Source: Edaphobacter sp.
GTDB taxonomy: Bacteria > Acidobacteriota > Terriglobia > Terriglobales > Acidobacteriaceae
Length of the DNA: 56,591 bases
Reading direction: 5' to 3'
NCBI GenBank assembly: GCA_025462755.1
Contig: JAOAPF010000148.1
Coordinates: 1 to 56,591, forward strand
Within the stretch, counting starts at the first letter, position 1, and each line of letters starts with the position of its first letter. Of the stretch, positions 1-56,591 are shown piece after piece. The notes beneath the pieces were generated by a model. It saw nothing but the letters and a program-made list of their open reading frames with translations, was not told the origin of the DNA and searched no databases. Both the position numbers and the translations under genes were made by a program.

Positions 1-348
1 GTTCACGAAATCCGCCGCGAACGCATCAGACACATCCTCTTCATGGAGCAGTATGCCGAGCCATGGAAGTATCGCATCCTGCAGTCCACGCTGGATGTTA
101 TCCGCAATTACCCCGATTTCCCTGAAGGAACGCGTAACTGGGATGATCGCGTCTTCCACCCTGATTCCCGAGGCATCATGCGCCCTGTCTCGCAGCTTTG
201 GCCTGGCGATGGACGTGCGCCTATCTTCGTTCGCTACGTTCTCGGCGCGGTGCGGCTTATGGGTGTAGGACCGTTGTCGAACAGCCTCCGCATAGCATGG
301 AACGATCGGCAGGAGCTGCGCGTAGGGCTGAGTACTCAAGAGGCCTAG
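1..348 (+). CDS. C-terminal part of an unrecognised protein (5' end outside the window)
   Basis: The reading frame is open from base 1 to the TAG at 346-348, giving 116 codons with no start needed inside the window. Codon choice is strongly C/G-ending (cgc, atc, ctc, ttc), which supports real coding on this strand over the overlapping minus-strand frames. The visible part is basic and aromatic-rich, with a hydrophobic stretch near FVRYVLGAVRLMGVGPL and a conserved-looking WNDRQELRVGL end. I do not recognise the family. An internal ATG at 43 could start a 101-residue protein, but the frame upstream of it looks equally coding, so I treat the gene as truncated. Confidence 0.55.
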   Translation, partial: VHEIRRERIRHILFMEQYAEPWKYRILQSTLDVIRNYPDFPEGTRNWDDRVFHPDSRGIMRPVSQLWPGDGRAPIFVRYVLGAVRLMGVGPLSNSLRIAWNDRQELRVGLSTQEA

Positions 349-461
349 ATCGTTGACTCCTGAATGAAGGTTGATTCCAGAAGCTGTTCCAGGATGTGTA
401 TTCCCGCCAGCTTGCGGCCATGCAATCGCCTAAAGTTGATGCCTTCCTGAACCTAAGCACC

Positions 462-1568
462 TTACTGTAGCCGCTTAAGGTCTTTCTTTGCCCCGTCCAG
501 CCACGGATCCAGCTTGACCGCAATCTGGACTTGCTGGAGGGCGTCCTGTTTGCGGCCCTGCTTGTCCAGTAGGCGTCCCAGTTGCCAGTGGGCCGTCGCC
601 ATGTCCGGCTCAAGCCCTTCGTTGGGCTGACTCAGGTAGTCCCGCAGATAGCGTTCCGCAGCCGGCGACTGGGCATTCACGCGATGATCAAGAATCGCCT
701 TCGCGGCGGCGTACTCTGCGCCAAGGTCATCTGGAACGGCTGTGTGGGCGTGTTTCAGATCGGCCTCCAGGGCATCCCACCGGGCCATCGCCACATCGGT
801 GGCTGCGAGCAGCCGGTAGGCGGAGATACGCGTCGCGCTCAAAGCAATTGCCTTTTTCGCCTCGGCTTCTGCCCGCGGCAGCTGATCTCCACCAGCCTCA
901 AGGAGGCAGCCGCCGAGCCCAACGTGTGCGGCATAGCTGTCCGGCCTGGCGGCTACAGCCTGTTTCCAATCCGTCAGCACGTTTGACCGGCGCTTAGACT
1001 GATCAGTCTCGCTCGCGTCCAGTTCAGCCTTTAGGGTGTATCCACGGACGAGGTCGAGCTGCACCAGCCTGTCGACCATCTGCCGAGCTTTGACTCTATC
1101 TCCACCGCCAAAAGCTGGAGCATACCAATAAAACCTCGACATGGCTTCGATCGCATATAGATTGTTTGGCTCCAGTTGAAACGTAAGGTCCGCCTGCTTG
1201 CGAAAACGCCGGGCTAAGCCAAGCCTCTCCATCGTCCCTGTTTTATTGTTCGCTAACCTAGCCCCCAGAATGTTGACCATTTGCGCATGCGCGGCGGCGC
1301 TTCCATCCGCGGCGAGCACGGCCTTCTCGGCAGACGCGAGGGAAGCATCCAACTCGCCCATCGCCCATTGGATCGAAGACAAGGCAATGAGCGCGTTCAC
1401 ATCCTGTGGAGATTTTCCGAGAGCAGCCTGCACCAGAGGTTCAGCACGGCGGTAGTGTCCCTCCGCGATCAATAGGTCCGCCGTCGATTGCTGAGCGTAT
1501 ATAGGCGGAAGGAACAGCATGGAAATACAGGTGACTGCTGCCAAGTCTTCGCACTTTCTCGATATCAT
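462..1568 (-). CDS. Exported tetratricopeptide-repeat protein
   Basis: This is a 368-residue protein. I chose the ATG at 1568 because it places a typical signal peptide at the N-terminus (MISRKCEDLAAV then a hydrophobic run ending PPIYAQ); a longer frame to 1613 only adds residues before it. The remainder is helical TPR-like sequence, for example EGHYRRAEPLVQAALGKSP, DVNALIALSSIQWAMGELDA and ATAHWQLGRLLDKQGRKQDA, with the usual small residue and aromatic spacing. TPR proteins act as protein-interaction scaffolds, so no enzyme activity is inferred. It lies downstream of a family 2 glycosyltransferase on the same strand with a 163-base gap, so co-transcription is possible. It is probably periplasmic or outer-membrane-associated. 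Confidence 0.85.
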   Translation of the reverse strand: MISRKCEDLAAVTCISMLFLPPIYAQQSTADLLIAEGHYRRAEPLVQAALGKSPQDVNALIALSSIQWAMGELDASLASAEKAVLAADGSAAAHAQMVNILGARLANNKTGTMERLGLARRFRKQADLTFQLEPNNLYAIEAMSRFYWYAPAFGGGDRVKARQMVDRLVQLDLVRGYTLKAELDASETDQSKRRSNVLTDWKQAVAARPDSYAAHVGLGGCLLEAGGDQLPRAEAEAKKAIALSATRISAYRLLAATDVAMARWDALEADLKHAHTAVPDDLGAEYAAAKAILDHRVNAQSPAAERYLRDYLSQPNEGLEPDMATAHWQLGRLLDKQGRKQDALQQVQIAVKLDPWLDGAKKDLKRLQ

Positions 1569-1731
1569 GTGCACTCCAGAAAACTCAACTTGCAACGTCG
1601 AGCCGCGGTCCACGGCTCGCGCTCGATTTCGTTGTCAACTGCGAAAAGTATGTATGTTGGAAGGGAGCCGGCCCATCGGTAAGTTGAGGAGACCCTGCAC
1701 ATCCTGAACCGCGCTGAACTTCATCGTGCCG

Positions 1732-2448
1732 TCAGGACTGAGTCCAATAGCCCTGGTCCCGTAGAAAATAGTCATCATCCCAGCTATGCATCATGGTTTT
1801 GACGAACATCCGAACCATCGTCCAGTGTCCGAGTTTCTGAAAGCGCCGATTGGTCGTCAGCACTCGCCCGTGCACGATCGTGAATCGCAGCCTGGCGACA
1901 CCCTTCGACAGCAAATAGTCTTCCGCGAATAGCGCGCGCTCGTTGAACCCACCCAGCGCCCAGAAAGCCTCGCGATCGAACAGCATAAACATACCGGTGG
2001 CAAACGGCTTCGAACAACTCCCCACATGCTGCATAAAGTTGTTCGCCGCATACAGCGCATGGTCGAAAAACCCACCCTCCCGGCAAGCGATATTCGTTGT
2101 AGCCAGATGCAGATTCCTCTGCTGCATCCGCCACAGCGCCCGCCGCAACAGCGTAGGCTCCGGTAGCTCCACGTCCGCATCCAGAAAGAGCAGATACTTT
2201 GTAGTAGCCACACGGGCTCCGGCGTTACGGCCAACCGAGGGGAGGCCTCCGGGAATCACTTCCACGAGCAGGCGGTCGCGGAAGCTCAGCGCCAACTCCA
2301 CAGTCCTATCCGTTGACCCTGCATCTGCCACAATGATTCTCGTCTCGCTGATCCCCTCATAGTCCTGCGCGTATAGCGATCGCAAGAGCTTCGGCAGCAT
2401 TCTTGCCTCGTTTTTCGCGGGAATGACAATTGTTAGCTGAGCGTGCAT
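1732..2448 (-). CDS. Family 2 glycosyltransferase
   Basis: The protein has 238 residues. It shows the GT-A fold N-terminus TIVIPAKNEARMLPKLL (about residues 6-22), an acidic nucleotide-binding segment IIVADAGSTDRT (38-49) and the metal/nucleotide-binding DAD at 90-92 in KYLLFLDADVELP. The GMFMLFDREAFWALGGFNE segment is typical of the acceptor side of GT2 enzymes. It would transfer a sugar from a nucleotide-sugar donor to an unknown acceptor at the cytoplasmic face. There is no obvious transmembrane domain, though the C-terminus contains an amphipathic stretch (HWTMVRMFVKTMMHSWDD). Donor and acceptor cannot be inferred. Confidence 0.9.
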   Translation of the reverse strand: MHAQLTIVIPAKNEARMLPKLLRSLYAQDYEGISETRIIVADAGSTDRTVELALSFRDRLLVEVIPGGLPSVGRNAGARVATTKYLLFLDADVELPEPTLLRRALWRMQQRNLHLATTNIACREGGFFDHALYAANNFMQHVGSCSKPFATGMFMLFDREAFWALGGFNERALFAEDYLLSKGVARLRFTIVHGRVLTTNRRFQKLGHWTMVRMFVKTMMHSWDDDYFLRDQGYWTQS

Positions 2449-3133
2449 TAATTCTCCCAGTAGGATCTTCGAATTGCGCGGTAATATCGCCGCTGCGTGG
2501 CATCAAGCCGATCGTTCAACACGTTTGCCGCTGATAGCGGTTTCTCATTACCCGAGAAAGGAGACGTTCGCGCACACCGCTTTCAGCCGTGCCAGCAAGC
2601 CCAAAGGGGTCACGTCTGGCCCATTTGAAAGAAAGAGTGCCGTGGCCGTGCTGAAAATAAGGATCCTGCAGACCATGAAGGCGGACGCATAGACAGAATG
2701 TGCCTGGTGGGGGGGAAGATTGCTCAGACAGGCAGCAGTCGACTTAAGGACCCGGCGGGGAGCAGACGCCTCCCATTCCTCCGCAATGTCCAGGAGATAC
2801 GTCGTGACATGAGATTCCCATATGTGTCGAATGGACACCTTCTGGGAAGTTTCCTGTACGCAATCGAGAATGTTCGAGGTTGGCTCATCGATCATGCCTT
2901 AATAGACGCAACTCCGCGCGCAGGGTGTAACGGCTCGACGTTTCTCAACAAAAAAGGTGTCCTCTTGTATTTGTCCCTCAAGCGCCCTTAGTAGAGACAC
3001 GAGAGTTCGCTCACCGGTACCGGCTCCCATGCGAGGATCGTTCGCTTGAAATGCCTCTCCTTAGAAGGCCACCTGACTCGCACGAATCTGAAAGAAGTAA
3101 CACCGAAATGGATGCGCCTCCCGCCGCTTGTGT
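2449..3133. other. Gap of about 685 bases with one uncertain small gene
   Basis: Apart from the doubtful minus-strand frame at 2548-2895, I see no gene, RNA or repeat here. Bases 2896-3133 probably include the 3' untranslated region of the TonB receptor gene that ends at 3134; no strong hairpin followed by a T-run was found. Confidence 0.4.
2548..2895 (-). CDS. Possible small protein of unknown function
   Basis: This is a 115-codon frame beginning at an ATG at 2895. Codon usage is reasonably biased and the sequence looks structured: an amphipathic start (SHVTTYLLDIAEEWEASAPRR), then a more hydrophobic part (FMVCRILIFSTATALFLSN). I do not recognise it. No good ribosome binding site precedes the ATG: a TAAGG lies only one or two bases away. 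It may be a genuine accessory protein, the remains of a longer gene, or a chance frame in the roughly 685-base gap between the glycosyltransferase and the TonB receptor. Confidence 0.35.
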   Translation of the reverse strand: MIDEPTSNILDCVQETSQKVSIRHIWESHVTTYLLDIAEEWEASAPRRVLKSTAACLSNLPPHQAHSVYASAFMVCRILIFSTATALFLSNGPDVTPLGLLARLKAVCANVSFLG

Positions 3134-6007
3134 CTAGAAACTGATCCTTGCTGCCAGTTGCACGCTACGGGCGTCACCTACCGCGGTGGCTTGCCCGAAG
3201 GCGGGGTTGGGATTGGTGGGATAGATTCCTGTTCCCCACGTGCCATTGGGAATCATATCGTTGCGATGATTGAGCGCATTGAAGGCTTCGGCGATGCCTT
3301 GAAATCTCACACGCTCTGACAGTGCAAATGTGCGGCTTAGGCGGGCGTTCAAACTGAAGAAGTCAAATCCAGTTCCTGCGTTGCGTCCGATCACTGCCCC
3401 AGGAAGCGCCTCGGTGCAGGGGTTCAACCCGCCATTTGCCGCCAAGCTAAATCCAGGAGCACATGGCCTTTGCGATGTTACCTGTTTCGTATTTGCACCC
3501 GTGGTGATGTTGAACGGTAGGCGTGAATAGTACTGCAGCACGCCACCGAGTTGCCAACCGTGCGTGACATGATCTACCCAACCGCTTGGAGAACCTGTGG
3601 GGGAGTTAAAGATCGCATTGAAGACCACGCGGTGCCGCTGGTCGTCGTCCGATCGGCCGCGATCTTGACCGGGATAGAAGTTGTTGATAGGAGAGCTGAA
3701 GAAAAACTCTCCCACGTCATCGATGGCCTTCGACCAGGTATAGGAGATACGAAGTGAGCCCCATGAAACCGGTCTCTGCAGAAAGGACACGGCCAGGCCG
3801 TTGTAGTAGGAATCGAATATTGAACTGTAAGGTTTTACGTTTCCGCGGGTTGGATCGGAACGAGTTCCATCGACATTGATGTTGGTATTGATTGAACTGA
3901 TCAGATGTAGTCCGCGCAGATATTGGTAACCCATGCTAAGGGTGCTGGTCGGAGAAAGCTGTTGTTCGACCTCCAGGCTCGCCTGTTGTGAGTAGGGGTT
4001 CTGAATGTTGCGATCCATGAGGGCATAGTTTGGTTTTGCGACTGAGGGCGGCGCCGTCGCGACCAACGGAAAGGTCGGTGCGCCCGCGTCGGTGGGAGAA
4101 AACGTGAAGCTGAAGAAACGCCCCTGCGCTGGATCCGTTGTGTTATTTGCCGACAGCAAAGCGTTCGCCAAGGGCCGCAATGGGACTCGGTCATAAAAGA
4201 GTCCATAGCTCGCACGCACGACAGTCCTACCGGCAGAAAACGGAGACCAGGCGAAACCTATACGAGGGGAGACGTTGTTCGTGTCGGTGTTTATGGTGCG
4301 GAGCCACTCCAGGTCATACCTGATCCCGGCATTCAGAGTGAGTGAAGAGCTGAACTTCCACTCGTCCTGCGCATAGACCCCCAAGTTGGGATTGTTCTGC
4401 TGAATCGTTGGAATCCCAAAGTTCTGTGTGTAGCCTTGCGAGTTGTAGGTTCCGACGAGAAAGTTCGTGAGCGAGGAGAAACTATAGGAGCCACGCAGAG
4501 ATTGAGGGTAAGTAATGGTGTCATCGTTGTAGAGGAAGTCGACCCCGAGTTTTACCGTATGGATCCCCCTCTGCATCACAGCATTATCAACGACTTCATA
4601 CAGGTGATTGAGACGCCCAGTCGGAGAGGATGTCGATCTGCCGAAGGTAGCCAGACCCGAAATCGTTACAGCCGGCCCGATCAGGTCATTTGGAGGTGCG
4701 TTCAAGTCGTCATAGCTGAACTGGCCGCGGGTTTCGTTAAAGGTATTAGGAGACAGGGTAAGGATATTGCTGATCGCCACGGTTTGATTGCTGTCATACA
4801 CAGACGTTCCGTTGCTTACCTCGTTCAATCCGCCGGCGCCGCGGGCATTCGAGCTGCTGAGCTTATACAGGCTGTAACGAATGTCGAACTGATCATTTTG
4901 AGTGAACCGATGATCAGCACGCACGAAGAGTGTATCTGTATGCAACGTTGTCGGATAGAGCGTCGTTGCGGTGCTGACGACCGGAAGCAGAGGTGCCTTA
5001 TAACCCACCGCAATGAGGCGCGCGTTGATTGCAGATGCGCTCGCGGGAGTAACGGTGATGATGCCTGCGCTGTTGAGCCGGCCTTCTTCAAAGTTCCCAA
5101 AAAGAAAGCTTCGATCTTTCTTCAGAGGACCTGAGAGGCTTCCGCCATACAGCCCCTGGGTCAGGGGAAGCTTACTGCCGGAAAGGGCATTATCAGCATT
5201 CAGGCGCTGATTTCGTAGAAATCCATAGGCAGTCCCGTGCAGTTGATTGGTGCCGCTCTTCGTGATCAGGTTGAAGTAGCCGCCGAGAGCGCGTCCGAAC
5301 TCAGCCTGGCCTCCGGAAGTGACGACCTGGAATTGTTCGACGACGTCCATGCTGAAGACATTCCCGGCGACCCCAGCCGCGTCATCGTTATTCGACAGAC
5401 CGTCGATGATGAAACTGTTAGAAAAATTCCGCTGGCTATTGATGGAGTATCCCTGCCCCACGACCTCCGATGTCTCAGCGAGTGTCTGCGCGCTGGCGGT
5501 ATTCGTCGGTGAGACACCTGGTAACAGAAGTGCAAGGTCGAGGTAGTTTCGACCCTCATAGGGAAGATTAGCGATCTCAGGCTGAAGTACGGTTTGGCTG
5601 ACCTGACTTCGATTGTCCTCGATGATAGGCACCTCTCCGGTTACCTGAACGTTGGTCTCTGTCGAGAGTCTCAGTTGCAGGGTGACGTCAAAGGCAGAGC
5701 CGACGGTGAGCTGTATTTGGCGCGATATTCTGGAAAATCCATCGGCTTGTGCATCGATTTGATATTCGCCGACGGGGAGATAAGGAAGCCTGAACCGGCC
5801 TTGACCGTCGGTTTGGACGACATGGCTCTGATTGGTTGCAAGCTGGACTGCGGTAATCGTGGTTCGGGGAACGACTGCCCCGCTCGGGTCGAGGACCCGA
5901 CCCGTAAGACTGGCATTGGTGAGCGTTTGTTGCGCATTAAGCAGTACGGTCAAAGCCAGGAGGGGCGTCAGGCCAAGGGAAGGGAGTTTCTGTCTTAATC
6001 GAAGCAT
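3134..6007 (-). CDS. Oar-like TonB-dependent outer-membrane receptor
   Basis: The protein has 957 residues from the ATG at 6007, which is preceded by a GGAG five bases upstream and gives a signal peptide (MLRLRQKLPSLGL then a hydrophobic run ending LLNAQQ). The open frame extends further upstream, but that part is basic and unlike a receptor. After the signal comes a carboxypeptidase-regulatory-like beta domain (TGRVLDPSGAVVPRTTITAV, about 35-110), then a plug domain (SFIIDGLSNNDDAAG and FNLITKSGTNQLHGTAYGFL), then a large beta-barrel ending in an aromatic residue (QLAARISF). Such receptors import large or scarce nutrients, often glycans, using TonB energy. It lies downstream of two paralogous Cys/His-rich secreted proteins, and its start is inside the coding region of the nearer one, so translational coupling is likely. 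The substrate is unknown. Confidence 0.9.
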   Translation of the reverse strand: MLRLRQKLPSLGLTPLLALTVLLNAQQTLTNASLTGRVLDPSGAVVPRTTITAVQLATNQSHVVQTDGQGRFRLPYLPVGEYQIDAQADGFSRISRQIQLTVGSAFDVTLQLRLSTETNVQVTGEVPIIEDNRSQVSQTVLQPEIANLPYEGRNYLDLALLLPGVSPTNTASAQTLAETSEVVGQGYSINSQRNFSNSFIIDGLSNNDDAAGVAGNVFSMDVVEQFQVVTSGGQAEFGRALGGYFNLITKSGTNQLHGTAYGFLRNQRLNADNALSGSKLPLTQGLYGGSLSGPLKKDRSFLFGNFEEGRLNSAGIITVTPASASAINARLIAVGYKAPLLPVVSTATTLYPTTLHTDTLFVRADHRFTQNDQFDIRYSLYKLSSSNARGAGGLNEVSNGTSVYDSNQTVAISNILTLSPNTFNETRGQFSYDDLNAPPNDLIGPAVTISGLATFGRSTSSPTGRLNHLYEVVDNAVMQRGIHTVKLGVDFLYNDDTITYPQSLRGSYSFSSLTNFLVGTYNSQGYTQNFGIPTIQQNNPNLGVYAQDEWKFSSSLTLNAGIRYDLEWLRTINTDTNNVSPRIGFAWSPFSAGRTVVRASYGLFYDRVPLRPLANALLSANNTTDPAQGRFFSFTFSPTDAGAPTFPLVATAPPSVAKPNYALMDRNIQNPYSQQASLEVEQQLSPTSTLSMGYQYLRGLHLISSINTNINVDGTRSDPTRGNVKPYSSIFDSYYNGLAVSFLQRPVSWGSLRISYTWSKAIDDVGEFFFSSPINNFYPGQDRGRSDDDQRHRVVFNAIFNSPTGSPSGWVDHVTHGWQLGGVLQYYSRLPFNITTGANTKQVTSQRPCAPGFSLAANGGLNPCTEALPGAVIGRNAGTGFDFFSLNARLSRTFALSERVRFQGIAEAFNALNHRNDMIPNGTWGTGIYPTNPNPAFGQATAVGDARSVQLAARISF

Positions 6008-6485
6008 CTTGTCTCCAGCGAAATGGCAACCTCTGTCGGGCTGCAAGCCTGTCGGTCTTGGGATTGAGCGAAAGGGCTTGAGACGGCGGGCCGCGCTTAC
6101 AATTCGCGCGGGAAAAGAAAGACGTGCAAGGCCGGGTTGGGACAACGACAAGAGAAGCAGCGACGCTGAGCCCTGTCCGGCAATCGTTTTTAGCGGGTGG
6201 ACCAACGGTCTCGTGGTGGGCAGCGGCGGGCCAAGTCGCGTTGTACGGACAGCGTTCGGAAATCTGAGATACCGCGGACTCACCAGAGGCCGTGTCTCCC
6301 TCTGTTGTGTGCCGCATGAAGCACTTGTGCTTTCCACGCGCTCGACAGCAGACTGCCAACGAAGCCTCTGCTGTTGCATCGGCCGAGGATAACGCCAGCA
6401 ACCAAGGCCCCACAGACAGCAGAAGGAGAGACAGAGCGTATAGGCGTCTCATTCCTTGCCGGCTTATCTGCGGTTTCATCTGCAT
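5937..6485 (-). CDS. Cys/His-rich secreted protein, paralogue A
   Basis: This 182-residue protein starts at an ATG at 6485 with a GGGGAGA seven bases upstream. It has an N-terminal signal or anchor (LYALSLLLLSVGPWLLALSS), then a Cys/His-rich core: AVCCRARGKHKCFMRH, a second cysteine in ERCPYN, and a CKRGPPS segment near residue 130. The same order of motifs occurs in the next upstream gene (VCCRRDGKHHC, KCPYHP, QKRGPPS), so the two are paralogues. I recall similar small proteins in acidobacterial genomes but no function. The CC..HxC arrangement suggests metal binding (inference). The last 71 bases overlap the start of the TonB receptor. The tail after RGPPS is about 36 residues longer than in the paralogue and may be poorly constrained. 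Confidence 0.65.
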   Translation of the reverse strand: MQMKPQISRQGMRRLYALSLLLLSVGPWLLALSSADATAEASLAVCCRARGKHKCFMRHTTEGDTASGESAVSQISERCPYNATWPAAAHHETVGPPAKNDCRTGLSVAASLVVVPTRPCTSFFSRANCKRGPPSQALSLNPKTDRLAARQRLPFRWRQDASIKTETPFPWPDAPPGFDRTA

Positions 6486-6698
6486 GTGTTGATCTCCCCG
6501 GCTAGTCGTCGGCCAATGGAATGGAGTTTCTTCCGAAACTGCTTCTTCTGTATCACTGCTCGAAGTTCCGGTTGAGGAAGTTGGTGGCTTCCGTTATTTC
6601 CGATGCTCCATCAGTTCGCAACCTGCTGCCAAGGACTACCTGGCGCTTCACAGACAGCGATCAAGAGACGGAAACGCCAGCCTTGGGCCGGTAGGATG

Positions 6699-7166
6699 CT
6701 AATTGGCTTTGGTGGCCCTATACGACGGAAGAAAGGATGGGGGGCCGCGTTTCTGACGAGAACGATCACGCGATATCCGTCGCAACGACTCTGTTTGCGC
6801 CACGCCTGAAGGATGGCCGCCAAGCGAAGCGAAAACTGCATCCGCTATGGGCGGAGCTAGTAATCCCTTGTGGATAGCGGCGAGAGCGGAGGGATGGTAG
6901 GGACACTTTTCAGAAGGATCGCTGAACTGCGTTTCGCGCGGCATCGAATTATCTCGATCCGCGATACTTGCGGTGCAATGATGCTTTCCATCACGACGGC
7001 AGCAGACAGGAAGGCGCGCCACTTCAGTCGTACTCAACGCCAGCAGCGGAGAGACAACCGGGAAGCCAAAGACGGCCAGCAACAAGATGGAGAGCAGCCT
7101 ACGCAATATTCGTATTGAACCATCGAACTGCGTGCAACCGCAAGAGATGCGCCGAATTGCCCGCAT
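6699..7166 (-). CDS. Cys/His-rich secreted protein, paralogue B
   Basis: From the ATG at 7166 this protein has 155 residues. A hydrophobic export signal (LRRLLSILLLAVFGFPVVS) is followed by LPVCCRRDGKHHCTAS, then SEKCPYHPSA, then a basic QKRGPPSF end. The motif order and spacing match the protein encoded at 5937-6485, about 210 bases downstream. Its position ahead of a second copy and a TonB-dependent receptor on the same strand suggests a common transport or metal-handling context. A TTG one codon upstream is an alternative start. The family is unnamed as far as I know. The paired cysteines, histidines and secretion signal make a periplasmic metal-binding or redox role plausible but unproven. 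Confidence 0.65.
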   Translation of the reverse strand: MRAIRRISCGCTQFDGSIRILRRLLSILLLAVFGFPVVSPLLALSTTEVARLPVCCRRDGKHHCTASIADRDNSMPRETQFSDPSEKCPYHPSALAAIHKGLLAPPIADAVFASLGGHPSGVAQTESLRRISRDRSRQKRGPPSFLPSYRATKAN

Positions 7167-7296
7167 CAACCGCTAGCGCCTTTATCCAGCTATTTGTGTT
7201 GCAACCTAAAAACTTAAGGATTGCGAGACGCTTCGTCGTGGGCGGTGATTGCGTTTGAGCGAAGAGAGAGCGAAGATAAAGAAGGGGAGATCAAGT

Positions 7297-8511
7297 ATGA
7301 AGCGTTCGGGCACAGCTGATCTACCACTGCATGGCGGACGTGTTCCACCATGGCTAGCCGAGCGCATGACTGAACTTGGTACTGCGATCGCTGAGCAAAT
7401 TGTAGTGAACTATGGTCCGTCGGAATTCCTTACTCGTTTGAGTGATCCATTCTGGTTTCAGGCTTATGGCGCAGTGATGGGAATGGACTGGCACTCTTCC
7501 GGAATCACAACTTCGGTATTGGGCGCCCTAAAGCGCGGAATCAACCCTCGTTTTTCTGAGTTTGGGTTTGCTGTCTGCGGCGGGCGTGGGCGCCACTCTG
7601 TTCGTACTCCCGACGAACTTCGCGCATTCTCGATAAAAACAGGGCTGGACGGCGATGCCCTGGCACGGACGAGCCGCCTCACCGCGCGGGTGGATAACAA
7701 TGCCGTCGCCGATGGCTTTCAACTGTACCTGCATTCGTTTGTCATCTCGAAGTCGGGAGAGTGGGCTGTCGTGCAGCAGGGGATGAATGCTCACAATTAT
7801 TCGGCACGCCGGTACCATTGGCATTCGGCCACGGTCCGCGATTTTGTCTCTGATCCGCACGCCGCGATCGTGGGCAAACCCAAGGGAGAGATTCTCAATC
7901 TCGTCGATGCCCGTGCGGTGAAGGCTCAGAGTGCGTTGCTCAAGATTGCGCAGGAGCCGGTTGCGAACGCGTTGAATGAAGCGCGCAAACTGACCATGCC
8001 ATCTCATCATGACGTCCGCGCGAAGGACGTTGATCTAAAACGGTTGGGTGCTGTCCTCGCCGTCGCGCATGAGCAGGATCTGCGAGACTTCGCGTCCTTT
8101 CTTTTGGTGGAAGGACTTGGCCCTAGAACGCTGCAGTCTCTCGCCCTTATTGCGGAGGTTGTGCATGGGGCACCGAGTCGCTTCTCAGACCCGGCACGCT
8201 TTTCGTTTGCGCATGGAGGGAAGGATGGTCATCCTTTTCCGGTGCCGCTCAGGACGTATGACGAATCGCTCGCGGTCTTACGGCGGTCGTTGGAGACGGC
8301 GCGTTTGGGAGATACGCGTAAGATGGAGGGCTTCCGTTGCCTGGATCGGCTGACCCGCACCGTGGAAGAAGATCGCCATCCGTTTGCAGATTTTGGCGCC
8401 GTGCTTGCGCACGAACGAAGGATCTCAAGTTCGCTCGGGGGAAGAACAGTGTTCGACGACCGCGCGTCGGAGAAACCTAGCGTCAGGTCTCTTCAACTCG
8501 ATCTTTTCTAA
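7297..8511 (+). CDS. DUF763 family protein
   Basis: The protein has 404 residues from the ATG at 7297, which follows the purine-rich AAGGGGAG; an upstream in-frame start at 7249 lacks conserved sequence. It opens with the hallmark MKRSGTADLPLHGGRVPPWL, followed by RLSDPFWFQAYGAVMGMDWH and SSGITTSVLGALKRG, which I recognise as DUF763. Other conserved-looking parts are HSFVISKSGEWAVVQQGM and LVEGLGPRTLQSLALIAEVV; the latter resembles a helix-hairpin-helix-like element. DUF763 proteins occur in bacteria and archaea and have no firmly assigned function that I know of; a nucleic-acid-related role has been guessed from the fold. The gene stands alone, followed by a strong hairpin at 8530-8595. Confidence 0.9.
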   Translation: MKRSGTADLPLHGGRVPPWLAERMTELGTAIAEQIVVNYGPSEFLTRLSDPFWFQAYGAVMGMDWHSSGITTSVLGALKRGINPRFSEFGFAVCGGRGRHSVRTPDELRAFSIKTGLDGDALARTSRLTARVDNNAVADGFQLYLHSFVISKSGEWAVVQQGMNAHNYSARRYHWHSATVRDFVSDPHAAIVGKPKGEILNLVDARAVKAQSALLKIAQEPVANALNEARKLTMPSHHDVRAKDVDLKRLGAVLAVAHEQDLRDFASFLLVEGLGPRTLQSLALIAEVVHGAPSRFSDPARFSFAHGGKDGHPFPVPLRTYDESLAVLRRSLETARLGDTRKMEGFRCLDRLTRTVEEDRHPFADFGAVLAHERRISSSLGGRTVFDDRASEKPSVRSLQLDLF

Positions 8512-8529
8512 ACGAACATTGTTCCCCGA

Positions 8530-8595
8530 GGCTGCGAGAGAATGCGGCTGGTCCGATTGCCTTTGCCAGGTGCGAGCCGCATCCCACTCGCAGCC
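8530..8595. terminator. Strong imperfect hairpin between convergent genes
   Basis: GGCTGCGAG (8530-8538) pairs perfectly with CTCGCAGCC (8587-8595). Inside it, ATGCGGCT (8542-8549) pairs perfectly with AGCCGCAT (8575-8582), leaving only a 3/4-base internal loop and a 25-base apical loop. It lies between a plus-strand gene ending at 8511 and a minus-strand gene ending at 8691. It could terminate transcription in both directions or be a REP-like repeat. No long T-run follows it. Confidence 0.55.
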
Positions 8596-8690
8596 ATCGC
8601 AGCGCTCAAGCCTGCACCCGACGACTTGGCGTTAGACATTCAGTATCTCTCTCAGGAATTCTATTTTCGTTGCCACTGTGCTCGTTGATC

Positions 8691-9110
8691 TCAGGCTGCG
8701 GTGCGCTCCTCGTGTGCTCGCTCCGAGTTCCAATCGGTCATCCCCACGACGGATGCTTCAGCAAGCGAATTCATTTCGAAGATTTTGGCGGCGTCCGTTT
8801 TCTGGAACCCGAAGATCCGGGGTATGAGCCAGGAACTGGAGGCGAAAACGGAGTCTATCTTCCCGTGGGTCTCGAAGGAGAGGACTGGCTTTACCCCGAA
8901 ACGATAGTCGGTGAGGAGAGACTGGGTAAGGATAAAACCGCTGGTGACGAATGCGGCAGATGCGGCCCGTTTGTTTGAGCGACCGCAGCAGACACCTACG
9001 ATGAAGAAAAAAGCAGCATGAGAGTAATCGATAATCCCATGGACGGTTGGACTGATGACCTTCGGGAGCTTGGTCTCGAGTGTGTTGAGGCCTAGGTTGG
9101 TGAGAGACAT
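8691..9110 (-). CDS. Small membrane protein of unknown function
   Basis: I chose the ATG at 9110, giving 139 residues beginning MSLTNLGLNTLETKLPK; the frame is open further but the upstream part is basic and non-conserved in appearance. Two hydrophobic segments are visible: HGIIDYSHAAFFFIVGVCC and AASAAFVTSGFILTQSLLT. A third, weaker segment contains FASSSWLIPRIFGF. The pattern suggests an inner-membrane protein with two or three helices. It is the last gene of a minus-strand group with a zinc alcohol dehydrogenase and an SRPBCC protein, 90 bases downstream of the dehydrogenase, so it may be co-expressed with them. I do not recognise a named domain. Confidence 0.7.
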   Translation of the reverse strand: MSLTNLGLNTLETKLPKVISPTVHGIIDYSHAAFFFIVGVCCGRSNKRAASAAFVTSGFILTQSLLTDYRFGVKPVLSFETHGKIDSVFASSSWLIPRIFGFQKTDAAKIFEMNSLAEASVVGMTDWNSERAHEERTAA

Positions 9111-9199
9111 CGGAGTAGTCCTTTCAGTTTGGTGTTTTCGGACAAATAGAGGCCCCTTGCGCAAGGAGCCTCTCTATGAAAACGTTCGGAGAGCGAAGA

Positions 9200-10393
9200 T
9201 CAAGCCGCCATTTGTTCTGCCCAGGGGTTGAGAACGACCTTGGTGCAGTGGTCCTGCTTATCTCGGAACATGCGATAGGCTTCGGGCGCACTGTCAATCG
9301 GAAGCTTGTGGCTGATGACGAACGAAGGGTCAATTTCTCCTTCCTGCACGCGTTCGAGCAGAGGCTCCATATAGCGCATCATGTGCGTCTGCCCGGTCTT
9401 CATGGTCAGTGCTTTATTCATGAAGGCGCCCATAGGCACCTTGTCGATGAGGCCAGCATATACACCGGGAACCGAGATCGTTCCACCCTTCTTGCACGCC
9501 ATGATTGCCTGCCGCAAGACGATGGGACGATCCATTTGAATGCGGGCCATCTGTTTAGCTCGATCCACCGCAAACATTACGCCATGACCGGAAGCTTCCA
9601 TACCCACGACATCCATACAGGAGTCTGGGCCTTGATTTCCTGTCATTTCGTGCAATGCGTCAACGATATCGGTCTCGTCGAAGTTGAGTGTGTCGGCACC
9701 CGCCTCCCGAGCCATCTGCAGTCGCTCCGGAATCCGGTCAATTGCGATCACTCGCCCCGCACCAAGCATGAAGCAGCTGCGGATAGCGAACTGCGCGACG
9801 GGACCGCAACCCCAGACGGCAACCGTATCGCCGGGCCGGATATTGCAGTTTTCCGCTCCCATGTACCCCGTCGGGAAGATATCCGAAAGGAAAACGACCT
9901 TTTCATCGGGAAGGCCATCCGGAATCTTGATTGGCCCTACATCGGCGAAGGGAACGCGGGCGTACTGTGCCTGCCCACCGGAGTATCCGCCAAGCATGTG
10001 CGTGTAGCCGAACAAGCCGGACGGCGAGTAGCCCATGATCTTCTCGGCGATCCAGGCGTTTGGGTTGGAGTTGTCGCAACAAGACCAGAGCTGATCTTTG
10101 CAGAAAAAGCAATTGCCACAGGCGATTGTGAAAGGAACCACAACACGGTCACCTACTTTGAGCTTCTCCTTATTGATGCCTGGGCCGACCTCAACTACTT
10201 CGCCCATAAACTCATGGCCGAGTATGTCGCCTTGCTCCAAGGTTGGAACGAGGCCGTCGTAGAGGTGCAAATCGGAGCCACAGATGCATGTCGTGGTGAT
10301 CTTAATGATTGCATCGCGAGGATTGAGTATCGTCGGGTCCGGAACATCATGGACCTGCATCTTTTCCTTGCCCATCCAACAGACTGCTTTCAT
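9200..10393 (-). CDS. Zinc-dependent alcohol dehydrogenase, formaldehyde-dehydrogenase-like
   Basis: This 397-residue protein is a complete medium-chain dehydrogenase. Catalytic zinc ligands are Cys38 (in TCICGSDLH), His60 and Glu61 (GHEFMGEV). Structural zinc ligands are Cys92, Cys95, Cys98 and Cys106 ([10 protein letters not shown]...WSCC). The NAD-binding Rossmann fold is at about 187-205 ([18 protein letters not shown]), with the acidic end of the second strand in [12 protein letters not shown]. The long insertion around [20 protein letters not shown] resembles glutathione-independent formaldehyde dehydrogenase-like enzymes. It would oxidise an alcohol or aldehyde with NAD(P) in the cytoplasm; the substrate is not evident. 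It follows an SRPBCC protein gene by 38 bases on the same strand, pointing to an operon with a general detoxification or stress flavour (inference). Confidence 0.92.
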
Positions 10394-10431
10394 GGAATCC
10401 TTCCTTTCGGGCTAGAGTTCGTTGGGAATAC

Positions 10432-11181
10432 CTAAGCGGCGGCATGGCTCCGGCTTGGCTCGTTAGCGGCCTGGGGCGACGGGTGATTACTCGTCTCCCG
10501 GAAGAGCACCTGCTCCGCATGGCCGTGTAAGCCGCGGGGTCCGTGCGTCTGTCCGACCGTTGTCGGGGTTTCTCCGGCTTCCAGGAGCGCCTTGAATCGG
10601 CGAAGGTCCTCTTTCACCACAAAGGTGGGATTCTTGCCGAGGACAGTGAGCAGACCAGTGCCAACTGCGCCAAGTGGATTCGAATATTCGACTTGAGCGC
10701 GCACAAGCGAACCGCGGCCGTGCGGATCGTCGCGGAACTCGACCCATCCGCTTGTTTCAAGCTGAGAGTCAGGAAGCGAACGCCAGGCGATGCGCCGGCT
10801 GGGCTCATCTTCAGTGATCTCCGCATTCCAGCGAACGCGAGAGTCGAGGGGACCCTTTGCTGTCCATTCGGAATGGCGATCATCCACCACCCGGACGGCG
10901 GAGAGGTGCGCCATGAAGCGCGGCAAATTTTCGAAGTTGCGCCACAGGCGATAAGCCTCCTTGGCGGTTGCGTTGACACGGAAGACAGCTGTCGCCGCCT
11001 CTTTTGAGTTCTGTGCATGAGAGCGGGCCTGTTTATAGGCAACCAAGCCGCCCGCTGTGGCAAGAGCTAAACCTGTCTTGTTGCGGCGGAAGAGACCATA
11101 CAGCACCAGGGCACTGGCACCTGCAATTACGCCGAATTGGGAGACTGACTGTGAAGAAGAACTACGGGCATCGTTGGACAT
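10432..11181 (-). CDS. SRPBCC (START/Bet v1-like) domain protein with N-terminal membrane segment
   Basis: The protein has 249 residues. Residues about 15-50 hold a glycine/alanine-rich hydrophobic segment split by basic residues (FGVIAGASALVLYGLFRRNK, GLALATAGGLVAYKQARS), probably a membrane hairpin. From about residue 62 a polyketide cyclase/dehydrase-like SRPBCC domain follows: FRVNATAKEAYRLWRNFENL, PRFMAHLSAVRVVDDRHSEW and GWVEFRDDPHGRGSLVRAQV. These domains bind hydrophobic ligands in a deep pocket. Similar membrane-anchored versions are common in acidobacteria and other soil bacteria, often beside zinc dehydrogenases, as here. The last 40 residues are polar and probably disordered. It heads the minus-strand group running to 8691. 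Confidence 0.85.
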   Translation of the reverse strand: MSNDARSSSSQSVSQFGVIAGASALVLYGLFRRNKTGLALATAGGLVAYKQARSHAQNSKEAATAVFRVNATAKEAYRLWRNFENLPRFMAHLSAVRVVDDRHSEWTAKGPLDSRVRWNAEITEDEPSRRIAWRSLPDSQLETSGWVEFRDDPHGRGSLVRAQVEYSNPLGAVGTGLLTVLGKNPTFVVKEDLRRFKALLEAGETPTTVGQTHGPRGLHGHAEQVLFRETSNHPSPQAANEPSRSHAAA

Positions 11182-11723
11182 ACGAGACTCCTCTTGGAAG
11201 GTTGGAGGGTCGTTGCTGAGTCATAGCCAAGGCGACTGCGAGAGCAGTCTGCGGGGCCATGCCCAAACGGTAGGGCTTGCTTTTGACGTGCAAGAATCAG
11301 CGGTATCGCCCGATCGTCGACGGGTTCCGCGAGTTCAAGAAGTTTGATGCGACTTGAGGTCGAATGTAAAAACAATCCTGTGATTTTTTCAGAGAGCAGG
11401 AATTCCCGGTGAACTCGGTACTTATTGTTCAACTCAGATCATGAGAGGTGGGGACCCGGTCTGGAGCACGGGTACTACTTACGATTTCGAACTGATCCAG
11501 TTGGAGCTTTCTTCCGCCAATCCACTCTCGTTATCTGTAGGCCTCGCGAATCCTTTCGAGTCTCAGCGTCAGGATGACGAAGCCAGATGAAGGATCTCTA
11601 GAATGGGTTGCTTCGAATTACCGCCCGCTGAGGAAAAGTTACGTCGCGCAGCCAACAGACAGCCTTGCAAGCGGAAGATTACCTTACCGTCTGGTCTGCG
11701 ATCACTGGCCGCAGAGGAAAGAC
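11182..11723. other. Divergent intergenic region, nothing recognised
   Basis: These about 540 bases separate the minus-strand SRPBCC operon from the plus-strand receiver-like gene, so promoters in both directions must lie here. I found no convincing -35/-10 pair, RNA gene or repeat. Reading frames crossing it have poor codon bias. Confidence 0.4.
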
Positions 11724-12200
11724 ATGTTTGTACCTATCTTGATCCTGCTATTCGGACGTAACGCTGGGCTGCTCGAAACCCGAAAGAGGGTACTTGAGCC
11801 GGAGGGATACCGAGTTTCCATGGCATCGGATCTTTCCACCGCAAAGCATGTGCTGCGAGAAAAGCAGATCGATTTATTGATCCTTTGCCACTCACTTTCA
11901 ATGGAAGAGCGTGGCCGAGCTCTCGCGCTCACCGATCGGTGGCCGATAATGCGGAGCCTGGTTTTGACTGCCGGAGACGATAGCTGTCCCGACAACCTGC
12001 TCACCGAGCTGATCGACCCGTTGTGTGGGCTTGCGAAGCTAGGGTCGACCGCCGGCAATTCTTCCACGGCGAGAGGCAGGCAGATGCTCATGTTCGCTAA
12101 AAGATGTACACGGAAGGGAGTTCACTATGAGGCCAAAAGAGTACCGCGATCTCTATACGTTGACACGAAATGCTCCATATCTGACTGGCGAGCCAGGTAG
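11724..12200 (+). CDS. Degenerate response-regulator receiver domain protein
   Basis: From the ATG at 11724, preceded by AGAGGAAAGAC, the protein has 158 residues. The fold of a CheY-like receiver is visible: VPILILLFGRNAGLLETRKR, LEPEGYRVSMASDLSTAKHV, IDLLILCHSLSMEERGRALA and SLVLTAGDDS. The acidic pair that binds magnesium is replaced by GR, and the phospho-accepting aspartate position in the DLLILxxSL strand is cysteine. The conserved Thr of the LTAG strand is kept. It therefore probably does not take phosphate in the normal way and may be a pseudo-receiver. The C-terminal 35 residues overlap another frame starting at 12127 and look irregular, so the true end could be affected by an indel. 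Confidence 0.65.
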   Translation: MFVPILILLFGRNAGLLETRKRVLEPEGYRVSMASDLSTAKHVLREKQIDLLILCHSLSMEERGRALALTDRWPIMRSLVLTAGDDSCPDNLLTELIDPLCGLAKLGSTAGNSSTARGRQMLMFAKRCTRKGVHYEAKRVPRSLYVDTKCSISDWRAR

Positions 12201-12402
12201 TTCAGGCTGCGGAGGGGTGCTGAATATTGGTAAGGCTGTGTATTTGAAACACGGGGTTAAAAGGTCGAATGGTCCGGTCTCAGCTTACGCAGAGGGCATC
12301 GGCGTCATTCGGGTTGACTCTCGCTTTCTTATACCAACGTACAACCCTGAATTCGGAGCAAGCCCACCAAGGAGTCCAGACGGTCCCAGTTCAAGAAAAT
12401 GA
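12127..12402 (+). CDS. Possible small protein of unknown function
   Basis: This 91-codon frame starts at an ATG with a well-placed AAGGGAG seven bases upstream. Its sequence (LYTLTRNAPYLTG, LNIGKAVYLKHGVKRSNGP, VSAYAEGIGVIRVDSRFLIP) looks like a compact beta-rich protein. It overlaps the last 74 bases of the receiver-like gene in another frame, which would fit translational coupling. I do not recognise a named domain. The last 20 residues (ASPPRSPDGPSSRK) are low-complexity. Alternatives are a chance frame or the displaced end of a gene broken by a frameshift. Confidence 0.45.
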   Translation: MRPKEYRDLYTLTRNAPYLTGEPGSSGCGGVLNIGKAVYLKHGVKRSNGPVSAYAEGIGVIRVDSRFLIPTYNPEFGASPPRSPDGPSSRK

Positions 12403-12474
12403 CGCTGCGAACTGAGGGTCGGCAAGCAGGTGGGCACCTTGCATTTCCATCCTGCACTATTGAGGATTGGAGGT

Positions 12475-13056
12475 CTACGCGAGAGTCCGAAAGGTGAGCG
12501 AATATCGCAAGGCACCCGAGGGTGGGATGCTATGCTCCCACATGGTTCGCGCCTCACCTTCCAGTATGTAGATCGATCGCGGCTCTACCCTTTGAGACAT
12601 ACGAAGCCAGTGATTCTCCTCCTTGCGACGAAGGCGCATCGTCGCCGGTGCTAAGAGAGAAACGCCAACAATAACACCGAATTCCGGCTTGTCCTTGTGC
12701 CAGCCGATTCCAGCGCCTGGTGGATACTCGTTGACCCCGATTTGCTGGAACTCATCAATCGCTCGACCCGCGAACTTCGCGATCTTATGCCGCAGGTCGG
12801 CAAGAAACGAAGGAAACCGGTCCGCAGTCTCAACGGACAGCCGTGAATAATCGTAGCGAAGGCCAAAAGAAGCTACTCGTCGATTGCCAAGATGGCCGTG
12901 AAACTCGAACGGGTTGAGTTCAAGCGTTGCGAGTGAGGCCACAAGCTCGGCCTCTTCGGCTTCACCAATGATGTTTCCCTCATAGCGAAACCCTTCAGGG
13001 ACCTGTCGCTGAGGCTTGCTTTCCAAATCGGGGAACAGTGCATTCTGTGTTGCCAT
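12475..13056 (-). CDS. AlkB-like Fe(II)/2-oxoglutarate-dependent dioxygenase
   Basis: The protein has 193 residues and a complete double-stranded beta-helix dioxygenase signature. Iron ligands are His120 and Asp122 (GIGWHKDKPEFG) and His175 (MWEHSIPP). The 2-oxoglutarate-binding arginine is in RYSLTFR (184-190), and NEYPPGAGIGWH matches the AlkB substrate lid. The pre-core element FHGHLGNRRVASFGLRYDYS resembles the AlkB nucleotide-recognition lid. AlkB enzymes remove methyl groups from alkylated bases in DNA or RNA by oxidation. This compact form matches the bacterial class often annotated simply as alpha-ketoglutarate-dependent dioxygenase AlkB. It appears monocistronic. Confidence 0.92.
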   Translation of the reverse strand: MATQNALFPDLESKPQRQVPEGFRYEGNIIGEAEEAELVASLATLELNPFEFHGHLGNRRVASFGLRYDYSRLSVETADRFPSFLADLRHKIAKFAGRAIDEFQQIGVNEYPPGAGIGWHKDKPEFGVIVGVSLLAPATMRLRRKEENHWLRMSQRVEPRSIYILEGEARTMWEHSIPPSGALRYSLTFRTLA

Positions 13057-13415
13057 TGAACTCTCTTCCTAGCTATTAGAGGATCCGCGTCGGAAAAGGT
13101 AATGAGTTTCATTATCGGATCGCGAACACATTGTTTTGTGGTATGCCGGTTGATTTGGGTAAGAAGCAAATTGGTCCATAAGGGCGCTACGAGGCCGTAT
13201 CCCGCAGAAATCGTTGGACATCTTGTTCATCGGGGGACCGTCTGAGGTTTGTACCGGGAGTGTAGATGCGTCCTTGCCTCCACAAGGAGGTAAGTAGTCG
13301 AGAAGCCGGTCTGCAGATTTCTCGCTTTGCCTGTGCGCCTCCAGCTGCCGAGTTCCCTTGGTGGAGGGATACGCCCTTACTCCGGCACAATGGAGTTCGA
13401 TGACGGGCAATCGGT

Positions 13416-13537
13416 GCGCGCGACAAATATCTTCGCCACACGCGCTACAGCGCGCTGGATCAGATCAACACGGCCAATGTCGCAAGCCTAAAGGTTGGAC
13501 GTTCGACACAGGTGTTGCCCGGCCTCTCATCCACTAG
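13416..13537 (+). pseudogene. Relic of a PQQ-dependent dehydrogenase N-terminal region
   Basis: The frame around 13443 reads RYSALDQINTANVASLKV, matching the conserved first propeller blade of quinoprotein (PQQ) glucose/alcohol dehydrogenases (usually RYSPLDQIN..NV..L.VAW). The expected next residues WTFDTGV occur in another frame immediately after (13496 on), consistent with a four-base deletion, followed by RPL and a stop at 13535-13537. Nothing upstream or downstream extends the gene, so only about 40 codons survive. Confidence 0.7.
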
Positions 13538-13614
13538 AAATGCTGATACCCACATCTCGCTTTTCGAGCATCTCAAATCTGCTCAAGCGTTGCCGAAATC
13601 GTATGGAGGTGACG

Positions 13615-14493
13615 ATGCCCACGACCCCCGATCCACGCGAGCAAGGACCAAAACCACCCTTTCCAGAGCAGAAGCAGAGTTATCCGGGGACAGTCAAACG
13701 CCTAGATCCGCCTGCTGATCACGGCGAAGACAGATATGTGGGAGCTGGCAGGCTTTTGGGTCAGGCGGCGATCATAACGGGTGCTGATAGCGGTATCGGC
13801 CGGGCGACAGCGATTGCTTTCGCGAAAGAAGGCGCGGATATAGTCCTCTCCTACCTTCCCGAGGAAGAGGCCGATGCGCTTGACGTCTCCGTCGTGATTC
13901 ATCAAACCGGGCGAAAGGCATACGTCACCCAGGAGACATCGGCTCACTGGAATATGCGAAATCTCTCGTTGCGATTGCGATGAAAAGAATTCGGCGGCAT
14001 CGACATCGTGTCAATAATGCCGGCTTTCAAATGACACACGACAGTATCGAGGAAATTCCCGCCGAAGAGTCCGAGCATACGTTTCGGACCAACGTCTTCG
14101 GAACATTCTTCCTCACCCAGGCAGCACTTCCAAAGATGAAGGCGGGCGCTTTAATTATTAGCACGACGTCGATTCAGGCATTTGAGCCTGGAGAGCAACT
14201 GGTTGCCTATGCGGCCACCAGAGCGGCGATCACGAACATGAGGAAGAGTCTAGCGAAGCTTGCCGGTAAACAAGGAGTTCGTGTCAATGCCGTGGAGCCC
14301 GGTCCAGTGTGGCTCCGCTCTTTCCGTCCACCATGCCCGTTGAGAAAGTAAAGGCATTTGGCGAGAACACCATCTTTAGGCGAGCGCGCAACCGATCGAA
14401 CTCGCGAACATATTTGTATTCCTGGCCTCTGGTGAGGCGAGCTATCTATCGGGCGAAATATACGGTGCGACCGGTGGCAGGACGCCGCTGTAA
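13615..14493 (+). pseudogene. Frameshifted short-chain dehydrogenase (YghA-like SDR)
   Basis: The ATG at 13615 follows GGAGGTG and starts a normal-looking SDR of the extended-N-terminus type (KPPFPEQKQSYPGT, then the NAD(P) site ITGADSGIGRATAIAFAKEG). At about 13935 one base is missing, and coding resumes in the next frame as DIGSLEYAKSLVAIAMK. One extra base near 13985 and one lost near 14012 lead to NNAGFQMTHDSIEEIPAEE, then STTSIQAF and AYAATRAAITN. A further loss near 14312 moves PLFPSTMPVEKVKAFGEN to another frame. An in-frame stop and another shift precede QPIELANIFVFLASGEASYL...GATGGRTPL and a final TAA at 14491-14493. At least five indels mean no functional enzyme. The Tyr of the YxxxK motif is kept, but the Lys position reads R (AYAATRAA). 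Confidence 0.85.
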
Positions 14494-14510
14494 ATACCCG
14501 ATCCAATCGT

Positions 14511-14740
14511 TGGTGGTCTCTTCACTGAGACGGACCTGGATGGCCGAACTGGACATGATTGAACTGAACTGCGCGGGCACAGTTCAACTGGCGAAGCTGG
14601 TCGTACGCCAAATGACAAGGCTCCGGGCGGGTAGGATCTCTTTTACGGCCCGGATTGAAGCCGAGATGGTGGCTCCTCGCGAGGCCGTTTATGGTGCAAT
14701 GAAAGAATTTGTGCTTTCTTTCGCCATTTCTGAAGGATAA
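14511..14740 (+). pseudogene. Relic of a second short-chain dehydrogenase
   Basis: Immediately after the first SDR relic, the sequence encodes ELDMIELNCAGTVQLAKLVV, then AGRISFTARIEAEM and AVYGAMKEFVLSFA. These match the central NxxA..T, strand-five and catalytic YxxxK region of classical SDRs (compare GRILFTSSIAAEMP..YGASKAFVLSF). There is no Rossmann N-terminus and no substrate-binding C-terminus; the frame ends at 14740. The family differs from the preceding SDR relic. Confidence 0.7.
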
Positions 14741-14825
14741 GGCGCAATGTCAGCGGCCCTCTGAACCTCCTCTTCCGCTTTCAGTAGGTGTTGAAAAAAA
14801 TGGAAGCATCATCAATATAGATCCT

Positions 14826-15225
14826 TTGGCATCTCGCATCAGAGAGGGTATGTCGCTGTTTGACCGAGTAGTTAGCAGACCTCTTGGCTCAAGGAATAAG
14901 GCTGCACAACGCGTCAACTTGCCCAAGGGTATGTCGGTCTTCGGACCGGATGCGCTCCGGTTGGTCGCGTATGGCCCAGAGTCGGCGCTGACCGTTCTCA
15001 TTCCGGCTGCAATGGTGGGGCGGCACTACACTCTGCCACTGAGTGCGGCGATCGTTGCGCTCCTGTTCCTGGTGTACTTTTCGTACTCGCAGACCATTGG
15101 AGCTTTTCCCAGCAGAGGGGGAAGCTACACAGTCGCCAGCAAGAGCCTGGCCTCGGAGGTCGGGTTGGTGGCTGGAGCCGCGTTGATGCTCGCTCCGCTT
15201 TCTCTTATCTTGCTGAAGACCAGAT
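14826..15225 (+). pseudogene. Truncated APC-family amino-acid permease, N-terminal part only
   Basis: A frame from about 14826 reads LFDRVVSRPLGSRNKAAQRV, then GMSVFGPDALRLVAYGPES, LPLSAAIVALLFLVYFSYSQ and TIGAFPSRGGSYTVASKSL. This matches the N-terminus and first three membrane segments of APC superfamily permeases (typically LPVFASDALSSVAYATEE and PSGGGSYIVA). After VGLVAGAALML the similarity stops and unrelated residues lead to a stop at 15317. A complete permease has about 600 residues, so three quarters are missing. It ends about 90 bases before the start of the glycosyltransferase cluster. Confidence 0.7.
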
Positions 15226-15318
15226 GCTCTTCGGCGGAAGCAGAGGGGTTGCGATCGTTGAAGTCCCGTAGCAACTCTCTTCCCTATTGGCAGCGAATGA
15301 TGGGAAGAAGGAGTTGAA

Positions 15319-16416
15319 ATGCATTTCGTCGTGTTTGGTCTCTGCATTTCTTCGTCGTGGGGAAACGGACACGCCACTTTATGGCGAGGTCTAGTGAAGG
15401 CACTCGTCTGCCGCGGACACACACTCAGCTTTTACGAGAAAGACGTACCCTACTACGCCTCCACGCGCGACGGCTGGATACCTCCAGCGGGCGTTCGAGT
15501 TTGCCTTTACGCTGCCTTTGAAGATGTTGTGGAGAATGTCAAACGTGAGCTGGCGCATACGGATGTGGCGCTGTCGACGAGCTATTGCGCCGATGGGATT
15601 GCCGCATCTCGCATCTTGCTGGATTCGGCTGTGCCGATCAAAACCTTTTACGATCTCGATACGCCAGTGACGCTCGATTCTTTGCGTTCAGGCGCATCGG
15701 TCCCCTATGTTCCTGCGGAAGGCTTGGGCAGCTTCGATCTGGTTCTGAGCTATACGGGTGGACGCGCGCTGACGGAGTTGCAATCGAAGCTAGGCGCTCG
15801 ACTGGTGGCTCCGCTATACGGCTGGGCGGATACCGAGACGCATGCCCCCGCGGCAGCTATGAACGAGTTTCGGTCTGAGCTCTGCTATTTGGGGACGTTT
15901 GCGGCCGACCGGCAGACGGCGCTTAACGAATTATTTGTGCAGGCCGCGCGCTTGCGGCCGGACAAGCGCTTTGCTATTGGAGGGGCGCAGTACCCCGATG
16001 ATTTTCCTTGGACACCAAACATTTTCTTTGTTCGACATCTGCCACCGTCGCTGCATCCGGCATTCTTCTGCTCAGGGCGAGCCACATTGAATGTCACGCG
16101 ACATGCGATGGCACAGTACGGATTCTGCCCCTCCGGCCGTCTGTTCGAAGCCGCTGCATGCGGTGCACCGATCCTGAGTGATCGGTGGGAAGGGCTTGAG
16201 TCGTTTTTTGAACCGGGCAAGGAGATTCTGCCGGTTTGCTGCACAGACGATGTTCTCGCGGCGTTGTCCCTGAGTGATCGAGAGTTGCGCGATGTTGCGG
16301 CAGCGGCGAGGACGAAGTGCCTCGAGAATCATACGGCTGCGCGAAGAGTGCTCGAGTTCGAAGTCATCTGTGATGCTGTTCACAAGAGTCCACCGCAACC
16401 GGCGCTCGTTGCATAG
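15319..16416 (+). CDS. CgeB-like glycosyltransferase 1
   Basis: The protein has 365 residues; GAAGGAG lies just before the ATG at 15319. It begins with a GT-B-type segment, MHFVVFGLCISSSWGNGHAT, with HATLWRGLVKALVCRGHTL following. The C-terminal half carries the Glyco_trans_1_2/CgeB signature: ATLNVTRHAMAQYGFCPSGR, LFEAAACGAPILSDRWEGLE and FFEPGKEILPV. It is closely related in layout to the protein encoded on the opposite strand at 19677-20837. It should transfer a sugar from a nucleotide donor to a glycan acceptor in the cytoplasm. It is the first gene of a five-gene plus-strand operon; the next gene starts 20 bases downstream. Confidence 0.9.
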   Translation: MHFVVFGLCISSSWGNGHATLWRGLVKALVCRGHTLSFYEKDVPYYASTRDGWIPPAGVRVCLYAAFEDVVENVKRELAHTDVALSTSYCADGIAASRILLDSAVPIKTFYDLDTPVTLDSLRSGASVPYVPAEGLGSFDLVLSYTGGRALTELQSKLGARLVAPLYGWADTETHAPAAAMNEFRSELCYLGTFAADRQTALNELFVQAARLRPDKRFAIGGAQYPDDFPWTPNIFFVRHLPPSLHPAFFCSGRATLNVTRHAMAQYGFCPSGRLFEAAACGAPILSDRWEGLESFFEPGKEILPVCCTDDVLAALSLSDRELRDVAAAARTKCLENHTAARRVLEFEVICDAVHKSPPQPALVA

Positions 16417-16436
16417 CGAGGACAGGAGAAGACGAA

Positions 16437-17240
16437 ATGTGGGGCATTATTCCCGCGGCGGGTGCAGGAAGCCGCATACAGCCATTGGCATTTTCGAAGG
16501 AACTGTTACCGGTGGGCGGTCGCACACGCGGCGAGGAGGAACGTCCCCGCGCTGTCAGTGAGTATTTGGTTGAACGAATGATTCGCGGGGGTGCCGATAA
16601 GCTCTGCTTCGTCATCTCACCGGAGAAATCCGACATTCTCGAGTACTACGGGGCAGCGGCGTGGGGGGCGGATATCGCTTACGTTGTGCAGCCGAGTCCA
16701 GCCGGACTGTGCGACGCGATCTTTCGGGCTGCTGTGCTTATACAGCAGACTGAGCCGGTGGTGATCGGACTGCCCGATACCATCTGGTCTCCAGTTGATG
16801 GTCTCCAACTCCTTCCCTCTGATGTTTTGTCGTTTCTCTTATTTCCTGTTGAGCATCCGGAGTTCTTCGACGCCGTCGTGACCGATGCAGACGGCCGTGT
16901 CCTCCAGATTGCCGTGAAACAGCGCGGAGCCTCATCCAACTGGATATGGGGTGCGATCAAGATGCCGGGAAGGGTTTTCCACGCTCTGCATCGCCTGTGG
17001 CTCAGTCCGGAACGCCACGATGAGTACTTTGGCACCCTGGTAAACGCGTGGATTGCTCGGGGAGGAGTGGCGATGGGGGTGCCAGGGGGCGAGGAGTATG
17101 TCGATGTCGGCACGTTGCAGGGTTATCGTGCTGCGATTCGGCTGCTTCAGCAGACAAGCGACGATGACAATTCTCGCTTTAGAAGCGATAAGAAAGGAAG
17201 CTCAGATGGCCAGCGTCTTAACAGGAACGCTATCAGGTGA
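16437..17240 (+). CDS. Sugar-phosphate nucleotidyltransferase
   Basis: This 267-residue protein has the nucleotidyltransferase signature at its start, MWGIIPAAGAGSRIQPLAFS followed by KELLPVGGR, with the conserved Lys of the KELLPV motif. Other elements are CDAIFRAAVLI (residues about 91-101), VVIGLPDTIW (nucleotide/metal site), WIWGAIKMPGRVFHAL and YVDVGTLQGYRAAI near the end, all in GalU/RmlA order. It would form an NDP-sugar from a sugar-1-phosphate; which nucleotide and sugar cannot be read from the motifs. It precedes a methyltransferase whose start lies inside its 3' end (35-base overlap), so the two are translationally linked. Confidence 0.9.
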   Translation: MWGIIPAAGAGSRIQPLAFSKELLPVGGRTRGEEERPRAVSEYLVERMIRGGADKLCFVISPEKSDILEYYGAAAWGADIAYVVQPSPAGLCDAIFRAAVLIQQTEPVVIGLPDTIWSPVDGLQLLPSDVLSFLLFPVEHPEFFDAVVTDADGRVLQIAVKQRGASSNWIWGAIKMPGRVFHALHRLWLSPERHDEYFGTLVNAWIARGGVAMGVPGGEEYVDVGTLQGYRAAIRLLQQTSDDDNSRFRSDKKGSSDGQRLNRNAIR

Positions 17241-18012
17241 AAAAAGTATTGAGAGGCAAATCGCCGCTCTCGGACCGTGGTTCCACAATATCTGTCTGGG
17301 CGGCGTACAGACGGCGCCGGAACACTTTCTCGGCGACTATCCGCGGGCAAAGTTCGAATCGTTCCGCGATGCGATTCCACTGGACTTGACGGGCAAGACC
17401 GTTCTCGATATCGGATGCAATGCGGGGTTCTACTCGTTTGAGATGAAGCGCAGAGGAGCTGCTCGCGTTCTCGGGATCGACGCGGACGAACATTATCTTC
17501 GCCAGGCCCGCTTCGCTGCTGAGGTCAAATGCGCGGATGTTGAATTCCGGTGTTTGCCTGTTTGGGATGTTGCGGAGTTACAAGAAAAATTCGATCTGGT
17601 GATCTTTATGGGAGTTCTCTACCACCTCCGCCATCCTCTGCTTGCACTGGATTTAATTCACGAGCACGTGGCCAAGGACCTGATGGTCTTCCAAAGCATG
17701 CAGCGCGGAAGCCGGGAGTTGATCGATGTAAAACCGGATTACGACTTCAACGCCGCCGCCCCTTTTGACGATCCTGCCTATCCCAAGTTGCATTTCATTG
17801 AGCATCGCTACTCTCACGACGAGACAAACTGGTGGGTTCCGAATCGTGGCTGCGTGGAGGCGATGCTCCGCTCAGCAGGATTTCGAATTGAAGCCCACCC
17901 GGAGGAAGAAGTGTATCTTTGCCGCTGGCAGCAAATCCAAACTCCGCCCGATGGACCGCATTGTGTCTACCCAGCCAAAGCGAGGAACTATGAACGCGAC
18001 CGGCGGAAATAA
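17206..18012 (+). CDS. SAM-dependent methyltransferase, TIGR04290 (Rta_06860)-like
   Basis: I chose the ATG at 17206, preceded by AGAAAGGAAG, giving 268 residues. The class I SAM-binding motif is at about 66-76 (VLDIGCNAGFYSFEM), the acidic second motif is VLGIDADEHYLRQA, and motif IV is DLVIFMGVLYHLRHPLLALD. The sequence around FHNICLGGVQTAPEHFLGDY and HDETNWWVPNRGCVEAML resembles a subfamily I remember as TIGR04290, found beside B12-binding radical SAM proteins in oligosaccharide clusters (memory, not a search). It probably methylates a sugar or a lipid-linked intermediate. It overlaps the preceding gene by 35 bases and the next by 23. Confidence 0.88.
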   Translation: MASVLTGTLSGEKSIERQIAALGPWFHNICLGGVQTAPEHFLGDYPRAKFESFRDAIPLDLTGKTVLDIGCNAGFYSFEMKRRGAARVLGIDADEHYLRQARFAAEVKCADVEFRCLPVWDVAELQEKFDLVIFMGVLYHLRHPLLALDLIHEHVAKDLMVFQSMQRGSRELIDVKPDYDFNAAAPFDDPAYPKLHFIEHRYSHDETNWWVPNRGCVEAMLRSAGFRIEAHPEEEVYLCRWQQIQTPPDGPHCVYPAKARNYERDRRK

Positions 18013-19063
18013 CGATGAGAGACTCCTCCGCCGAGGCGAGGAACTTCTCTCAGCGCGTCGATTGAGCGAAGCGCTTGATCTATTCCGGCGCGCAGAAAGT
18101 TTTGGCGCCGGTGCCGACCGCTGCGCCGCAGGACGCTGGATGGTGTATATGCTCCTGGGCGATTTTGAACTGGCGTGGGCCGAGAGCGACGGGATTCGCC
18201 GGCGAGGCGCTCCCGATCCGCATCGTTTCTGGCAGGGCGAATCGCTCCGTGACAAACGCGTTATGCTGCGTTGCCTGCATGGCTTTGGAGATGCGGTGCA
18301 GTTCCTGCGTTATGTTCCGCGTTTGCGCGAGATAGCTTGTGAGCTGATCGTTGAAGTGTCTCCGCAATTCCAAGAATTGGCTTTTTGCTTTGACGGCGTG
18401 GAAGAGGTGATCACCTGGGGTGAAAGGGCCCAGGCTTCGACGTCGGTGTGGGATGTGCAGATTGAAAGCAACGAACTTCCGTTTGTCTTTCGCACGCGGC
18501 TTAGCGATCTGCCGCTGGCTACGAACTACCTGAAGATACCGCTGGACCGCGATCGGACTCGAGCCGTTCGAGCACCTTCTCGCGATGTTCTTCGGGTTGG
18601 ACTGGCGTGGACGGCCGGTGCCTGGAATCCACAGCGATCTGTTCCGTTCGTAGGGATGCGATCGCTGCTGGAGATTGATGGGTGTGAGTTCTGGAGCCTG
18701 CAGGCCGGCCCTAATGTAGTCGGGGGCAAGTCCTTTCCGGCAGGCACGACCCTCCGCGAAGATCCTGGTTGCCGCGATAGCATCAAGGGGTTGGCAGCGA
18801 AGATCTCGCAACTCGACCTTGTTATCACTGTCGACACGCTGGCAGCACATCTGGCGGGAGCGTTGGGGGTCCCCGCGTGGGTGCTACTTCAGCACGAAGC
18901 TGATTGGCGTTGGCTGCATGAGGTGGACCACAGCCCCTGGTATCCGTCGCTGCGACTATTTCGCCAACCGAAGGCCGGAGACTGGAAGAGCGTTATTTGC
19001 GCGGTGAAAGATGCGCTTTGGAATTGGTCACGCGCCTCAAACCGTGATGGACTAGTGGCGTAG
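17990..19063 (+). CDS. GT9/heptosyltransferase-like protein with short repeat-like N-terminus
   Basis: From the ATG at 17990 (AAAGCGAGGAAC upstream) the protein has 357 residues. The first about 75 residues are helical and TPR-like (LLRRGEELLSARRLSEALDL, FRRAESFGAGADRCAAGRWM). From about residue 85 it resembles the heptosyltransferase-like GT-B fold found behind TPRs: LRDKRVMLRCLHGFGDAVQF, VGLAWTAGAWNPQRSVPF, DLVITVDTLAAHLAGALGVP and WVLLQHEADWRWLHEVDHSP. The D-T-x-x-x-H-L-A-G motif is the donor-binding part. It likely adds a sugar to the cluster's glycan or acts on a lipid or protein carrier. It overlaps the methyltransferase gene by 23 bases and is followed by the phosphatase after 3 bases. 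Confidence 0.82.
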   Translation: MNATGGNNDERLLRRGEELLSARRLSEALDLFRRAESFGAGADRCAAGRWMVYMLLGDFELAWAESDGIRRRGAPDPHRFWQGESLRDKRVMLRCLHGFGDAVQFLRYVPRLREIACELIVEVSPQFQELAFCFDGVEEVITWGERAQASTSVWDVQIESNELPFVFRTRLSDLPLATNYLKIPLDRDRTRAVRAPSRDVLRVGLAWTAGAWNPQRSVPFVGMRSLLEIDGCEFWSLQAGPNVVGGKSFPAGTTLREDPGCRDSIKGLAAKISQLDLVITVDTLAAHLAGALGVPAWVLLQHEADWRWLHEVDHSPWYPSLRLFRQPKAGDWKSVICAVKDALWNWSRASNRDGLVA

Positions 19064-19066
19064 ACG

Positions 19067-19765
19067 ATGACAGCCCACACAATTCTCGATCGCCCTTGGG
19101 ACGGTTTCGATGCCTATCTTTTCGACATCGATGGGACACTCCTTCACTGCTCCGATGCCGTACACTACTTCGCATTTTGCGATGCTTTGAAGGCATTGTC
19201 CGGCAATCCACTCACGCTCGAAGGAGTTACCGCACACGGAAACACTGACGTTGGAATTCTCCGCGATGCGCTGGCTCTTGCTGGTGTGGCGGACGCCGAA
19301 TGGCGACCCAGAGTGATCGAGATTCGGACAAGGATGTGCCGGTTCGTCGAGACTCGCAAAGACGAATTGTGCGCTGCAGCGCTACCTTGCGTGCGCGAAG
19401 TGCTCGCGCACTTGGAGGGCCAAGACGCCACTCTGGGTATTGTGACCGGAAACTTAAAGGATATCGGGCGAATGAAGCTGCAACATGCCGGACTGCTCGA
19501 CTACTTCAACGTATTCGGATGGAGCGATGATTTTGAATACCGCGTAGATGTCTTCCGCAGCGCAGTTGAGCAGATCCGTGCTGCAATGCCACTGAGTGCA
19601 AGGATCTGTGCTGTGGGAGATACTCCCGCCGACGTGCTTGCCGCGCGGGCAAACGGCCTGCCGGTGATCGCGGTAGCTACGGGTGTGTATTCACGGGAAC
19701 AGCTTCTGACGGAAGAGCCGGATCTTTGCCTGGAATCGTTTGAGGAACTATTTCGCGCTGCGTAG
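19067..19765 (+). CDS. HAD-superfamily phosphatase
   Basis: The protein has 232 residues with all four HAD motifs: motif I FDIDGTLL with nucleophile Asp20 and acid/base Asp22, motif II threonine in LGIVTGNLKDIG, motif III lysine nearby in GRMKLQHAG, and motif IV VGDTPADVLAARANG. The cap lies between motifs I and II (helical, residues about 30-110), as in phosphoglycolate phosphatase-like enzymes. In this cluster it could dephosphorylate a sugar phosphate intermediate (inference from position). It is the last gene of the plus-strand operon, and its final 89 bases overlap the 3' end of the convergent glycosyltransferase gene. Confidence 0.9.
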   Translation: MTAHTILDRPWDGFDAYLFDIDGTLLHCSDAVHYFAFCDALKALSGNPLTLEGVTAHGNTDVGILRDALALAGVADAEWRPRVIEIRTRMCRFVETRKDELCAAALPCVREVLAHLEGQDATLGIVTGNLKDIGRMKLQHAGLLDYFNVFGWSDDFEYRVDVFRSAVEQIRAAMPLSARICAVGDTPADVLAARANGLPVIAVATGVYSREQLLTEEPDLCLESFEELFRAA

Positions 19766-20837
19766 CATGACTGTCGATGCTGGACACGATGTCTTCGAAC
19801 TGGCAGGCGCGATGCATCGAAGTATGGTCTGCAAATATGCGTTCGCGCGCGCTGTTACCGATTTTGCGACGTTCGGCATCGGGGAGATGAAGCAGGATGT
19901 CGGTGACGTCGTGCTCCTCGCGGGGAAGGAGAATTTGCTCGCCGGGAGAGAGAAATTCGTCGAGACCTTCCCAGTCATCCGACAGAATCGCAGCTCCACA
20001 CGCCGATGCTTCAAACAGCCGGACCGAAGGAGAGTAGCCGGCAGTGACCATGTTCTCGCGTGTGAGATTCAAGGTGAATCGTGCCGACGAGTAGAAGGCT
20101 GGATGATCTGGAGGGGACACATGGGTGAAGCGCGACACGTTTGGCTGCCAAGTTATTTCCTGCGGATACATCGCTCCAGCAACCAGGAAACGGTAGTTCG
20201 GCAGCAACGCGGCAGGCTCGTTCAGCAAGCGCATGAGCTTTGGCTGACGATCCGAGGCATACGTACCAAGATAGCTAAGGTCAACCTGAAAGGCTTCCCG
20301 CAGCGATGAGCGTTTGTATAGATCGGGGTCGACGGAACAGTAAAATGGAATAGCCTGTCGCGCGCCAAAACATTCTTCCAGTTCTTTTAGCGCAGGACCT
20401 CCGGTGAAGCTGAGATACGCGGCGTAGTGTGGAATTAAAGAGGCATCAAGGTACTCGACACTTCCATTTGCACGAAGTCCGGCTAGCGTAATTGGCGTGT
20501 CTATATCATAGAAAAGAATGGGACCGAAGCCGGCTTCTACAATCGCTTTCGTAGCATTGATTGCGTCCGGAAAGTAAGAACCAATGATGACAGCGTCAGC
20601 ATCGCTGCACATCTGTATAAGCCCCTGGCGGCTGGACTTCCAATCCTTGTAAAGCCGCAGTTTGCAATATTCGGGCTTCGGCAAGTCACGATTATTTTTG
20701 TACCATTCGACGTTCTTTTCGATGAATTCGACGTGATGGCCTCTGCGGGCGAGAGCTTTCACCAGCGAACGGAAGGTTGTTGCATGCCCGTTCCCCCAGG
20801 CCGACGTGATAGTGAGGCCAAAGATGACAATCTTCAT
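19677..20837 (-). CDS. CgeB-like glycosyltransferase 2
   Basis: This 386-residue protein opens with MKIVIFGLTITSAWGNGHAT, followed by TFRSLVKALARRGHHVEFIE, and closely parallels the first glycosyltransferase of the plus operon. The CgeB/Glyco_trans_1_2 C-terminal part is present (FTLNLTRENMVTAGYSPSVR, LFEASACGAAILSDDWEGLD, EFLSPGEQILL). The C-terminal about 25 residues are a proline-rich tail (QTIPGKDPALPSEAVPVN). It is the last gene of the minus operon, overlapping the preceding gene by four bases (ATGA). Its 3' end is antisense to the phosphatase gene for 89 bases. It likely adds one residue of the cluster's oligosaccharide. Confidence 0.9.
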   Translation of the reverse strand: MKIVIFGLTITSAWGNGHATTFRSLVKALARRGHHVEFIEKNVEWYKNNRDLPKPEYCKLRLYKDWKSSRQGLIQMCSDADAVIIGSYFPDAINATKAIVEAGFGPILFYDIDTPITLAGLRANGSVEYLDASLIPHYAAYLSFTGGPALKELEECFGARQAIPFYCSVDPDLYKRSSLREAFQVDLSYLGTYASDRQPKLMRLLNEPAALLPNYRFLVAGAMYPQEITWQPNVSRFTHVSPPDHPAFYSSARFTLNLTRENMVTAGYSPSVRLFEASACGAAILSDDWEGLDEFLSPGEQILLPREEHDVTDILLHLPDAERRKIGNSARERIFADHTSMHRACQFEDIVSSIDSHATQREIVPQTIPGKDPALPSEAVPVNTHP

Positions 20838-21952
20838 GCGATCTCCTGCAAAGCTTCATTGTCTTTTGAGCTAGCTGCAAGTCTCTTGCCGGCTAGGCAA
20901 TCGAGAAATGCACGCTCTGCTTGTAAGGCGCGCTGCTCATAGGTGTGATTGCGCAGCGCCCGTGCATGAAATGCATTGCCGATCCTGCGCCGTGCTTCCG
21001 TGTCGTGTTGCTGAAGAGCTTTCACAACATCTTCCGCGGCGCGGATCACCAGGATCTCTTTGTCGGGCGCGAAACAATCGTCGATTCCCGGCCAGTCGTC
21101 GCAGAGCATACAGGTTCCGGCGCCGCTCACCTCGAAGACCCGTGTTGGTGGCGAGAAACCAAAGTCGGCCATCGATTTCCGGTTAATATTCATCACCATG
21201 CCCGCCGAGCAGTTCAACCGATTGTGATCCTCCGTCGAGACGTGACCGATCCAACGCACATTGGGAGGCATGGGCTTGTCAGCCCAACCTTCCCCACCAA
21301 GAAGAAACTTCTTCTCCGAAGCAAGCTCCGCCGCGCGAAGGAAGAGCTCCTCTACGCGAGCTTCGCGGTCGGGAAGGCGATTGCCAAGGAAGGCGACGTC
21401 GCAGGCTAACGATAAGTCCGGCGGTACCGGATGGTGCGTCTCTGGATCGAGTCCGTTGTAGATGCTGTGATAGGCGCGTGCTCCCGCGTCAAGATAGCCT
21501 TGCCGGGCTTTCGGGCCGCCACCGTAAGTAAGAATTGCATCGTAGCGGGGAATGGCAGCATGGAAGGCATCATGCCTATCGGCCTGAATGCGGCCCAGTG
21601 TCGCCGGGGCATCGACGTCCCAGAAGATTACAGCCCTCCGCGCCTGTAACTCCAGAACACGGCGTTCGAGGAGATCGTCATCCACGCCGAGGCCGCTGTG
21701 CTTGACGACCACGTCCGCCTCACACGCCAAGTCAAGCATGACGTCGATGTCTGTCGTGGGCTGATAAACGACAGCATTTACATAGGAGAAGTCGCCTTCG
21801 TCGCGATGTTGTTCTCGTCCGAAAGCGTCCGGAGAAGCGAACGTAACGTGATGTCCTCTGCGCGCCAGATACTTGTAGATGCCACGATAATAGGTTGCAG
21901 CGCCGTTCCAGTATGAGGTAAGAATGCTGGCGCCAAAGGCAAATATCTTCAC
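20834..21952 (-). CDS. CgeB-like glycosyltransferase 3
   Basis: The protein has 372 residues. It starts MKIFAFGASILTSYWNGAAT, followed by YYRGIYKYLARRGHHVTFAS, the same layout as glycosyltransferases 1 and 2 but clearly diverged. Domain boundaries are the same: an N-terminal Rossmann-like half with KHSGLGVDDDLLERRVLELQ and FWDVDAPATLGRIQADRHDA, and a C-terminal half with MVMNINRKSMADFGFSPPTR, VFEVSGAGTCMLCDDWPGID and CFAPDKEILVI. The replacement of the usual ACGA by GAGTC suggests a different donor or acceptor (inference). Four-base overlaps join it to both neighbours. Confidence 0.9.
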   Translation of the reverse strand: MKIFAFGASILTSYWNGAATYYRGIYKYLARRGHHVTFASPDAFGREQHRDEGDFSYVNAVVYQPTTDIDVMLDLACEADVVVKHSGLGVDDDLLERRVLELQARRAVIFWDVDAPATLGRIQADRHDAFHAAIPRYDAILTYGGGPKARQGYLDAGARAYHSIYNGLDPETHHPVPPDLSLACDVAFLGNRLPDREARVEELFLRAAELASEKKFLLGGEGWADKPMPPNVRWIGHVSTEDHNRLNCSAGMVMNINRKSMADFGFSPPTRVFEVSGAGTCMLCDDWPGIDDCFAPDKEILVIRAAEDVVKALQQHDTEARRRIGNAFHARALRNHTYEQRALQAERAFLDCLAGKRLAASSKDNEALQEIA

Positions 21953-23064
21953 GAGAGCGACTCCTCTAGGATGGTGGAGAGTTGTTGGGCACGATGCCGG
22001 CAGGTGTGGTGGGTGAGAACGGTTTCCAAACCGCGCAATGCTTGCGCTTTTGCAGCTTCAGGATCGTTAAGCAGGTACGCCATCGCGCGGCGCATCTCCG
22101 CAGCATTACGCACTGTAAGAAAATCACCTTCACGAAACAGGCACTCACTGTCTTGCCAAGGGGCGGAGATCAACGGGATGCCGCAGGCGAGGGCTTCAAA
22201 GACACGGATCGTTGGGATGCCCCTCATTGCGGTGGCATATTGCTGGCGCGGAATGTGGACTGTAAGACGCGCGGTGGCGTACGCCGCGGGGGCACAGAGA
22301 TTTGTTAGATAACCGCCGTAGTGCACCCCGGCCTCGCGAAGAGCGATTAAACCATCGTGAGGATAGCGAACGCCATAAACGGTGAATCGACGATCGTTCA
22401 ACTCCCGCGCGGGACAGAGAAGAAAATGCTTGATCTCTGCGGAGCGTTCATCGTCTCCCCAATTGCCGATCCAAACGACATCATTTTCTTTGCGCAGCCG
22501 CGGAAGAGGCCTGAAGACTGTGGTGTCAGCAGCCTCGTGCAAAGTCCAGACGTGCTGGATATTAAATTGCTCCCGATATATTGTCGCCAGCGATTCCCCG
22601 AACGCGAGGACAGCATCGAAACGGTCGATACCGAAGAGGCGAATCTGATCCGGCGAAGAAGAGGCACGATGGTGCGTGTCGTGAAATATAACGCGGAATG
22701 GCATCTCATCGCGAAGCTGGAGCAGGGCTTGTGCAAGTGCTGGTGCGTTCCACTCGTGAACGATGACCACATCTACTTTGCGTAGCGGTTCGCGCCAACA
22801 CTCAAGATCACCGACATCATTTGGATCATACGGGTGGACCGAGAGATCGGGGTATATGTCTGAGAATCGTTGCAACGAGTGTGCGCCTGTAGATTCGCTC
22901 CTCAGATTTTCTATCGACCAGCTGTGAACAGGCTCGAAGATGACTACGTCGTGCCCGAGTTCCCCCAGGCTTCGGAGCAAGCCGCGAAGGAAATGAGCAT
23001 TGCCATTATTCCAATCCGAGCGCACCGAATGGGCGAAGTAGGCAATGCTGAGTTTATGCGACAT
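21949..23064 (-). CDS. CgeB-like glycosyltransferase 4
   Basis: This 371-residue protein begins MSHKLSIAYFAHSVRSDWNN, with GNAHFLRGLLRSLGELGHDV following. The C-terminal donor-binding half includes LTVHIPRQQYATAMRGIPTI, RVFEALACGIPLISAPWQDS and ECLFREGDFLTVRNAAEM, the family's usual order. It is the most divergent of the four related glycosyltransferases here. The central DAVLAFGESLATIYREQF segment marks the end of the N-terminal half. Its start overlaps the end of the upstream GT4 gene by 11 bases, and its end overlaps glycosyltransferase 3 by four bases. Confidence 0.88.
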   Translation of the reverse strand: MSHKLSIAYFAHSVRSDWNNGNAHFLRGLLRSLGELGHDVVIFEPVHSWSIENLRSESTGAHSLQRFSDIYPDLSVHPYDPNDVGDLECWREPLRKVDVVIVHEWNAPALAQALLQLRDEMPFRVIFHDTHHRASSSPDQIRLFGIDRFDAVLAFGESLATIYREQFNIQHVWTLHEAADTTVFRPLPRLRKENDVVWIGNWGDDERSAEIKHFLLCPARELNDRRFTVYGVRYPHDGLIALREAGVHYGGYLTNLCAPAAYATARLTVHIPRQQYATAMRGIPTIRVFEALACGIPLISAPWQDSECLFREGDFLTVRNAAEMRRAMAYLLNDPEAAKAQALRGLETVLTHHTCRHRAQQLSTILEESLS

Positions 23065-24157
23065 TAGCGACCTCTCGATTGCGTGCCAGCAACTGTTGGA
23101 ACAAAGAGAAATAAGAGGAGGTCATTTGCTCTCGGCTATAGGTCTGAGCCTGAACTGACGAACGCGCCTTCGCTTTCGCCAACAGTTTTCGGTCGCCGTG
23201 CAGCTTCCGAAGTAGTTCAGAAAGTGAAGCCGCGTCATTGAAATACAGCGCTCCGTCCTGCCATACTTCGCGCAAAGAAGGAATGTCGTTTGCCAAGATG
23301 GCGCATCCGCAGAGCGCAGCTTCAAGTGGTGCAAGGCCGAAGGGCTCGTAACGTGACGTGCAAATATAGAGCTCGCTTTCCCGAAACATCGTGAGAAGAT
23401 CGCCTTCGGCGAGTGGCCCGAGCATGCGCACGGCTCCAAGAGCAGGTGGAGCGCTTGCCCCGCCGTAAGAAATATCGCCGACAACCAACAACGTGATTGG
23501 AGAGGAGACCCTACCCAAAAATCCGACGTTCTTCGCCTCGTCCCAAAGGCGTCCTGCAGAGATGGCCTGGAGTTTGCGAGATTTTCGAGGGGCGGCGGGA
23601 AGGGAGCGCCCATTCGGTATAACGCGACGGTCGTCGGGGAGTTCGAAGCCTTCGCCTAGTGCTTCCAACATCCAGCGGGTCGGCGCAACGACTGCTTGCG
23701 CCGCTGCGAGCCCGGCTCTAACGAGAGAGCGATAGCGGCGCAGCCAATCAGTATCATCGAGTTGATCGGCTCGGCAGGATCTGGCCCAACTCAAGACATC
23801 GCTGTGGGCGGTAATCACCTTGGGCTGATCGATGGGCATCGCCCCAAAACAGAACTGATTGCAATGCAGCACGTCAACTTTGAACTCTTCGATCGAATGG
23901 AGTAGGGATCGCGCGGGTTGCGTATATGCTCTCTCGTTGGCCTGCATCCACTCAAGAGAGACGGCGTGGGCGATGAAATGGAAGTGGCTTCCCCAGCGCC
24001 GCCGCGCGTCGTCAGCCCACTGCTGCTGTTGTCCGTTGGGCAGACGCCCAAAGCTGACGAGCACTATTTCACAGCCTGCTTCAAGCAACCCTGTTGTGAG
24101 TTCCTGGGTGAAGGTCCAGACACCACCGATAGTATCTGTGGTTATCAGGATACGCAT
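23054..24157 (-). CDS. Family 4 glycosyltransferase
   Basis: I chose the ATG at 24157, giving 367 residues that start MRILITTDTIGGVWTFTQEL, a classic GT-B N-terminus; the longer frame adds 32 unlikely residues. The acceptor half contains VDVLHCNQFCFGAMP and PKVITAHSDVLSWARSC. The donor half has AVVAPTRWMLEALGEGF, VIPNGRSL, KLQAISAGRLWDEAKNVGFL and the EX7E motif in YEPFGLAPLEAALCG. It should use a nucleotide-sugar with retention of configuration. The start overlaps the end of the radical SAM gene by 13 bases, so translation is coupled. Confidence 0.92.
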   Translation of the reverse strand: MRILITTDTIGGVWTFTQELTTGLLEAGCEIVLVSFGRLPNGQQQQWADDARRRWGSHFHFIAHAVSLEWMQANERAYTQPARSLLHSIEEFKVDVLHCNQFCFGAMPIDQPKVITAHSDVLSWARSCRADQLDDTDWLRRYRSLVRAGLAAAQAVVAPTRWMLEALGEGFELPDDRRVIPNGRSLPAAPRKSRKLQAISAGRLWDEAKNVGFLGRVSSPITLLVVGDISYGGASAPPALGAVRMLGPLAEGDLLTMFRESELYICTSRYEPFGLAPLEAALCGCAILANDIPSLREVWQDGALYFNDAASLSELLRKLHGDRKLLAKAKARSSVQAQTYSREQMTSSYFSLFQQLLARNREVANVA

Positions 24158-25452
24158 TCGAGCTCCGCCAGTGACTGGGGATTCTGCTCCTGAATATCGC
24201 TGAAGCCTTTGTCTGCGAAGAGCTGAAGATAAAAAGAGTGTGCCCTCTCCCATGCAATATCGTCAGGCTGTTCGCCGAAGGTCTCGACATACTGCGGGCT
24301 GCCGGGAAACGGGAACATGGGTACGGGCTCGCTGACCCATACGCCGTTCGCTTTAAGACGTTGCTGCCATGCGGTTACCATCCCAGGATCGTCTTTCGCT
24401 GTCTTAATCAGATTTGCTTGAACCCACGGGATGAACTTGCGGGCACAGATAAGCAAATCTCCGATGCGATCGGTGGACAGGCGGCAATTCTTGTTCAGTT
24501 CCTCGCGTCCTTCTTCGGTGATGGATTCGATGCCACACTCGAACGAGACACAGTGAGCGCGCCCAAGTAATTGCAACGATTCTTCGTTCCAAAGATCGAT
24601 GCGGGTTTGAAAACCGATCGACACCGGACGTTTCGCGATCTCTTCCAGAAGTTTGCGAACCTGCTTGCCTACGCCAAAGATCTCGTCAATGAAGTAGATA
24701 TAGTCCACCCCACGCGATATGAGCTGATCGACCTCAGCGAGCACCACTGAAAGCTTACGTTCCCGATAAGTGTTTCTGAAGAGTGTCTTATTGCAAAAAG
24801 TACACGAGTAAGGACAGCCGCGCGCGAACTCGACCTCCGCACCCAATTTGAGATGGTCCGCCCCGTTTCCAGGGAAGATGTGATGAAGATGACGATGGCA
24901 TTCGACCGGATAATCCGAGTAGTCGAGCGCGCTCAGGGATTGCATCTCGGTGACGCCGAGCCCTTGTGCCATCCGGACAGTTCCGCTGTCGTCTCGCCAG
25001 CAGCAACCAGCGATCATCTCCCACGGCACGGATGCAAGCTGCGGAAGGGTCTGGTCGGCTTCGCCCCGAAGGACTACGTCGGCTCGTGTTTTCTGGAGCG
25101 CCATCTGTGGTGTAACGGAACCGTGCGGTCCGATGACAACGACCTTTGACGATCGGCCAAGCGCTGCGATCCAGTGGGTTGGGACACGAAGTTCCGGCTG
25201 AGGACAGCGCCAAAACAAATACGAAGGTGCAGTTGGAATCACCAGAAAATCTTCATTGAATGCATCGAGACGCTCAGTTACCTGTTGCGGCGTGAGATTT
25301 TCCATAAACGCATCGACCAGAAGAACGGTATTACTCTCCCTGCGCAACATCTCCCGGGCCGAAAGTAACTCCAATGGAAAGTGAGGCGCTGGGCAACCGA
25401 AATATGTCGAGCCCTCAAAGCTCCATTTGGGGTTTACCAGGGCGAATTTCAT
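24145..25452 (-). CDS. B12-binding radical SAM protein, TIGR04295 (Rta_06920)-like
   Basis: The protein has 435 residues. The N-terminal about 150 residues form a cobalamin-binding-like domain (SFEGSTYFGCPAPHFPLELL near the start; VVVIGPHGSVTPQMAL at about 104-119; ADVVLRGEADQTLPQLA after it), without the DxHxxG motif of base-off binders. The radical SAM cluster ligands are Cys213, Cys217 and Cys220 in RGCPYSCTFCNK. The barrel continues with DYIYFIDEIFG, SIGFQTRIDLWNEESLQLLG and CVSFECGIESITEEGREELN. I recall this subfamily as TIGR04295, tied to oligosaccharide clusters (memory). It may methylate or rearrange a sugar; the reaction is unknown. Flanking genes overlap by 4 and 13 bases. Confidence 0.9.
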   Translation of the reverse strand: MKFALVNPKWSFEGSTYFGCPAPHFPLELLSAREMLRRESNTVLLVDAFMENLTPQQVTERLDAFNEDFLVIPTAPSYLFWRCPQPELRVPTHWIAALGRSSKVVVIGPHGSVTPQMALQKTRADVVLRGEADQTLPQLASVPWEMIAGCCWRDDSGTVRMAQGLGVTEMQSLSALDYSDYPVECHRHLHHIFPGNGADHLKLGAEVEFARGCPYSCTFCNKTLFRNTYRERKLSVVLAEVDQLISRGVDYIYFIDEIFGVGKQVRKLLEEIAKRPVSIGFQTRIDLWNEESLQLLGRAHCVSFECGIESITEEGREELNKNCRLSTDRIGDLLICARKFIPWVQANLIKTAKDDPGMVTAWQQRLKANGVWVSEPVPMFPFPGSPQYVETFGEQPDDIAWERAHSFYLQLFADKGFSDIQEQNPQSLAELECVS

Positions 25453-26546
25453 GCGACCTCCTGGGCCACCAATTCAGACGGAGTGTGCCGACGAGTCATC
25501 GCGTTAATAGCGATGGCCTCACGGCTTTTAACCCAGAAGCGGTGAATGTCCTCGAATATGTGGTCAAGCGATCGATAGGGGCGCCAATCGGTGTAGCGTT
25601 GGAGTTTTGAGGTATCGGAGATGTACAGAGGCTGGTCGCCTGGGCGTGTATCACGGTACTCAAGATGTAGCGGGCTGCCAGTCCTCCGTTCAATCTCACG
25701 AAGCATCTCTATGACAGAGACCACGCGTTCCATGCCTCCACCCAGATTAAAGATTTGCCCTCGAGTGTTGTCTTCCGCCTCCCGCACCGCCATCATCGCG
25801 TCGATGAGATCGTGGACGTGCAGTACATCGCGGACCTGGCAGCCGTTGCCGTAAATCGTAATCGGCCGACCGGCCAGAACGGAGTAGAGGAAGTGCGCCA
25901 CCCATCCCTGATCTTCATTGCCGAATTGTCTAGGACCGGCGATACAGGACATGCGGAAGACGACTGTCGGAAGATCGAAGATTCGCGCATAGTCGTGCAC
26001 ATACTGATCGGCCGCTCCTTTGGAACAGCCGTACGGCGAGTGAAAATCGAGCCGTTCACTTTCATTTACTCCTTGAAACATCGGACCGGAGACCCGGTAA
26101 CGGGAACCTTCCACCTCGACAGGAAGGTTTTCGAGCGAGCCATAAACCTTGTTGGTAGATGTATACAGAAAAAATGGTTTGCGGCCGGAGTTCCGAGCGG
26201 CCTCCAAAACGTTAAGGGTGCCGAGTGCATTCACGTTGAAGTCAGAGCCAGGGTCATCGAGCGAAGTGGTTACCGCCACCTGAGCCGCAAGGTGATAAAT
26301 CTCTGTAACGTTGCGGACGACATCCTGGACCGCCTTGGCGTCTCGTACATCTCCCTGAATGATGGAGAGTCTCTTACTTCCCGGAAGCGATTGCAGCCAG
26401 TCGAGGTTGTGCCGTACGCCGCGACGAGACAGATTATCGAAGATGCGCACCCGAACGCCTGGCTGGTTCAGCAGACGCTCGGCAAGATTTGAGCCGATGA
26501 AACCTGCTCCACCGGTGATCAAAGCGGTACGGGGACTTCCATTCAT
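25449..26546 (-). CDS. NAD-dependent sugar-nucleotide epimerase, CDP-paratose 2-epimerase-like
   Basis: The ATG at 26546 gives 364 residues. The NAD site is TALITGGAGFIGSNLAERLL (7-26), and the catalytic SDR triad includes the serine/threonine of LYTSTNKVYG and Tyr172/Lys176 in DFHSPYGCSKGAADQYVHDY. Downstream, VFRMSCIAGPRQFGNEDQGW and ITIYGNGCQVRDVLHVHDLI closely match the CDP-tyvelose (paratose) 2-epimerase group, not the UDP-glucose 4-epimerase group. It would interconvert a nucleotide-bound hexose in the cytoplasm to supply one of the cluster's glycosyltransferases. The gene overlaps the radical SAM gene by four bases and sits 58 bases after the next epimerase. Confidence 0.9.
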   Translation of the reverse strand: MNGSPRTALITGGAGFIGSNLAERLLNQPGVRVRIFDNLSRRGVRHNLDWLQSLPGSKRLSIIQGDVRDAKAVQDVVRNVTEIYHLAAQVAVTTSLDDPGSDFNVNALGTLNVLEAARNSGRKPFFLYTSTNKVYGSLENLPVEVEGSRYRVSGPMFQGVNESERLDFHSPYGCSKGAADQYVHDYARIFDLPTVVFRMSCIAGPRQFGNEDQGWVAHFLYSVLAGRPITIYGNGCQVRDVLHVHDLIDAMMAVREAEDNTRGQIFNLGGGMERVVSVIEMLREIERRTGSPLHLEYRDTRPGDQPLYISDTSKLQRYTDWRPYRSLDHIFEDIHRFWVKSREAIAINAMTRRHTPSELVAQEVA

Positions 26547-26604
26547 AGAGAATTCTTCCTTCCTTGCGCGAGCCACGAGGCACAACGCAGCTTTTCCACG
26601 TGGG

Positions 26605-27726
26605 CTAGGCGGTAAGACCGAACAGAGTTAGCTCCTGTAGCATGGTCTCTGCTTTGTCCTCGGCTTGCTGTTCTCCCAGCCACTCGGCCAGTTCTTTGAA
26701 CCCCTCCTCGTAGTCGACCTGGGGCTCATATCCAAGCAAGCGATGAGCCTTCGAGAGATCGGCAAAGCAGTGGCGTATGTCGCCGGCGCGGTATTTGTTA
26801 GTGATCATTGGTTCAACATCTTTGCCGAGAGAACGGGCAAGAATCTCCGCGACTGTACGAATCGTTATCGGCTTTCCACCGCCGATGTTGATGACCTCAC
26901 CGTTCGACGCCGGCTGATCCATGGCGAGAATGTTGGCACGGACGATGTCGTGAATACTGACGAAATCCCGCATTTGTTCTCCGTCTTCAAAGACAAGGGG
27001 CGCCTGATTGTTCAAGATGCGTGAAGCAAAGATCGCTGCGACCCCGGTGTAGGGATTCGAGAGAGCCTGGCGCGTTCCGTAGATGTTGAAGAAGCGCAAG
27101 GCCGTGAGCGGCAGCCCATAGGTCCGTCCATAGATCAGACAGAGTTCTTCCTGGTCGCGCTTAGAAAGGGCGTAGATAGAGTTGATCTCGGACGGCTTCG
27201 TCTCGGGCGTCGGCAAGGGAAGAAGAACTCCGCGGCACACATCGCAGGAAAGATCCCATTGTCCTGATTTTAACTGGTCGGTGGATCGGACTGGCGGAGC
27301 CGCTTGTCGCCCGCAAGCAGAACAGGTGTAACGACCCTCGCCATAAATCGACATGGAAGAGGCGACAATGAGTTTTTCCAAAGGTCTCTTGGAGTCGAGA
27401 GTCGCCTGAAGCAACTCTGCCGTTCCCTGCGTATTCACGCTCATATAGCGCGCAATCTCATACATCGACTGACCGACGCCAACCGTGGCGGCGAAATGAT
27501 AGACGACATCTACTCCGGCGAGTGCTTCTTTGAGACGATTGGGATCGCGTACGTCTCCTGAGATCAGTTCGATGTCCTTCGAGAGATAATCTGGCCTGCC
27601 GAGAGGGTGCACCTGCGGTGTTAGGTCGTCGAGAATACGAACCTGATGCCCGGCCTTGAGAAGACCGTCGGCCAAGTGGGAGCCTACAAATCCGGCTCCT
27701 CCAGTGATAAGGATTTGCTTGCTCAT
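26605..27726 (-). CDS. NAD-dependent sugar-nucleotide epimerase with zinc-ribbon-like insertion
   Basis: This 373-residue protein is an extended SDR: NAD site ILITGGAGFVGSHLADGLL (5-23) and YxxxK at Tyr185-Lys189 (SIYALSKRDQEEL). Between the active-site serine (SSMSIYGEGRYTC) and the tyrosine is an insertion with CSAC (Cys135, Cys138) and CDVC (Cys161, Cys164), about 22 residues apart, looking like a zinc ribbon. I recall this insertion in enzymes annotated as dTDP-L-rhamnose 4-epimerase-like. ALRFFNIYGTRQALSNPYTG is the substrate-loop signature of NDP-hexose epimerases. I chose the ATG at 27726, which overlaps the preceding stop codon by four bases. Confidence 0.88.
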   Translation of the reverse strand: MSKQILITGGAGFVGSHLADGLLKAGHQVRILDDLTPQVHPLGRPDYLSKDIELISGDVRDPNRLKEALAGVDVVYHFAATVGVGQSMYEIARYMSVNTQGTAELLQATLDSKRPLEKLIVASSMSIYGEGRYTCSACGRQAAPPVRSTDQLKSGQWDLSCDVCRGVLLPLPTPETKPSEINSIYALSKRDQEELCLIYGRTYGLPLTALRFFNIYGTRQALSNPYTGVAAIFASRILNNQAPLVFEDGEQMRDFVSIHDIVRANILAMDQPASNGEVINIGGGKPITIRTVAEILARSLGKDVEPMITNKYRAGDIRHCFADLSKAHRLLGYEPQVDYEEGFKELAEWLGEQQAEDKAETMLQELTLFGLTA

Positions 27727-28658
27727 GATATGCACTCTTCCTTTGGTTGAAGATTGGCGGAAGGGGCGAGGTACGCAGGAGCATAGCGCTCTACGGCCCA
27801 GGCGGCAAAGTCGGCGAATTGCTTATTGTCTTTCGGGGGGCTCGTATGGTGCTCTTCCAAACCGAGATGTGCAGGGGTGAAGCACAAGGTCAGCGAAACA
27901 TCGAATGGATCAAGCGCCCCCATCATGCGATCGAACCAGGCAGTTGCATTTGGCCGGAACGAATCTGCCCAACTCAAGCCCGTTCGCAGGTAACGAACGC
28001 CATGATCCTTCATCCAGCGGACGGCATCGTAAAGGCGTGGATCTTCGAAATGGAACCACTGACAGAGACCAGTAGATCCGTCGCATGGAAAAGATGCCGC
28101 AGAAAGCTTGGGTGCTCCATCGTGACGCAGAAGACCCAGATAATAGTGGCGGTAATACGATGAACCCTCCGCTTCCTTGTGGCGAGTCTCGGCAGGCCAG
28201 GATGGGGGAAGATCGAACAAACTGTACCAGTGCACGCGTTCTGTTTTTCCTTTTAGCAACGCGAGCATGCGCTCCAGACCGAACCATTGCACCTCTTCGG
28301 CGCCGAATGACGAAGCGCCTATTTCGAGAACCCACACCGGCTTGCCTGAGACCTTCGCGGCCTCTTCAACGCGCGCGGGCCACTCATTGATCTGCCAATG
28401 ATTCCAGTCGAGCGGAAAACCATGAACTCCAACGATATCTACCGCTTCCATGACGCCATGCCGCACCATGAGCCGTAGGAAGTCGCAATCGCAGGAAGAA
28501 ACTCCGCCAAGAACTATCGGCAGATTCGGATTGGCTAACCGAATCGATCGCGAGGCAAGCTTCACCATTTCGCTGAATCGAGTCCAATTCGGATCCAACT
28601 GGAAATTCCAATGCGACAGGTTGTTAGGTTCGTTCCAAAGTACGATCGCTTCCACCAC
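27723..28658 (-). CDS. GH39-like glycoside hydrolase (beta-xylosidase-like)
   Basis: The protein has 311 residues from a GTG at 28658, which follows AAGGGA eight bases upstream; an in-frame stop lies just beyond, so no longer version exists. It has a clan A TIM-barrel: acid/base Glu10 in VLWNEPNNLSHW, VGVHGFPLDWNHWQINEW, and a candidate nucleophile Glu112 in VWVLEIGASSFGAEE. HWYSLFDLPPSW and SLTLCFTPAHLGLEEHHTSP also look conserved. It lacks the first barrel strands and begins almost at the catalytic glutamate. There is no signal peptide, so it would act in the cytoplasm. As first gene of a biosynthetic operon it may trim or transglycosylate the product (inference). Confidence 0.82.
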   Translation of the reverse strand: MVEAIVLWNEPNNLSHWNFQLDPNWTRFSEMVKLASRSIRLANPNLPIVLGGVSSCDCDFLRLMVRHGVMEAVDIVGVHGFPLDWNHWQINEWPARVEEAAKVSGKPVWVLEIGASSFGAEEVQWFGLERMLALLKGKTERVHWYSLFDLPPSWPAETRHKEAEGSSYYRHYYLGLLRHDGAPKLSAASFPCDGSTGLCQWFHFEDPRLYDAVRWMKDHGVRYLRTGLSWADSFRPNATAWFDRMMGALDPFDVSLTLCFTPAHLGLEEHHTSPPKDNKQFADFAAWAVERYAPAYLAPSANLQPKEECIS

Positions 28659-29116
28659 TGAAGAGTTCCCTTATGTGTAAGGTCACGTGCTTCCGTCGAA
28701 GCGTACAAAGACGGTGTACATAGGTCGGAATGTATAAAGATGGTTCAGGTTGCCTAAGCAGGACGAAACCGGCAGTTTGCGAAGTTTACCTTGATTGCAG
28801 GATCGACAGAAGCTATCTCGATAAAGCGGTCACGTAATGTCTGATAGCCGACATGAGCGCGCGGATTCTGTTTTGATGAGCCTTCATTCGCGATGCACTA
28901 TTTCACCTCAGGCTTGGTGCCAGAGAACGATTTGAGCGAGCCTGCAACCGCGAAACATCGCTGATGGTGATCGAGGTACCTGCCAAAAGCTTTATCTGGA
29001 GAAGAGCCTCAGGAATGACAAAAGACTAGAACGCAACTAACAATGTCTAAATAGCCGGGTTAAATAGCACGGGGATAGCGGCTATAGCCGCTATCCCCGT
29101 GGATGGTGAAGGAAAA
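28659..29116. other. Gap of about 460 bases between cluster and TonB receptor gene
   Basis: The region must hold the promoter of the minus-strand cluster operon and the end of the TonB receptor transcript. I found no gene or RNA. The only clear structure is the palindrome at 29068-29101. Confidence 0.4.
29068..29101. terminator. Perfect 34-base palindrome, probable terminator
   Basis: CACGGGGATAGCGGCTA is followed directly by its exact reverse complement, giving a 17-base-pair arm with no spacer. It begins 16 bases beyond the stop codon of the minus-strand TonB receptor gene, where an intrinsic terminator would be expected. A T-rich tail is weak on the minus side (the complement of TAAATAG). 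A protein-binding palindrome is the alternative. Confidence 0.6.
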
Positions 29117-32100
29117 TCAGAAGCTCAACCGCGCGCTCACCTGCATCGTGCGGCTGGGAACAGTCACACTATTGATCGTCGAAGAGCCGGTAACAATCGC
29201 GCCACCCACGGCCGTAAGCTGATTGGCCGGCAATCCGAAGCTGGGATGATTGAATGCATTATTCGCATCCGCACGGACCTGCAACTTAACGTCCTCCCAG
29301 ATGGAAAAGGTCTTGCTTAGGGACAGATTCGTTGTGACGAGTCCAGGCCCAGTGAGTTGGTTCCGATGCTCGTTGCCGAAGGTCCCCGGCGCTGGAGGCG
29401 CGAAGGCCGCCTCATTGAACCATTGTTTGACCCCGCGGTTCGACAGCTGCGGATTCCCGACGACATTCGGATAAAGAGCGAAGTTGTTGCCCGCCTGTGA
29501 GTAGGAGGTATCGGTTTGCATTACGGGCGTAAAGGGCTGACCACTCTGTACAACCAGAGTATCTGAAAGCTGCCAGCCGCCGATAACCGCATCGATCAGC
29601 GAGTTGCTGTTCAGGAACTGCCTCCCCCGGCCAAAGGGCAACTGATAAATAACGTAGCCTTTGAACGCATTTCTGATGTCGAAGTTTGAGTTCCCGTAGT
29701 TCGCGGCAGGGTTATAGGCGTTCTGCCAGTTAGTATTGCCGGAATGACTTCCCCAACCGGCTGAGTCGAGATCATCCAGGAAGTGGGACCACGTGTAATT
29801 GAAGCTGAAGTGAAGCCCATGGCTCAGGCGCTGCTCGATTTGGGCTTGCAGCGAGTGGAAGTTTGAAATTGCGTTCTCGTTAGGCACAGCTCCTGCCACC
29901 GCAATCGACCCAAACTGCGGATATGGCCTGAACTGCTGGTCATTTTGGGCTAGTTTGCCAACGGGAACCTGGTTGATATCGACAGCGAAAGGCAGGTCGT
30001 GCCCGTGACTTGCCACATAGGCTAAAGACGCCACCAGATTGTTGTTCACCTGGCGCTGAAGCTGGATGTTCCATTGATAAGAACCACCTACTGGCTGATG
30101 ATATGCGGCATAGTTGACGTTCGTACCGTTGAATCCAGCCGGATTGGTCGTTGCGCCGACCAAGGGGAGGTTTGAGCCGGCTCCCGAAAGGATAACCAGC
30201 GGAGCAGCCCCATTCGTCGTGTCCGCCGCACTACCCTTCGATCCCAGCGCCGCGCCCATGATGGGCCCCACAGAGGTGCCGTTATAGGTGTCATTGCTCC
30301 AGTTATACGCATAGATGCCGAATCCGCCCCGTATCGTAGTGTTGGGATCCAGCAAATACGAGAATCCAAGCCGGGGCAGAAATGTGTTGTAAACACCGTT
30401 CTGAATCCGTGTACGGCCATTTGCCTGGGTTGACCCGTACCACATTGCGCCCAGTGTCCCGGTGGCTGGGTTCGTCACCGTCGGATCGAACGAGGCCTCG
30501 TTGCCCTTGACCTCACTCCAACCGGTTTGAATCTGATAACGCAGCCCAAGATTCACGGTCAAGTTCGGCCGCAATTTGTAGTCGTCCTGGACAAACAACT
30601 GTGGAAGCTTCAGGCGGCCGCCATATTCCGGCGTCGCATTTGCACTCCAGCTCTGCGTTTGTCCAAGCAGAAAGTCTGCGTAGGCTGCGCCGGTTGAACT
30701 GTCACCCTGGGTCGATGCCGTGTAAATGCCCGTGTAGCCCATCGTTCCCGCATTCAGATTGCCCCAGGCCGTAGAGTTGTTCTGATAGATCAGGAACTCA
30801 CCGCCGAAGTGCAGGATGTGCTTCCCTACGATGAGGGTAACCACATCGGAGGGATTGTAAACGTGCTCCTTATAAACCGCGTTCGATTGAGAACATAAAA
30901 CCGTGCTGGCGTTGCAACCCTGGTTGTAACCATTAATCTGGATGTCCGGGAAGTTATCGGCTATCGAAAACTTCCATCCCAGCTTGGCCGGGTATCCCTG
31001 GCCCAGCGTCAAGGGCGCGAAAAAGTTCAGCTGGTTGGTATACCCGAATCTGGCTTCATTCGTCATGCGCGGGCTGATTGTCCACACATCTGAAATCTGA
31101 GCGCTGTTTTTGCTCACGTCGTTGCTCTGGCAACCGATCGGGCAGATACCAGCGCCAAATGATTGGCCGGGATTATCTCCCTCACTCTCCGTGATGGTGA
31201 TTCGGTTGTTGGCCGTAACCTGGTAGTCGAGCCGGCCGAAGTATCTGGTGAAGGGATTGGAAGACGGCGAGGTGTAGACGTAGTTGTTGGTGACGATTCC
31301 ATTGACCACCTGTCCTGGAGCGTTTGCCGCGGGAAAGTACTTTTGGGTAGCCGCGGCAACAGGATCGAACCGGCTGGCGGGAATCTTATTCCCGTTGTTA
31401 TATTCAGAGGCAAACGATGTCCGATGCACCACGCCACCGACGATGGTCGTGGTATTCGGGTCATAGATCGTCGGAAACCCGGTAAAATCGCCGGCCAGTA
31501 CGGCAGAAGTGGGAACCGAGTAAAACGCAGGCTGCGTGCCTCCATGCTGGATAATCTTGTCGAAGTTGAAGTAGAAGAAGAGCTTCCGCTTCAGGATGGG
31601 ACCGCCGATGGAACCGCCGAAATTGTGATAGCGGAGATATGGCTTCTGCGGCTTGCCACCGAAGTTATAGCTATAGGCATTTAACGCATCATTTTGAAAA
31701 TACTCGTATGCCGAACCATGGAATCTGTCGGTGCCGCCCTTGCTGATCTGATTGTAGAGAATACCGCCGACGCCATACTGCGCGGAGAAGGCGGAGGTGC
31801 CGACCTGAACTTCTTGTATCGTCTCCTGCGTGTAGATGTCAGAGTTTGCGCTGGCAGGCAGCGTGGTCTCCGCTCCGTCCGCAAGCACAGTGCTGAATGG
31901 CAGATTGCCGTTGACTGCCAGCATCGTGCCATTGGAAGTGCCCGTCCCCAGGGCGCCCTGATTGCCCCCGGGAGCGCCCGCGGATCCAGCTATCAAAATA
32001 TTCATGCTCGACCAATCCTGTCCTACCTGCGGAAGTTGCGACAGCGTCTGGGCGTCCAGCATGAACGTCTGCTCCCCGTTCTCGGTCTTCAGCAGAGGAA

Positions 32101-32473
32101 GGTCCATATTGACAACCACCTGCTCTGATACGGACCCAACAGTCAATTGCGCGTTGACTGTGGTGTTCTCGACGTTCAACGTAACCGAAGGGCGCACGAG
32201 CTCCGAGAACCCCGACTTCGAGAACGTGATCTTGTAAGTTCCCGCCACAATCGAAGACGTATCGTAGACGCCGTCATTATTTGTAACGTAGACCTTGGAG
32301 ACACCCGTGTTGGTGTTTTCGACCGTCACGTTCACGCCCGGCAACGCCGCCCCCGTCGTATCGGTCACGACTCCACGTATGTCACCGGAATTGGTGCTCT
32401 GCCCGAATGCCATTCCTGCCAATCCCGCCCACAGCAGGGCCGCCAGGATCTTTGTTGACCATGTAGATTTCAT
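29117..32473 (-). CDS. Oar-like TonB-dependent outer-membrane receptor
   Basis: This 1118-residue protein starts MKSTWSTKILAALLWAGLAG with a signal cleavage site near FGQ. A carboxypeptidase-regulatory-like domain follows (IRGVVTDTTGAALPGVNVTV, about 33-115), then a plug domain (SANSDIYTQETIQEVQVGTS and YNQISKGGTDRFHGSAYEYF), and a long barrel ending RTMQVSARLSF, with the C-terminal Phe needed for outer-membrane assembly. Such receptors in acidobacteria are often linked to glycan use. The upstream 490 bases carry two palindromes (32598-32613 and 32922-32935). It lies downstream of an alpha/beta hydrolase and a chitinase on the same strand. Confidence 0.92.
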   Translation of the reverse strand: MKSTWSTKILAALLWAGLAGMAFGQSTNSGDIRGVVTDTTGAALPGVNVTVENTNTGVSKVYVTNNDGVYDTSSIVAGTYKITFSKSGFSELVRPSVTLNVENTTVNAQLTVGSVSEQVVVNMDLPLLKTENGEQTFMLDAQTLSQLPQVGQDWSSMNILIAGSAGAPGGNQGALGTGTSNGTMLAVNGNLPFSTVLADGAETTLPASANSDIYTQETIQEVQVGTSAFSAQYGVGGILYNQISKGGTDRFHGSAYEYFQNDALNAYSYNFGGKPQKPYLRYHNFGGSIGGPILKRKLFFYFNFDKIIQHGGTQPAFYSVPTSAVLAGDFTGFPTIYDPNTTTIVGGVVHRTSFASEYNNGNKIPASRFDPVAAATQKYFPAANAPGQVVNGIVTNNYVYTSPSSNPFTRYFGRLDYQVTANNRITITESEGDNPGQSFGAGICPIGCQSNDVSKNSAQISDVWTISPRMTNEARFGYTNQLNFFAPLTLGQGYPAKLGWKFSIADNFPDIQINGYNQGCNASTVLCSQSNAVYKEHVYNPSDVVTLIVGKHILHFGGEFLIYQNNSTAWGNLNAGTMGYTGIYTASTQGDSSTGAAYADFLLGQTQSWSANATPEYGGRLKLPQLFVQDDYKLRPNLTVNLGLRYQIQTGWSEVKGNEASFDPTVTNPATGTLGAMWYGSTQANGRTRIQNGVYNTFLPRLGFSYLLDPNTTIRGGFGIYAYNWSNDTYNGTSVGPIMGAALGSKGSAADTTNGAAPLVILSGAGSNLPLVGATTNPAGFNGTNVNYAAYHQPVGGSYQWNIQLQRQVNNNLVASLAYVASHGHDLPFAVDINQVPVGKLAQNDQQFRPYPQFGSIAVAGAVPNENAISNFHSLQAQIEQRLSHGLHFSFNYTWSHFLDDLDSAGWGSHSGNTNWQNAYNPAANYGNSNFDIRNAFKGYVIYQLPFGRGRQFLNSNSLIDAVIGGWQLSDTLVVQSGQPFTPVMQTDTSYSQAGNNFALYPNVVGNPQLSNRGVKQWFNEAAFAPPAPGTFGNEHRNQLTGPGLVTTNLSLSKTFSIWEDVKLQVRADANNAFNHPSFGLPANQLTAVGGAIVTGSSTINSVTVPSRTMQVSARLSF

Positions 32474-32597
32474 CGTTTCGCCTCCAGAAGTTGTTGTTGC
32501 TGTTTCTTACTTGTTGCGTCCGTTTGGTTTCCATCACGACTTGGCCCGCCGCCCGTAACTTTTCCGGCGGTCGTCCAAAACTTCGGGTTCCTTCACA

Positions 32598-32613
32598 AGA
32601 CAAACGCTTGTCT
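32598..32613. promoter_or_regulatory. Operator-like palindrome 1, LacI-type
   Basis: AGACAAACGCTTGTCT is a near-perfect 16-base palindrome with a central CG, the arrangement bound by LacI/PurR-family repressors (AAACGTTT-like core). It is about 125 bases upstream of the TonB receptor start at 32473. A closely related site lies at 32922-32935. The position may be off by one base. Confidence 0.5.
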
Positions 32614-32921
32614 AATTTAGGTAAAAAAGCTGCGCAACAATTTAGCTCCGAAGCGATAGCAGTCGTCAAGTTCCTCCCGCGAGAAAAGCTGAAGCCTTTC
32701 CGCTCCGATAAAAAATTGGTAGGACCTCGTCATCCCGGTCTTGAAGTCGACGCGATTTCCCGTACTAACTCGTTTTAGCTGAAACTGCTGTTTTGACTCA
32801 TGTTGCATGATGTGGAACAGAAACGATGGTTAGACCACTTTGCGCGGGACATGGATACACAACCGCGAAAAATTTAAATCGTGCGCGGTATCTGGTATCT
32901 CTGTTTAGTGGCAAAATCTTG

Positions 32922-32935
32922 GACAAACGTTTGTC
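32922..32935. promoter_or_regulatory. Operator-like palindrome 2, LacI-type
   Basis: GACAAACGTTTGTC is a perfect 14-base palindrome sharing GACAAACG and TTGTC with the site at 32598-32613. It is about 30 bases beyond the stop codon of the alpha/beta hydrolase gene and about 450 bases upstream of the TonB receptor. Together the two sites could support looping by a LacI-family regulator. Confidence 0.5.
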
Positions 32936-32963
32936 TACGGGGCGGGAAGCCGTTGCGGCGATC

Positions 32964-33770
32964 TCAGCGTAAGACTTTGCCGACGAATGTGAGCATTGCA
33001 GCGTTGAATTGCTCAGGCCTTTGCAGGGGAGCGAAGTGGCTCACGTCCTTGAGGAGCAGGAACTCGGCGCCGGGAATGGTTTGCGCCAGATATTCTGAGT
33101 GTTCGCGTCTGATAAATTCCTCATGCTCGCTTTGTACGATCACGACAGGCACGCTGATCCTGGCGAGATCGTCCGCGGAGTAGTTGGGTTGCGTCCGCTG
33201 CATCAGTCCGACGTCTTCGACGAAGTCTTTGAAGTGCTCCGGCGTGGCCGATAGCAGGGCATAGTCCTTCGCGTGTCGAGCGAAGCAACGGTTTAGAGTC
33301 GGACTGGGTTCAATCGGGTTTACGCCGCTCGGGTCCATGTTGCAGCCAAAGAAGAAGACGCCCTCGACGCGAGAGGGAGCTTTCGCGGCAAGGATCAAAG
33401 CGGTGCACGCACCGTCGCTCCAGCCCACCAGCCCGGCTTTTTCAAGACGCAATGCATCCATCACCGCGAGAACGTCGGATCCCATCAACTCATACGAGAA
33501 CGGTCGCGCGTCGCGAGTGCTGCGGCCATGGCCACGGCTATCGATCAGAACGGCTCGATAGCCGCTCCTCACCAGCGCTGCAACCTGATATCCCCAATTC
33601 CCACCATGGCCAAGACCGCCATGCAGCAGGATTACGGGCGAACCGGACCCATAGGTGCTGTACCAGATCCGGGCTCCCTCGTGCTCGACGGTCCCTTCAT
33701 CATTGGTGACGGGCAACGATGCGGCACCGTCTGCTTCGAATCTCCTGAGCTCATCATCGTAAATTTCCAC
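32964..33770 (-). CDS. Alpha/beta hydrolase
   Basis: The protein has 268 residues. Its oxyanion hole is in VILLHGGLGHGGNWGYQVAA and its nucleophile is Ser118 in the elbow VGWSDGACTALILAAK. The region SVPVVIVQSEHEEFIRREHS carries the probable acid, and the catalytic histidine is in LLLKDVSHFAPLQRPEQF. The general base histidine and HGRSTRD loop are typical of soluble alpha/beta hydrolases. No signal peptide is seen (MEIYDDELRRFEADG), so it is cytoplasmic. It follows a chitinase gene by 34 bases on the same strand, so both are likely co-transcribed; the substrate might be an ester from imported glycan or peptidoglycan fragments (speculative). Confidence 0.9.
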   Translation of the reverse strand: MEIYDDELRRFEADGAASLPVTNDEGTVEHEGARIWYSTYGSGSPVILLHGGLGHGGNWGYQVAALVRSGYRAVLIDSRGHGRSTRDARPFSYELMGSDVLAVMDALRLEKAGLVGWSDGACTALILAAKAPSRVEGVFFFGCNMDPSGVNPIEPSPTLNRCFARHAKDYALLSATPEHFKDFVEDVGLMQRTQPNYSADDLARISVPVVIVQSEHEEFIRREHSEYLAQTIPGAEFLLLKDVSHFAPLQRPEQFNAAMLTFVGKVLR

Positions 33771-33804
33771 CTGATCCCCATCAATCCGTTGTCTTGTACC
33801 GAGG

Positions 33805-35889
33805 CTACCTGTTTGCCTCGTACCCGTGAAGTTGCGCGCCGACTACGTTGGAGTAGTTGTAGTTGCCGCGGCGGTCGGCGTCGATGGTCCAGAACATCGC
33901 GCCGAGCAGGCCGGAGTAGCCGGCAGGCTGACGCAGCTTATATGAGGTTTCAGCCGGAGCTTTGCCGGTGATGATGTAGTCCATCGCCTGAGTAACGATG
34001 TTTGGCAATGTATATCCGTTGAGGAAGCCGACGGCAACTTTACTGGCTGGCAAAGGTGGAAAGAACTGCTTTGGATCTCCTCCAACGTTGAAGCCATGCA
34101 GCAGTAGTTCAGTCATAGCGGCGTGATAGTCGACTGAGCTTGACTGGTAGATCTCGCCATCGAGACCCTGGAGCGGCGGCGTGTTGTAGTCCTGCACGTC
34201 GATGAAGGAGAGGATGTCGCGGATGGCGTAGGTAATGGCCAGGTACGAGCCGAATTGGCCGCCGTAGCTCGGGTAGCCGGCCGGGCCCTGAGAACCTTCA
34301 GGCACCAGGCTGATCATGAAACCGGGGCCGAAATGATCGTGCATCTGGCGAAGCGCCGAGACGACGTTCACGATGGAGGGCGTAGTGGGATTTTTGAAAT
34401 CGGTGTCTCCGGGATCGATGTTGAGAGAGGGAGTTTCGAAGTCCAGATCGATGCCATCGAAGCCATAATCGGTAACGATTTGTGTCACTGACGAGACGAA
34501 GGTCGGGATACTCGCCCGATCGACAAGAGTAAAATACTGGCCGCCGCCGCCGAGGGAGATCATGACCTTCTTGCCCTGGCTTTTCAAATAGGCGATGTCG
34601 GCCTTGAACTGTTCGGGATCGAGTCCCGCGCGAAGGTGGAACTGCATGGTCCCGGGCGGCGCGTTTCCCGCGGGTTCACCGAAGGCAACAAGGATGAGGT
34701 CCCACTGGGGCGAAACCTCGCGGAGTGGGAATGTGCCGGTCCAGTAACCGATAAGCTTATGTCCGTTGGGCGATCCGCTGCGCGCGACCGTAGCTACAGT
34801 GGGTTGGGGTGGTGCGGAGGCGACACCGGGTAGCCCGCAGGACTGGGCCGGCGCAGTGAGCGCCTGCGCGTCCGGGAAGCTATACGTGTTGCCGAAATTT
34901 TCGGAGGCGCCGATGTACCACGGGAGCAGCGCCACGTTCTGCAGGTGGTACGTTGTTCCGCCTGCACGAGCGACGAAGGCCTTCGATGCGGGAAAATTAT
35001 TCTTAGGGTTCGTATCCGTCGGTTCAAGGAGGAAGTAGGCCGTGGCAACGTGCGTGCCGCCGCAACTGCTCCGGTCGTTGGGACGCCGCGACCCAGGGCG
35101 CAGCCAACCCCCGAACGTGTTTCCCGCCACCGGGACGTTGCGGCCGTGAAACAAAGGGTCGTGCAGGGGATCGTTGATGAACTCCGCGAGTTGCTGTGTG
35201 AGTGGTTGCACGTCGCCGTCTTCGACCACCGCCGGTGCGCCGCGGAGATACGAGCCTAGCACGAAGGAATTTCCGGTGGCGGAGTCGATTCCGTGCGTTC
35301 CCCACGAGCAGCAGAGCGTAGCGTCGCCTTCGGTGTAGTAGGTCGTGTTATGCGTCACGGCAACGACGAGCTTCCCATCCTGCCGGGGAAGCTGCTTGAA
35401 AAGCTCCCGCTGCAAAAACTCGATGTCAAGAACCGCGAACGAGCCGCCGTTACTCTTCGAGGTGAGAATGTAACCGTAGCCGACCGGAATAATGATCTTC
35501 ACCGGTTTCACCTCCGGTTTGCCAAGCAGAGTGTGCCATCCATCAGCCTTGGGAAAGGTGGAGCGCAGCATGGCGTCCGCATATTGTGTGGTGTTGCCGG
35601 CCGAGAAAGCGAAGCTTGAGAAGATCGGGGAGCGGAGGATAGGCGATACATCAGCGGCCGCATCCATGACGAAGGGTTTGCCGGCTGTCTTCTTCGCCTC
35701 GAAGGAGAGCGCGATGGGTACGATCACAGTCGGGATTGTGGTGGTCCCTCCCTGTGCCGGGTCGCGGCCTGTGAGGGTGTAGGAGCCCTGACCAGCAGAG
35801 TGCGCGAAGGTTGGCACAGTACCCTGCGCGTGCGCACGTTGCATCGACAGGTCGAGGAGAAAGACCAGGCAAACAAACTTAATTCGCAT
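33805..35889 (-). CDS. Secreted GH18 chitinase with an uncharacterised N-terminal domain
   Basis: I chose the ATG at 35889, giving 694 residues with a signal peptide (MRIKFVCLVFLLDLSMQRAH then AQ). Residues about 25-355 form an unassigned domain containing LCCSWGTHGID and PLTQQLAEFINDPLHDPLFH. From about residue 365 a GH18 barrel follows: KLIGYWTGTF, VMISLGGGGQYFTL and the catalytic motif DYGFDGIDLDFETP (DxxDxDxE with the acid Glu), then FIDVQDYNTP and MFWTIDADRRGNYNYS. GH18 enzymes cut beta-1,4 linkages of chitin or peptidoglycan-like substrates. The N-terminal half resembles, in layout, acidobacterial secreted proteins with an HE-W-DDP motif, but the HE is missing here (inference from memory). 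It is divergent from the TonB receptor gene at 36203. Confidence 0.88.
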   Translation of the reverse strand: MRIKFVCLVFLLDLSMQRAHAQGTVPTFAHSAGQGSYTLTGRDPAQGGTTTIPTVIVPIALSFEAKKTAGKPFVMDAAADVSPILRSPIFSSFAFSAGNTTQYADAMLRSTFPKADGWHTLLGKPEVKPVKIIIPVGYGYILTSKSNGGSFAVLDIEFLQRELFKQLPRQDGKLVVAVTHNTTYYTEGDATLCCSWGTHGIDSATGNSFVLGSYLRGAPAVVEDGDVQPLTQQLAEFINDPLHDPLFHGRNVPVAGNTFGGWLRPGSRRPNDRSSCGGTHVATAYFLLEPTDTNPKNNFPASKAFVARAGGTTYHLQNVALLPWYIGASENFGNTYSFPDAQALTAPAQSCGLPGVASAPPQPTVATVARSGSPNGHKLIGYWTGTFPLREVSPQWDLILVAFGEPAGNAPPGTMQFHLRAGLDPEQFKADIAYLKSQGKKVMISLGGGGQYFTLVDRASIPTFVSSVTQIVTDYGFDGIDLDFETPSLNIDPGDTDFKNPTTPSIVNVVSALRQMHDHFGPGFMISLVPEGSQGPAGYPSYGGQFGSYLAITYAIRDILSFIDVQDYNTPPLQGLDGEIYQSSSVDYHAAMTELLLHGFNVGGDPKQFFPPLPASKVAVGFLNGYTLPNIVTQAMDYIITGKAPAETSYKLRQPAGYSGLLGAMFWTIDADRRGNYNYSNVVGAQLHGYEANR

Positions 35890-36202
35890 ATCCAACCTTA
35901 CGGACCTCTGACACAGAGGAACGATCTGTACCATCAGCTTCTTTCATGCTCCCTTGGATTAGCAAATGGACTGCCGCTTCCGGACATCTCGTCGCGCGAT
36001 TCCGCGATTTCACCGAATTTTTTTGTTGACCTGTCACACCATTCCACGTAATGTCTAAAAACATTACCCATTTTCACCTTTTCGACGGCCGCCTAGCTTC
36101 TCACTTGAAGTGAAAATCCGTCCTCCACAACCCCGGAATTTTCCGGCTAGGAATTTCTGTGTCTTAAAAAACGCCTTTCCAACCGATTCTTAGGAGACGT
36201 TG
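35890..36202. promoter_or_regulatory. Divergent promoter region, chitinase / TonB receptor
   Basis: In the plus direction, TTGACC (36026-36031) and TAATGT (36049-36054) are separated by 17 bases, a plausible sigma-70 promoter. An inverted repeat, GTAATGT-N6-ACATTAC (36048-36067), overlaps the -10 element and could be a repressor site. A second, shorter hairpin CCGGAA-TT-TTCCGG lies at 36133-36146 in the leader, and TAGGAGACG precedes the ATG at 36203. No gene is seen between the two flanking ones. Confidence 0.55.
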
Positions 36203-39200
36203 ATGTCTTGCGCCTGGAAGAAATATCTTTCCATCTTATTCGTTTTGATCATCGGTACGCCCGCTTTCGCCCAGACCTTCCGCGGTACTGTCTCCGGAAC
36301 CGTCGTCGATGCACAGAACGCCGTCATCGCCAACGCTGACATCCAACTGACCAATCCCGCAACGGGATCCACGCTGCGCGCCAAGTCGAACACCTCGGGT
36401 GACTTCAACTTCCCCGAGCTTCCCGTCGGAACGTACGAACTTACTGTAGGAGCGAGTGGATTCCAGACCCGCAAGATCGCCGGCATCGACGTTGCCGTCA
36501 CCAAAACCGTGAACTTCCCTGTCGTGCTCTCCGTCGGCGCCGAGAGCGCCGTCATCGATGTCACTGCCAACGGCGTTCAGACCGACACTGAAAGCGCCGC
36601 CCTCGTCGCAGTTATCGACTCCAAGTCCGTGCAGGAGATGCCCATGAACGGGCGTAACTTCACTCAGATGGTCCGCTTCACCCCTGGCGCCAGCTCGATT
36701 ACCAACTCCGTCAACGGCTCCCGCACCGCAAGCATCAACTTCCAGGTAGACGGAGCCGACAATGTCGATCCATGGCTCGGCATCGTAGCCTCCAACCAGG
36801 GCGGCATCGCCTCCGTGGCTGGAGGCCTCATCCCCATCGAAGCGATCGACCAGTTCTCCATGCAGTCCGGCGGTGAAGCCGACCAGGGCCGCAATGCCGG
36901 CGCCAACTCCAACATGGTGCTCAAAAGCGGAACCAATAACATCCATGGCGACGTTTTCTACTTTGACCGCAACGAGTTTTTCGCCGCGATCTCGCCCGTC
37001 GCCCCCGCAGGTTCGCGCAAGCCTTTCATCCGAGATCATCAGGGCGGCTTCACCCTCGGCGGCCCCATCTGGAAGGATCACACGTTCCTCTTCCTCGCCG
37101 GTGAGATCCAGATCGCCAAGGTCAATACCGCACTGACCGATACCGTCATCAATGATGCCTGGATCGCACAGGGCACCGCCAATTTGGCCAAGTACAAACT
37201 GCAGCCCAACCAGCTCAGCCTCAATCTTTACAACCTTCTCTACCCCAGCGATTCCAAGTCCGGCCCGGCGACCACCAACAACTACTTCGCCCAGGGAACT
37301 TCCAACTACAGCAGCTACAACGGCATCATCAAGCTCGATCATCACTTCTCGGACAAGGAACAGCTCTCCATCCGCTACCTGGGAACCACCGGTAAGCAGA
37401 CGGCGCCCACGGCCTCCAACTACGCGCAGTACTTCCAGACTGCGCCGATGCACATCCACAATTTCTCGGTCATCCAGACCTCAATCTTCAACAGCAGCCT
37501 GCTCAATGTCGTCACCTTCGCGACGAACTACTTCCTCCAGACCTTTAACGACGCGAATCAGAACTTCAATCCGCAGGCGAACGCCGGTCTCAACCTCGGC
37601 ATCACCAGCCCAATCATCGCAGCCGGCGCACCGTCGATCCTCATCACCGGCTTCGACCAGACCGGTGCCACGCAGCCTTCCGGACGAACCGACGTGACCG
37701 GCCACGTGACAGATAACTTCCACTGGACGGTCGGTCGTCACCAGATGAAGTTCGGTGGCGAGTTCCGTCGCTCGAACGTCAACCAGCTCTACTTTTCTTC
37801 CGCTCGCGGCACCTTCACCTTCGATGGTTCGCGTGGCCCCTGGGGCGGATCGGGCACCAATCTTTCGGCCATCTCGGACTTCCTGCTCGGAGCTCCCTCA
37901 AATTCCTCCGGAGCCCGCCTCCTGCAGGGCAATGCGCAGCGCGTGTGGACACTCAACACCATTGACGCGTGGGCGCAGGATGACTTCAAGGTCACCCCGA
38001 GGCTCACCCTGAACTACGGCGTCCGCTACACCATTCCGGGTGTAATTCATGCGGCAGCAGACGACATCTACCAGTTCGTGCCCGGCCCCACACCTGGTTT
38101 CCAGAAGGGCTACTATCCCGAGTACTACGGCGGCGTAGCACCTCGCGTCGGCTTCGCCTACTCGCCGTTTGACAACAACACCACGGTCGTCCGCGGTTCG
38201 TACGGCATCTTCTACGACTTCCCGGCCATGAGCAGCTGGGTCACGGGAACCACCACCAACGGTGGCGCGAATTACGCTCAGAACAACCCTGCCGGTCCCG
38301 ACGCCGCTGCCATCTTCGTGCAGTCCAACGTGAACTGGCAGGTAGGTGTCAATCCCTTCACCGGTTCGAATGCTCCGCAGGTTGGAGCTTTCGGCGTCAA
38401 CCAGAACTTCAAAATGCCTCGCGCCACCGTCGTCAGTTTGAACGTCGAGCAGCAGCTCTCCAGGTCCACTCTCTTCACCGTCGGTTATGTAGGCACCTTC
38501 GGTCAGCACCTCGAAGTGCTCTATGACATCAATCAGCCGGTTGCCAGCGGAACTTCTGTCGCGAACCCTCGCCCCTACCTGCAGACGTCCTTCCCCAACG
38601 AGAACCCCATCTTCGTGGGCAAGCCTCTTCTCGGCATCAACCAGCTCAACTTCGCAGCGGCCTCGAATTATCACGCGCTTCAGGCCACAGTAAAGCAAGC
38701 GGCCTGGAAGGGCGTCCAAACCACTCTCAACTACACGTGGGGCAAGTCGCTCGATGATGTCTCCTCCAACACCACTCCGATGAACAGCTACAACCTCCAT
38801 CAGGACTATGGCCCTAGCACCTTCGATAACCGCCAGCTTCTGAACGGCTTCGTCTACTACTCCGTGCCCCAGCTTGGCCACTTCATGCCCAGGCTCACCA
38901 AGGGCTTCCAACTCAACGCCATCTACACCTACTCGAGCGGCGTGCCCATCAGCCCCCAGTACAGCACCAACGTGGACGGAACCGGCGAGTTGAAGAACCG
39001 CCCCAACTACAACGGCGCCAACGCCTACGTTGGCGGAGCGCAGCTTTCCAGCAGCACGGCCAGCGGACGTCAATACCGCTGGCTATCCAACGCCAACGGC
39101 GCCTTCACCTGCCCGGGTGGTCCGGGCGCGGCGTCGAATCCAGCCAGTTGCACCGCCTCGGTCACGGGCGTCTACGGCAACGAACGCCGCAACGCCTTCA

Positions 39201-39448
39201 CCGGCCCGAACTTCCGGTATGTTGACTTCTCCGTCTTCAAGCACACGCCCATCACCGAGAAGGTCATGAGCGAGTTCCGTGTGGAGATCTTCAATATCTT
39301 CAACTTCAACAACTTCGCCGCCCCGGGTCTAAACCCGACCAGCAGCACCTTCGGTCTCATCACCAACACCCGAAACGGTGCCAACGCACCTGGTATCGGC
39401 AACGGCGAGCCCTTCAACATCCAGCTCGCCTTGAAAATCTCCTTCTAA
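36203..39448 (+). CDS. Oar-like TonB-dependent outer-membrane receptor
   Basis: The ATG at 36203 is preceded by TAGGAG at eight bases. The 1081-residue protein has a signal peptide (MSCAWKKYLSILFVLIIGTP ending AFAQ), then a carboxypeptidase-regulatory-like domain (FRGTVSGTVVDAQNAVIANA), then a plug domain (EMPMNGRNFTQMVRFTPG and MVLKSGTNNIHGDVFYFDRN), then the barrel, ending FNIQLALKISF. The codon usage is markedly C-rich at third positions, stronger than in the minus-strand genes nearby, which suggests high expression. It is divergent from the chitinase gene and may take up a related oligosaccharide (inference). A GC-rich hairpin follows at 39514-39537. Confidence 0.92.
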   Translation: MSCAWKKYLSILFVLIIGTPAFAQTFRGTVSGTVVDAQNAVIANADIQLTNPATGSTLRAKSNTSGDFNFPELPVGTYELTVGASGFQTRKIAGIDVAVTKTVNFPVVLSVGAESAVIDVTANGVQTDTESAALVAVIDSKSVQEMPMNGRNFTQMVRFTPGASSITNSVNGSRTASINFQVDGADNVDPWLGIVASNQGGIASVAGGLIPIEAIDQFSMQSGGEADQGRNAGANSNMVLKSGTNNIHGDVFYFDRNEFFAAISPVAPAGSRKPFIRDHQGGFTLGGPIWKDHTFLFLAGEIQIAKVNTALTDTVINDAWIAQGTANLAKYKLQPNQLSLNLYNLLYPSDSKSGPATTNNYFAQGTSNYSSYNGIIKLDHHFSDKEQLSIRYLGTTGKQTAPTASNYAQYFQTAPMHIHNFSVIQTSIFNSSLLNVVTFATNYFLQTFNDANQNFNPQANAGLNLGITSPIIAAGAPSILITGFDQTGATQPSGRTDVTGHVTDNFHWTVGRHQMKFGGEFRRSNVNQLYFSSARGTFTFDGSRGPWGGSGTNLSAISDFLLGAPSNSSGARLLQGNAQRVWTLNTIDAWAQDDFKVTPRLTLNYGVRYTIPGVIHAAADDIYQFVPGPTPGFQKGYYPEYYGGVAPRVGFAYSPFDNNTTVVRGSYGIFYDFPAMSSWVTGTTTNGGANYAQNNPAGPDAAAIFVQSNVNWQVGVNPFTGSNAPQVGAFGVNQNFKMPRATVVSLNVEQQLSRSTLFTVGYVGTFGQHLEVLYDINQPVASGTSVANPRPYLQTSFPNENPIFVGKPLLGINQLNFAAASNYHALQATVKQAAWKGVQTTLNYTWGKSLDDVSSNTTPMNSYNLHQDYGPSTFDNRQLLNGFVYYSVPQLGHFMPRLTKGFQLNAIYTYSSGVPISPQYSTNVDGTGELKNRPNYNGANAYVGGAQLSSSTASGRQYRWLSNANGAFTCPGGPGAASNPASCTASVTGVYGNERRNAFTGPNFRYVDFSVFKHTPITEKVMSEFRVEIFNIFNFNNFAAPGLNPTSSTFGLITNTRNGANAPGIGNGEPFNIQLALKISF

Positions 39449-39513
39449 CGGAAGCAAAGTTCCTAAAGGATAAAATGCCAATGACGTTTGCTTGAGATCG
39501 TAGCGATCCTCCT

Positions 39514-39537
39514 GCGCCGCCAAGCCAGTGGCGGCGC
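39514..39537. terminator. GC-rich hairpin downstream of TonB receptor gene
   Basis: GCGCCGCC (39514-39521) pairs perfectly with GGCGGCGC (39530-39537), leaving an eight-base loop (AAGCCAGT). It lies 65 bases after the stop at 39448 and about 200 bases before the next gene. There is no clear T-run, so a Rho-independent role is uncertain. Confidence 0.45.
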
Positions 39538-39740
39538 GGGGCACGCCTGAAAGATCGATCTGCCGTTCTCCATAGCGTCGAGAACCAGGCTCAGCTCCCG
39601 AGTTATGACGACTTCCTCCGAAGATCGGCAGGAGGTCATCCCTGGGAGACTGGCTCGACACGCCACATGTTGTTCGACTCCAGAGCACTGTATCTTCCGG
39701 TTGCCGTTCATCACACGCTTTCGATGTGGAGATTAGATAA

Positions 39741-41396
39741 ATGGGAATTACGAGACGCGATTTCTTGACGCGGGTTGGACAGGCCGGTGGATACAGTGCC
39801 GCCTTTTTGACCATGCAGGGGTTGGGCTTGGTCGAAGCGCGCCCGGCGAAGGCTGAGCCGCTACAAGCAATGCCTGGTTCGGGCAATGGAACCAAAGTAG
39901 TCGTGCTTGGAGGCGGCATAGCCGGGCTGGTGGCGGCCTACGAACTCCGAGCGCTGGGGTACGAGTGTACGGTTCTCGAAGCGCGAGACAGACCCGGTGG
40001 TCGCAACTGGACGGTGCGCGGTGGAGACAAGGTCAGTTTTCTGGATGGCACAACGCAGTCCTGCACATGGGACAAGGGCCACTACCAGAACTTCGGCCCT
40101 GCTCGTCTTCCATCGATTCATCCGACGATCTTGGGATACTGCCGAAAACTCGGTGTGGAACTGCAGGTCGAAGTGAACATGAGCCGGTCCGCTTACCTGC
40201 AGAATGACAATGTGAACGGCGGTAAGCCGGCTGTCATGCGTCAAGTGGTCAATGACACTCGCGGACATGTAAGCGAGTTGCTTTCGAAGAGTATTCATCA
40301 AGGAGCGCTCGATCAGGACCTCTCACAGGAAGATCGCGACCGCATGTTGAGCTTCCTGCGCATCTATGGAGCGCTTGACGAGGCAGGCAAATACAACGGC
40401 TGCGACCGCGCAGGCTACGCGAAGACAGCGGGTGCAGGCGATGAAACGGGCGTGCTGAGCCAGCCGATCGACATGCATACGTTGCTGGATGAGAGTTTCT
40501 GGCAGGGCATGCTCTTCGATGAGCAGTTCGACATGCAGGCGACCATGTTCCAGCCAGTCGGTGGCATGGACCGGATCCCGTATGCTTTCGCAAAGTCGCT
40601 CGGCGATAGCGTGAAATACGACTCGCCAGTGACCGAGATTCGTAAGACGTCCAAGGGAGTCACTGTCAGCTATCGGCAGAAGGGCGCCGCGAAGACGATC
40701 GACGCGGATTACTGCGTCTGTACCATGCCCCTGACCCTTCTTCGGTCAACGCCGAATGACTTCAGCGCTCCCTACAAAAAAGTCATCGACGAATGCACCT
40801 ACGCGAGCGCCTACAAAATTGCATGGGAGAGCCGGCGATTCTGGGAGCAGGACTACAACATCTACGGCGGCCTGGAGTTTGTAACCACCGGATGCAGTCC
40901 GATCTGGTTTCCTTCAGCGGGTCTGTTCAGCGACCGCGGCGTGCTCGTAAGCGGATACACCGACGAGTCGAACTCCCCGTTCGGCAAATTGACGATGCCG
41001 GAGAAAGTAACCGAAAGCCGCAAGTCGATCGAGCGCCTGCATCCGGGCCACGGCAAAGAGCTCGAAAAGCCGATGTATGTCAGCTGGGGCAAGATCCAAT
41101 ACAACGAAGGCTCCTGGATCCGCAGCTATGGTCCGGGCCAGCAAAGGTCGTCCGGTTCGGGTTCGGCGCGGCTGCCGGGACAGGCACCGATCGCCTCGCC
41201 GAGACAGATTAACCCGGGCTACGAAACGCTAGTCGAGCCAGATGGCCCAATTGTCTTCGCCGGGGATCACGTCAGTCATATCGTCGCTTGGCAAGAGGGA
41301 GCTGCGTTGAGCGCCCTTCGTGCGGTGCAGCAGGTCTGCGACAGAGTGAAGGCAGCGAAGCTGGCAGTTAGCGGAACCGCCGTGAAGTCAGAGTAA
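39741..41396 (+). CDS. Tat-exported flavin monoamine oxidase-like protein
   Basis: The protein has 551 residues with a twin-arginine signal (MGITRRDFLTRVGQAGGYSA). The FAD-binding Rossmann motif VVVLGGGIAGLVAAYEL begins near residue 53, and LEARDRPGGRNWTVRGGD is the second conserved flavin element. The C-terminal FAD motif is present as GPIVFAGDHVSHIVAWQEGA. The middle of the protein is rich in aromatic residues (SAYKIAWESRRFWEQDYNIY), as in amine oxidases. It would oxidise an amine in the periplasm, producing hydrogen peroxide and an aldehyde. It starts a plus-strand group with a DUF305 protein and an LVIVD-repeat protein. Confidence 0.9.
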   Translation: MGITRRDFLTRVGQAGGYSAAFLTMQGLGLVEARPAKAEPLQAMPGSGNGTKVVVLGGGIAGLVAAYELRALGYECTVLEARDRPGGRNWTVRGGDKVSFLDGTTQSCTWDKGHYQNFGPARLPSIHPTILGYCRKLGVELQVEVNMSRSAYLQNDNVNGGKPAVMRQVVNDTRGHVSELLSKSIHQGALDQDLSQEDRDRMLSFLRIYGALDEAGKYNGCDRAGYAKTAGAGDETGVLSQPIDMHTLLDESFWQGMLFDEQFDMQATMFQPVGGMDRIPYAFAKSLGDSVKYDSPVTEIRKTSKGVTVSYRQKGAAKTIDADYCVCTMPLTLLRSTPNDFSAPYKKVIDECTYASAYKIAWESRRFWEQDYNIYGGLEFVTTGCSPIWFPSAGLFSDRGVLVSGYTDESNSPFGKLTMPEKVTESRKSIERLHPGHGKELEKPMYVSWGKIQYNEGSWIRSYGPGQQRSSGSGSARLPGQAPIASPRQINPGYETLVEPDGPIVFAGDHVSHIVAWQEGAALSALRAVQQVCDRVKAAKLAVSGTAVKSE

Positions 41397-41513
41397 GACG
41401 CTGACAGCTTGATCAGTTTTTTAAGAAGCCCGAGTGTGAGTCTTACACCACGGTTGTTTCGTCACTGCTACTACACCGATTCCCATAGAGACGCGTTGGA
41501 GGAAGCAACGACC

Positions 41514-42233
41514 ATGTCGTCCAGGTTTTTGTTGTTTAGCGCCGCGGTGCTTTCGCTGGTTCCCGCTATGGCGCAGTGCCAGCAGGCAAACACCGCACCC
41601 GGTGGCGTGTCCATCGTGCAACCGGGTGCACCCGGCCACAGCAACAAGACTCTAACGCCCGAGACGGCGAGTGCCGCGCCGCGAAAGCCCTCCGAGGCCG
41701 ACATCAAATTCATGCAGGGCATGATCATGCACCACTCCCAGGCTGTCGAGATGACGGACCTGTTGCGTACGCGAAGCCAGGACAAAGAGGTCCAGGCCTT
41801 AGGCAAACGCATCAGTATCTCGCAGACCGATGAGATGCGATTCATGAAGCAGTGGCTGACCGATCGCGGACTTCCGCTCTCCGAGCATGGCTCGATGGAC
41901 ATGGCGGGAATGGATATGTCCGGCATGGACCACGCCGGCATGGACCATGCCAGCATGGATCACATGGACATGGGCCCCATGCCCACGATGCCCGGCATGT
42001 TGACGCCGGCGCAGATGAAGGCATTGGCGGCAGCGACCGGCCCGGCCTTCGACCACCTCTTTTTGACCGGCATGATCCAACATCACACCGGCGCCCTGAC
42101 GATGGTGAAGGACCTTTTCGCGTCGCCAGGAGCGGGCCAGGATCCCCAGTTGTTTGATTTTGCGAGCGACGTAGATAACACCCAGCAGGCGGAGATTGAC
42201 ATCATGCGGCACATGCTAAAGGAGAAACAATGA
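41514..42233 (+). CDS. Exported DUF305 protein with Met/His-rich region
   Basis: The ATG at 41514 follows GGAGGAAGC and gives 239 residues with a signal peptide (MSSRFLLFSAAVLSLVPAMA). The DUF305 hallmark FMQGMIMHHSQAVEMTDLL appears at about 63-80 and again as FLTGMIQHHTGALTMVKDLF near the end, so two copies of the M-HH four-helix motif frame the protein. Between them lies a stretch of MDMAGMDMSGMDHAGMDH-type repeats, about 35 residues very rich in Met, His and Asp. This composition is typical of copper- or silver-binding periplasmic proteins, which is an inference here. The TGA overlaps the ATG of the next gene by four bases. Confidence 0.9.
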   Translation: MSSRFLLFSAAVLSLVPAMAQCQQANTAPGGVSIVQPGAPGHSNKTLTPETASAAPRKPSEADIKFMQGMIMHHSQAVEMTDLLRTRSQDKEVQALGKRISISQTDEMRFMKQWLTDRGLPLSEHGSMDMAGMDMSGMDHAGMDHASMDHMDMGPMPTMPGMLTPAQMKALAAATGPAFDHLFLTGMIQHHTGALTMVKDLFASPGAGQDPQLFDFASDVDNTQQAEIDIMRHMLKEKQ

Positions 42234-44218
42234 TCGCTGAAGTGACCTCACGGTTTTCACGCTGTGCCCTGACAATCGCAGTTGCGCTGTCCGTCTTGGT
42301 TCCCGCTCTTTGCTCCGGACAAAACGATGCCTCGGTCAGCACCAATCCCCGTGCTGGCGCCGAGGATCCGCGTGTCGGACTGAAGGCGGGCCTGTACGAT
42401 GCCGGTGAAGCGTCATCTGGTTTGGAGCGGCTGGTTTCTTTGCCAAAACCCGCCGGCTTCGCTCCGGATCTCGCCTCTATCGCCGCGTTTGATGCGGCTC
42501 CCACTCCTCCGCCTCCACCCGCGGGCACCCCGCCGCCACGTGGTCCCCAGAGTGGTCCTCGTGCCAACTATGGCGGCACCAACTCCGACCTGGCCTTCCA
42601 CGGTAGCACCCTATTTGTGGGGAACTACAGCGGCATTAATTTCTACGACATCTCCAACCCGGCGAAGATCAAGTTGATCACTTCCGTGGTCTGCCCCGGG
42701 GGCCAGGGCGACGTCTCCGTCTACGGCCATCTGCTGTTCATGTCGGTAGAAGCAGCCAACGGACGGCTTGACTGCGGCACCCAGGGATTCCCAACCCCCG
42801 CAGGCGCAACTCCCGCGCCGCCGCCTCCGCCCGCAGATCCTGCCGCAGATGCGGCCGGCGGACCACGACGGCCACCGCCGCCACCTCCCAGCCCGGACCG
42901 GATCAAGGGCATCCGCATCTTCGACATCACCGACATCTCGCAGCCCAGGCAACTCGCCGAAGTGCAGACCTGCCGCGGCTCCCACACGCACACCCTCGTA
43001 ATCGACCCCAAGGACAAGGACAACATCTATGTCTACATCTCCGGGTCCGCGGGCGTACGTCCAATAGAAGAACTGTCCGGCTGCTCGGGTGCTGATCCTG
43101 ATAAAGATCCTGACACAGCATTGTTCACCATCGTCGTCATCAAGGTGCCGCTGGCGCATCCCGAGCAGGCGAAGGTCGTCGCCAGCCCGCGCATCTTCAC
43201 CGATCCCCAGACCGGAAACATGAACGGGCTATGGAAGGGCGGCAACCACGGCGAAGGCACCCAGACCACATCGATGACCAGGGGCTGTCACGACATCACC
43301 ATCCGTTCCGACCTGGGTTTAGCCGCGGGTGCGTGTTCGGGTAATGGAATTCTGCTGAACATCTCCGATCCCGTGCATCCTGTGCGCATCGACGCGGTGA
43401 CTGATCCGAACTATGCCTTCTGGCACTCCGCCAACTTCAGCAACGACGGAACCAAGGTGCTCTTCACTGACGAGTGGGGCGGTGGCGGACAGCCACGTTG
43501 CCGTGCAAGCGATCCAATGAACTGGGGCGCGGATGCCATCTTCAACCTGAAGGGCGGCAAGCTGACACTGGCCTCCTATTACAAGATGCCCGCTCCGCAG
43601 ACTGAACTGGAGAACTGCGTCGCCCACAACGGATCCCTCATCCCGATTCCCGGTCGCGACGTAGAAGTGCAGTCCTGGTACCAGGGTGGCGTTTCGATCG
43701 TCGACTTCACCGATATCACTCATCCCATCGAGATCGGCTACTTCGATCGCGGGCCAGTCGATGGCATCAAGCATGCCATGGGCGGCCAGTGGTCCACCTA
43801 CTGGTACAACGGCTACATCTATGGCTCCGAGATCGCGCGCGGCGTGGATGTGTTCAAGCTTGTACCGAACAAATACCTCACGCAAAATGAGATCGACGCA
43901 GCTAGTCAGATCCATGTTGCGGAGCTCAATGTGCAGAACCAGGAGAAATTTGTCTGGCCGGCAAATTTCGTGACGGCCAAGGCCTACATCGACCAGCTCA
44001 CTCGCAGCAATGCTCTCGATGCCAAACGATTGGCAGCGCTGAACGAGGCAATTGCCAAGGCCGAGGCACCGAACTCTAAGCCGAAGGATGTTGCGCAACT
44101 TCGTTCCATGGCGGCAGGCCTCGACAAGGATGCGGCCACGGCCAAGGCGCCGGCGGACGCGTACCGCATGCATGCCTTAGCGGGGATCATGAAGCAGGGC
44201 GGCACGTCGTCTCACTGA
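42230..44218 (+). CDS. Secreted LVIVD-repeat protein with proline-rich inserts
   Basis: This 662-residue protein starts at an ATG overlapping the previous stop by four bases. A signal peptide is visible (ALTIAVALSVLVPALCSGQN). The body is a beta-propeller-like repeat region in which segments such as VGNYSGINFYDISNPAKIKL, IKGIRIFDITDISQPRQLAE and GGVSIVDFTDITHPIEIGYF match the LVIVD repeat pattern. Two long proline-rich stretches interrupt it: one near residue 85-105 (PTPPPPPAGTPPPRG) and one near 190-225 (APPPPPADPAADAAGG). The C-terminal 100 residues are helical. It is translationally coupled to the DUF305 gene, so the two products may act together at the cell surface. Confidence 0.87.
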   Translation: MIAEVTSRFSRCALTIAVALSVLVPALCSGQNDASVSTNPRAGAEDPRVGLKAGLYDAGEASSGLERLVSLPKPAGFAPDLASIAAFDAAPTPPPPPAGTPPPRGPQSGPRANYGGTNSDLAFHGSTLFVGNYSGINFYDISNPAKIKLITSVVCPGGQGDVSVYGHLLFMSVEAANGRLDCGTQGFPTPAGATPAPPPPPADPAADAAGGPRRPPPPPPSPDRIKGIRIFDITDISQPRQLAEVQTCRGSHTHTLVIDPKDKDNIYVYISGSAGVRPIEELSGCSGADPDKDPDTALFTIVVIKVPLAHPEQAKVVASPRIFTDPQTGNMNGLWKGGNHGEGTQTTSMTRGCHDITIRSDLGLAAGACSGNGILLNISDPVHPVRIDAVTDPNYAFWHSANFSNDGTKVLFTDEWGGGGQPRCRASDPMNWGADAIFNLKGGKLTLASYYKMPAPQTELENCVAHNGSLIPIPGRDVEVQSWYQGGVSIVDFTDITHPIEIGYFDRGPVDGIKHAMGGQWSTYWYNGYIYGSEIARGVDVFKLVPNKYLTQNEIDAASQIHVAELNVQNQEKFVWPANFVTAKAYIDQLTRSNALDAKRLAALNEAIAKAEAPNSKPKDVAQLRSMAAGLDKDAATAKAPADAYRMHALAGIMKQGGTSSH

Positions 44219-44254
44219 TCACTGACCGAGAAATGGTTCTGGAAAAGCTACGAT

Positions 44255-44298
44255 CAACACCTGCGGTTACTTTGCTGGCGCAGCTGCCGCAGGTGTTG
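44255..44298. terminator. Hairpin shared by convergent gene ends
   Basis: CAACACCTGCGG (44255-44266) is exactly complementary to CCGCAGGTGTTG (44287-44298), a 12-base-pair stem with a 20-base loop. It sits between the plus-strand LVIVD gene (ends 44218) and the minus-strand small gene (ends 44267), overlapping the latter's last codons. It could terminate transcription from both sides. Confidence 0.6.
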
Positions 44299-44425
44299 AG
44301 GTGAAGAGCTTCATAGCGTTTTGCACCGTATACTTCAAACCCCACGCGGTGGGAACGATGACGATGATCCATGCCGCGGCGATGAGCAGCGGCGAGGACT
44401 TTTTGACGGAACTGGATTGGGCCAT
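44267..44425 (-). CDS. Small membrane protein, MFS transporter small-subunit-like
   Basis: This 52-residue protein starts at the ATG at 44425. It reads MAQSSSVKKSSPLLIAAAWI, then IVIVPTAWGLKYTVQNAMKL, then an Ala/Pro tail (FTSTPAAAAPAK). One transmembrane helix fills most of the middle. I recall equivalent short proteins encoded directly downstream of oxalate/formate-type MFS transporters and annotated as an MFS transporter small subunit. Here it lies 47 bases downstream of such a transporter on the same strand. It is easily missed because of its size. Confidence 0.75.
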   Translation of the reverse strand: MAQSSSVKKSSPLLIAAAWIIVIVPTAWGLKYTVQNAMKLFTSTPAAAAPAK

Positions 44426-44472
44426 GCAATGACTCCTTGAGCAGAACAGGGGCGGAGCACTCCGCCGGGTGA

Positions 44473-45849
44473 TTAGTGGGCGGCGCCTTCGGGTATGAGG
44501 ACGTTCTGATCCTTCAGCCAGAATCTATCCGCGACCGGGCGTACCATCAGGTTGGCCACGAAGCCGACAACCAGCAGACCGCACATGATATGCAGGATGA
44601 GGGGATACGCGTCCTCCTTCGGCATCTTGTTCGCGATGTAATGATCGAGAATTCCATTCACGATGAGCGGTCCAATAATGCCCGCCGCCGACCACGCCGT
44701 CAACAGCCGACCGTGAATCGCCGAGACGTTGAAGCCGCCGAAGAGGTCCTTTAGGTAAGCGGGAATGGTAGCGAAGCCGCCGCCGTACATGGAAATCACC
44801 AAGGCGGCGATGCCGACGAAGAGCGGCACCGAGTTCAGCTTGTCCTCGCGGGTGAAGGGCAGGAAGAAATAAAGGATGGAGCCGAGCGTAAAGAAGATGA
44901 AATAGGTCGCCTTGCGTCCGATGAAGTCCGAGGTCGAGGCCCAGAAGAAGCGGCCGGCCATATTAAAGATGCTCAGCAGCCCGACGAAACCAACCGCAGC
45001 CACCGCGGTGACGCTGCCTTTGAAGAAATCCTGGATCATCGGTGCCGCCTGCTCAAGAATACCGATGCCGGCAGTCACGTTAACAAAGAGCATGACCCAG
45101 AGAAGCCAGAACTGCGGCGTCTTCCACGCCTCGCCGACGGCCACGTTGTGACTGGAGATCAGCGCGGAGTGCTTGGTCGAGGGCACCCAGCCTCCGGGCT
45201 TCCAGCCGCCCGGCGGGACACGGATGGTGAAGACGCCGAACATCATGAAGATAAAGTAGAGGATTCCCATGGTGATCATGGTGTAGGGAATCGGGGGCTG
45301 GCCGGCAGCCTTGAAGTGGGCCATTAGGTTGCTGGCAAGCGGACCGCCGATCATGGCGCCGCCCCCAAAGCCCATAATGGCGAGCCCGGTAGTGAGGCCT
45401 GGCCGGTCGGGAAACCACTTTATAAGCGTCGAGACCGGCGAGATGTATCCGAGACCTAGGCCGATGCCTCCGATGACGCCGTAGCCAAGATAGATAAGCC
45501 AGAGCTGGTGGCTGCTGACCCCTAAGGAGGCGATGATGAACCCTAGGCCAAAACAGACGGCCGCATAAAACATCGCGCGGCGAGGGCCGGCTTTTTCCAG
45601 CCACGCGCCGAAGAGCGCAGCAGAGATACCGAGAAAAGCGATTGCGATCGAGAAGATGTAACCGACTTCTTTCAGGTTCCACGTCGAGCCGTCTGCGCCA
45701 TGGAGGGCCAGCAACGGGTTCTTGAATACCGAGAAGGCGTAGACTTGGCCGATCGACAGATGGATGGCGAGGGCGGCGGGTGGAACCAGCCAGCGGCTGT
45801 ATCCTGCAGGGGCAATGGAACGGTCACGATCGAGAAAAGCCAGGGCCAT
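44473..45849 (-). CDS. MFS transporter, oxalate/formate antiporter (OFA)-like
   Basis: The protein has 458 residues and 12 predicted hydrophobic segments. OFA signatures are visible near the N-terminus (HLSIGQVYAFSVFKNPLLAL), in GIGLGLGYISPVSTLIKWFP followed by DRPGLTTGLAIMGFGGGAMI, and in RFFWASTSDFIGRKATYFIF. These enzymes exchange or import small carboxylates such as oxalate or formate. It is divergent from an acetyl-CoA synthetase gene across 219 bases containing tandem repeats, suggesting transport of a monocarboxylate related to acetate (inference). The small protein encoded downstream at 44267-44425 probably works with it. Confidence 0.92.
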   Translation of the reverse strand: MALAFLDRDRSIAPAGYSRWLVPPAALAIHLSIGQVYAFSVFKNPLLALHGADGSTWNLKEVGYIFSIAIAFLGISAALFGAWLEKAGPRRAMFYAAVCFGLGFIIASLGVSSHQLWLIYLGYGVIGGIGLGLGYISPVSTLIKWFPDRPGLTTGLAIMGFGGGAMIGGPLASNLMAHFKAAGQPPIPYTMITMGILYFIFMMFGVFTIRVPPGGWKPGGWVPSTKHSALISSHNVAVGEAWKTPQFWLLWVMLFVNVTAGIGILEQAAPMIQDFFKGSVTAVAAVGFVGLLSIFNMAGRFFWASTSDFIGRKATYFIFFTLGSILYFFLPFTREDKLNSVPLFVGIAALVISMYGGGFATIPAYLKDLFGGFNVSAIHGRLLTAWSAAGIIGPLIVNGILDHYIANKMPKEDAYPLILHIMCGLLVVGFVANLMVRPVADRFWLKDQNVLIPEGAAH

Positions 45850-45960
45850 AAGTTAGAACCTCGGGAGATTGTTAAACCTGACGGAATGCGAAGCGCTTGG
45901 CGCGTACAAACCCATGTCTGTAAGATGCGCCAGCCAAGATACATGATTCTCTTCGGAAAT

Positions 45961-46000
45961 GTGTCACTCCACCGTCACCGGTGTGTCATCCCACCGACAC
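45961..46000. promoter_or_regulatory. Tandem operator-like repeats between MFS transporter and acetyl-CoA synthetase genes
   Basis: GTGTCACTCCACCGTCAC (45961-45978) and GTGTCATCCCACCGACAC (45983-46000) are 15/18 identical and start 22 bases apart, two turns of the helix. The second is itself an inverted repeat (GTGTC-N8-GACAC). The site lies 69 bases before the acetyl-CoA synthetase start and 112 bases before the MFS gene start, so one regulator could control both. Confidence 0.5.
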
Positions 46001-46068
46001 GTATGTTGCCCCAGCGAGTTGTATAGGGTACCTTCGTTTTGCTGGGTCAAAAAGACGGAGGTCTGTGC

Positions 46069-48030
46069 GTGGCAACGGTTGAAAGCAATACGAATCTGGA
46101 TTCGAGTCTGCGGGAGAACCGCGTGTTCCCTCCGCCGGCGGAGTTTGCCGCGAACGCCCATATCAAGAGCCTCGCTGAGTATGAGGCGATGTACCGCCGC
46201 AGTGTCGAACAGCCCGAGGAGTTCTGGACCGAGGCCGCCGCCGAACTCGACTGGTTCGCTCCATGGACGAAGGTGATCGATGGTGAAGCGCAGCACACCA
46301 GGTGGTTTGTTAATGGAAAGTTAAATCTCTCGCACAACTGCGTCGACCGCCATGCACTTGGCGCGCGCCGAAACAAGACTGCGCTTCTGTGGGAAGGCGA
46401 GCCGGGCGAGGTGCGCAAGCTGACCTACGGCGAACTGCATGAGCAGGTGCAGCGTTTCGCAAACGTTCTCAAAGGCCTCGGAGTCAAACGCGGCGATCGC
46501 GTCGCTGTCTACATGGGCATGTGTCCCGAACTCGCGATTGCGCTGCTGGCCTGCGCGCGCATCGGTGCAGTCCATTCGGTTATCTTCGGCGGATTCGCCG
46601 CGCACGCGATCTCAGACCGCGTGAACGATTCCAGCTGCGTCGCCGTGATTACGCAGGACACGAGCTTCCGCCGTGGAACCGAGGTCCACTTGAAGGACAT
46701 CGTCGACGAAGCGCTGGTGAAGTGCCCGACGGTAAAGAATGTCGTCGTGTTCCGGCGCTCCGGTTCGCCCGTGACAATGCAGCCCGGCCGGGATGTATGG
46801 TGGCACGAAGCGATGGAAAAAGCTGCGCCGCAATGCGCCCCGGAGTGGATGGATGCAGAGGATCCCCTCTATCTGCTCTACACCTCCGGAACCACCGGCA
46901 AGCCAAAGGGCCTGCTCCATACCACCGGCGGATACGCAGTTCAGACCTACCTCACCAGCAAGTACGTCTTCGACCTGAAGGACGAGGACGTGTACTGGTG
47001 CACGGCCGACATAGGTTGGGTCACCGGGCACAGTTACGTCATCTACGGCCCTTTACAGAACGGCGCGACCGTAATGATCTACGAGGGAGCGCCAAACTGG
47101 CCGGAGAACGACCGCTTCTGGAAGATCGTCGACGACCATAAAGTTACGGTCTTCTACACCGCTCCCACCGCGATCCGAGCCTTCACGAAGTGGGGAGACT
47201 CCTGGGTACTGAAGCACTCACTCGCCTCGCTGCGTCTGCTAGGTACAGTAGGCGAGCCGATCAATCCCGAGTCGTGGATGTGGTATCACCGCATGATCGG
47301 CAAGGAGCGCTGTCCGATCGTCGACACCTACTGGCAAACCGAAACAGGCGCCATCGTCATCGCGCCAATCCCAGGCGCGATCGCGACCAAGCCCGGTTCA
47401 GCCACCAAACCCTTCTTCGGAATTGTGCCTGAAGTAGTTACAAGAGAAGGGAAGCCGGTCCCCGATGGCCAGGGCGGACTCCTGATCATCCGCAAGCCCT
47501 GGCCGTCGATGGCACGCACAATCTACGGCGATCAGGCCCGTTACGAGCAGGCCTACTGGAGCGAAGTGCCAGGCAGCTACTTCACCGGCGACGGCGCCCG
47601 CCGCGACACCGATGGATACTTCTGGCTGATGGGCCGGGTCGACGACGTCATCAACGTCAGCGGCCACCGGCTAGGCACAATGGAAGTCGAGTCCGCCCTC
47701 GTCGCCCACCCGAAGGTCGCTGAAGCCGCCGCCGTCGGTCGTCCGCATGAGATGAAGGGGCAGGCAATCGCGGTCTTTGTCACCCTCGAGGGTGGCCACC
47801 AACCCAGCGAAGAGCTGCGTCAGGAGCTGCGCCAATGGGTCGCCAAGGAGATCGGCGCTCTCGCCCGGCCCGATGACCTGACCTTCACTCAGGCACTCCC
47901 AAAAACCCGAAGCGGTAAAATCATGCGGCGTCTCCTCCGCGAACTCGCCACCACAGGCGAGGTCAAGGGAGACACCACGACCCTCGAAGACTTCTCCGTG
48001 ATCGCCAAGCTGCGTGAAGGCGAAGAGTAG
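46069..48030 (+). CDS. acs: Acetyl-CoA synthetase
   Basis: I chose the GTG at 46069, which has ACGGAGGTC eight bases upstream and gives 653 residues, the usual length for Acs. The adenylation motifs are present: [20 protein letters not shown] (nucleotide-binding loop), [38 protein letters not shown] and [20 protein letters not shown]. The acetylatable lysine motif is in [18 protein letters not shown] near the C-terminus. The enzyme converts acetate, ATP and CoA into acetyl-CoA in the cytoplasm. It is divergent from an oxalate/formate-like transporter, a pairing that would fit scavenging of small carboxylates. It ends four bases before the convergent kinase gene. Confidence 0.95.
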
Positions 48031-48034
48031 AGCG

Positions 48035-50431
48035 CTAGAGCAGATTGTTGGCGGGTTTAGTAGGCAAGGTGAAGTGGAAGGTCGTACCCTGACCCTCGAT
48101 ACTCGTGGCCCAGATGCGTCCGCCATGCTGATTGACGATGCTGCGACAGATGGCGAGCCCCAAGCCTGTACCACCCATGGCACGAGAGTCCGACGCGTCG
48201 CCCTGCTGGAAGCGATCGAAGATGTGCTCGAGCTTATCAGCGGGAATGCCGCGGCCCTGGTCGCGAACCTCGATCTGCGCCTCGCCGTCATCCAGATTGT
48301 GCGCAGTGAGGTGAATCTCGCTGCCTGCGTCGGAGAACTTGATCGCGTTCGACAGCAGGTTGTTGAGCGTCTGCAGAATGCGATCGGGATCGGCCCACAC
48401 GTTGACGCCGTTCGCCGCGAAGAAGATGCGGATGTTTGGTCGCGGCGCGCGGGCCTGCTGCACGCCTACAGCACGGCGCAGCAAATCCTCTGCGCTGCAC
48501 ATGGCCCAATGCAGTTCCGTCTTGCCGCTCGAGATGCGCTCGAGATCGAGAATATCGTTGACCAGACGCACCAGCCGATCAGAGTTGCTGATCGCGATTT
48601 CGAGCATCTGCTGCGTCTTCTCCGGCCGATTCGAAAGCGCCCCACCGGCCAGCAGGCCGAGCGCCCCGCGCAGCGAGGTCAGCGGCGTGCGCAGCTCATG
48701 CGACACGGTGGAGATAAACTCGTCCTTCATGCGATCGAGTGCGCGGCGTTCCGTCGTGTCCGTGAAGGCGACCACCGCGCCAAGCGGCTTGCCCCCATCG
48801 GACTCCGGTGACTGCGAATCGATCTGCGGACGGGCGACATATTCGACCGGGAAGCTGGTGCCGTCCTTGCGCCAGAAGATCTCGTTGGAGACGCGAACCG
48901 TCGCCAGGTTGTTCAGGCTTTTGCGAATCGGAGAGTCGACCGAGTCATACGGCGTGCCGTCAGCGCGCGTGTGGTGGATCAGCTCATGCATCACGCGGCC
49001 CAGCATCTCGTCCTGCTTATAGCCCAGCATCTGCATAGCAGCGGCGTTGACGAAGGTGACCTGGCCCTCGAGATCGATGCCGTAGATCCCGTCGCCGACC
49101 GATGCGAGAATGGAGTCCGACTGCCGGGTAAGCGTGCGCAGCCGGCCCTCCGCGCGAACCTGCTCGCTGATATCAACGCCAAAGCCAAGCACGTATGGCG
49201 CGCGCCCGGGAACAACGATGAGCTTGTTCCGGTAAGCAACGACGCGTATCTCGCCATCTGCGTGCGAGAGATGGAGCAAACCCTGCGCCTCGCCGGTCTC
49301 GCCGATTTTCTTGAGATACGCAGGTAGCGCGCCCTGTTTGTCGGGCACGAGGAACTCGGAAAGATTGTGGCCGGCCATCTCCTCAACCGTATGCCCAAGC
49401 GTATCGGCGCCATGGGTGTTGATGGTCAACACCGTCCCGCGGAGATCGTGCGTGCAGACCATACCGAGCGAGCCTTCAACCAGTTGGCGGTAGCGCGCTT
49501 CACTCTCGCGAAGCGTGGCTTCAGCAGCGCGCTGCGTGGTAACATCGATGCCTGTGGCGATGATAAAAGCAACCTGTCCCTGCGAATCCGTGAGCGCAGT
49601 GGCCGACCACGCAATCCGGCGCAGGCTGCCATCGCGATTCAGCCACTGGTTTTCAAACGCAGCAGGGAAGTGTCCGGAGCGAAGCCGCTCGAAGGTGTCG
49701 ATGGCCTCGGGAATATCCTGCCGCGGGATCAGCTTGTCCCACGCATAGCGGCCCACCAGCGTGGCAAAGTCATACCCAGAGGTGGTCTCGCACGCCCGGT
49801 TGAAGCGAACGATTCGCCCCGCAGGATCGAACACCGCGACCAGTGCGCCCACAGTGTCGAGAACCGCCGAGACGAAGTTTCGTTCGACCGTAAGGGCAGA
49901 CTCGACGCGCTGCCGCGACCGGGCCGCGCGATCCATCTGGTGAATGCGGCCGTTGAGTTCGAGCCGATTAATCACCTGGCGGCTAAGAATGCTGAGCGCC
50001 GAAGACTGCGCCGCGGTCAGGCTACGAGCGGGACCATCAAGCACAAGCAGAGCGCCGATGCTGATGCCGCCGGGCGTGGTCAAAGGAGCGCCGGCATAAA
50101 ATCGATACGTACGGCCTTCGAGCAGAATGCCATCCGGAGCATAGTCGGGATTGTTGCGCGCGTCAGAAATCTCGTAGACAGTATCTCCGAGGATAGTGGT
50201 CTCACACGGTAGACTGCCAAGTGAAAGTTCCAGCGACTCCATGCCAAAACGCGACCGGATCCAGATCCGGTCCGAGCCGATGAAAGAGACTGCAGCAACC
50301 GGGGTGTCGCAGATCTGCGCAGCCAGTTGCGTCAGGTCGTCAAGGACGGCATCAGGCGCAGAGTTGAGCACCTCGTATTGGTTGAGGGCCTCGATGCGCA
50401 GAGCTTCGTCTTTGACCAGGAGAGCGTTCAT
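48035..50431 (-). CDS. GAF/PAS sensor histidine kinase
   Basis: The protein has 798 residues. An N-terminal GAF domain (about 20-170: LTQLAAQICDTPVAAVSFIG, IGALLVLDGPARSLTAAQ) is followed by three PAS domains (about 185-310, 315-435 and 440-560; FNRACETTSGYDFATLVGRY and FVNAAAMQMLGYKQDEMLGR are typical). Then come the HisKA phospho-acceptor segment, FISTVSHELRTPLTSLRGAL, and a HATPase domain with NLLSNAIKFSDAG (N box), RDQGRGIP (G1 box) and GGTGLGLAICRSI (G2 box). No membrane segment is seen, so it senses a cytoplasmic signal. No response regulator is encoded beside it, so it is an orphan kinase here. Confidence 0.93.
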   Translation of the reverse strand: MNALLVKDEALRIEALNQYEVLNSAPDAVLDDLTQLAAQICDTPVAAVSFIGSDRIWIRSRFGMESLELSLGSLPCETTILGDTVYEISDARNNPDYAPDGILLEGRTYRFYAGAPLTTPGGISIGALLVLDGPARSLTAAQSSALSILSRQVINRLELNGRIHQMDRAARSRQRVESALTVERNFVSAVLDTVGALVAVFDPAGRIVRFNRACETTSGYDFATLVGRYAWDKLIPRQDIPEAIDTFERLRSGHFPAAFENQWLNRDGSLRRIAWSATALTDSQGQVAFIIATGIDVTTQRAAEATLRESEARYRQLVEGSLGMVCTHDLRGTVLTINTHGADTLGHTVEEMAGHNLSEFLVPDKQGALPAYLKKIGETGEAQGLLHLSHADGEIRVVAYRNKLIVVPGRAPYVLGFGVDISEQVRAEGRLRTLTRQSDSILASVGDGIYGIDLEGQVTFVNAAAMQMLGYKQDEMLGRVMHELIHHTRADGTPYDSVDSPIRKSLNNLATVRVSNEIFWRKDGTSFPVEYVARPQIDSQSPESDGGKPLGAVVAFTDTTERRALDRMKDEFISTVSHELRTPLTSLRGALGLLAGGALSNRPEKTQQMLEIAISNSDRLVRLVNDILDLERISSGKTELHWAMCSAEDLLRRAVGVQQARAPRPNIRIFFAANGVNVWADPDRILQTLNNLLSNAIKFSDAGSEIHLTAHNLDDGEAQIEVRDQGRGIPADKLEHIFDRFQQGDASDSRAMGGTGLGLAICRSIVNQHGGRIWATSIEGQGTTFHFTLPTKPANNLL

Positions 50432-50498
50432 TTCAACTTGTTCAATCGTAGGTTATGTGCAAATCCCTGCGCACTCCTACTTTTGTGGCAGCAACAGT

Positions 50499-51074
50499 TT
50501 ACGGCTTTGGCAGAGCACAGCACTCCCCCGTGGCCGGTGGTTCATTGGCACTGGCGTCGAGGGCTACTTTCCACGTCCCATCGGGCAGCTTTCTCCATAC
50601 GGTGAAGTAGCGTCCCGTGATCACGACGGGTCCGCCGTTTTTGTCTTTTGAGCGGCCCTCATAGTGCCCCCAGGTGAAACCCATGTCATTCGACGGACCC
50701 ATCTGCGCCCCTTGCGGCGTCCATGTCAGTTGGTAGGTCTTGGGATCCCATTGGGCCTGTGTGGCGATAGCGGTACGTCCCAGCACTGCCGGCTTGCCGT
50801 TGTTCAGCGTGATGCCGTCATCCGCAAACCAGGAGCCGAACGCCTTGCCCCCGCCGGTCTCCACGGACTTCGCAAAGCGGCCTTCAAGCTCCAGCAGAAG
50901 AAGAGCGCCCGGGGTCAGAGTCGGCTGTGTAAGTGGGCTGGAGATGGCGCCGGAGGCTTGAGCCAGAGCATCATAACCAGGCGCGGCCACGTTGGTCCCG
51001 GGGCTGGTTTGAGCAACCAGAGGACAGGTAATCAAAACCCACAACAACAGACGAAACCGCGATTGGCGAGCCAT
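50499..51074 (-). CDS. Exported SnoaL/DUF4440-like (NTF2-fold) protein
   Basis: The frame is open far upstream, but the real start is probably the ATG at 51074, giving 191 residues with a signal peptide (RFRLLLWVLITCPLVAQTSP). The domain has the NTF2-like pattern: LLLLELEGRFAKSVETGGGK, FGSWFADDGITLNNGKPAVL, GRTAIATQAQWDPKTYQLTW and VITGRYFTVWRKLPDGTWKV. DUF4440-like proteins have a deep pocket and varied functions, so no activity is assigned. Upstream on the opposite strand lies a symporter gene, with 78 bases between the starts. Confidence 0.8.
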   Translation of the reverse strand: MARQSRFRLLLWVLITCPLVAQTSPGTNVAAPGYDALAQASGAISSPLTQPTLTPGALLLLELEGRFAKSVETGGGKAFGSWFADDGITLNNGKPAVLGRTAIATQAQWDPKTYQLTWTPQGAQMGPSNDMGFTWGHYEGRSKDKNGGPVVITGRYFTVWRKLPDGTWKVALDASANEPPATGECCALPKP

Positions 51075-51152
51075 GTTCACGATGCTATCAGTGCTTCGAA
51101 CCGACTGCGTGAGCGGGTAGATTACCTTGAAGACTGATATCCTTCGCACCTG

Positions 51153-52547
51153 ATGCTTAAGACGAATCTTGAACGCATAATGTTGCTTTTGGCAACACTT
51201 TTGATGGCTGTGGGAATCGCGTTGGGCACGGTGCATGAGCCATTCACGCGCACGATTGCACTCGGTCTGCGCTGGGTCGCCATCGCTTTGCTCACCATCG
51301 ATGCGTCGCGCCGCCGCTCTCTCACAGTGTGGATCTTCGTCGCGATGATCGCCGGTGCCGAACTGGGCTTCGATGCACCCGCCGTCGCTATTAACCTGCG
51401 TGTTCTCAGCGACATCTTTCTGCGACTCATCAAGACCATCGTCGCTCCCCTCATCCTCGCCACGCTGATCACGGGCATCGCCGGCCACGGCGATCTCAAG
51501 AGCGTCGGACGCATGGGCATCAAGAGCCTTATCTACTTCGAGGTCGCGACCACGCTCGCCCTTGTCCTAGGCCTCGTAGCCATCAATCTCAGCCACGCCG
51601 GAGTCGGGCTTTCGATGTCCACATCTCCGCCTTCCGGCGAAAGCGTCCCCGCTACTGCTGCCACCCACTGGCAGGACTCTATCCTGCACATCTTCCCGGA
51701 AAACATCGCCAAGTCCGTGGCAGAAGGCCAGATCCTCCAGGTTGCCGTCTTCGCGATCTTCTTCGGCATCGCACTGGCCTCTCTGAGCAGAGAAAAGCGC
51801 GCGCCCATGCTGAACTTCTTCTCCAGCCTCAGCGAAGTCATGTTCAAATTCACCAATGTCGTCATGTACTTCGCTCCCATCGGCGTCGGCGCGGCGATGG
51901 CTTTCACCGTAGGGCAGATGGGCATCGGCATCCTTCTCAACCTGGGCAAGCTGCTGCTTACGTTGTATGTCGCATTGATCGCCTTCGCCCTGCTTGTGTT
52001 GCTGCCCTCCGCGCTACTCTTCCGTGTGCCTCTGCGCCGGTTTCTCTCGGCGGTCACGGAACCGGCAACCATCGCCTTCGCCACCTCGTCGAGCGAAGCT
52101 GCGCTGCCCCGCGCCATGGAGGCGATGGAGGCGCTCGGAGTGCCACGCCGCATCGTCGCCTTCGTCATCCCCGCCGGCTACAGCTTCAACTCCACAGGGT
52201 CAACCCTCTATCTCGCCGTCGCCAGCATCTTCGTCGCCCAGGCCGCCGGCATTCATCTCTCGCTCAGCGAACAGGTCCTGATGTTGTTCACCCTCATGGT
52301 AACCAGCAAGGGCTTTGCCGGCGTTCCCCGCTCCGCGCTGGTCCTGCTCTTCGCCACGGCCGCCACCTTCCACCTGCCCACCGAACCCATCTTTGTCATC
52401 CTCGGCATCGACGCGGTGGCCGACATGGGCCGCACCGCGATCAACGTAGCTGGCAACTGCCTGGCCAGCGTCGTCGTAGCGAAATGGGAGGGAGCATTCG
52501 AGGAGGAACCTGCGTCACAGGTAGTTCTGCAGGGGATGGCGGATTAG
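51153..52547 (+). CDS. Dicarboxylate/amino-acid:cation symporter (DAACS family)
   Basis: The protein has 464 residues with many hydrophobic segments. The family's serine-rich motif is present as IAFATSSSEAALPRAM, and the substrate/cation site is in FVIPAGYSFNSTGSTLYLAV, followed by MVTSKGFAGVPRSALVLLFA and the DMGRTAINVAGN segment. It should move a dicarboxylate or acidic amino acid inward with sodium or protons across the inner membrane. I chose the ATG at 51153; another in-frame Met lies at residue 10. It is monocistronic by position, with convergent HU and SppA genes beyond it. Confidence 0.93.
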   Translation: MLKTNLERIMLLLATLLMAVGIALGTVHEPFTRTIALGLRWVAIALLTIDASRRRSLTVWIFVAMIAGAELGFDAPAVAINLRVLSDIFLRLIKTIVAPLILATLITGIAGHGDLKSVGRMGIKSLIYFEVATTLALVLGLVAINLSHAGVGLSMSTSPPSGESVPATAATHWQDSILHIFPENIAKSVAEGQILQVAVFAIFFGIALASLSREKRAPMLNFFSSLSEVMFKFTNVVMYFAPIGVGAAMAFTVGQMGIGILLNLGKLLLTLYVALIAFALLVLLPSALLFRVPLRRFLSAVTEPATIAFATSSSEAALPRAMEAMEALGVPRRIVAFVIPAGYSFNSTGSTLYLAVASIFVAQAAGIHLSLSEQVLMLFTLMVTSKGFAGVPRSALVLLFATAATFHLPTEPIFVILGIDAVADMGRTAINVAGNCLASVVVAKWEGAFEEEPASQVVLQGMAD

Positions 52548-52648
52548 CTAAGAAACGGAATCCGCAACCGGCAGCAAGTAAAGCAAACCAAAAAACAAGA
52601 ACGAGCAGATGCCTGGACACCTGCGCTTCCGTTTGCTTGTCTTCTCAG

Positions 52649-52996
52649 CTACATCGCTGGCGGGTGATGCGGATCGACGTTGTCGGTATCCGCCTTCTTC
52701 GGGCTGGACTTCACCGCGCCGTTCGGGTTCACCGAATCGCGCAGCTCCTTCGACGGCTTGAAGAAGGGCACGCGCTTAGCCGGAACATCCACCTTCGCGC
52801 CGGTCTTCGGATTCCTTCCGGTTCGGGCGTTGCGCTGCCGCGTCCGGAAGCTCCCGAAACCGCGAATCTCAATCTTGTCCCCTGACTTCAAAGCTCCGAT
52901 GACAGCATCGAAAAGGGTGTCTACGATCACCTCCCCGTCCCGACGGGTGAGGTCTCCAATGGCGGTGACTTGGTCTACGAGGTCTGCTTTAGTCAT
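52649..52996 (-). CDS. HU-family DNA-binding protein with C-terminal tail
   Basis: This 115-residue protein begins MTKADLVDQVTAIGDLTRRD and contains the HU signature GFGSFRTRQRNARTGRNPKT (about 47-66), with ALKSGDKIEIRGF before it. The ATG at 52996 follows AAAGGA. HU proteins bend DNA and help organise the chromosome. Compared with the usual about 90 residues, it has an extra polar tail (NGAVKSSPKKADTDNVDPHH) that could modulate binding. No close partner gene is seen. Confidence 0.93.
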   Translation of the reverse strand: MTKADLVDQVTAIGDLTRRDGEVIVDTLFDAVIGALKSGDKIEIRGFGSFRTRQRNARTGRNPKTGAKVDVPAKRVPFFKPSKELRDSVNPNGAVKSSPKKADTDNVDPHHPPAM

Positions 52997-53259
52997 GGTA
53001 TGGGTTCCTTTCGTACTGAGGGAGGGCTATTGCGTCCGCGTCCAACATCCTTGTTCTTGTTGATTGTAGACGGGATGGCGGCGGATATGTAAGCGAAAGC
53101 GATCAAAAGATGGAGTAATCATCATCCCTACACTGAGATGCAGAAAAACGGGCAAAGGACTGGCAAACCAGCAAAGGGCCCCATAATCTCGGGACTCTTT
53201 GTGCGGTCTGGAAGTGGTTTGGCAGTCTAACTGCTCCGTAAATGGTGAAGGACCGCGTC
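52997..53259. other. Intergenic region upstream of the HU gene
   Basis: The region is A/T-richer than its surroundings and should hold the HU promoter. No gene or strong structure was seen; the SppA gene on the same strand ends at 53260. Confidence 0.4.
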
Positions 53260-54330
53260 TTACTTCCACATGAAATAGAAACCCGGCGCCTGGTTCAGCA
53301 GTTGGCTCGGGTTAGGAAACAGGTCTTCGCCGTCATCGGCAAGCAGCGCCAGAAGCCCGCGCTTCGCCTTCGCCGGACGAACCACACTTGGTTCCCCCGA
53401 GATCCCCACCTCCCTGGCCGTCTCCAGCAGAGCCAGGCGGTAGCCCCCCACCTTGTCGATGAGCCCCAGCGGAAGCGACTGCTGCCCCGTCCACACCTGG
53501 CCCGTAGCCAGCGGTCTAATCTTTTCGTCCGAACTATGCCGCCCCGTAGCCACATCATGCACGAACTGCGTGTACATGTTATCCACCAGCGACTGAAAGT
53601 AAGCCTGCTCCTTCGGAGTCATATCGCGGCTCGGGTCGCCCGCATCCTTCAGCTCGCCGGCGTGGATGATCACGTTCTTTAGCTTGGCCCACCGCATCAG
53701 GTCGCCGTAGTTGGTCCATTCCATGATCACGCCGATCGATCCCACCACCGACGCGTCGTTCGCATAGATCCTGTCGCACCCGCTGGCGATGTAGTACGCG
53801 CCCGAAGCCCCCACCGACTCGATCGACGCAATGATCTTCTTATGCTTCTCCTGCCGCACCCGAAGCACCTCGTGGTAAATCTCCTGCGAAGCCGCCGCGC
53901 CTCCGCCAGGCGAATTGATGTGCAGAATAATCGCCTTCACCGAAGAGTCATCACCAAACTTCCGCAACTGACTGTCCACTGTCTCCGGCGAAAGAATGAC
54001 GCCCGTAATGTCGATCACCGCAATCGTATCCGAGCCAAGCCCCAGACCCTTGCCATCCCCGCCAATCGACCGCATCGTTCCCCACACCATCAACGTAATC
54101 AGCAGGCACACCGCCGCCAGCGAGCCCGTAATAATCCCAATGTAGAACCACGCCGACCGGCGGCGAGGCATCGGCACGCCATAGCCCGGAGCTGAGGAAT
54201 ATGGAGCCGTGGAATAAGGAGCCCCGGAATAATACGAACCATAGGGTGGTATCTGGCCATACGGCCTGTTGACTGGCGTGGGCGTGGGCGGTGGAGGCGG
54301 CGGTGGAGGTGTTGCGTAGTCTTCCGGCAT
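53260..54330 (-). CDS. sppA: Signal peptide peptidase SppA
   Basis: The protein has 356 residues. An unusual N-terminus rich in proline, tyrosine and serine (PPPPPPPPTPTPVNRPYGQI) comes before a membrane anchor (WFYIGIITGSLAAVCLLITL). The protease domain contains the Ser nucleophile in SVGASGAYYIASGCDRIY and the general-base Lys region HAGELKDAGDPSRDMTPKEQ. Other conserved parts are AIILHINSPGGGAAASQEIY and LATGQVWTGQQSLPLGLIDK. SppA digests leftover signal peptides at the inner membrane; this form has one protease domain, as in the Bacillus type. The low-complexity N-terminus is longer than usual. Confidence 0.92.
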   Translation of the reverse strand: MPEDYATPPPPPPPPTPTPVNRPYGQIPPYGSYYSGAPYSTAPYSSAPGYGVPMPRRRSAWFYIGIITGSLAAVCLLITLMVWGTMRSIGGDGKGLGLGSDTIAVIDITGVILSPETVDSQLRKFGDDSSVKAIILHINSPGGGAAASQEIYHEVLRVRQEKHKKIIASIESVGASGAYYIASGCDRIYANDASVVGSIGVIMEWTNYGDLMRWAKLKNVIIHAGELKDAGDPSRDMTPKEQAYFQSLVDNMYTQFVHDVATGRHSSDEKIRPLATGQVWTGQQSLPLGLIDKVGGYRLALLETAREVGISGEPSVVRPAKAKRGLLALLADDGEDLFPNPSQLLNQAPGFYFMWK

Positions 54331-54614
54331 CGTGTGTGAAGTTTAGCAGGGACCGCACCCGGAGCGTCGATTCGCCCTTTCCCAGGGAACAATTCGCCCT
54401 CCCACCGGCGCCTTCGTCTCCTTCAAAAGACGGCCTCTGCGGACCAGGAATTCAGCCGCGAATTTATGGTGAAATTATCGTCCGGAGACGCGAAAAAAAG
54501 AGACGAAAAGGGGCCGCCATACGTCAAATATTGCAGTAAGATGAACGACGGCGCCTTTTCCCGTGCATCTCACGCAGCCTAGAAGCCAGGAAGAGAAGGG
54601 GTCCGTCAAGCGAA

Positions 54615-55427
54615 ATGGCACATCCGCAGCTAAGTATCGTTATTCCCGCGTACAACGAAAGCGCCCGCATTGAACATGCGTTGGATCGCGTGCTGTCGTG
54701 CGTCGCCGAGCAGGGCTGGGACGCCGAAGTCCTCGTCGTCGATGACGGCTCGAAGGATGACACCGCAGCTATCGTGCAGCGCTGGATGGTAAAGCATCCA
54801 CGTCTGCATCTCGTCCAGAACCCCGGCAACAAAGGCAAGGGCTACTCCGTGCGCAATGGTCTCCTCCAGGCCGCGGGCGACATCGTCATGTTCACCGACG
54901 CCGATCTCTCGGCCCCCATGGAAGAGGCGCAGCGCCTCCTCGACGCCATCGCCGAAGGAGCCGACGTCGCCATAGGTTCCCGCTGGATGGATCGCACCCG
55001 CCAGACCATTCATCAGCCACTTTATCGCCAGTTCTTTGGCCGCTGCTTCAACTGGGTCACCCGCACCATCATGGGCCTGCCCTACAAAGACACGCAGTGC
55101 GGCTTCAAGGCCTTCAAACGCTCTGCCGCGCAGATCATCTTTCGCCTGCAGACCATCGAGCGCTGGGGCTTCGATCCCGAGATTCTCTTCATCGCCCGCA
55201 AGCTGAAGTACGTCATCCGCGAAGTCCCCGTTACCTGGGGCCACGACGAACGCAGCCGCATGAGCTACCTGAAAGACGGCATGAAGATGCTCGAAGACAT
55301 GGCGCGCATCCGTGCAAACTTCATGGCCGGCCGCTACGACAAGGCCATCGCAGCCCTGAAGGACACCAGCACCATCGTCACGCCGCAGGTCGAGCGGGTC
55401 GTCAAGGTCCGCGTCAAAGCCCGCTAG
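54615..55427 (+). CDS. GT2 glycosyltransferase, dolichyl-phosphate beta-glucosyltransferase-like
   Basis: This 270-residue protein has the GT-A fold motif LSIVIPAYNESARIEHALDR (5-24), the nucleotide-binding VLVVDDGSKDDTAAI, and the metal/donor site MFTDADLSAPMEEA. The acceptor part includes YKDTQCGFKAFKRSAAQIIF and ERWGFDPEILFIARKLKYVI, typical of enzymes that make polyprenyl-phosphate glucose or mannose. It has no transmembrane domain of its own, although the family often acts at the membrane. A polyprenyl-phosphate-sugar would feed GT-C enzymes encoded elsewhere. The spacing to the previous gene on the opposite strand is 284 bases. Confidence 0.9.
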   Translation: MAHPQLSIVIPAYNESARIEHALDRVLSCVAEQGWDAEVLVVDDGSKDDTAAIVQRWMVKHPRLHLVQNPGNKGKGYSVRNGLLQAAGDIVMFTDADLSAPMEEAQRLLDAIAEGADVAIGSRWMDRTRQTIHQPLYRQFFGRCFNWVTRTIMGLPYKDTQCGFKAFKRSAAQIIFRLQTIERWGFDPEILFIARKLKYVIREVPVTWGHDERSRMSYLKDGMKMLEDMARIRANFMAGRYDKAIAALKDTSTIVTPQVERVVKVRVKAR

Positions 55428-55499
55428 CCAACCGCCCTTGGTTCTAATTCGATAGCTGTCGCCTATCTTTCTTTGCCTCGAACTTTCCCTCGAACAAAC

Positions 55500-55570
55500 C
55501 GTCATTTCGACCGAGGCTGCTCACGCCTTTGTGAGCAGCAGAGCGGGGAAATCTGCTTGTCTACCTCTGT
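55500..55570. repeat. REP-like intergenic element with hairpin
   Basis: GTCATTTCGACCGAG near 55501 and GCGGGGAAATCTGCTTGTCT near 55553 frame a perfect hairpin, CTGCTCAC (55517-55524) with GTGAGCAG (55531-55538) around a six-base loop. I recall GTCATTTCGACCG..GGAAATCTGCTTGTC-type intergenic repeats in acidobacterial genomes (memory). Only one copy is seen in this window. It may also terminate transcription between the convergent genes. Confidence 0.55.
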
Positions 55571-55628
55571 CTCTCCACAGCCGATACAGCGTCTTGCTGT
55601 TGGCCGTTCTCTCTTTTATCCCTCTAGC

Positions 55629-56591
55629 TCACGGTTTGCGGTTGACAATCCCCACCCGGAACGGCGGCTTGTCCGCCTCCGCAGGATCCTGCACGAACGT
55701 CTCTGAGCTCTTAGCCGCATCGTACCCTCGCCACAACCAGATCATCTCGTCGGCAAACTCCGCGCCTCCCTCGCCGGCGGAATGCGGCCCCACCCCAAAC
55801 GAGAACCGGAAGTCGTACCCCTTCAACTTGAGCGCATTGGCCATGCGAATATTCGCCATCGGCCACGAGCCGTACTTCGGATTCTCCTGATCGTTGCTTC
55901 CATCCTGCAGCCACACCCGCACATTGCGGTGCTCTTCGCGCAGAATCTTATCCGGATAGTCTTGGCCGCCATCGGGAATCGCCGGGTCTTCGTGCCACTG
56001 GATGGAAGTGAACGAGCCGATCCAAGAGATCACGCGGCTGAACTCCTCCGGCCGCTGCCAGGCGGCATTGAAAGAACAGATGCCGCCTGAACTCATCCCG
56101 GTGATGGCGTGCGAATAGGCATCGGTACGCAGGTTGTACTGCTTCGCCACGACGGCCAATAGCTCGTCGTGCAGGAACCGCGCATAGCGGTCCGACACCG
56201 TGTCGTATTCGGTCGAGCGCATGGAATCTTTCAGCGTGCGCGACCACTTCTTGCCGTAAGCCTCAACGAAGTTATAAGTAGGCGAGCCCGGCGAGCCCGA
56301 GATATCTCCCGGATTGGTGAAGACGCCGATCATGACGGGAATCTTGCCCTCAGCGATCAGATTATCGAGAACGTTCAGAGCGGGGTGATTGCCCTTGCGA
56401 TCAAGATAGCCTGAACCGTCCTGAAAGACCATCACCGCGGCAGGCTTCTTCGCATCGTACTGCGCCGGCACATAGATCCAGTACTCGCTGACCATCCCGT
56501 CGTAGATCTGGCTCTTCAGCATAAGCCTCTCCGACAGCTTTCCCGCGGGCACACCCGGGCGCTGCAGCGCATCGCCGCTAAGAGGCGGAGG
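55629..56591 (-). CDS. Esterase (alpha/beta hydrolase), truncated at the window edge
   Basis: The frame is open to the last base of the window (PPPLSGDALQRPGVPAGKLS before the first shown GTG at 56552), so the start is outside. At least 320 residues are visible. The nucleophile elbow is in HAITGMSSGGICSFNAAWQR (GxSxG), preceded by AVMVFQDGSGYLDRKGNHPA. The acid and histidine are probably in VWLQDGSNDQENPKYGSWPM and GVGPHSAGEGGAEFADEMIW. This arrangement matches esterase D/enterochelin esterase-like proteins that act on sugar or phenolic esters, probably extracellularly. The N-terminal signal cannot be checked. Confidence 0.82.
   Translation of the reverse strand, partial: PPPLSGDALQRPGVPAGKLSERLMLKSQIYDGMVSEYWIYVPAQYDAKKPAAVMVFQDGSGYLDRKGNHPALNVLDNLIAEGKIPVMIGVFTNPGDISGSPGSPTYNFVEAYGKKWSRTLKDSMRSTEYDTVSDRYARFLHDELLAVVAKQYNLRTDAYSHAITGMSSGGICSFNAAWQRPEEFSRVISWIGSFTSIQWHEDPAIPDGGQDYPDKILREEHRNVRVWLQDGSNDQENPKYGSWPMANIRMANALKLKGYDFRFSFGVGPHSAGEGGAEFADEMIWLWRGYDAAKSSETFVQDPAEADKPPFRVGIVNRKP

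Follow-up and report, generated by a model that had tools for sequence, protein, structure and literature searches.

The window analyzed here is a whole stretch of 56,591 nt from Edaphobacter sp., a member of the Acidobacteriaceae. Positions 15319 to 28658 contain thirteen genes, which ORF calling arranges in two convergent operons: five genes on the plus strand (15319–19765) and eight on the minus strand (19677–28658), with facing ends that share 89 nt (19677–19765). In the plus operon, the nucleotidyltransferase (NT) and methyltransferase (MT) genes overlap by 35 nt, MT and a GT9-like gene by 23 nt, assuming that the latter starts at the in-frame ATG at 17990. Overlaps in the minus operon are of 4 nt at three junctions and of 11 to 13 nt at three others. 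Gaps of 20 nt (16416/16437), 3 nt (19063/19067) and 58 nt (26546/26605) are also found. This layout of thirteen genes with mostly overlapping junctions had been described in a previous sequence-only reading, and the ORF calls bear it out. The same reading counted six glycosyltransferase-like proteins: five of them stand, four PF13524 and one GT4, while the sixth is only a sub-threshold GT9 match.

The plus operon begins with GTa (15319–16416), a PF13524 glycosyltransferase (122.9 bits, cut-off 25) of a family which we take to be CgeB-like. Its orthologues in related clusters adjoin NT and MT. NT (16437–17240) is a sugar-1-phosphate nucleotidyltransferase similar to RmlA and GlmU (PF00483, 40.4 bits), whose family of 29 members keeps a GAG-R-QPL-FSKELLPVG region. 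MT (17206–18012) is a SAM methyltransferase of the TIGR04290 family, CmoB-like by sequence (74.5 bits), which also resembles WbdD and EvdMO1. The weak GT9-like protein (17990–19063; PF01075 at 16.2 bits, below the cut-off of 22) has orthologues in other clusters. The last gene codes for a HAD-family phosphatase (19067–19765; PF13419, 60.6 bits).

The minus operon contains three more PF13524 glycosyltransferases: GTb (19677–20837, 121.1 bits), GTc (20834–21952, 122 bits) and GTd (21949–23064, 117.2 bits). They are followed by a GT4-family enzyme (23054–24157; PF13439/PF00534), the candidate first transferase, whose closest solved relatives are the PimA phosphatidylinositol mannosyltransferases, a weak match of 28.7 bits. 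The B12-type radical SAM enzyme (rSAM, 24145–25452) matches TIGR04295 along its full length (positions 1–422 of 422). Its C213-x3-C217-x2-C220 motif (CxxxCxxC) is conserved in at least 95% of 102 sequences, and profile positions 91–334 align with the B12-rSAM tryptophan methylase 6wte (38 bits). The match to the B12-binding domain is sub-threshold (PF02310, 23.6 bits, cut-off 32.1).

Two SDR proteins are found next. SDRb (26605–27735) is an extended SDR, an NDP-sugar epimerase or dehydratase (PF01370, 172 bits), with a CxxC...CxxC insert whose cysteines are present in 36–37 of 80 family members. SDRa (25449–26546) is an NDP-sugar C2 epimerase similar to CDP-tyvelose 2-epimerases: Its best PDB matches are 1orr and 9rl0 (264 and 262 bits), the next one scoring 124 bits. 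Compared with these enzymes (PMC7851689), SDRa shares the catalytic Thr/Tyr/Lys set (T131, Y172 and K176, each kept in 95% or more of 91 sequences) and two of the three aromatic residues which bind CDP (Trp207, Trp210 and Phe211 in 9rl0 numbering). W215 and F219 are kept, but Trp210 is replaced by H218. At least 95% of the same 91 sequences have a histidine at this position, and the enzyme may therefore use a nucleotide other than CDP.

The last gene of the set, GH (27723–28658, minus strand; match to a GH catalytic core, 21.4 vs. 21), codes for what had been called simply a glycosidase. It has a clan GH-A barrel of the PslG/GH39 type which has undergone natural circular permutation. The order of its segments is swapped with respect to fused homologues in all 48 pairs compared: Strands beta4–8 come first and beta1–3 follow, instead of the canonical beta1 to beta8, with the cut between alpha3 and beta4. 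A mis-called start was ruled out by an in-frame stop four codons upstream of the GTG. By homology, the predicted acid/base is E10, in an NEP motif, and the predicted nucleophile is E112, both conserved in at least 97% of 60 sequences. The AF2 model (pLDDT 87.4) gives no full-length GH-A match in Foldseek among the 50 matches listed out of 1511; these are all partial or of a generic TIM-barrel kind, which is what a permutant should give. An unpermuted sister is fused to SDRa in other loci. This fused form aligns along its whole length with PslG, its closest Foldseek match (TMq 0.74), while phmmer finds no PDB sequence match for it at E 0.1. The NEP acid/base and the nucleophile Glu are thus shared with PslG/GH39-type enzymes, from which the window protein differs in being permuted and, by its context, cytoplasmic. 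Two loci hold both forms, and there the unpermuted sister lacks the catalytic glutamates. Titles and abstract openings of the literature matches listed mention no permuted clan GH-A enzyme.

The subfamilies named for MT and rSAM in the previous reading proved correct: The profile searches give 379.3 bits for TIGR04290 (cut-off 300) and 609.4 bits for TIGR04295 (cut-off 400). NCBI classes both models as hypothetical equivalogs. Together they mark what we take to be the "rhizo-twelve" neighborhood; no mention of this name or of either model was found in the PMC literature searched. The window shares with the clusters of other genomes both markers and the gene set, and the complete set of thirteen genes is found together in three of the six other acidobacterial regions examined. 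In 150 genomes of Acidobacteriaceae, TIGR04290 and TIGR04295 are each present in 43 and both in 41 (Fisher 7e-32), and all 13 Hyphomicrobiales genomes with TIGR04295 also hold TIGR04290. Core genes are found in loci titled Acidobacteria, Verrucomicrobia, Deltaproteobacteria, Alpha- and Gammaproteobacteria and Cyanobacteria at least, a lower bound which rests on the best 80 of 373 confirmed loci (at least 592 stretches). The suggestion of a conserved oligosaccharide neighborhood therefore holds, in gene clustering and in marker co-occurrence, and the neighborhood recurs across phyla. The idea that the cluster is built around the radical SAM enzyme is not supported, since this gene is absent from otherwise equivalent clusters. 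Of 297 Hyphomicrobiales genomes, 28 contain TIGR04290 and only 13 TIGR04295. In 8 of the 15 with the first marker alone, the SDR/GT operon is kept and SDRa adjoins GT4, with no rSAM gene in between. Sinorhizobium meliloti 1021, a root-nodule bacterium and tractable laboratory strain, carries such a version in pSymB, with an SDRb-to-MT operon at about 242.5–251 kb and an INO1-phosphatase-GH operon at about 255–258 kb. In the system as a whole, the radical SAM gene can be dispensed with. The steadier core consists of the GT/SDR operon and the methyltransferase, joined in alphaproteobacteria by an inositol-phosphate synthase. Some acidobacterial loci contain SDRa and rSAM, in some cases together with the methyltransferase, and lack glycosyltransferases: We regard them as related to the full system, not as examples of it.

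The window variant differs from the usual alphaproteobacterial form: It has the extra GT9-like and HAD genes, and lacks inositol-3-phosphate synthase (INO1), histidine phosphatase and UXS-like genes. In Hyphomicrobiales, INO1 lies within 10 kb of TIGR04290 in 25 of 28 genomes, and it is found in 12 of the 13 genomes with TIGR04295, compared with 62 of 297 overall. A histidine phosphatase is present in 28 of 29 INO1-bearing alphaproteobacterial stretches (two sets, of 13 and 16). The accessory proteins are related to families named from actinobacteria: The phosphatase is TIGR03848-like and INO1 is TIGR03450-like (543 bits, under the cut-off of 638). We have counted INO1 with TIGR03450, because PF07994 misses the alphaproteobacterial protein (15.8 bits, below cut-off; no score in a Mesorhizobium genome). 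Many alphaproteobacterial clusters combine INO1, GT4 and a phosphatase, which suggests a soluble, inositol-primed product. The window cluster does not, although INO1 is encoded elsewhere in its genome. INO1 is present in 136 of 150 genomes of the window's family, so co-occurrence there adds no support to the inositol link. The five clusters with fused GH-SDRa have no INO1 within the stretches examined, and a cyanobacterial carrier has no match to PF07994, a profile which also misses alphaproteobacterial INO1. In these cases the acceptor may differ.

In the alphaproteobacterial relatives, S. meliloti 1021 among them, EcfG-type motifs also stand before many of the inositol and SDR operons. GGAAC-N17-GTT is found within 150 nt upstream of 18 of 32 INO1 starts and 12 of 32 SDRb starts; 89 permuted control motifs give averages of 0.03 and 0.25 matches, with a maximum of 2. 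The same scan finds no motif upstream of 36 MT, 21 rSAM and 33 GT4 internal genes, and a window of 400 nt gives 3 matches in 186 starts of ten internal genes. With spacers of N16–18, 13 of 32 INO1 and 17 of 32 SDRb upstream regions have no motif. The pattern resembles the EcfG/PhyR regulons (RpoE2 in S. meliloti, EcfG1 in R. etli), whose promoters have the form GGAAC-N16/17-(C)GTT, in placing the motif before two operons in many relatives. The difference is that the window's host is not an alphaproteobacterium: The motifs counted here are those of relatives, in which the operons would be under EcfG-type control. Among the literature matches listed, nothing relevant ties EcfG to radical SAM enzymes, glycosyltransferases or inositol. 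Guessed locus tags for the S. meliloti locus gave no match among the texts listed, supplementary tables of RpoE2 targets aside. The accessible parts of PMC8877191 and PMC3616915 contain nothing on this locus, and those of PMC6180224, PMC3511301 and PMC2912261 lack the terms searched.

The absence of an export system, already remarked in the sequence-only reading, extends to all the window proteins scanned: Pfam detects no flippase, Wzy or ABC exporter in the 13 proteins and 12 further ORFs (11 flanking ORFs of at least 180 aa fall outside this set). None of the 13 proteins has a segment resembling a membrane span (maximum Kyte-Doolittle value over 19 aa, 1.53). The incomplete gene tables of relatives' annotated clusters name neither an initiating phosphoglycosyltransferase nor a flippase. 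Nothing seen links the cluster to export, so a cytoplasmic product fits best among the options considered before.

About a dozen genes, conserved as a set in soil bacteria, thus probably serve to make a small methylated sugar chain within the cell, and this chain possibly starts from inositol. In its full form, our proposal has about an even chance of being right: The cassette would be a cytoplasmic pathway for a short, soluble methylated hetero-oligosaccharide, most likely primed by inositol or its phosphate, and stress-induced in alphaproteobacteria. The acceptor, probably myo-inositol-3-phosphate, would be supplied by INO1, in the cluster itself in most alphaproteobacterial forms. NT would activate a sugar-1-phosphate, SDRa would invert C2 (a change of the glucose/mannose type) and SDRb may carry out a second epimerization or a dehydration. 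A further SDR of alphaproteobacterial clusters bears the annotation UDP-glucuronic acid decarboxylase and so hints at a pentose. GT4 would place the first sugar on inositol phosphate, as MshA does, and the phosphate would be removed by the HAD phosphatase, which presumably replaces the histidine phosphatase of alphaproteobacteria. The four PF13524 transferases would extend the chain, and the TIGR04290 enzyme would methylate inositol or a sugar; that the product is methylated is suggested by enzyme families. Where present, rSAM may add a further, dispensable modification, perhaps a C-methylation. GH, with its catalytic pair intact, could trim, edit or transglycosylate the product in the cytoplasm.

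In mycothiol synthesis, INO1 and a phosphatase act together with MshA, which adds the first sugar to inositol phosphate. The alphaproteobacterial form resembles this pathway in its TIGR03450-kind INO1, GT4 enzyme and phosphatase. It differs in the score of INO1, below the TIGR03450 cut-off (543 vs. 638), in its extra glycosyltransferases and methylation, and in that no cysteine-ligation or deacetylase gene is listed in annotated clusters.

Other products may be considered. The cluster might make an exopolysaccharide, an O-antigen or a lipid-linked glycan repeat, with the initiating transferase, flippase and polymerase encoded elsewhere. Many glycosyltransferase and NDP-sugar genes packed together would agree with this, as would the similarity of MT to WbdD and EvdMO1, the polysaccharide pyruvyl transferase which adjoins the S. 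meliloti locus and the proximity of the unpermuted GH model to PslG, which belongs to the Psl exopolysaccharide cluster. Nevertheless, we consider this unlikely: Besides the lack of membrane spans and of listed initiating or flippase genes in the incomplete tables, INO1 and a phosphatase occupy the place where lipid-carrier genes would stand.

Soluble enzymes, a methyltransferase and the actinobacterial flavor of INO1 and the phosphatase also recall MGLP and MMP, the polymethylated cytosolic polysaccharides of mycobacteria. Such a poly- or oligosaccharide would bind acyl chains or stabilize enzymes, rather than act as a stress solute. However, there is a single SAM methyltransferase, rSAM is optional, and several different glycosyltransferases suggest a fixed short sequence over a homopolymer, which makes a product of this kind distinctly improbable. 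A glycosylated signal, siderophore or antibiotic-like secondary metabolite appears very improbable. Antibiotic pathways often include B12-rSAM enzymes and sugar methyltransferases, the distribution is patchy (7 of 396 genomes of the phylum) and nine records place the cluster in a plasmid. However, it is found across several phyla, and the same incomplete tables show nothing of the PKS/NRPS, resistance or export kind within annotated clusters.

The soluble inositol-primed oligosaccharide which we favor may be extended, tentatively and at less than even chance, to a whole class, widespread and undescribed: general-stress protectants of soil bacteria (desiccation, starvation, osmotic stress), made by a modular cassette with an optional B12-radical-SAM step and edited by a permuted glycosidase derived from an epimerase-fused barrel. 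Three points are new with respect to the previous reading: the link to inositol, the EcfG-type motifs of relatives and the permutation of the glycosidase. With the first two, what was an "unknown oligosaccharide" becomes a specific proposal which can be tested, and, if it is true, a stress glycan would be added to the few known inositol-based solutes. The third raises the question of what place a cytoplasmic glycosidase has among biosynthetic genes. Permuted and unpermuted sisters, twice found in one locus, are a good example in which to study the re-cutting of a TIM barrel.

The 13 genes at 15319..28658 are best explained as a pathway for a soluble, methylated, probably inositol-primed oligosaccharide, which would be under stress control in many alphaproteobacteria. 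A dedicated cytoplasmic glycan pathway is highly likely. What the sequence-only reading had observed is confirmed, its interpretation is supported in part. ORF calling finds all 13 genes where they were claimed: five on the + strand (GTa, NT, MT, GT9-like and HAD) face eight on the − strand (GH, SDRb, SDRa, rSAM, GT4, GTd, GTc and GTb). The two subfamilies which that reading named are right, since both profile scores exceed their cut-offs: the methyltransferase MT matches TIGR04290 with 379.3 bits (cut-off 300) and the radical SAM protein rSAM matches TIGR04295 with 609.4 bits (cut-off 400). We have found no paper naming either family in the literature searched. Six glycosyltransferase-like proteins had been counted; four match PF13524 and one is a GT4, the sixth has just a sub-threshold GT9 match. 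No segment in any of the 13 proteins is hydrophobic enough for a membrane span.

The window is contig C221 of a 7.1 Mb genome (88% completeness, 6% contamination), and its relatives by cluster match are named Acidobacteriaceae. Just upstream of the cluster, at 13615 to about 14740 (+ strand), is a YghA-type stress short-chain dehydrogenase, which also adjoins the clusters of several relatives. Its match in the window comes in three separate pieces across several short ORFs, which suggests gene decay. On the right the cluster is followed by two carboxypeptidase-regulatory/beta-barrel outer-membrane proteins (PF13620 and PF25183), at 29117-32473 (− strand) and 36200-39445 (+ strand).

The gene neighbourhood is conserved, as had been suggested. 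TIGR04295 is found above cut-off in 7 of 396 genomes of the phylum. For six other phylum matches, the surrounding sequence (up to 20 kb) was compared: three contain all 13 genes (L041, L042 and L043, the last with GTa and NT inverted), the remaining three contain much of the core, and one of these is a 7.9 kb contig. In 150 genomes of the window's family, TIGR04295 and TIGR04290 are each present in 43 (42 above cut-off) and 41 genomes have both (Fisher 7e-32, a figure which overstates independence because the genomes are related). In Hyphomicrobiales, 13 of 297 genomes have TIGR04295. A 7-sequence rSAM alignment, run against 84,980 species genomes, gave at least 373 confirmed loci; the best 80 of these were retained. 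The titles of records with the glycosyltransferase/SDR/rSAM core, whole or partial, name Acidobacteria, Verrucomicrobia, Rhodanobacteraceae, Deltaproteobacteria, Methylobacterium, Mesorhizobium and cyanobacteria, among others. Those labelled Verrucomicrobia and Rhodanobacteraceae are possibly mis-binned, because they are bog MAG contigs with 75-76% identity to the window. Two loci have additional matches: a second rSAM in L086, and a second GH, SDRa and GTb in L090, whose GH is split across two frames, possibly by decay or assembly errors.

The cluster had been described as built around the B12-type radical SAM enzyme; this is not supported, as the rSAM gene is optional. TIGR04290 is found in 28 of 297 Hyphomicrobiales genomes, including all 13 with TIGR04295; the locus was fetched for the 15 which lack TIGR04295. 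Ten have the glycosyltransferase operon within the fetched stretch, and in eight (G515, G525, G533, G574, G597, G619, G689, G699) 39-176 nt separate the SDRa match from that of GT4, and rSAM has no match. In G682 the stretch breaks off within the SDRa match, and in G449 it goes no further than GT4. The same adjacency without rSAM is found in Roseomonas mucosa and in S. meliloti pSymB; among plasmid records, 9 have a TIGR04295 relative, and none of these 9 is from Sinorhizobium. The other five stretches contain solely an INO1-phosphatase-(GTa-NT)-MT-(GH) module (G408, an 8 kb contig, G459, G496, G615, G654), INO1 being inositol-3-phosphate synthase. Given these rSAM-free clusters and module-only loci, the system is modular, and its rSAM step looks like a decoration and not the centre. 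Conversely, some acidobacterial loci have SDRa and rSAM, with or without MT, or MT and rSAM, but no glycosyltransferases (L062, L067, L079, L085, L089, L092, L094-L097, L099): perhaps a minimal unit with partners encoded elsewhere. One such SDRa and rSAM locus adjoins cell-division genes. Elsewhere in the window's genome, contig C414 has five consecutive B12-radical-SAM-like matches at about 79.8-87.3 kb, below the TIGR04295 cut-off.

The acceptor may be inositol. INO1 and a histidine phosphatase are part of the cluster in four of six annotated plasmid relatives (two Azospirillum records, two Bradyrhizobium plasmids), and are absent from the annotated Geminicoccaceae and Tistrella plasmid clusters. 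By profile, this INO1 is TIGR03450-like (543 bits, cut-off 638), a family named for mycothiol synthesis, and the phosphatase is TIGR03848-like (154 bits, cut-off 204). TIGR03450-like INO1 occurs in 62 of 297 Hyphomicrobiales genomes, never above cut-off, and in 12 of the 13 with TIGR04295 (hypergeometric 3e-8); it is less than 10 kb from TIGR04290 in 25 of 28 genomes. An SDR annotated as UDP-glucuronic acid decarboxylase (UXS) is equally present in 12 of these 13 TIGR04295 loci, L110 standing for G396. The best solved relatives of GT4 are PimA enzymes, at a mere 28.7 bits. By analogy with mycothiol synthesis, INO1, the GT4 enzyme and the phosphatase would carry out inositol priming. On the other side, INO1 is absent from the fetched stretches where GH is fused to SDRa (G468, G533, G699, L127, L128). 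PF07994 finds no match in the cyanobacterial carrier G399, though this profile also misses the alphaproteobacterial INO1 type. Of 150 genomes in the window's family, 136 have INO1 (PF01658), the window's own among them, so a dedicated cluster copy is unneeded and the family gives no support to the inositol link. We somewhat favour an inositol acceptor in alphaproteobacteria, in the window it is a tentative reading. The S. meliloti and Roseomonas clusters also adjoin a Gfo/Idh/MocA oxidoreductase and a zinc-binding dehydrogenase (L197:7361-9371; L195:16740-18697), possibly a further inositol-modifying step.

Among the sugar enzymes, SDRa most resembles the CDP-tyvelose 2-epimerases (264 bits, against 124 for the next PDB match) and conserves the catalytic residues named for that enzyme in a passage of PMC7851689; in at least 95% of 91 SDRa members, His replaces the second CDP-binding Trp of the epimerase. 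Thus C2 epimerisation is likely, CDP as the nucleotide is doubtful. SDRb belongs to the extended SDRs, and 36-37 of 80 family members have its four-cysteine insert. The rSAM protein has the canonical CxxxCxxC, and its best solved relatives (AprD4, the tryptophan C2-methyltransferase 6wte and TokK) would be compatible with methylation or other chemistry, without deciding between them.

The window GH is almost certainly circularly permuted. It starts at a GTG four codons past an in-frame stop, and has W-N-E-P at residues 8-11, the strand 4 position of clan GH-A enzymes. In cyanobacteria and some alphaproteobacteria, SDRa carries a homologous domain fused at its N-terminus: each of the 48 pairings of six standalone GHs with eight fused proteins aligns as two segments whose order is swapped (E 1e-3). 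The AF2 model (pLDDT 87.4, pTM 0.87) has eight alternating strands and helices, in the order 4-5-6-7-8-1-2-3 by homology. For it, the 50 Foldseek matches listed are all partial or generic TIM barrels (best TMq 0.45); the fused form (pLDDT 81.8) matches PslG along its length (E 1.6e-14, TMq 0.74). At least 97% of 60 standalone GHs retain E10 and E112. Fused copies have both Glu in 8/8 loci with no standalone copy seen (L120, L121, L122, L127, L128, G468, G533, G699), some of these stretches being short enough for one to lie outside, and have lost both in 2/2 loci with one (L107, ANP/WITG; L117, NHP/WITQ). L114, a truncated frame which keeps the nucleophile, was excluded from this count. This pattern suggests that each pathway may need one active GH.

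Stress control is the likely reading for many alphaproteobacteria, judging from promoter motifs. A passage of PMC3892343 gives the R. etli EcfG1 motif as GGAAC-N16-CGTT. We searched 21 alphaproteobacterial loci for GGAAC-N16..18-GTT up to 400 nt upstream: it precedes SDRb in 12/21 and INO1 in 9/13, and only 3/186 starts of ten internal genes (GTd 2/21, UXS 1/20). Within 150 nt the counts are 10/21 and 9/13, while 89 letter-permuted motifs give means of 0.25 (SDRb) and 0.03 (INO1), with a maximum of 2. Sixteen further INO1 loci have an EcfG-type motif in 8 cases. In the enlarged set, the exact N17 spacing is found upstream of INO1 in 18/32 and of SDRb in 12/32, and in none of the comparison genes (MT 0/36, rSAM 0/21, GT4 0/33); 13/32 INO1 and 17/32 SDRb upstreams have no N16-18 motif. 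Clustering at 85% protein identity leaves motifs in 10/21 INO1 and 8/25 SDRb clusters. In S. meliloti 1021, an N17 motif precedes SDRb by about 65 nt and another precedes INO1 by about 73 nt. This evidence for EcfG control comes from alphaproteobacterial relatives; the host of the window is not one of them.

Other neighbours have been noted in relatives. Mn-catalase, Ku/LigD, treZ or ferritin-like genes are found beside some clusters, and a related S. meliloti record has a nutrient-deprivation-induced protein annotated about 9 kb beyond the methyltransferase. The S. meliloti cluster also neighbours a GH172-family protein and sugar ABC transporter genes (L197:19057-23159).
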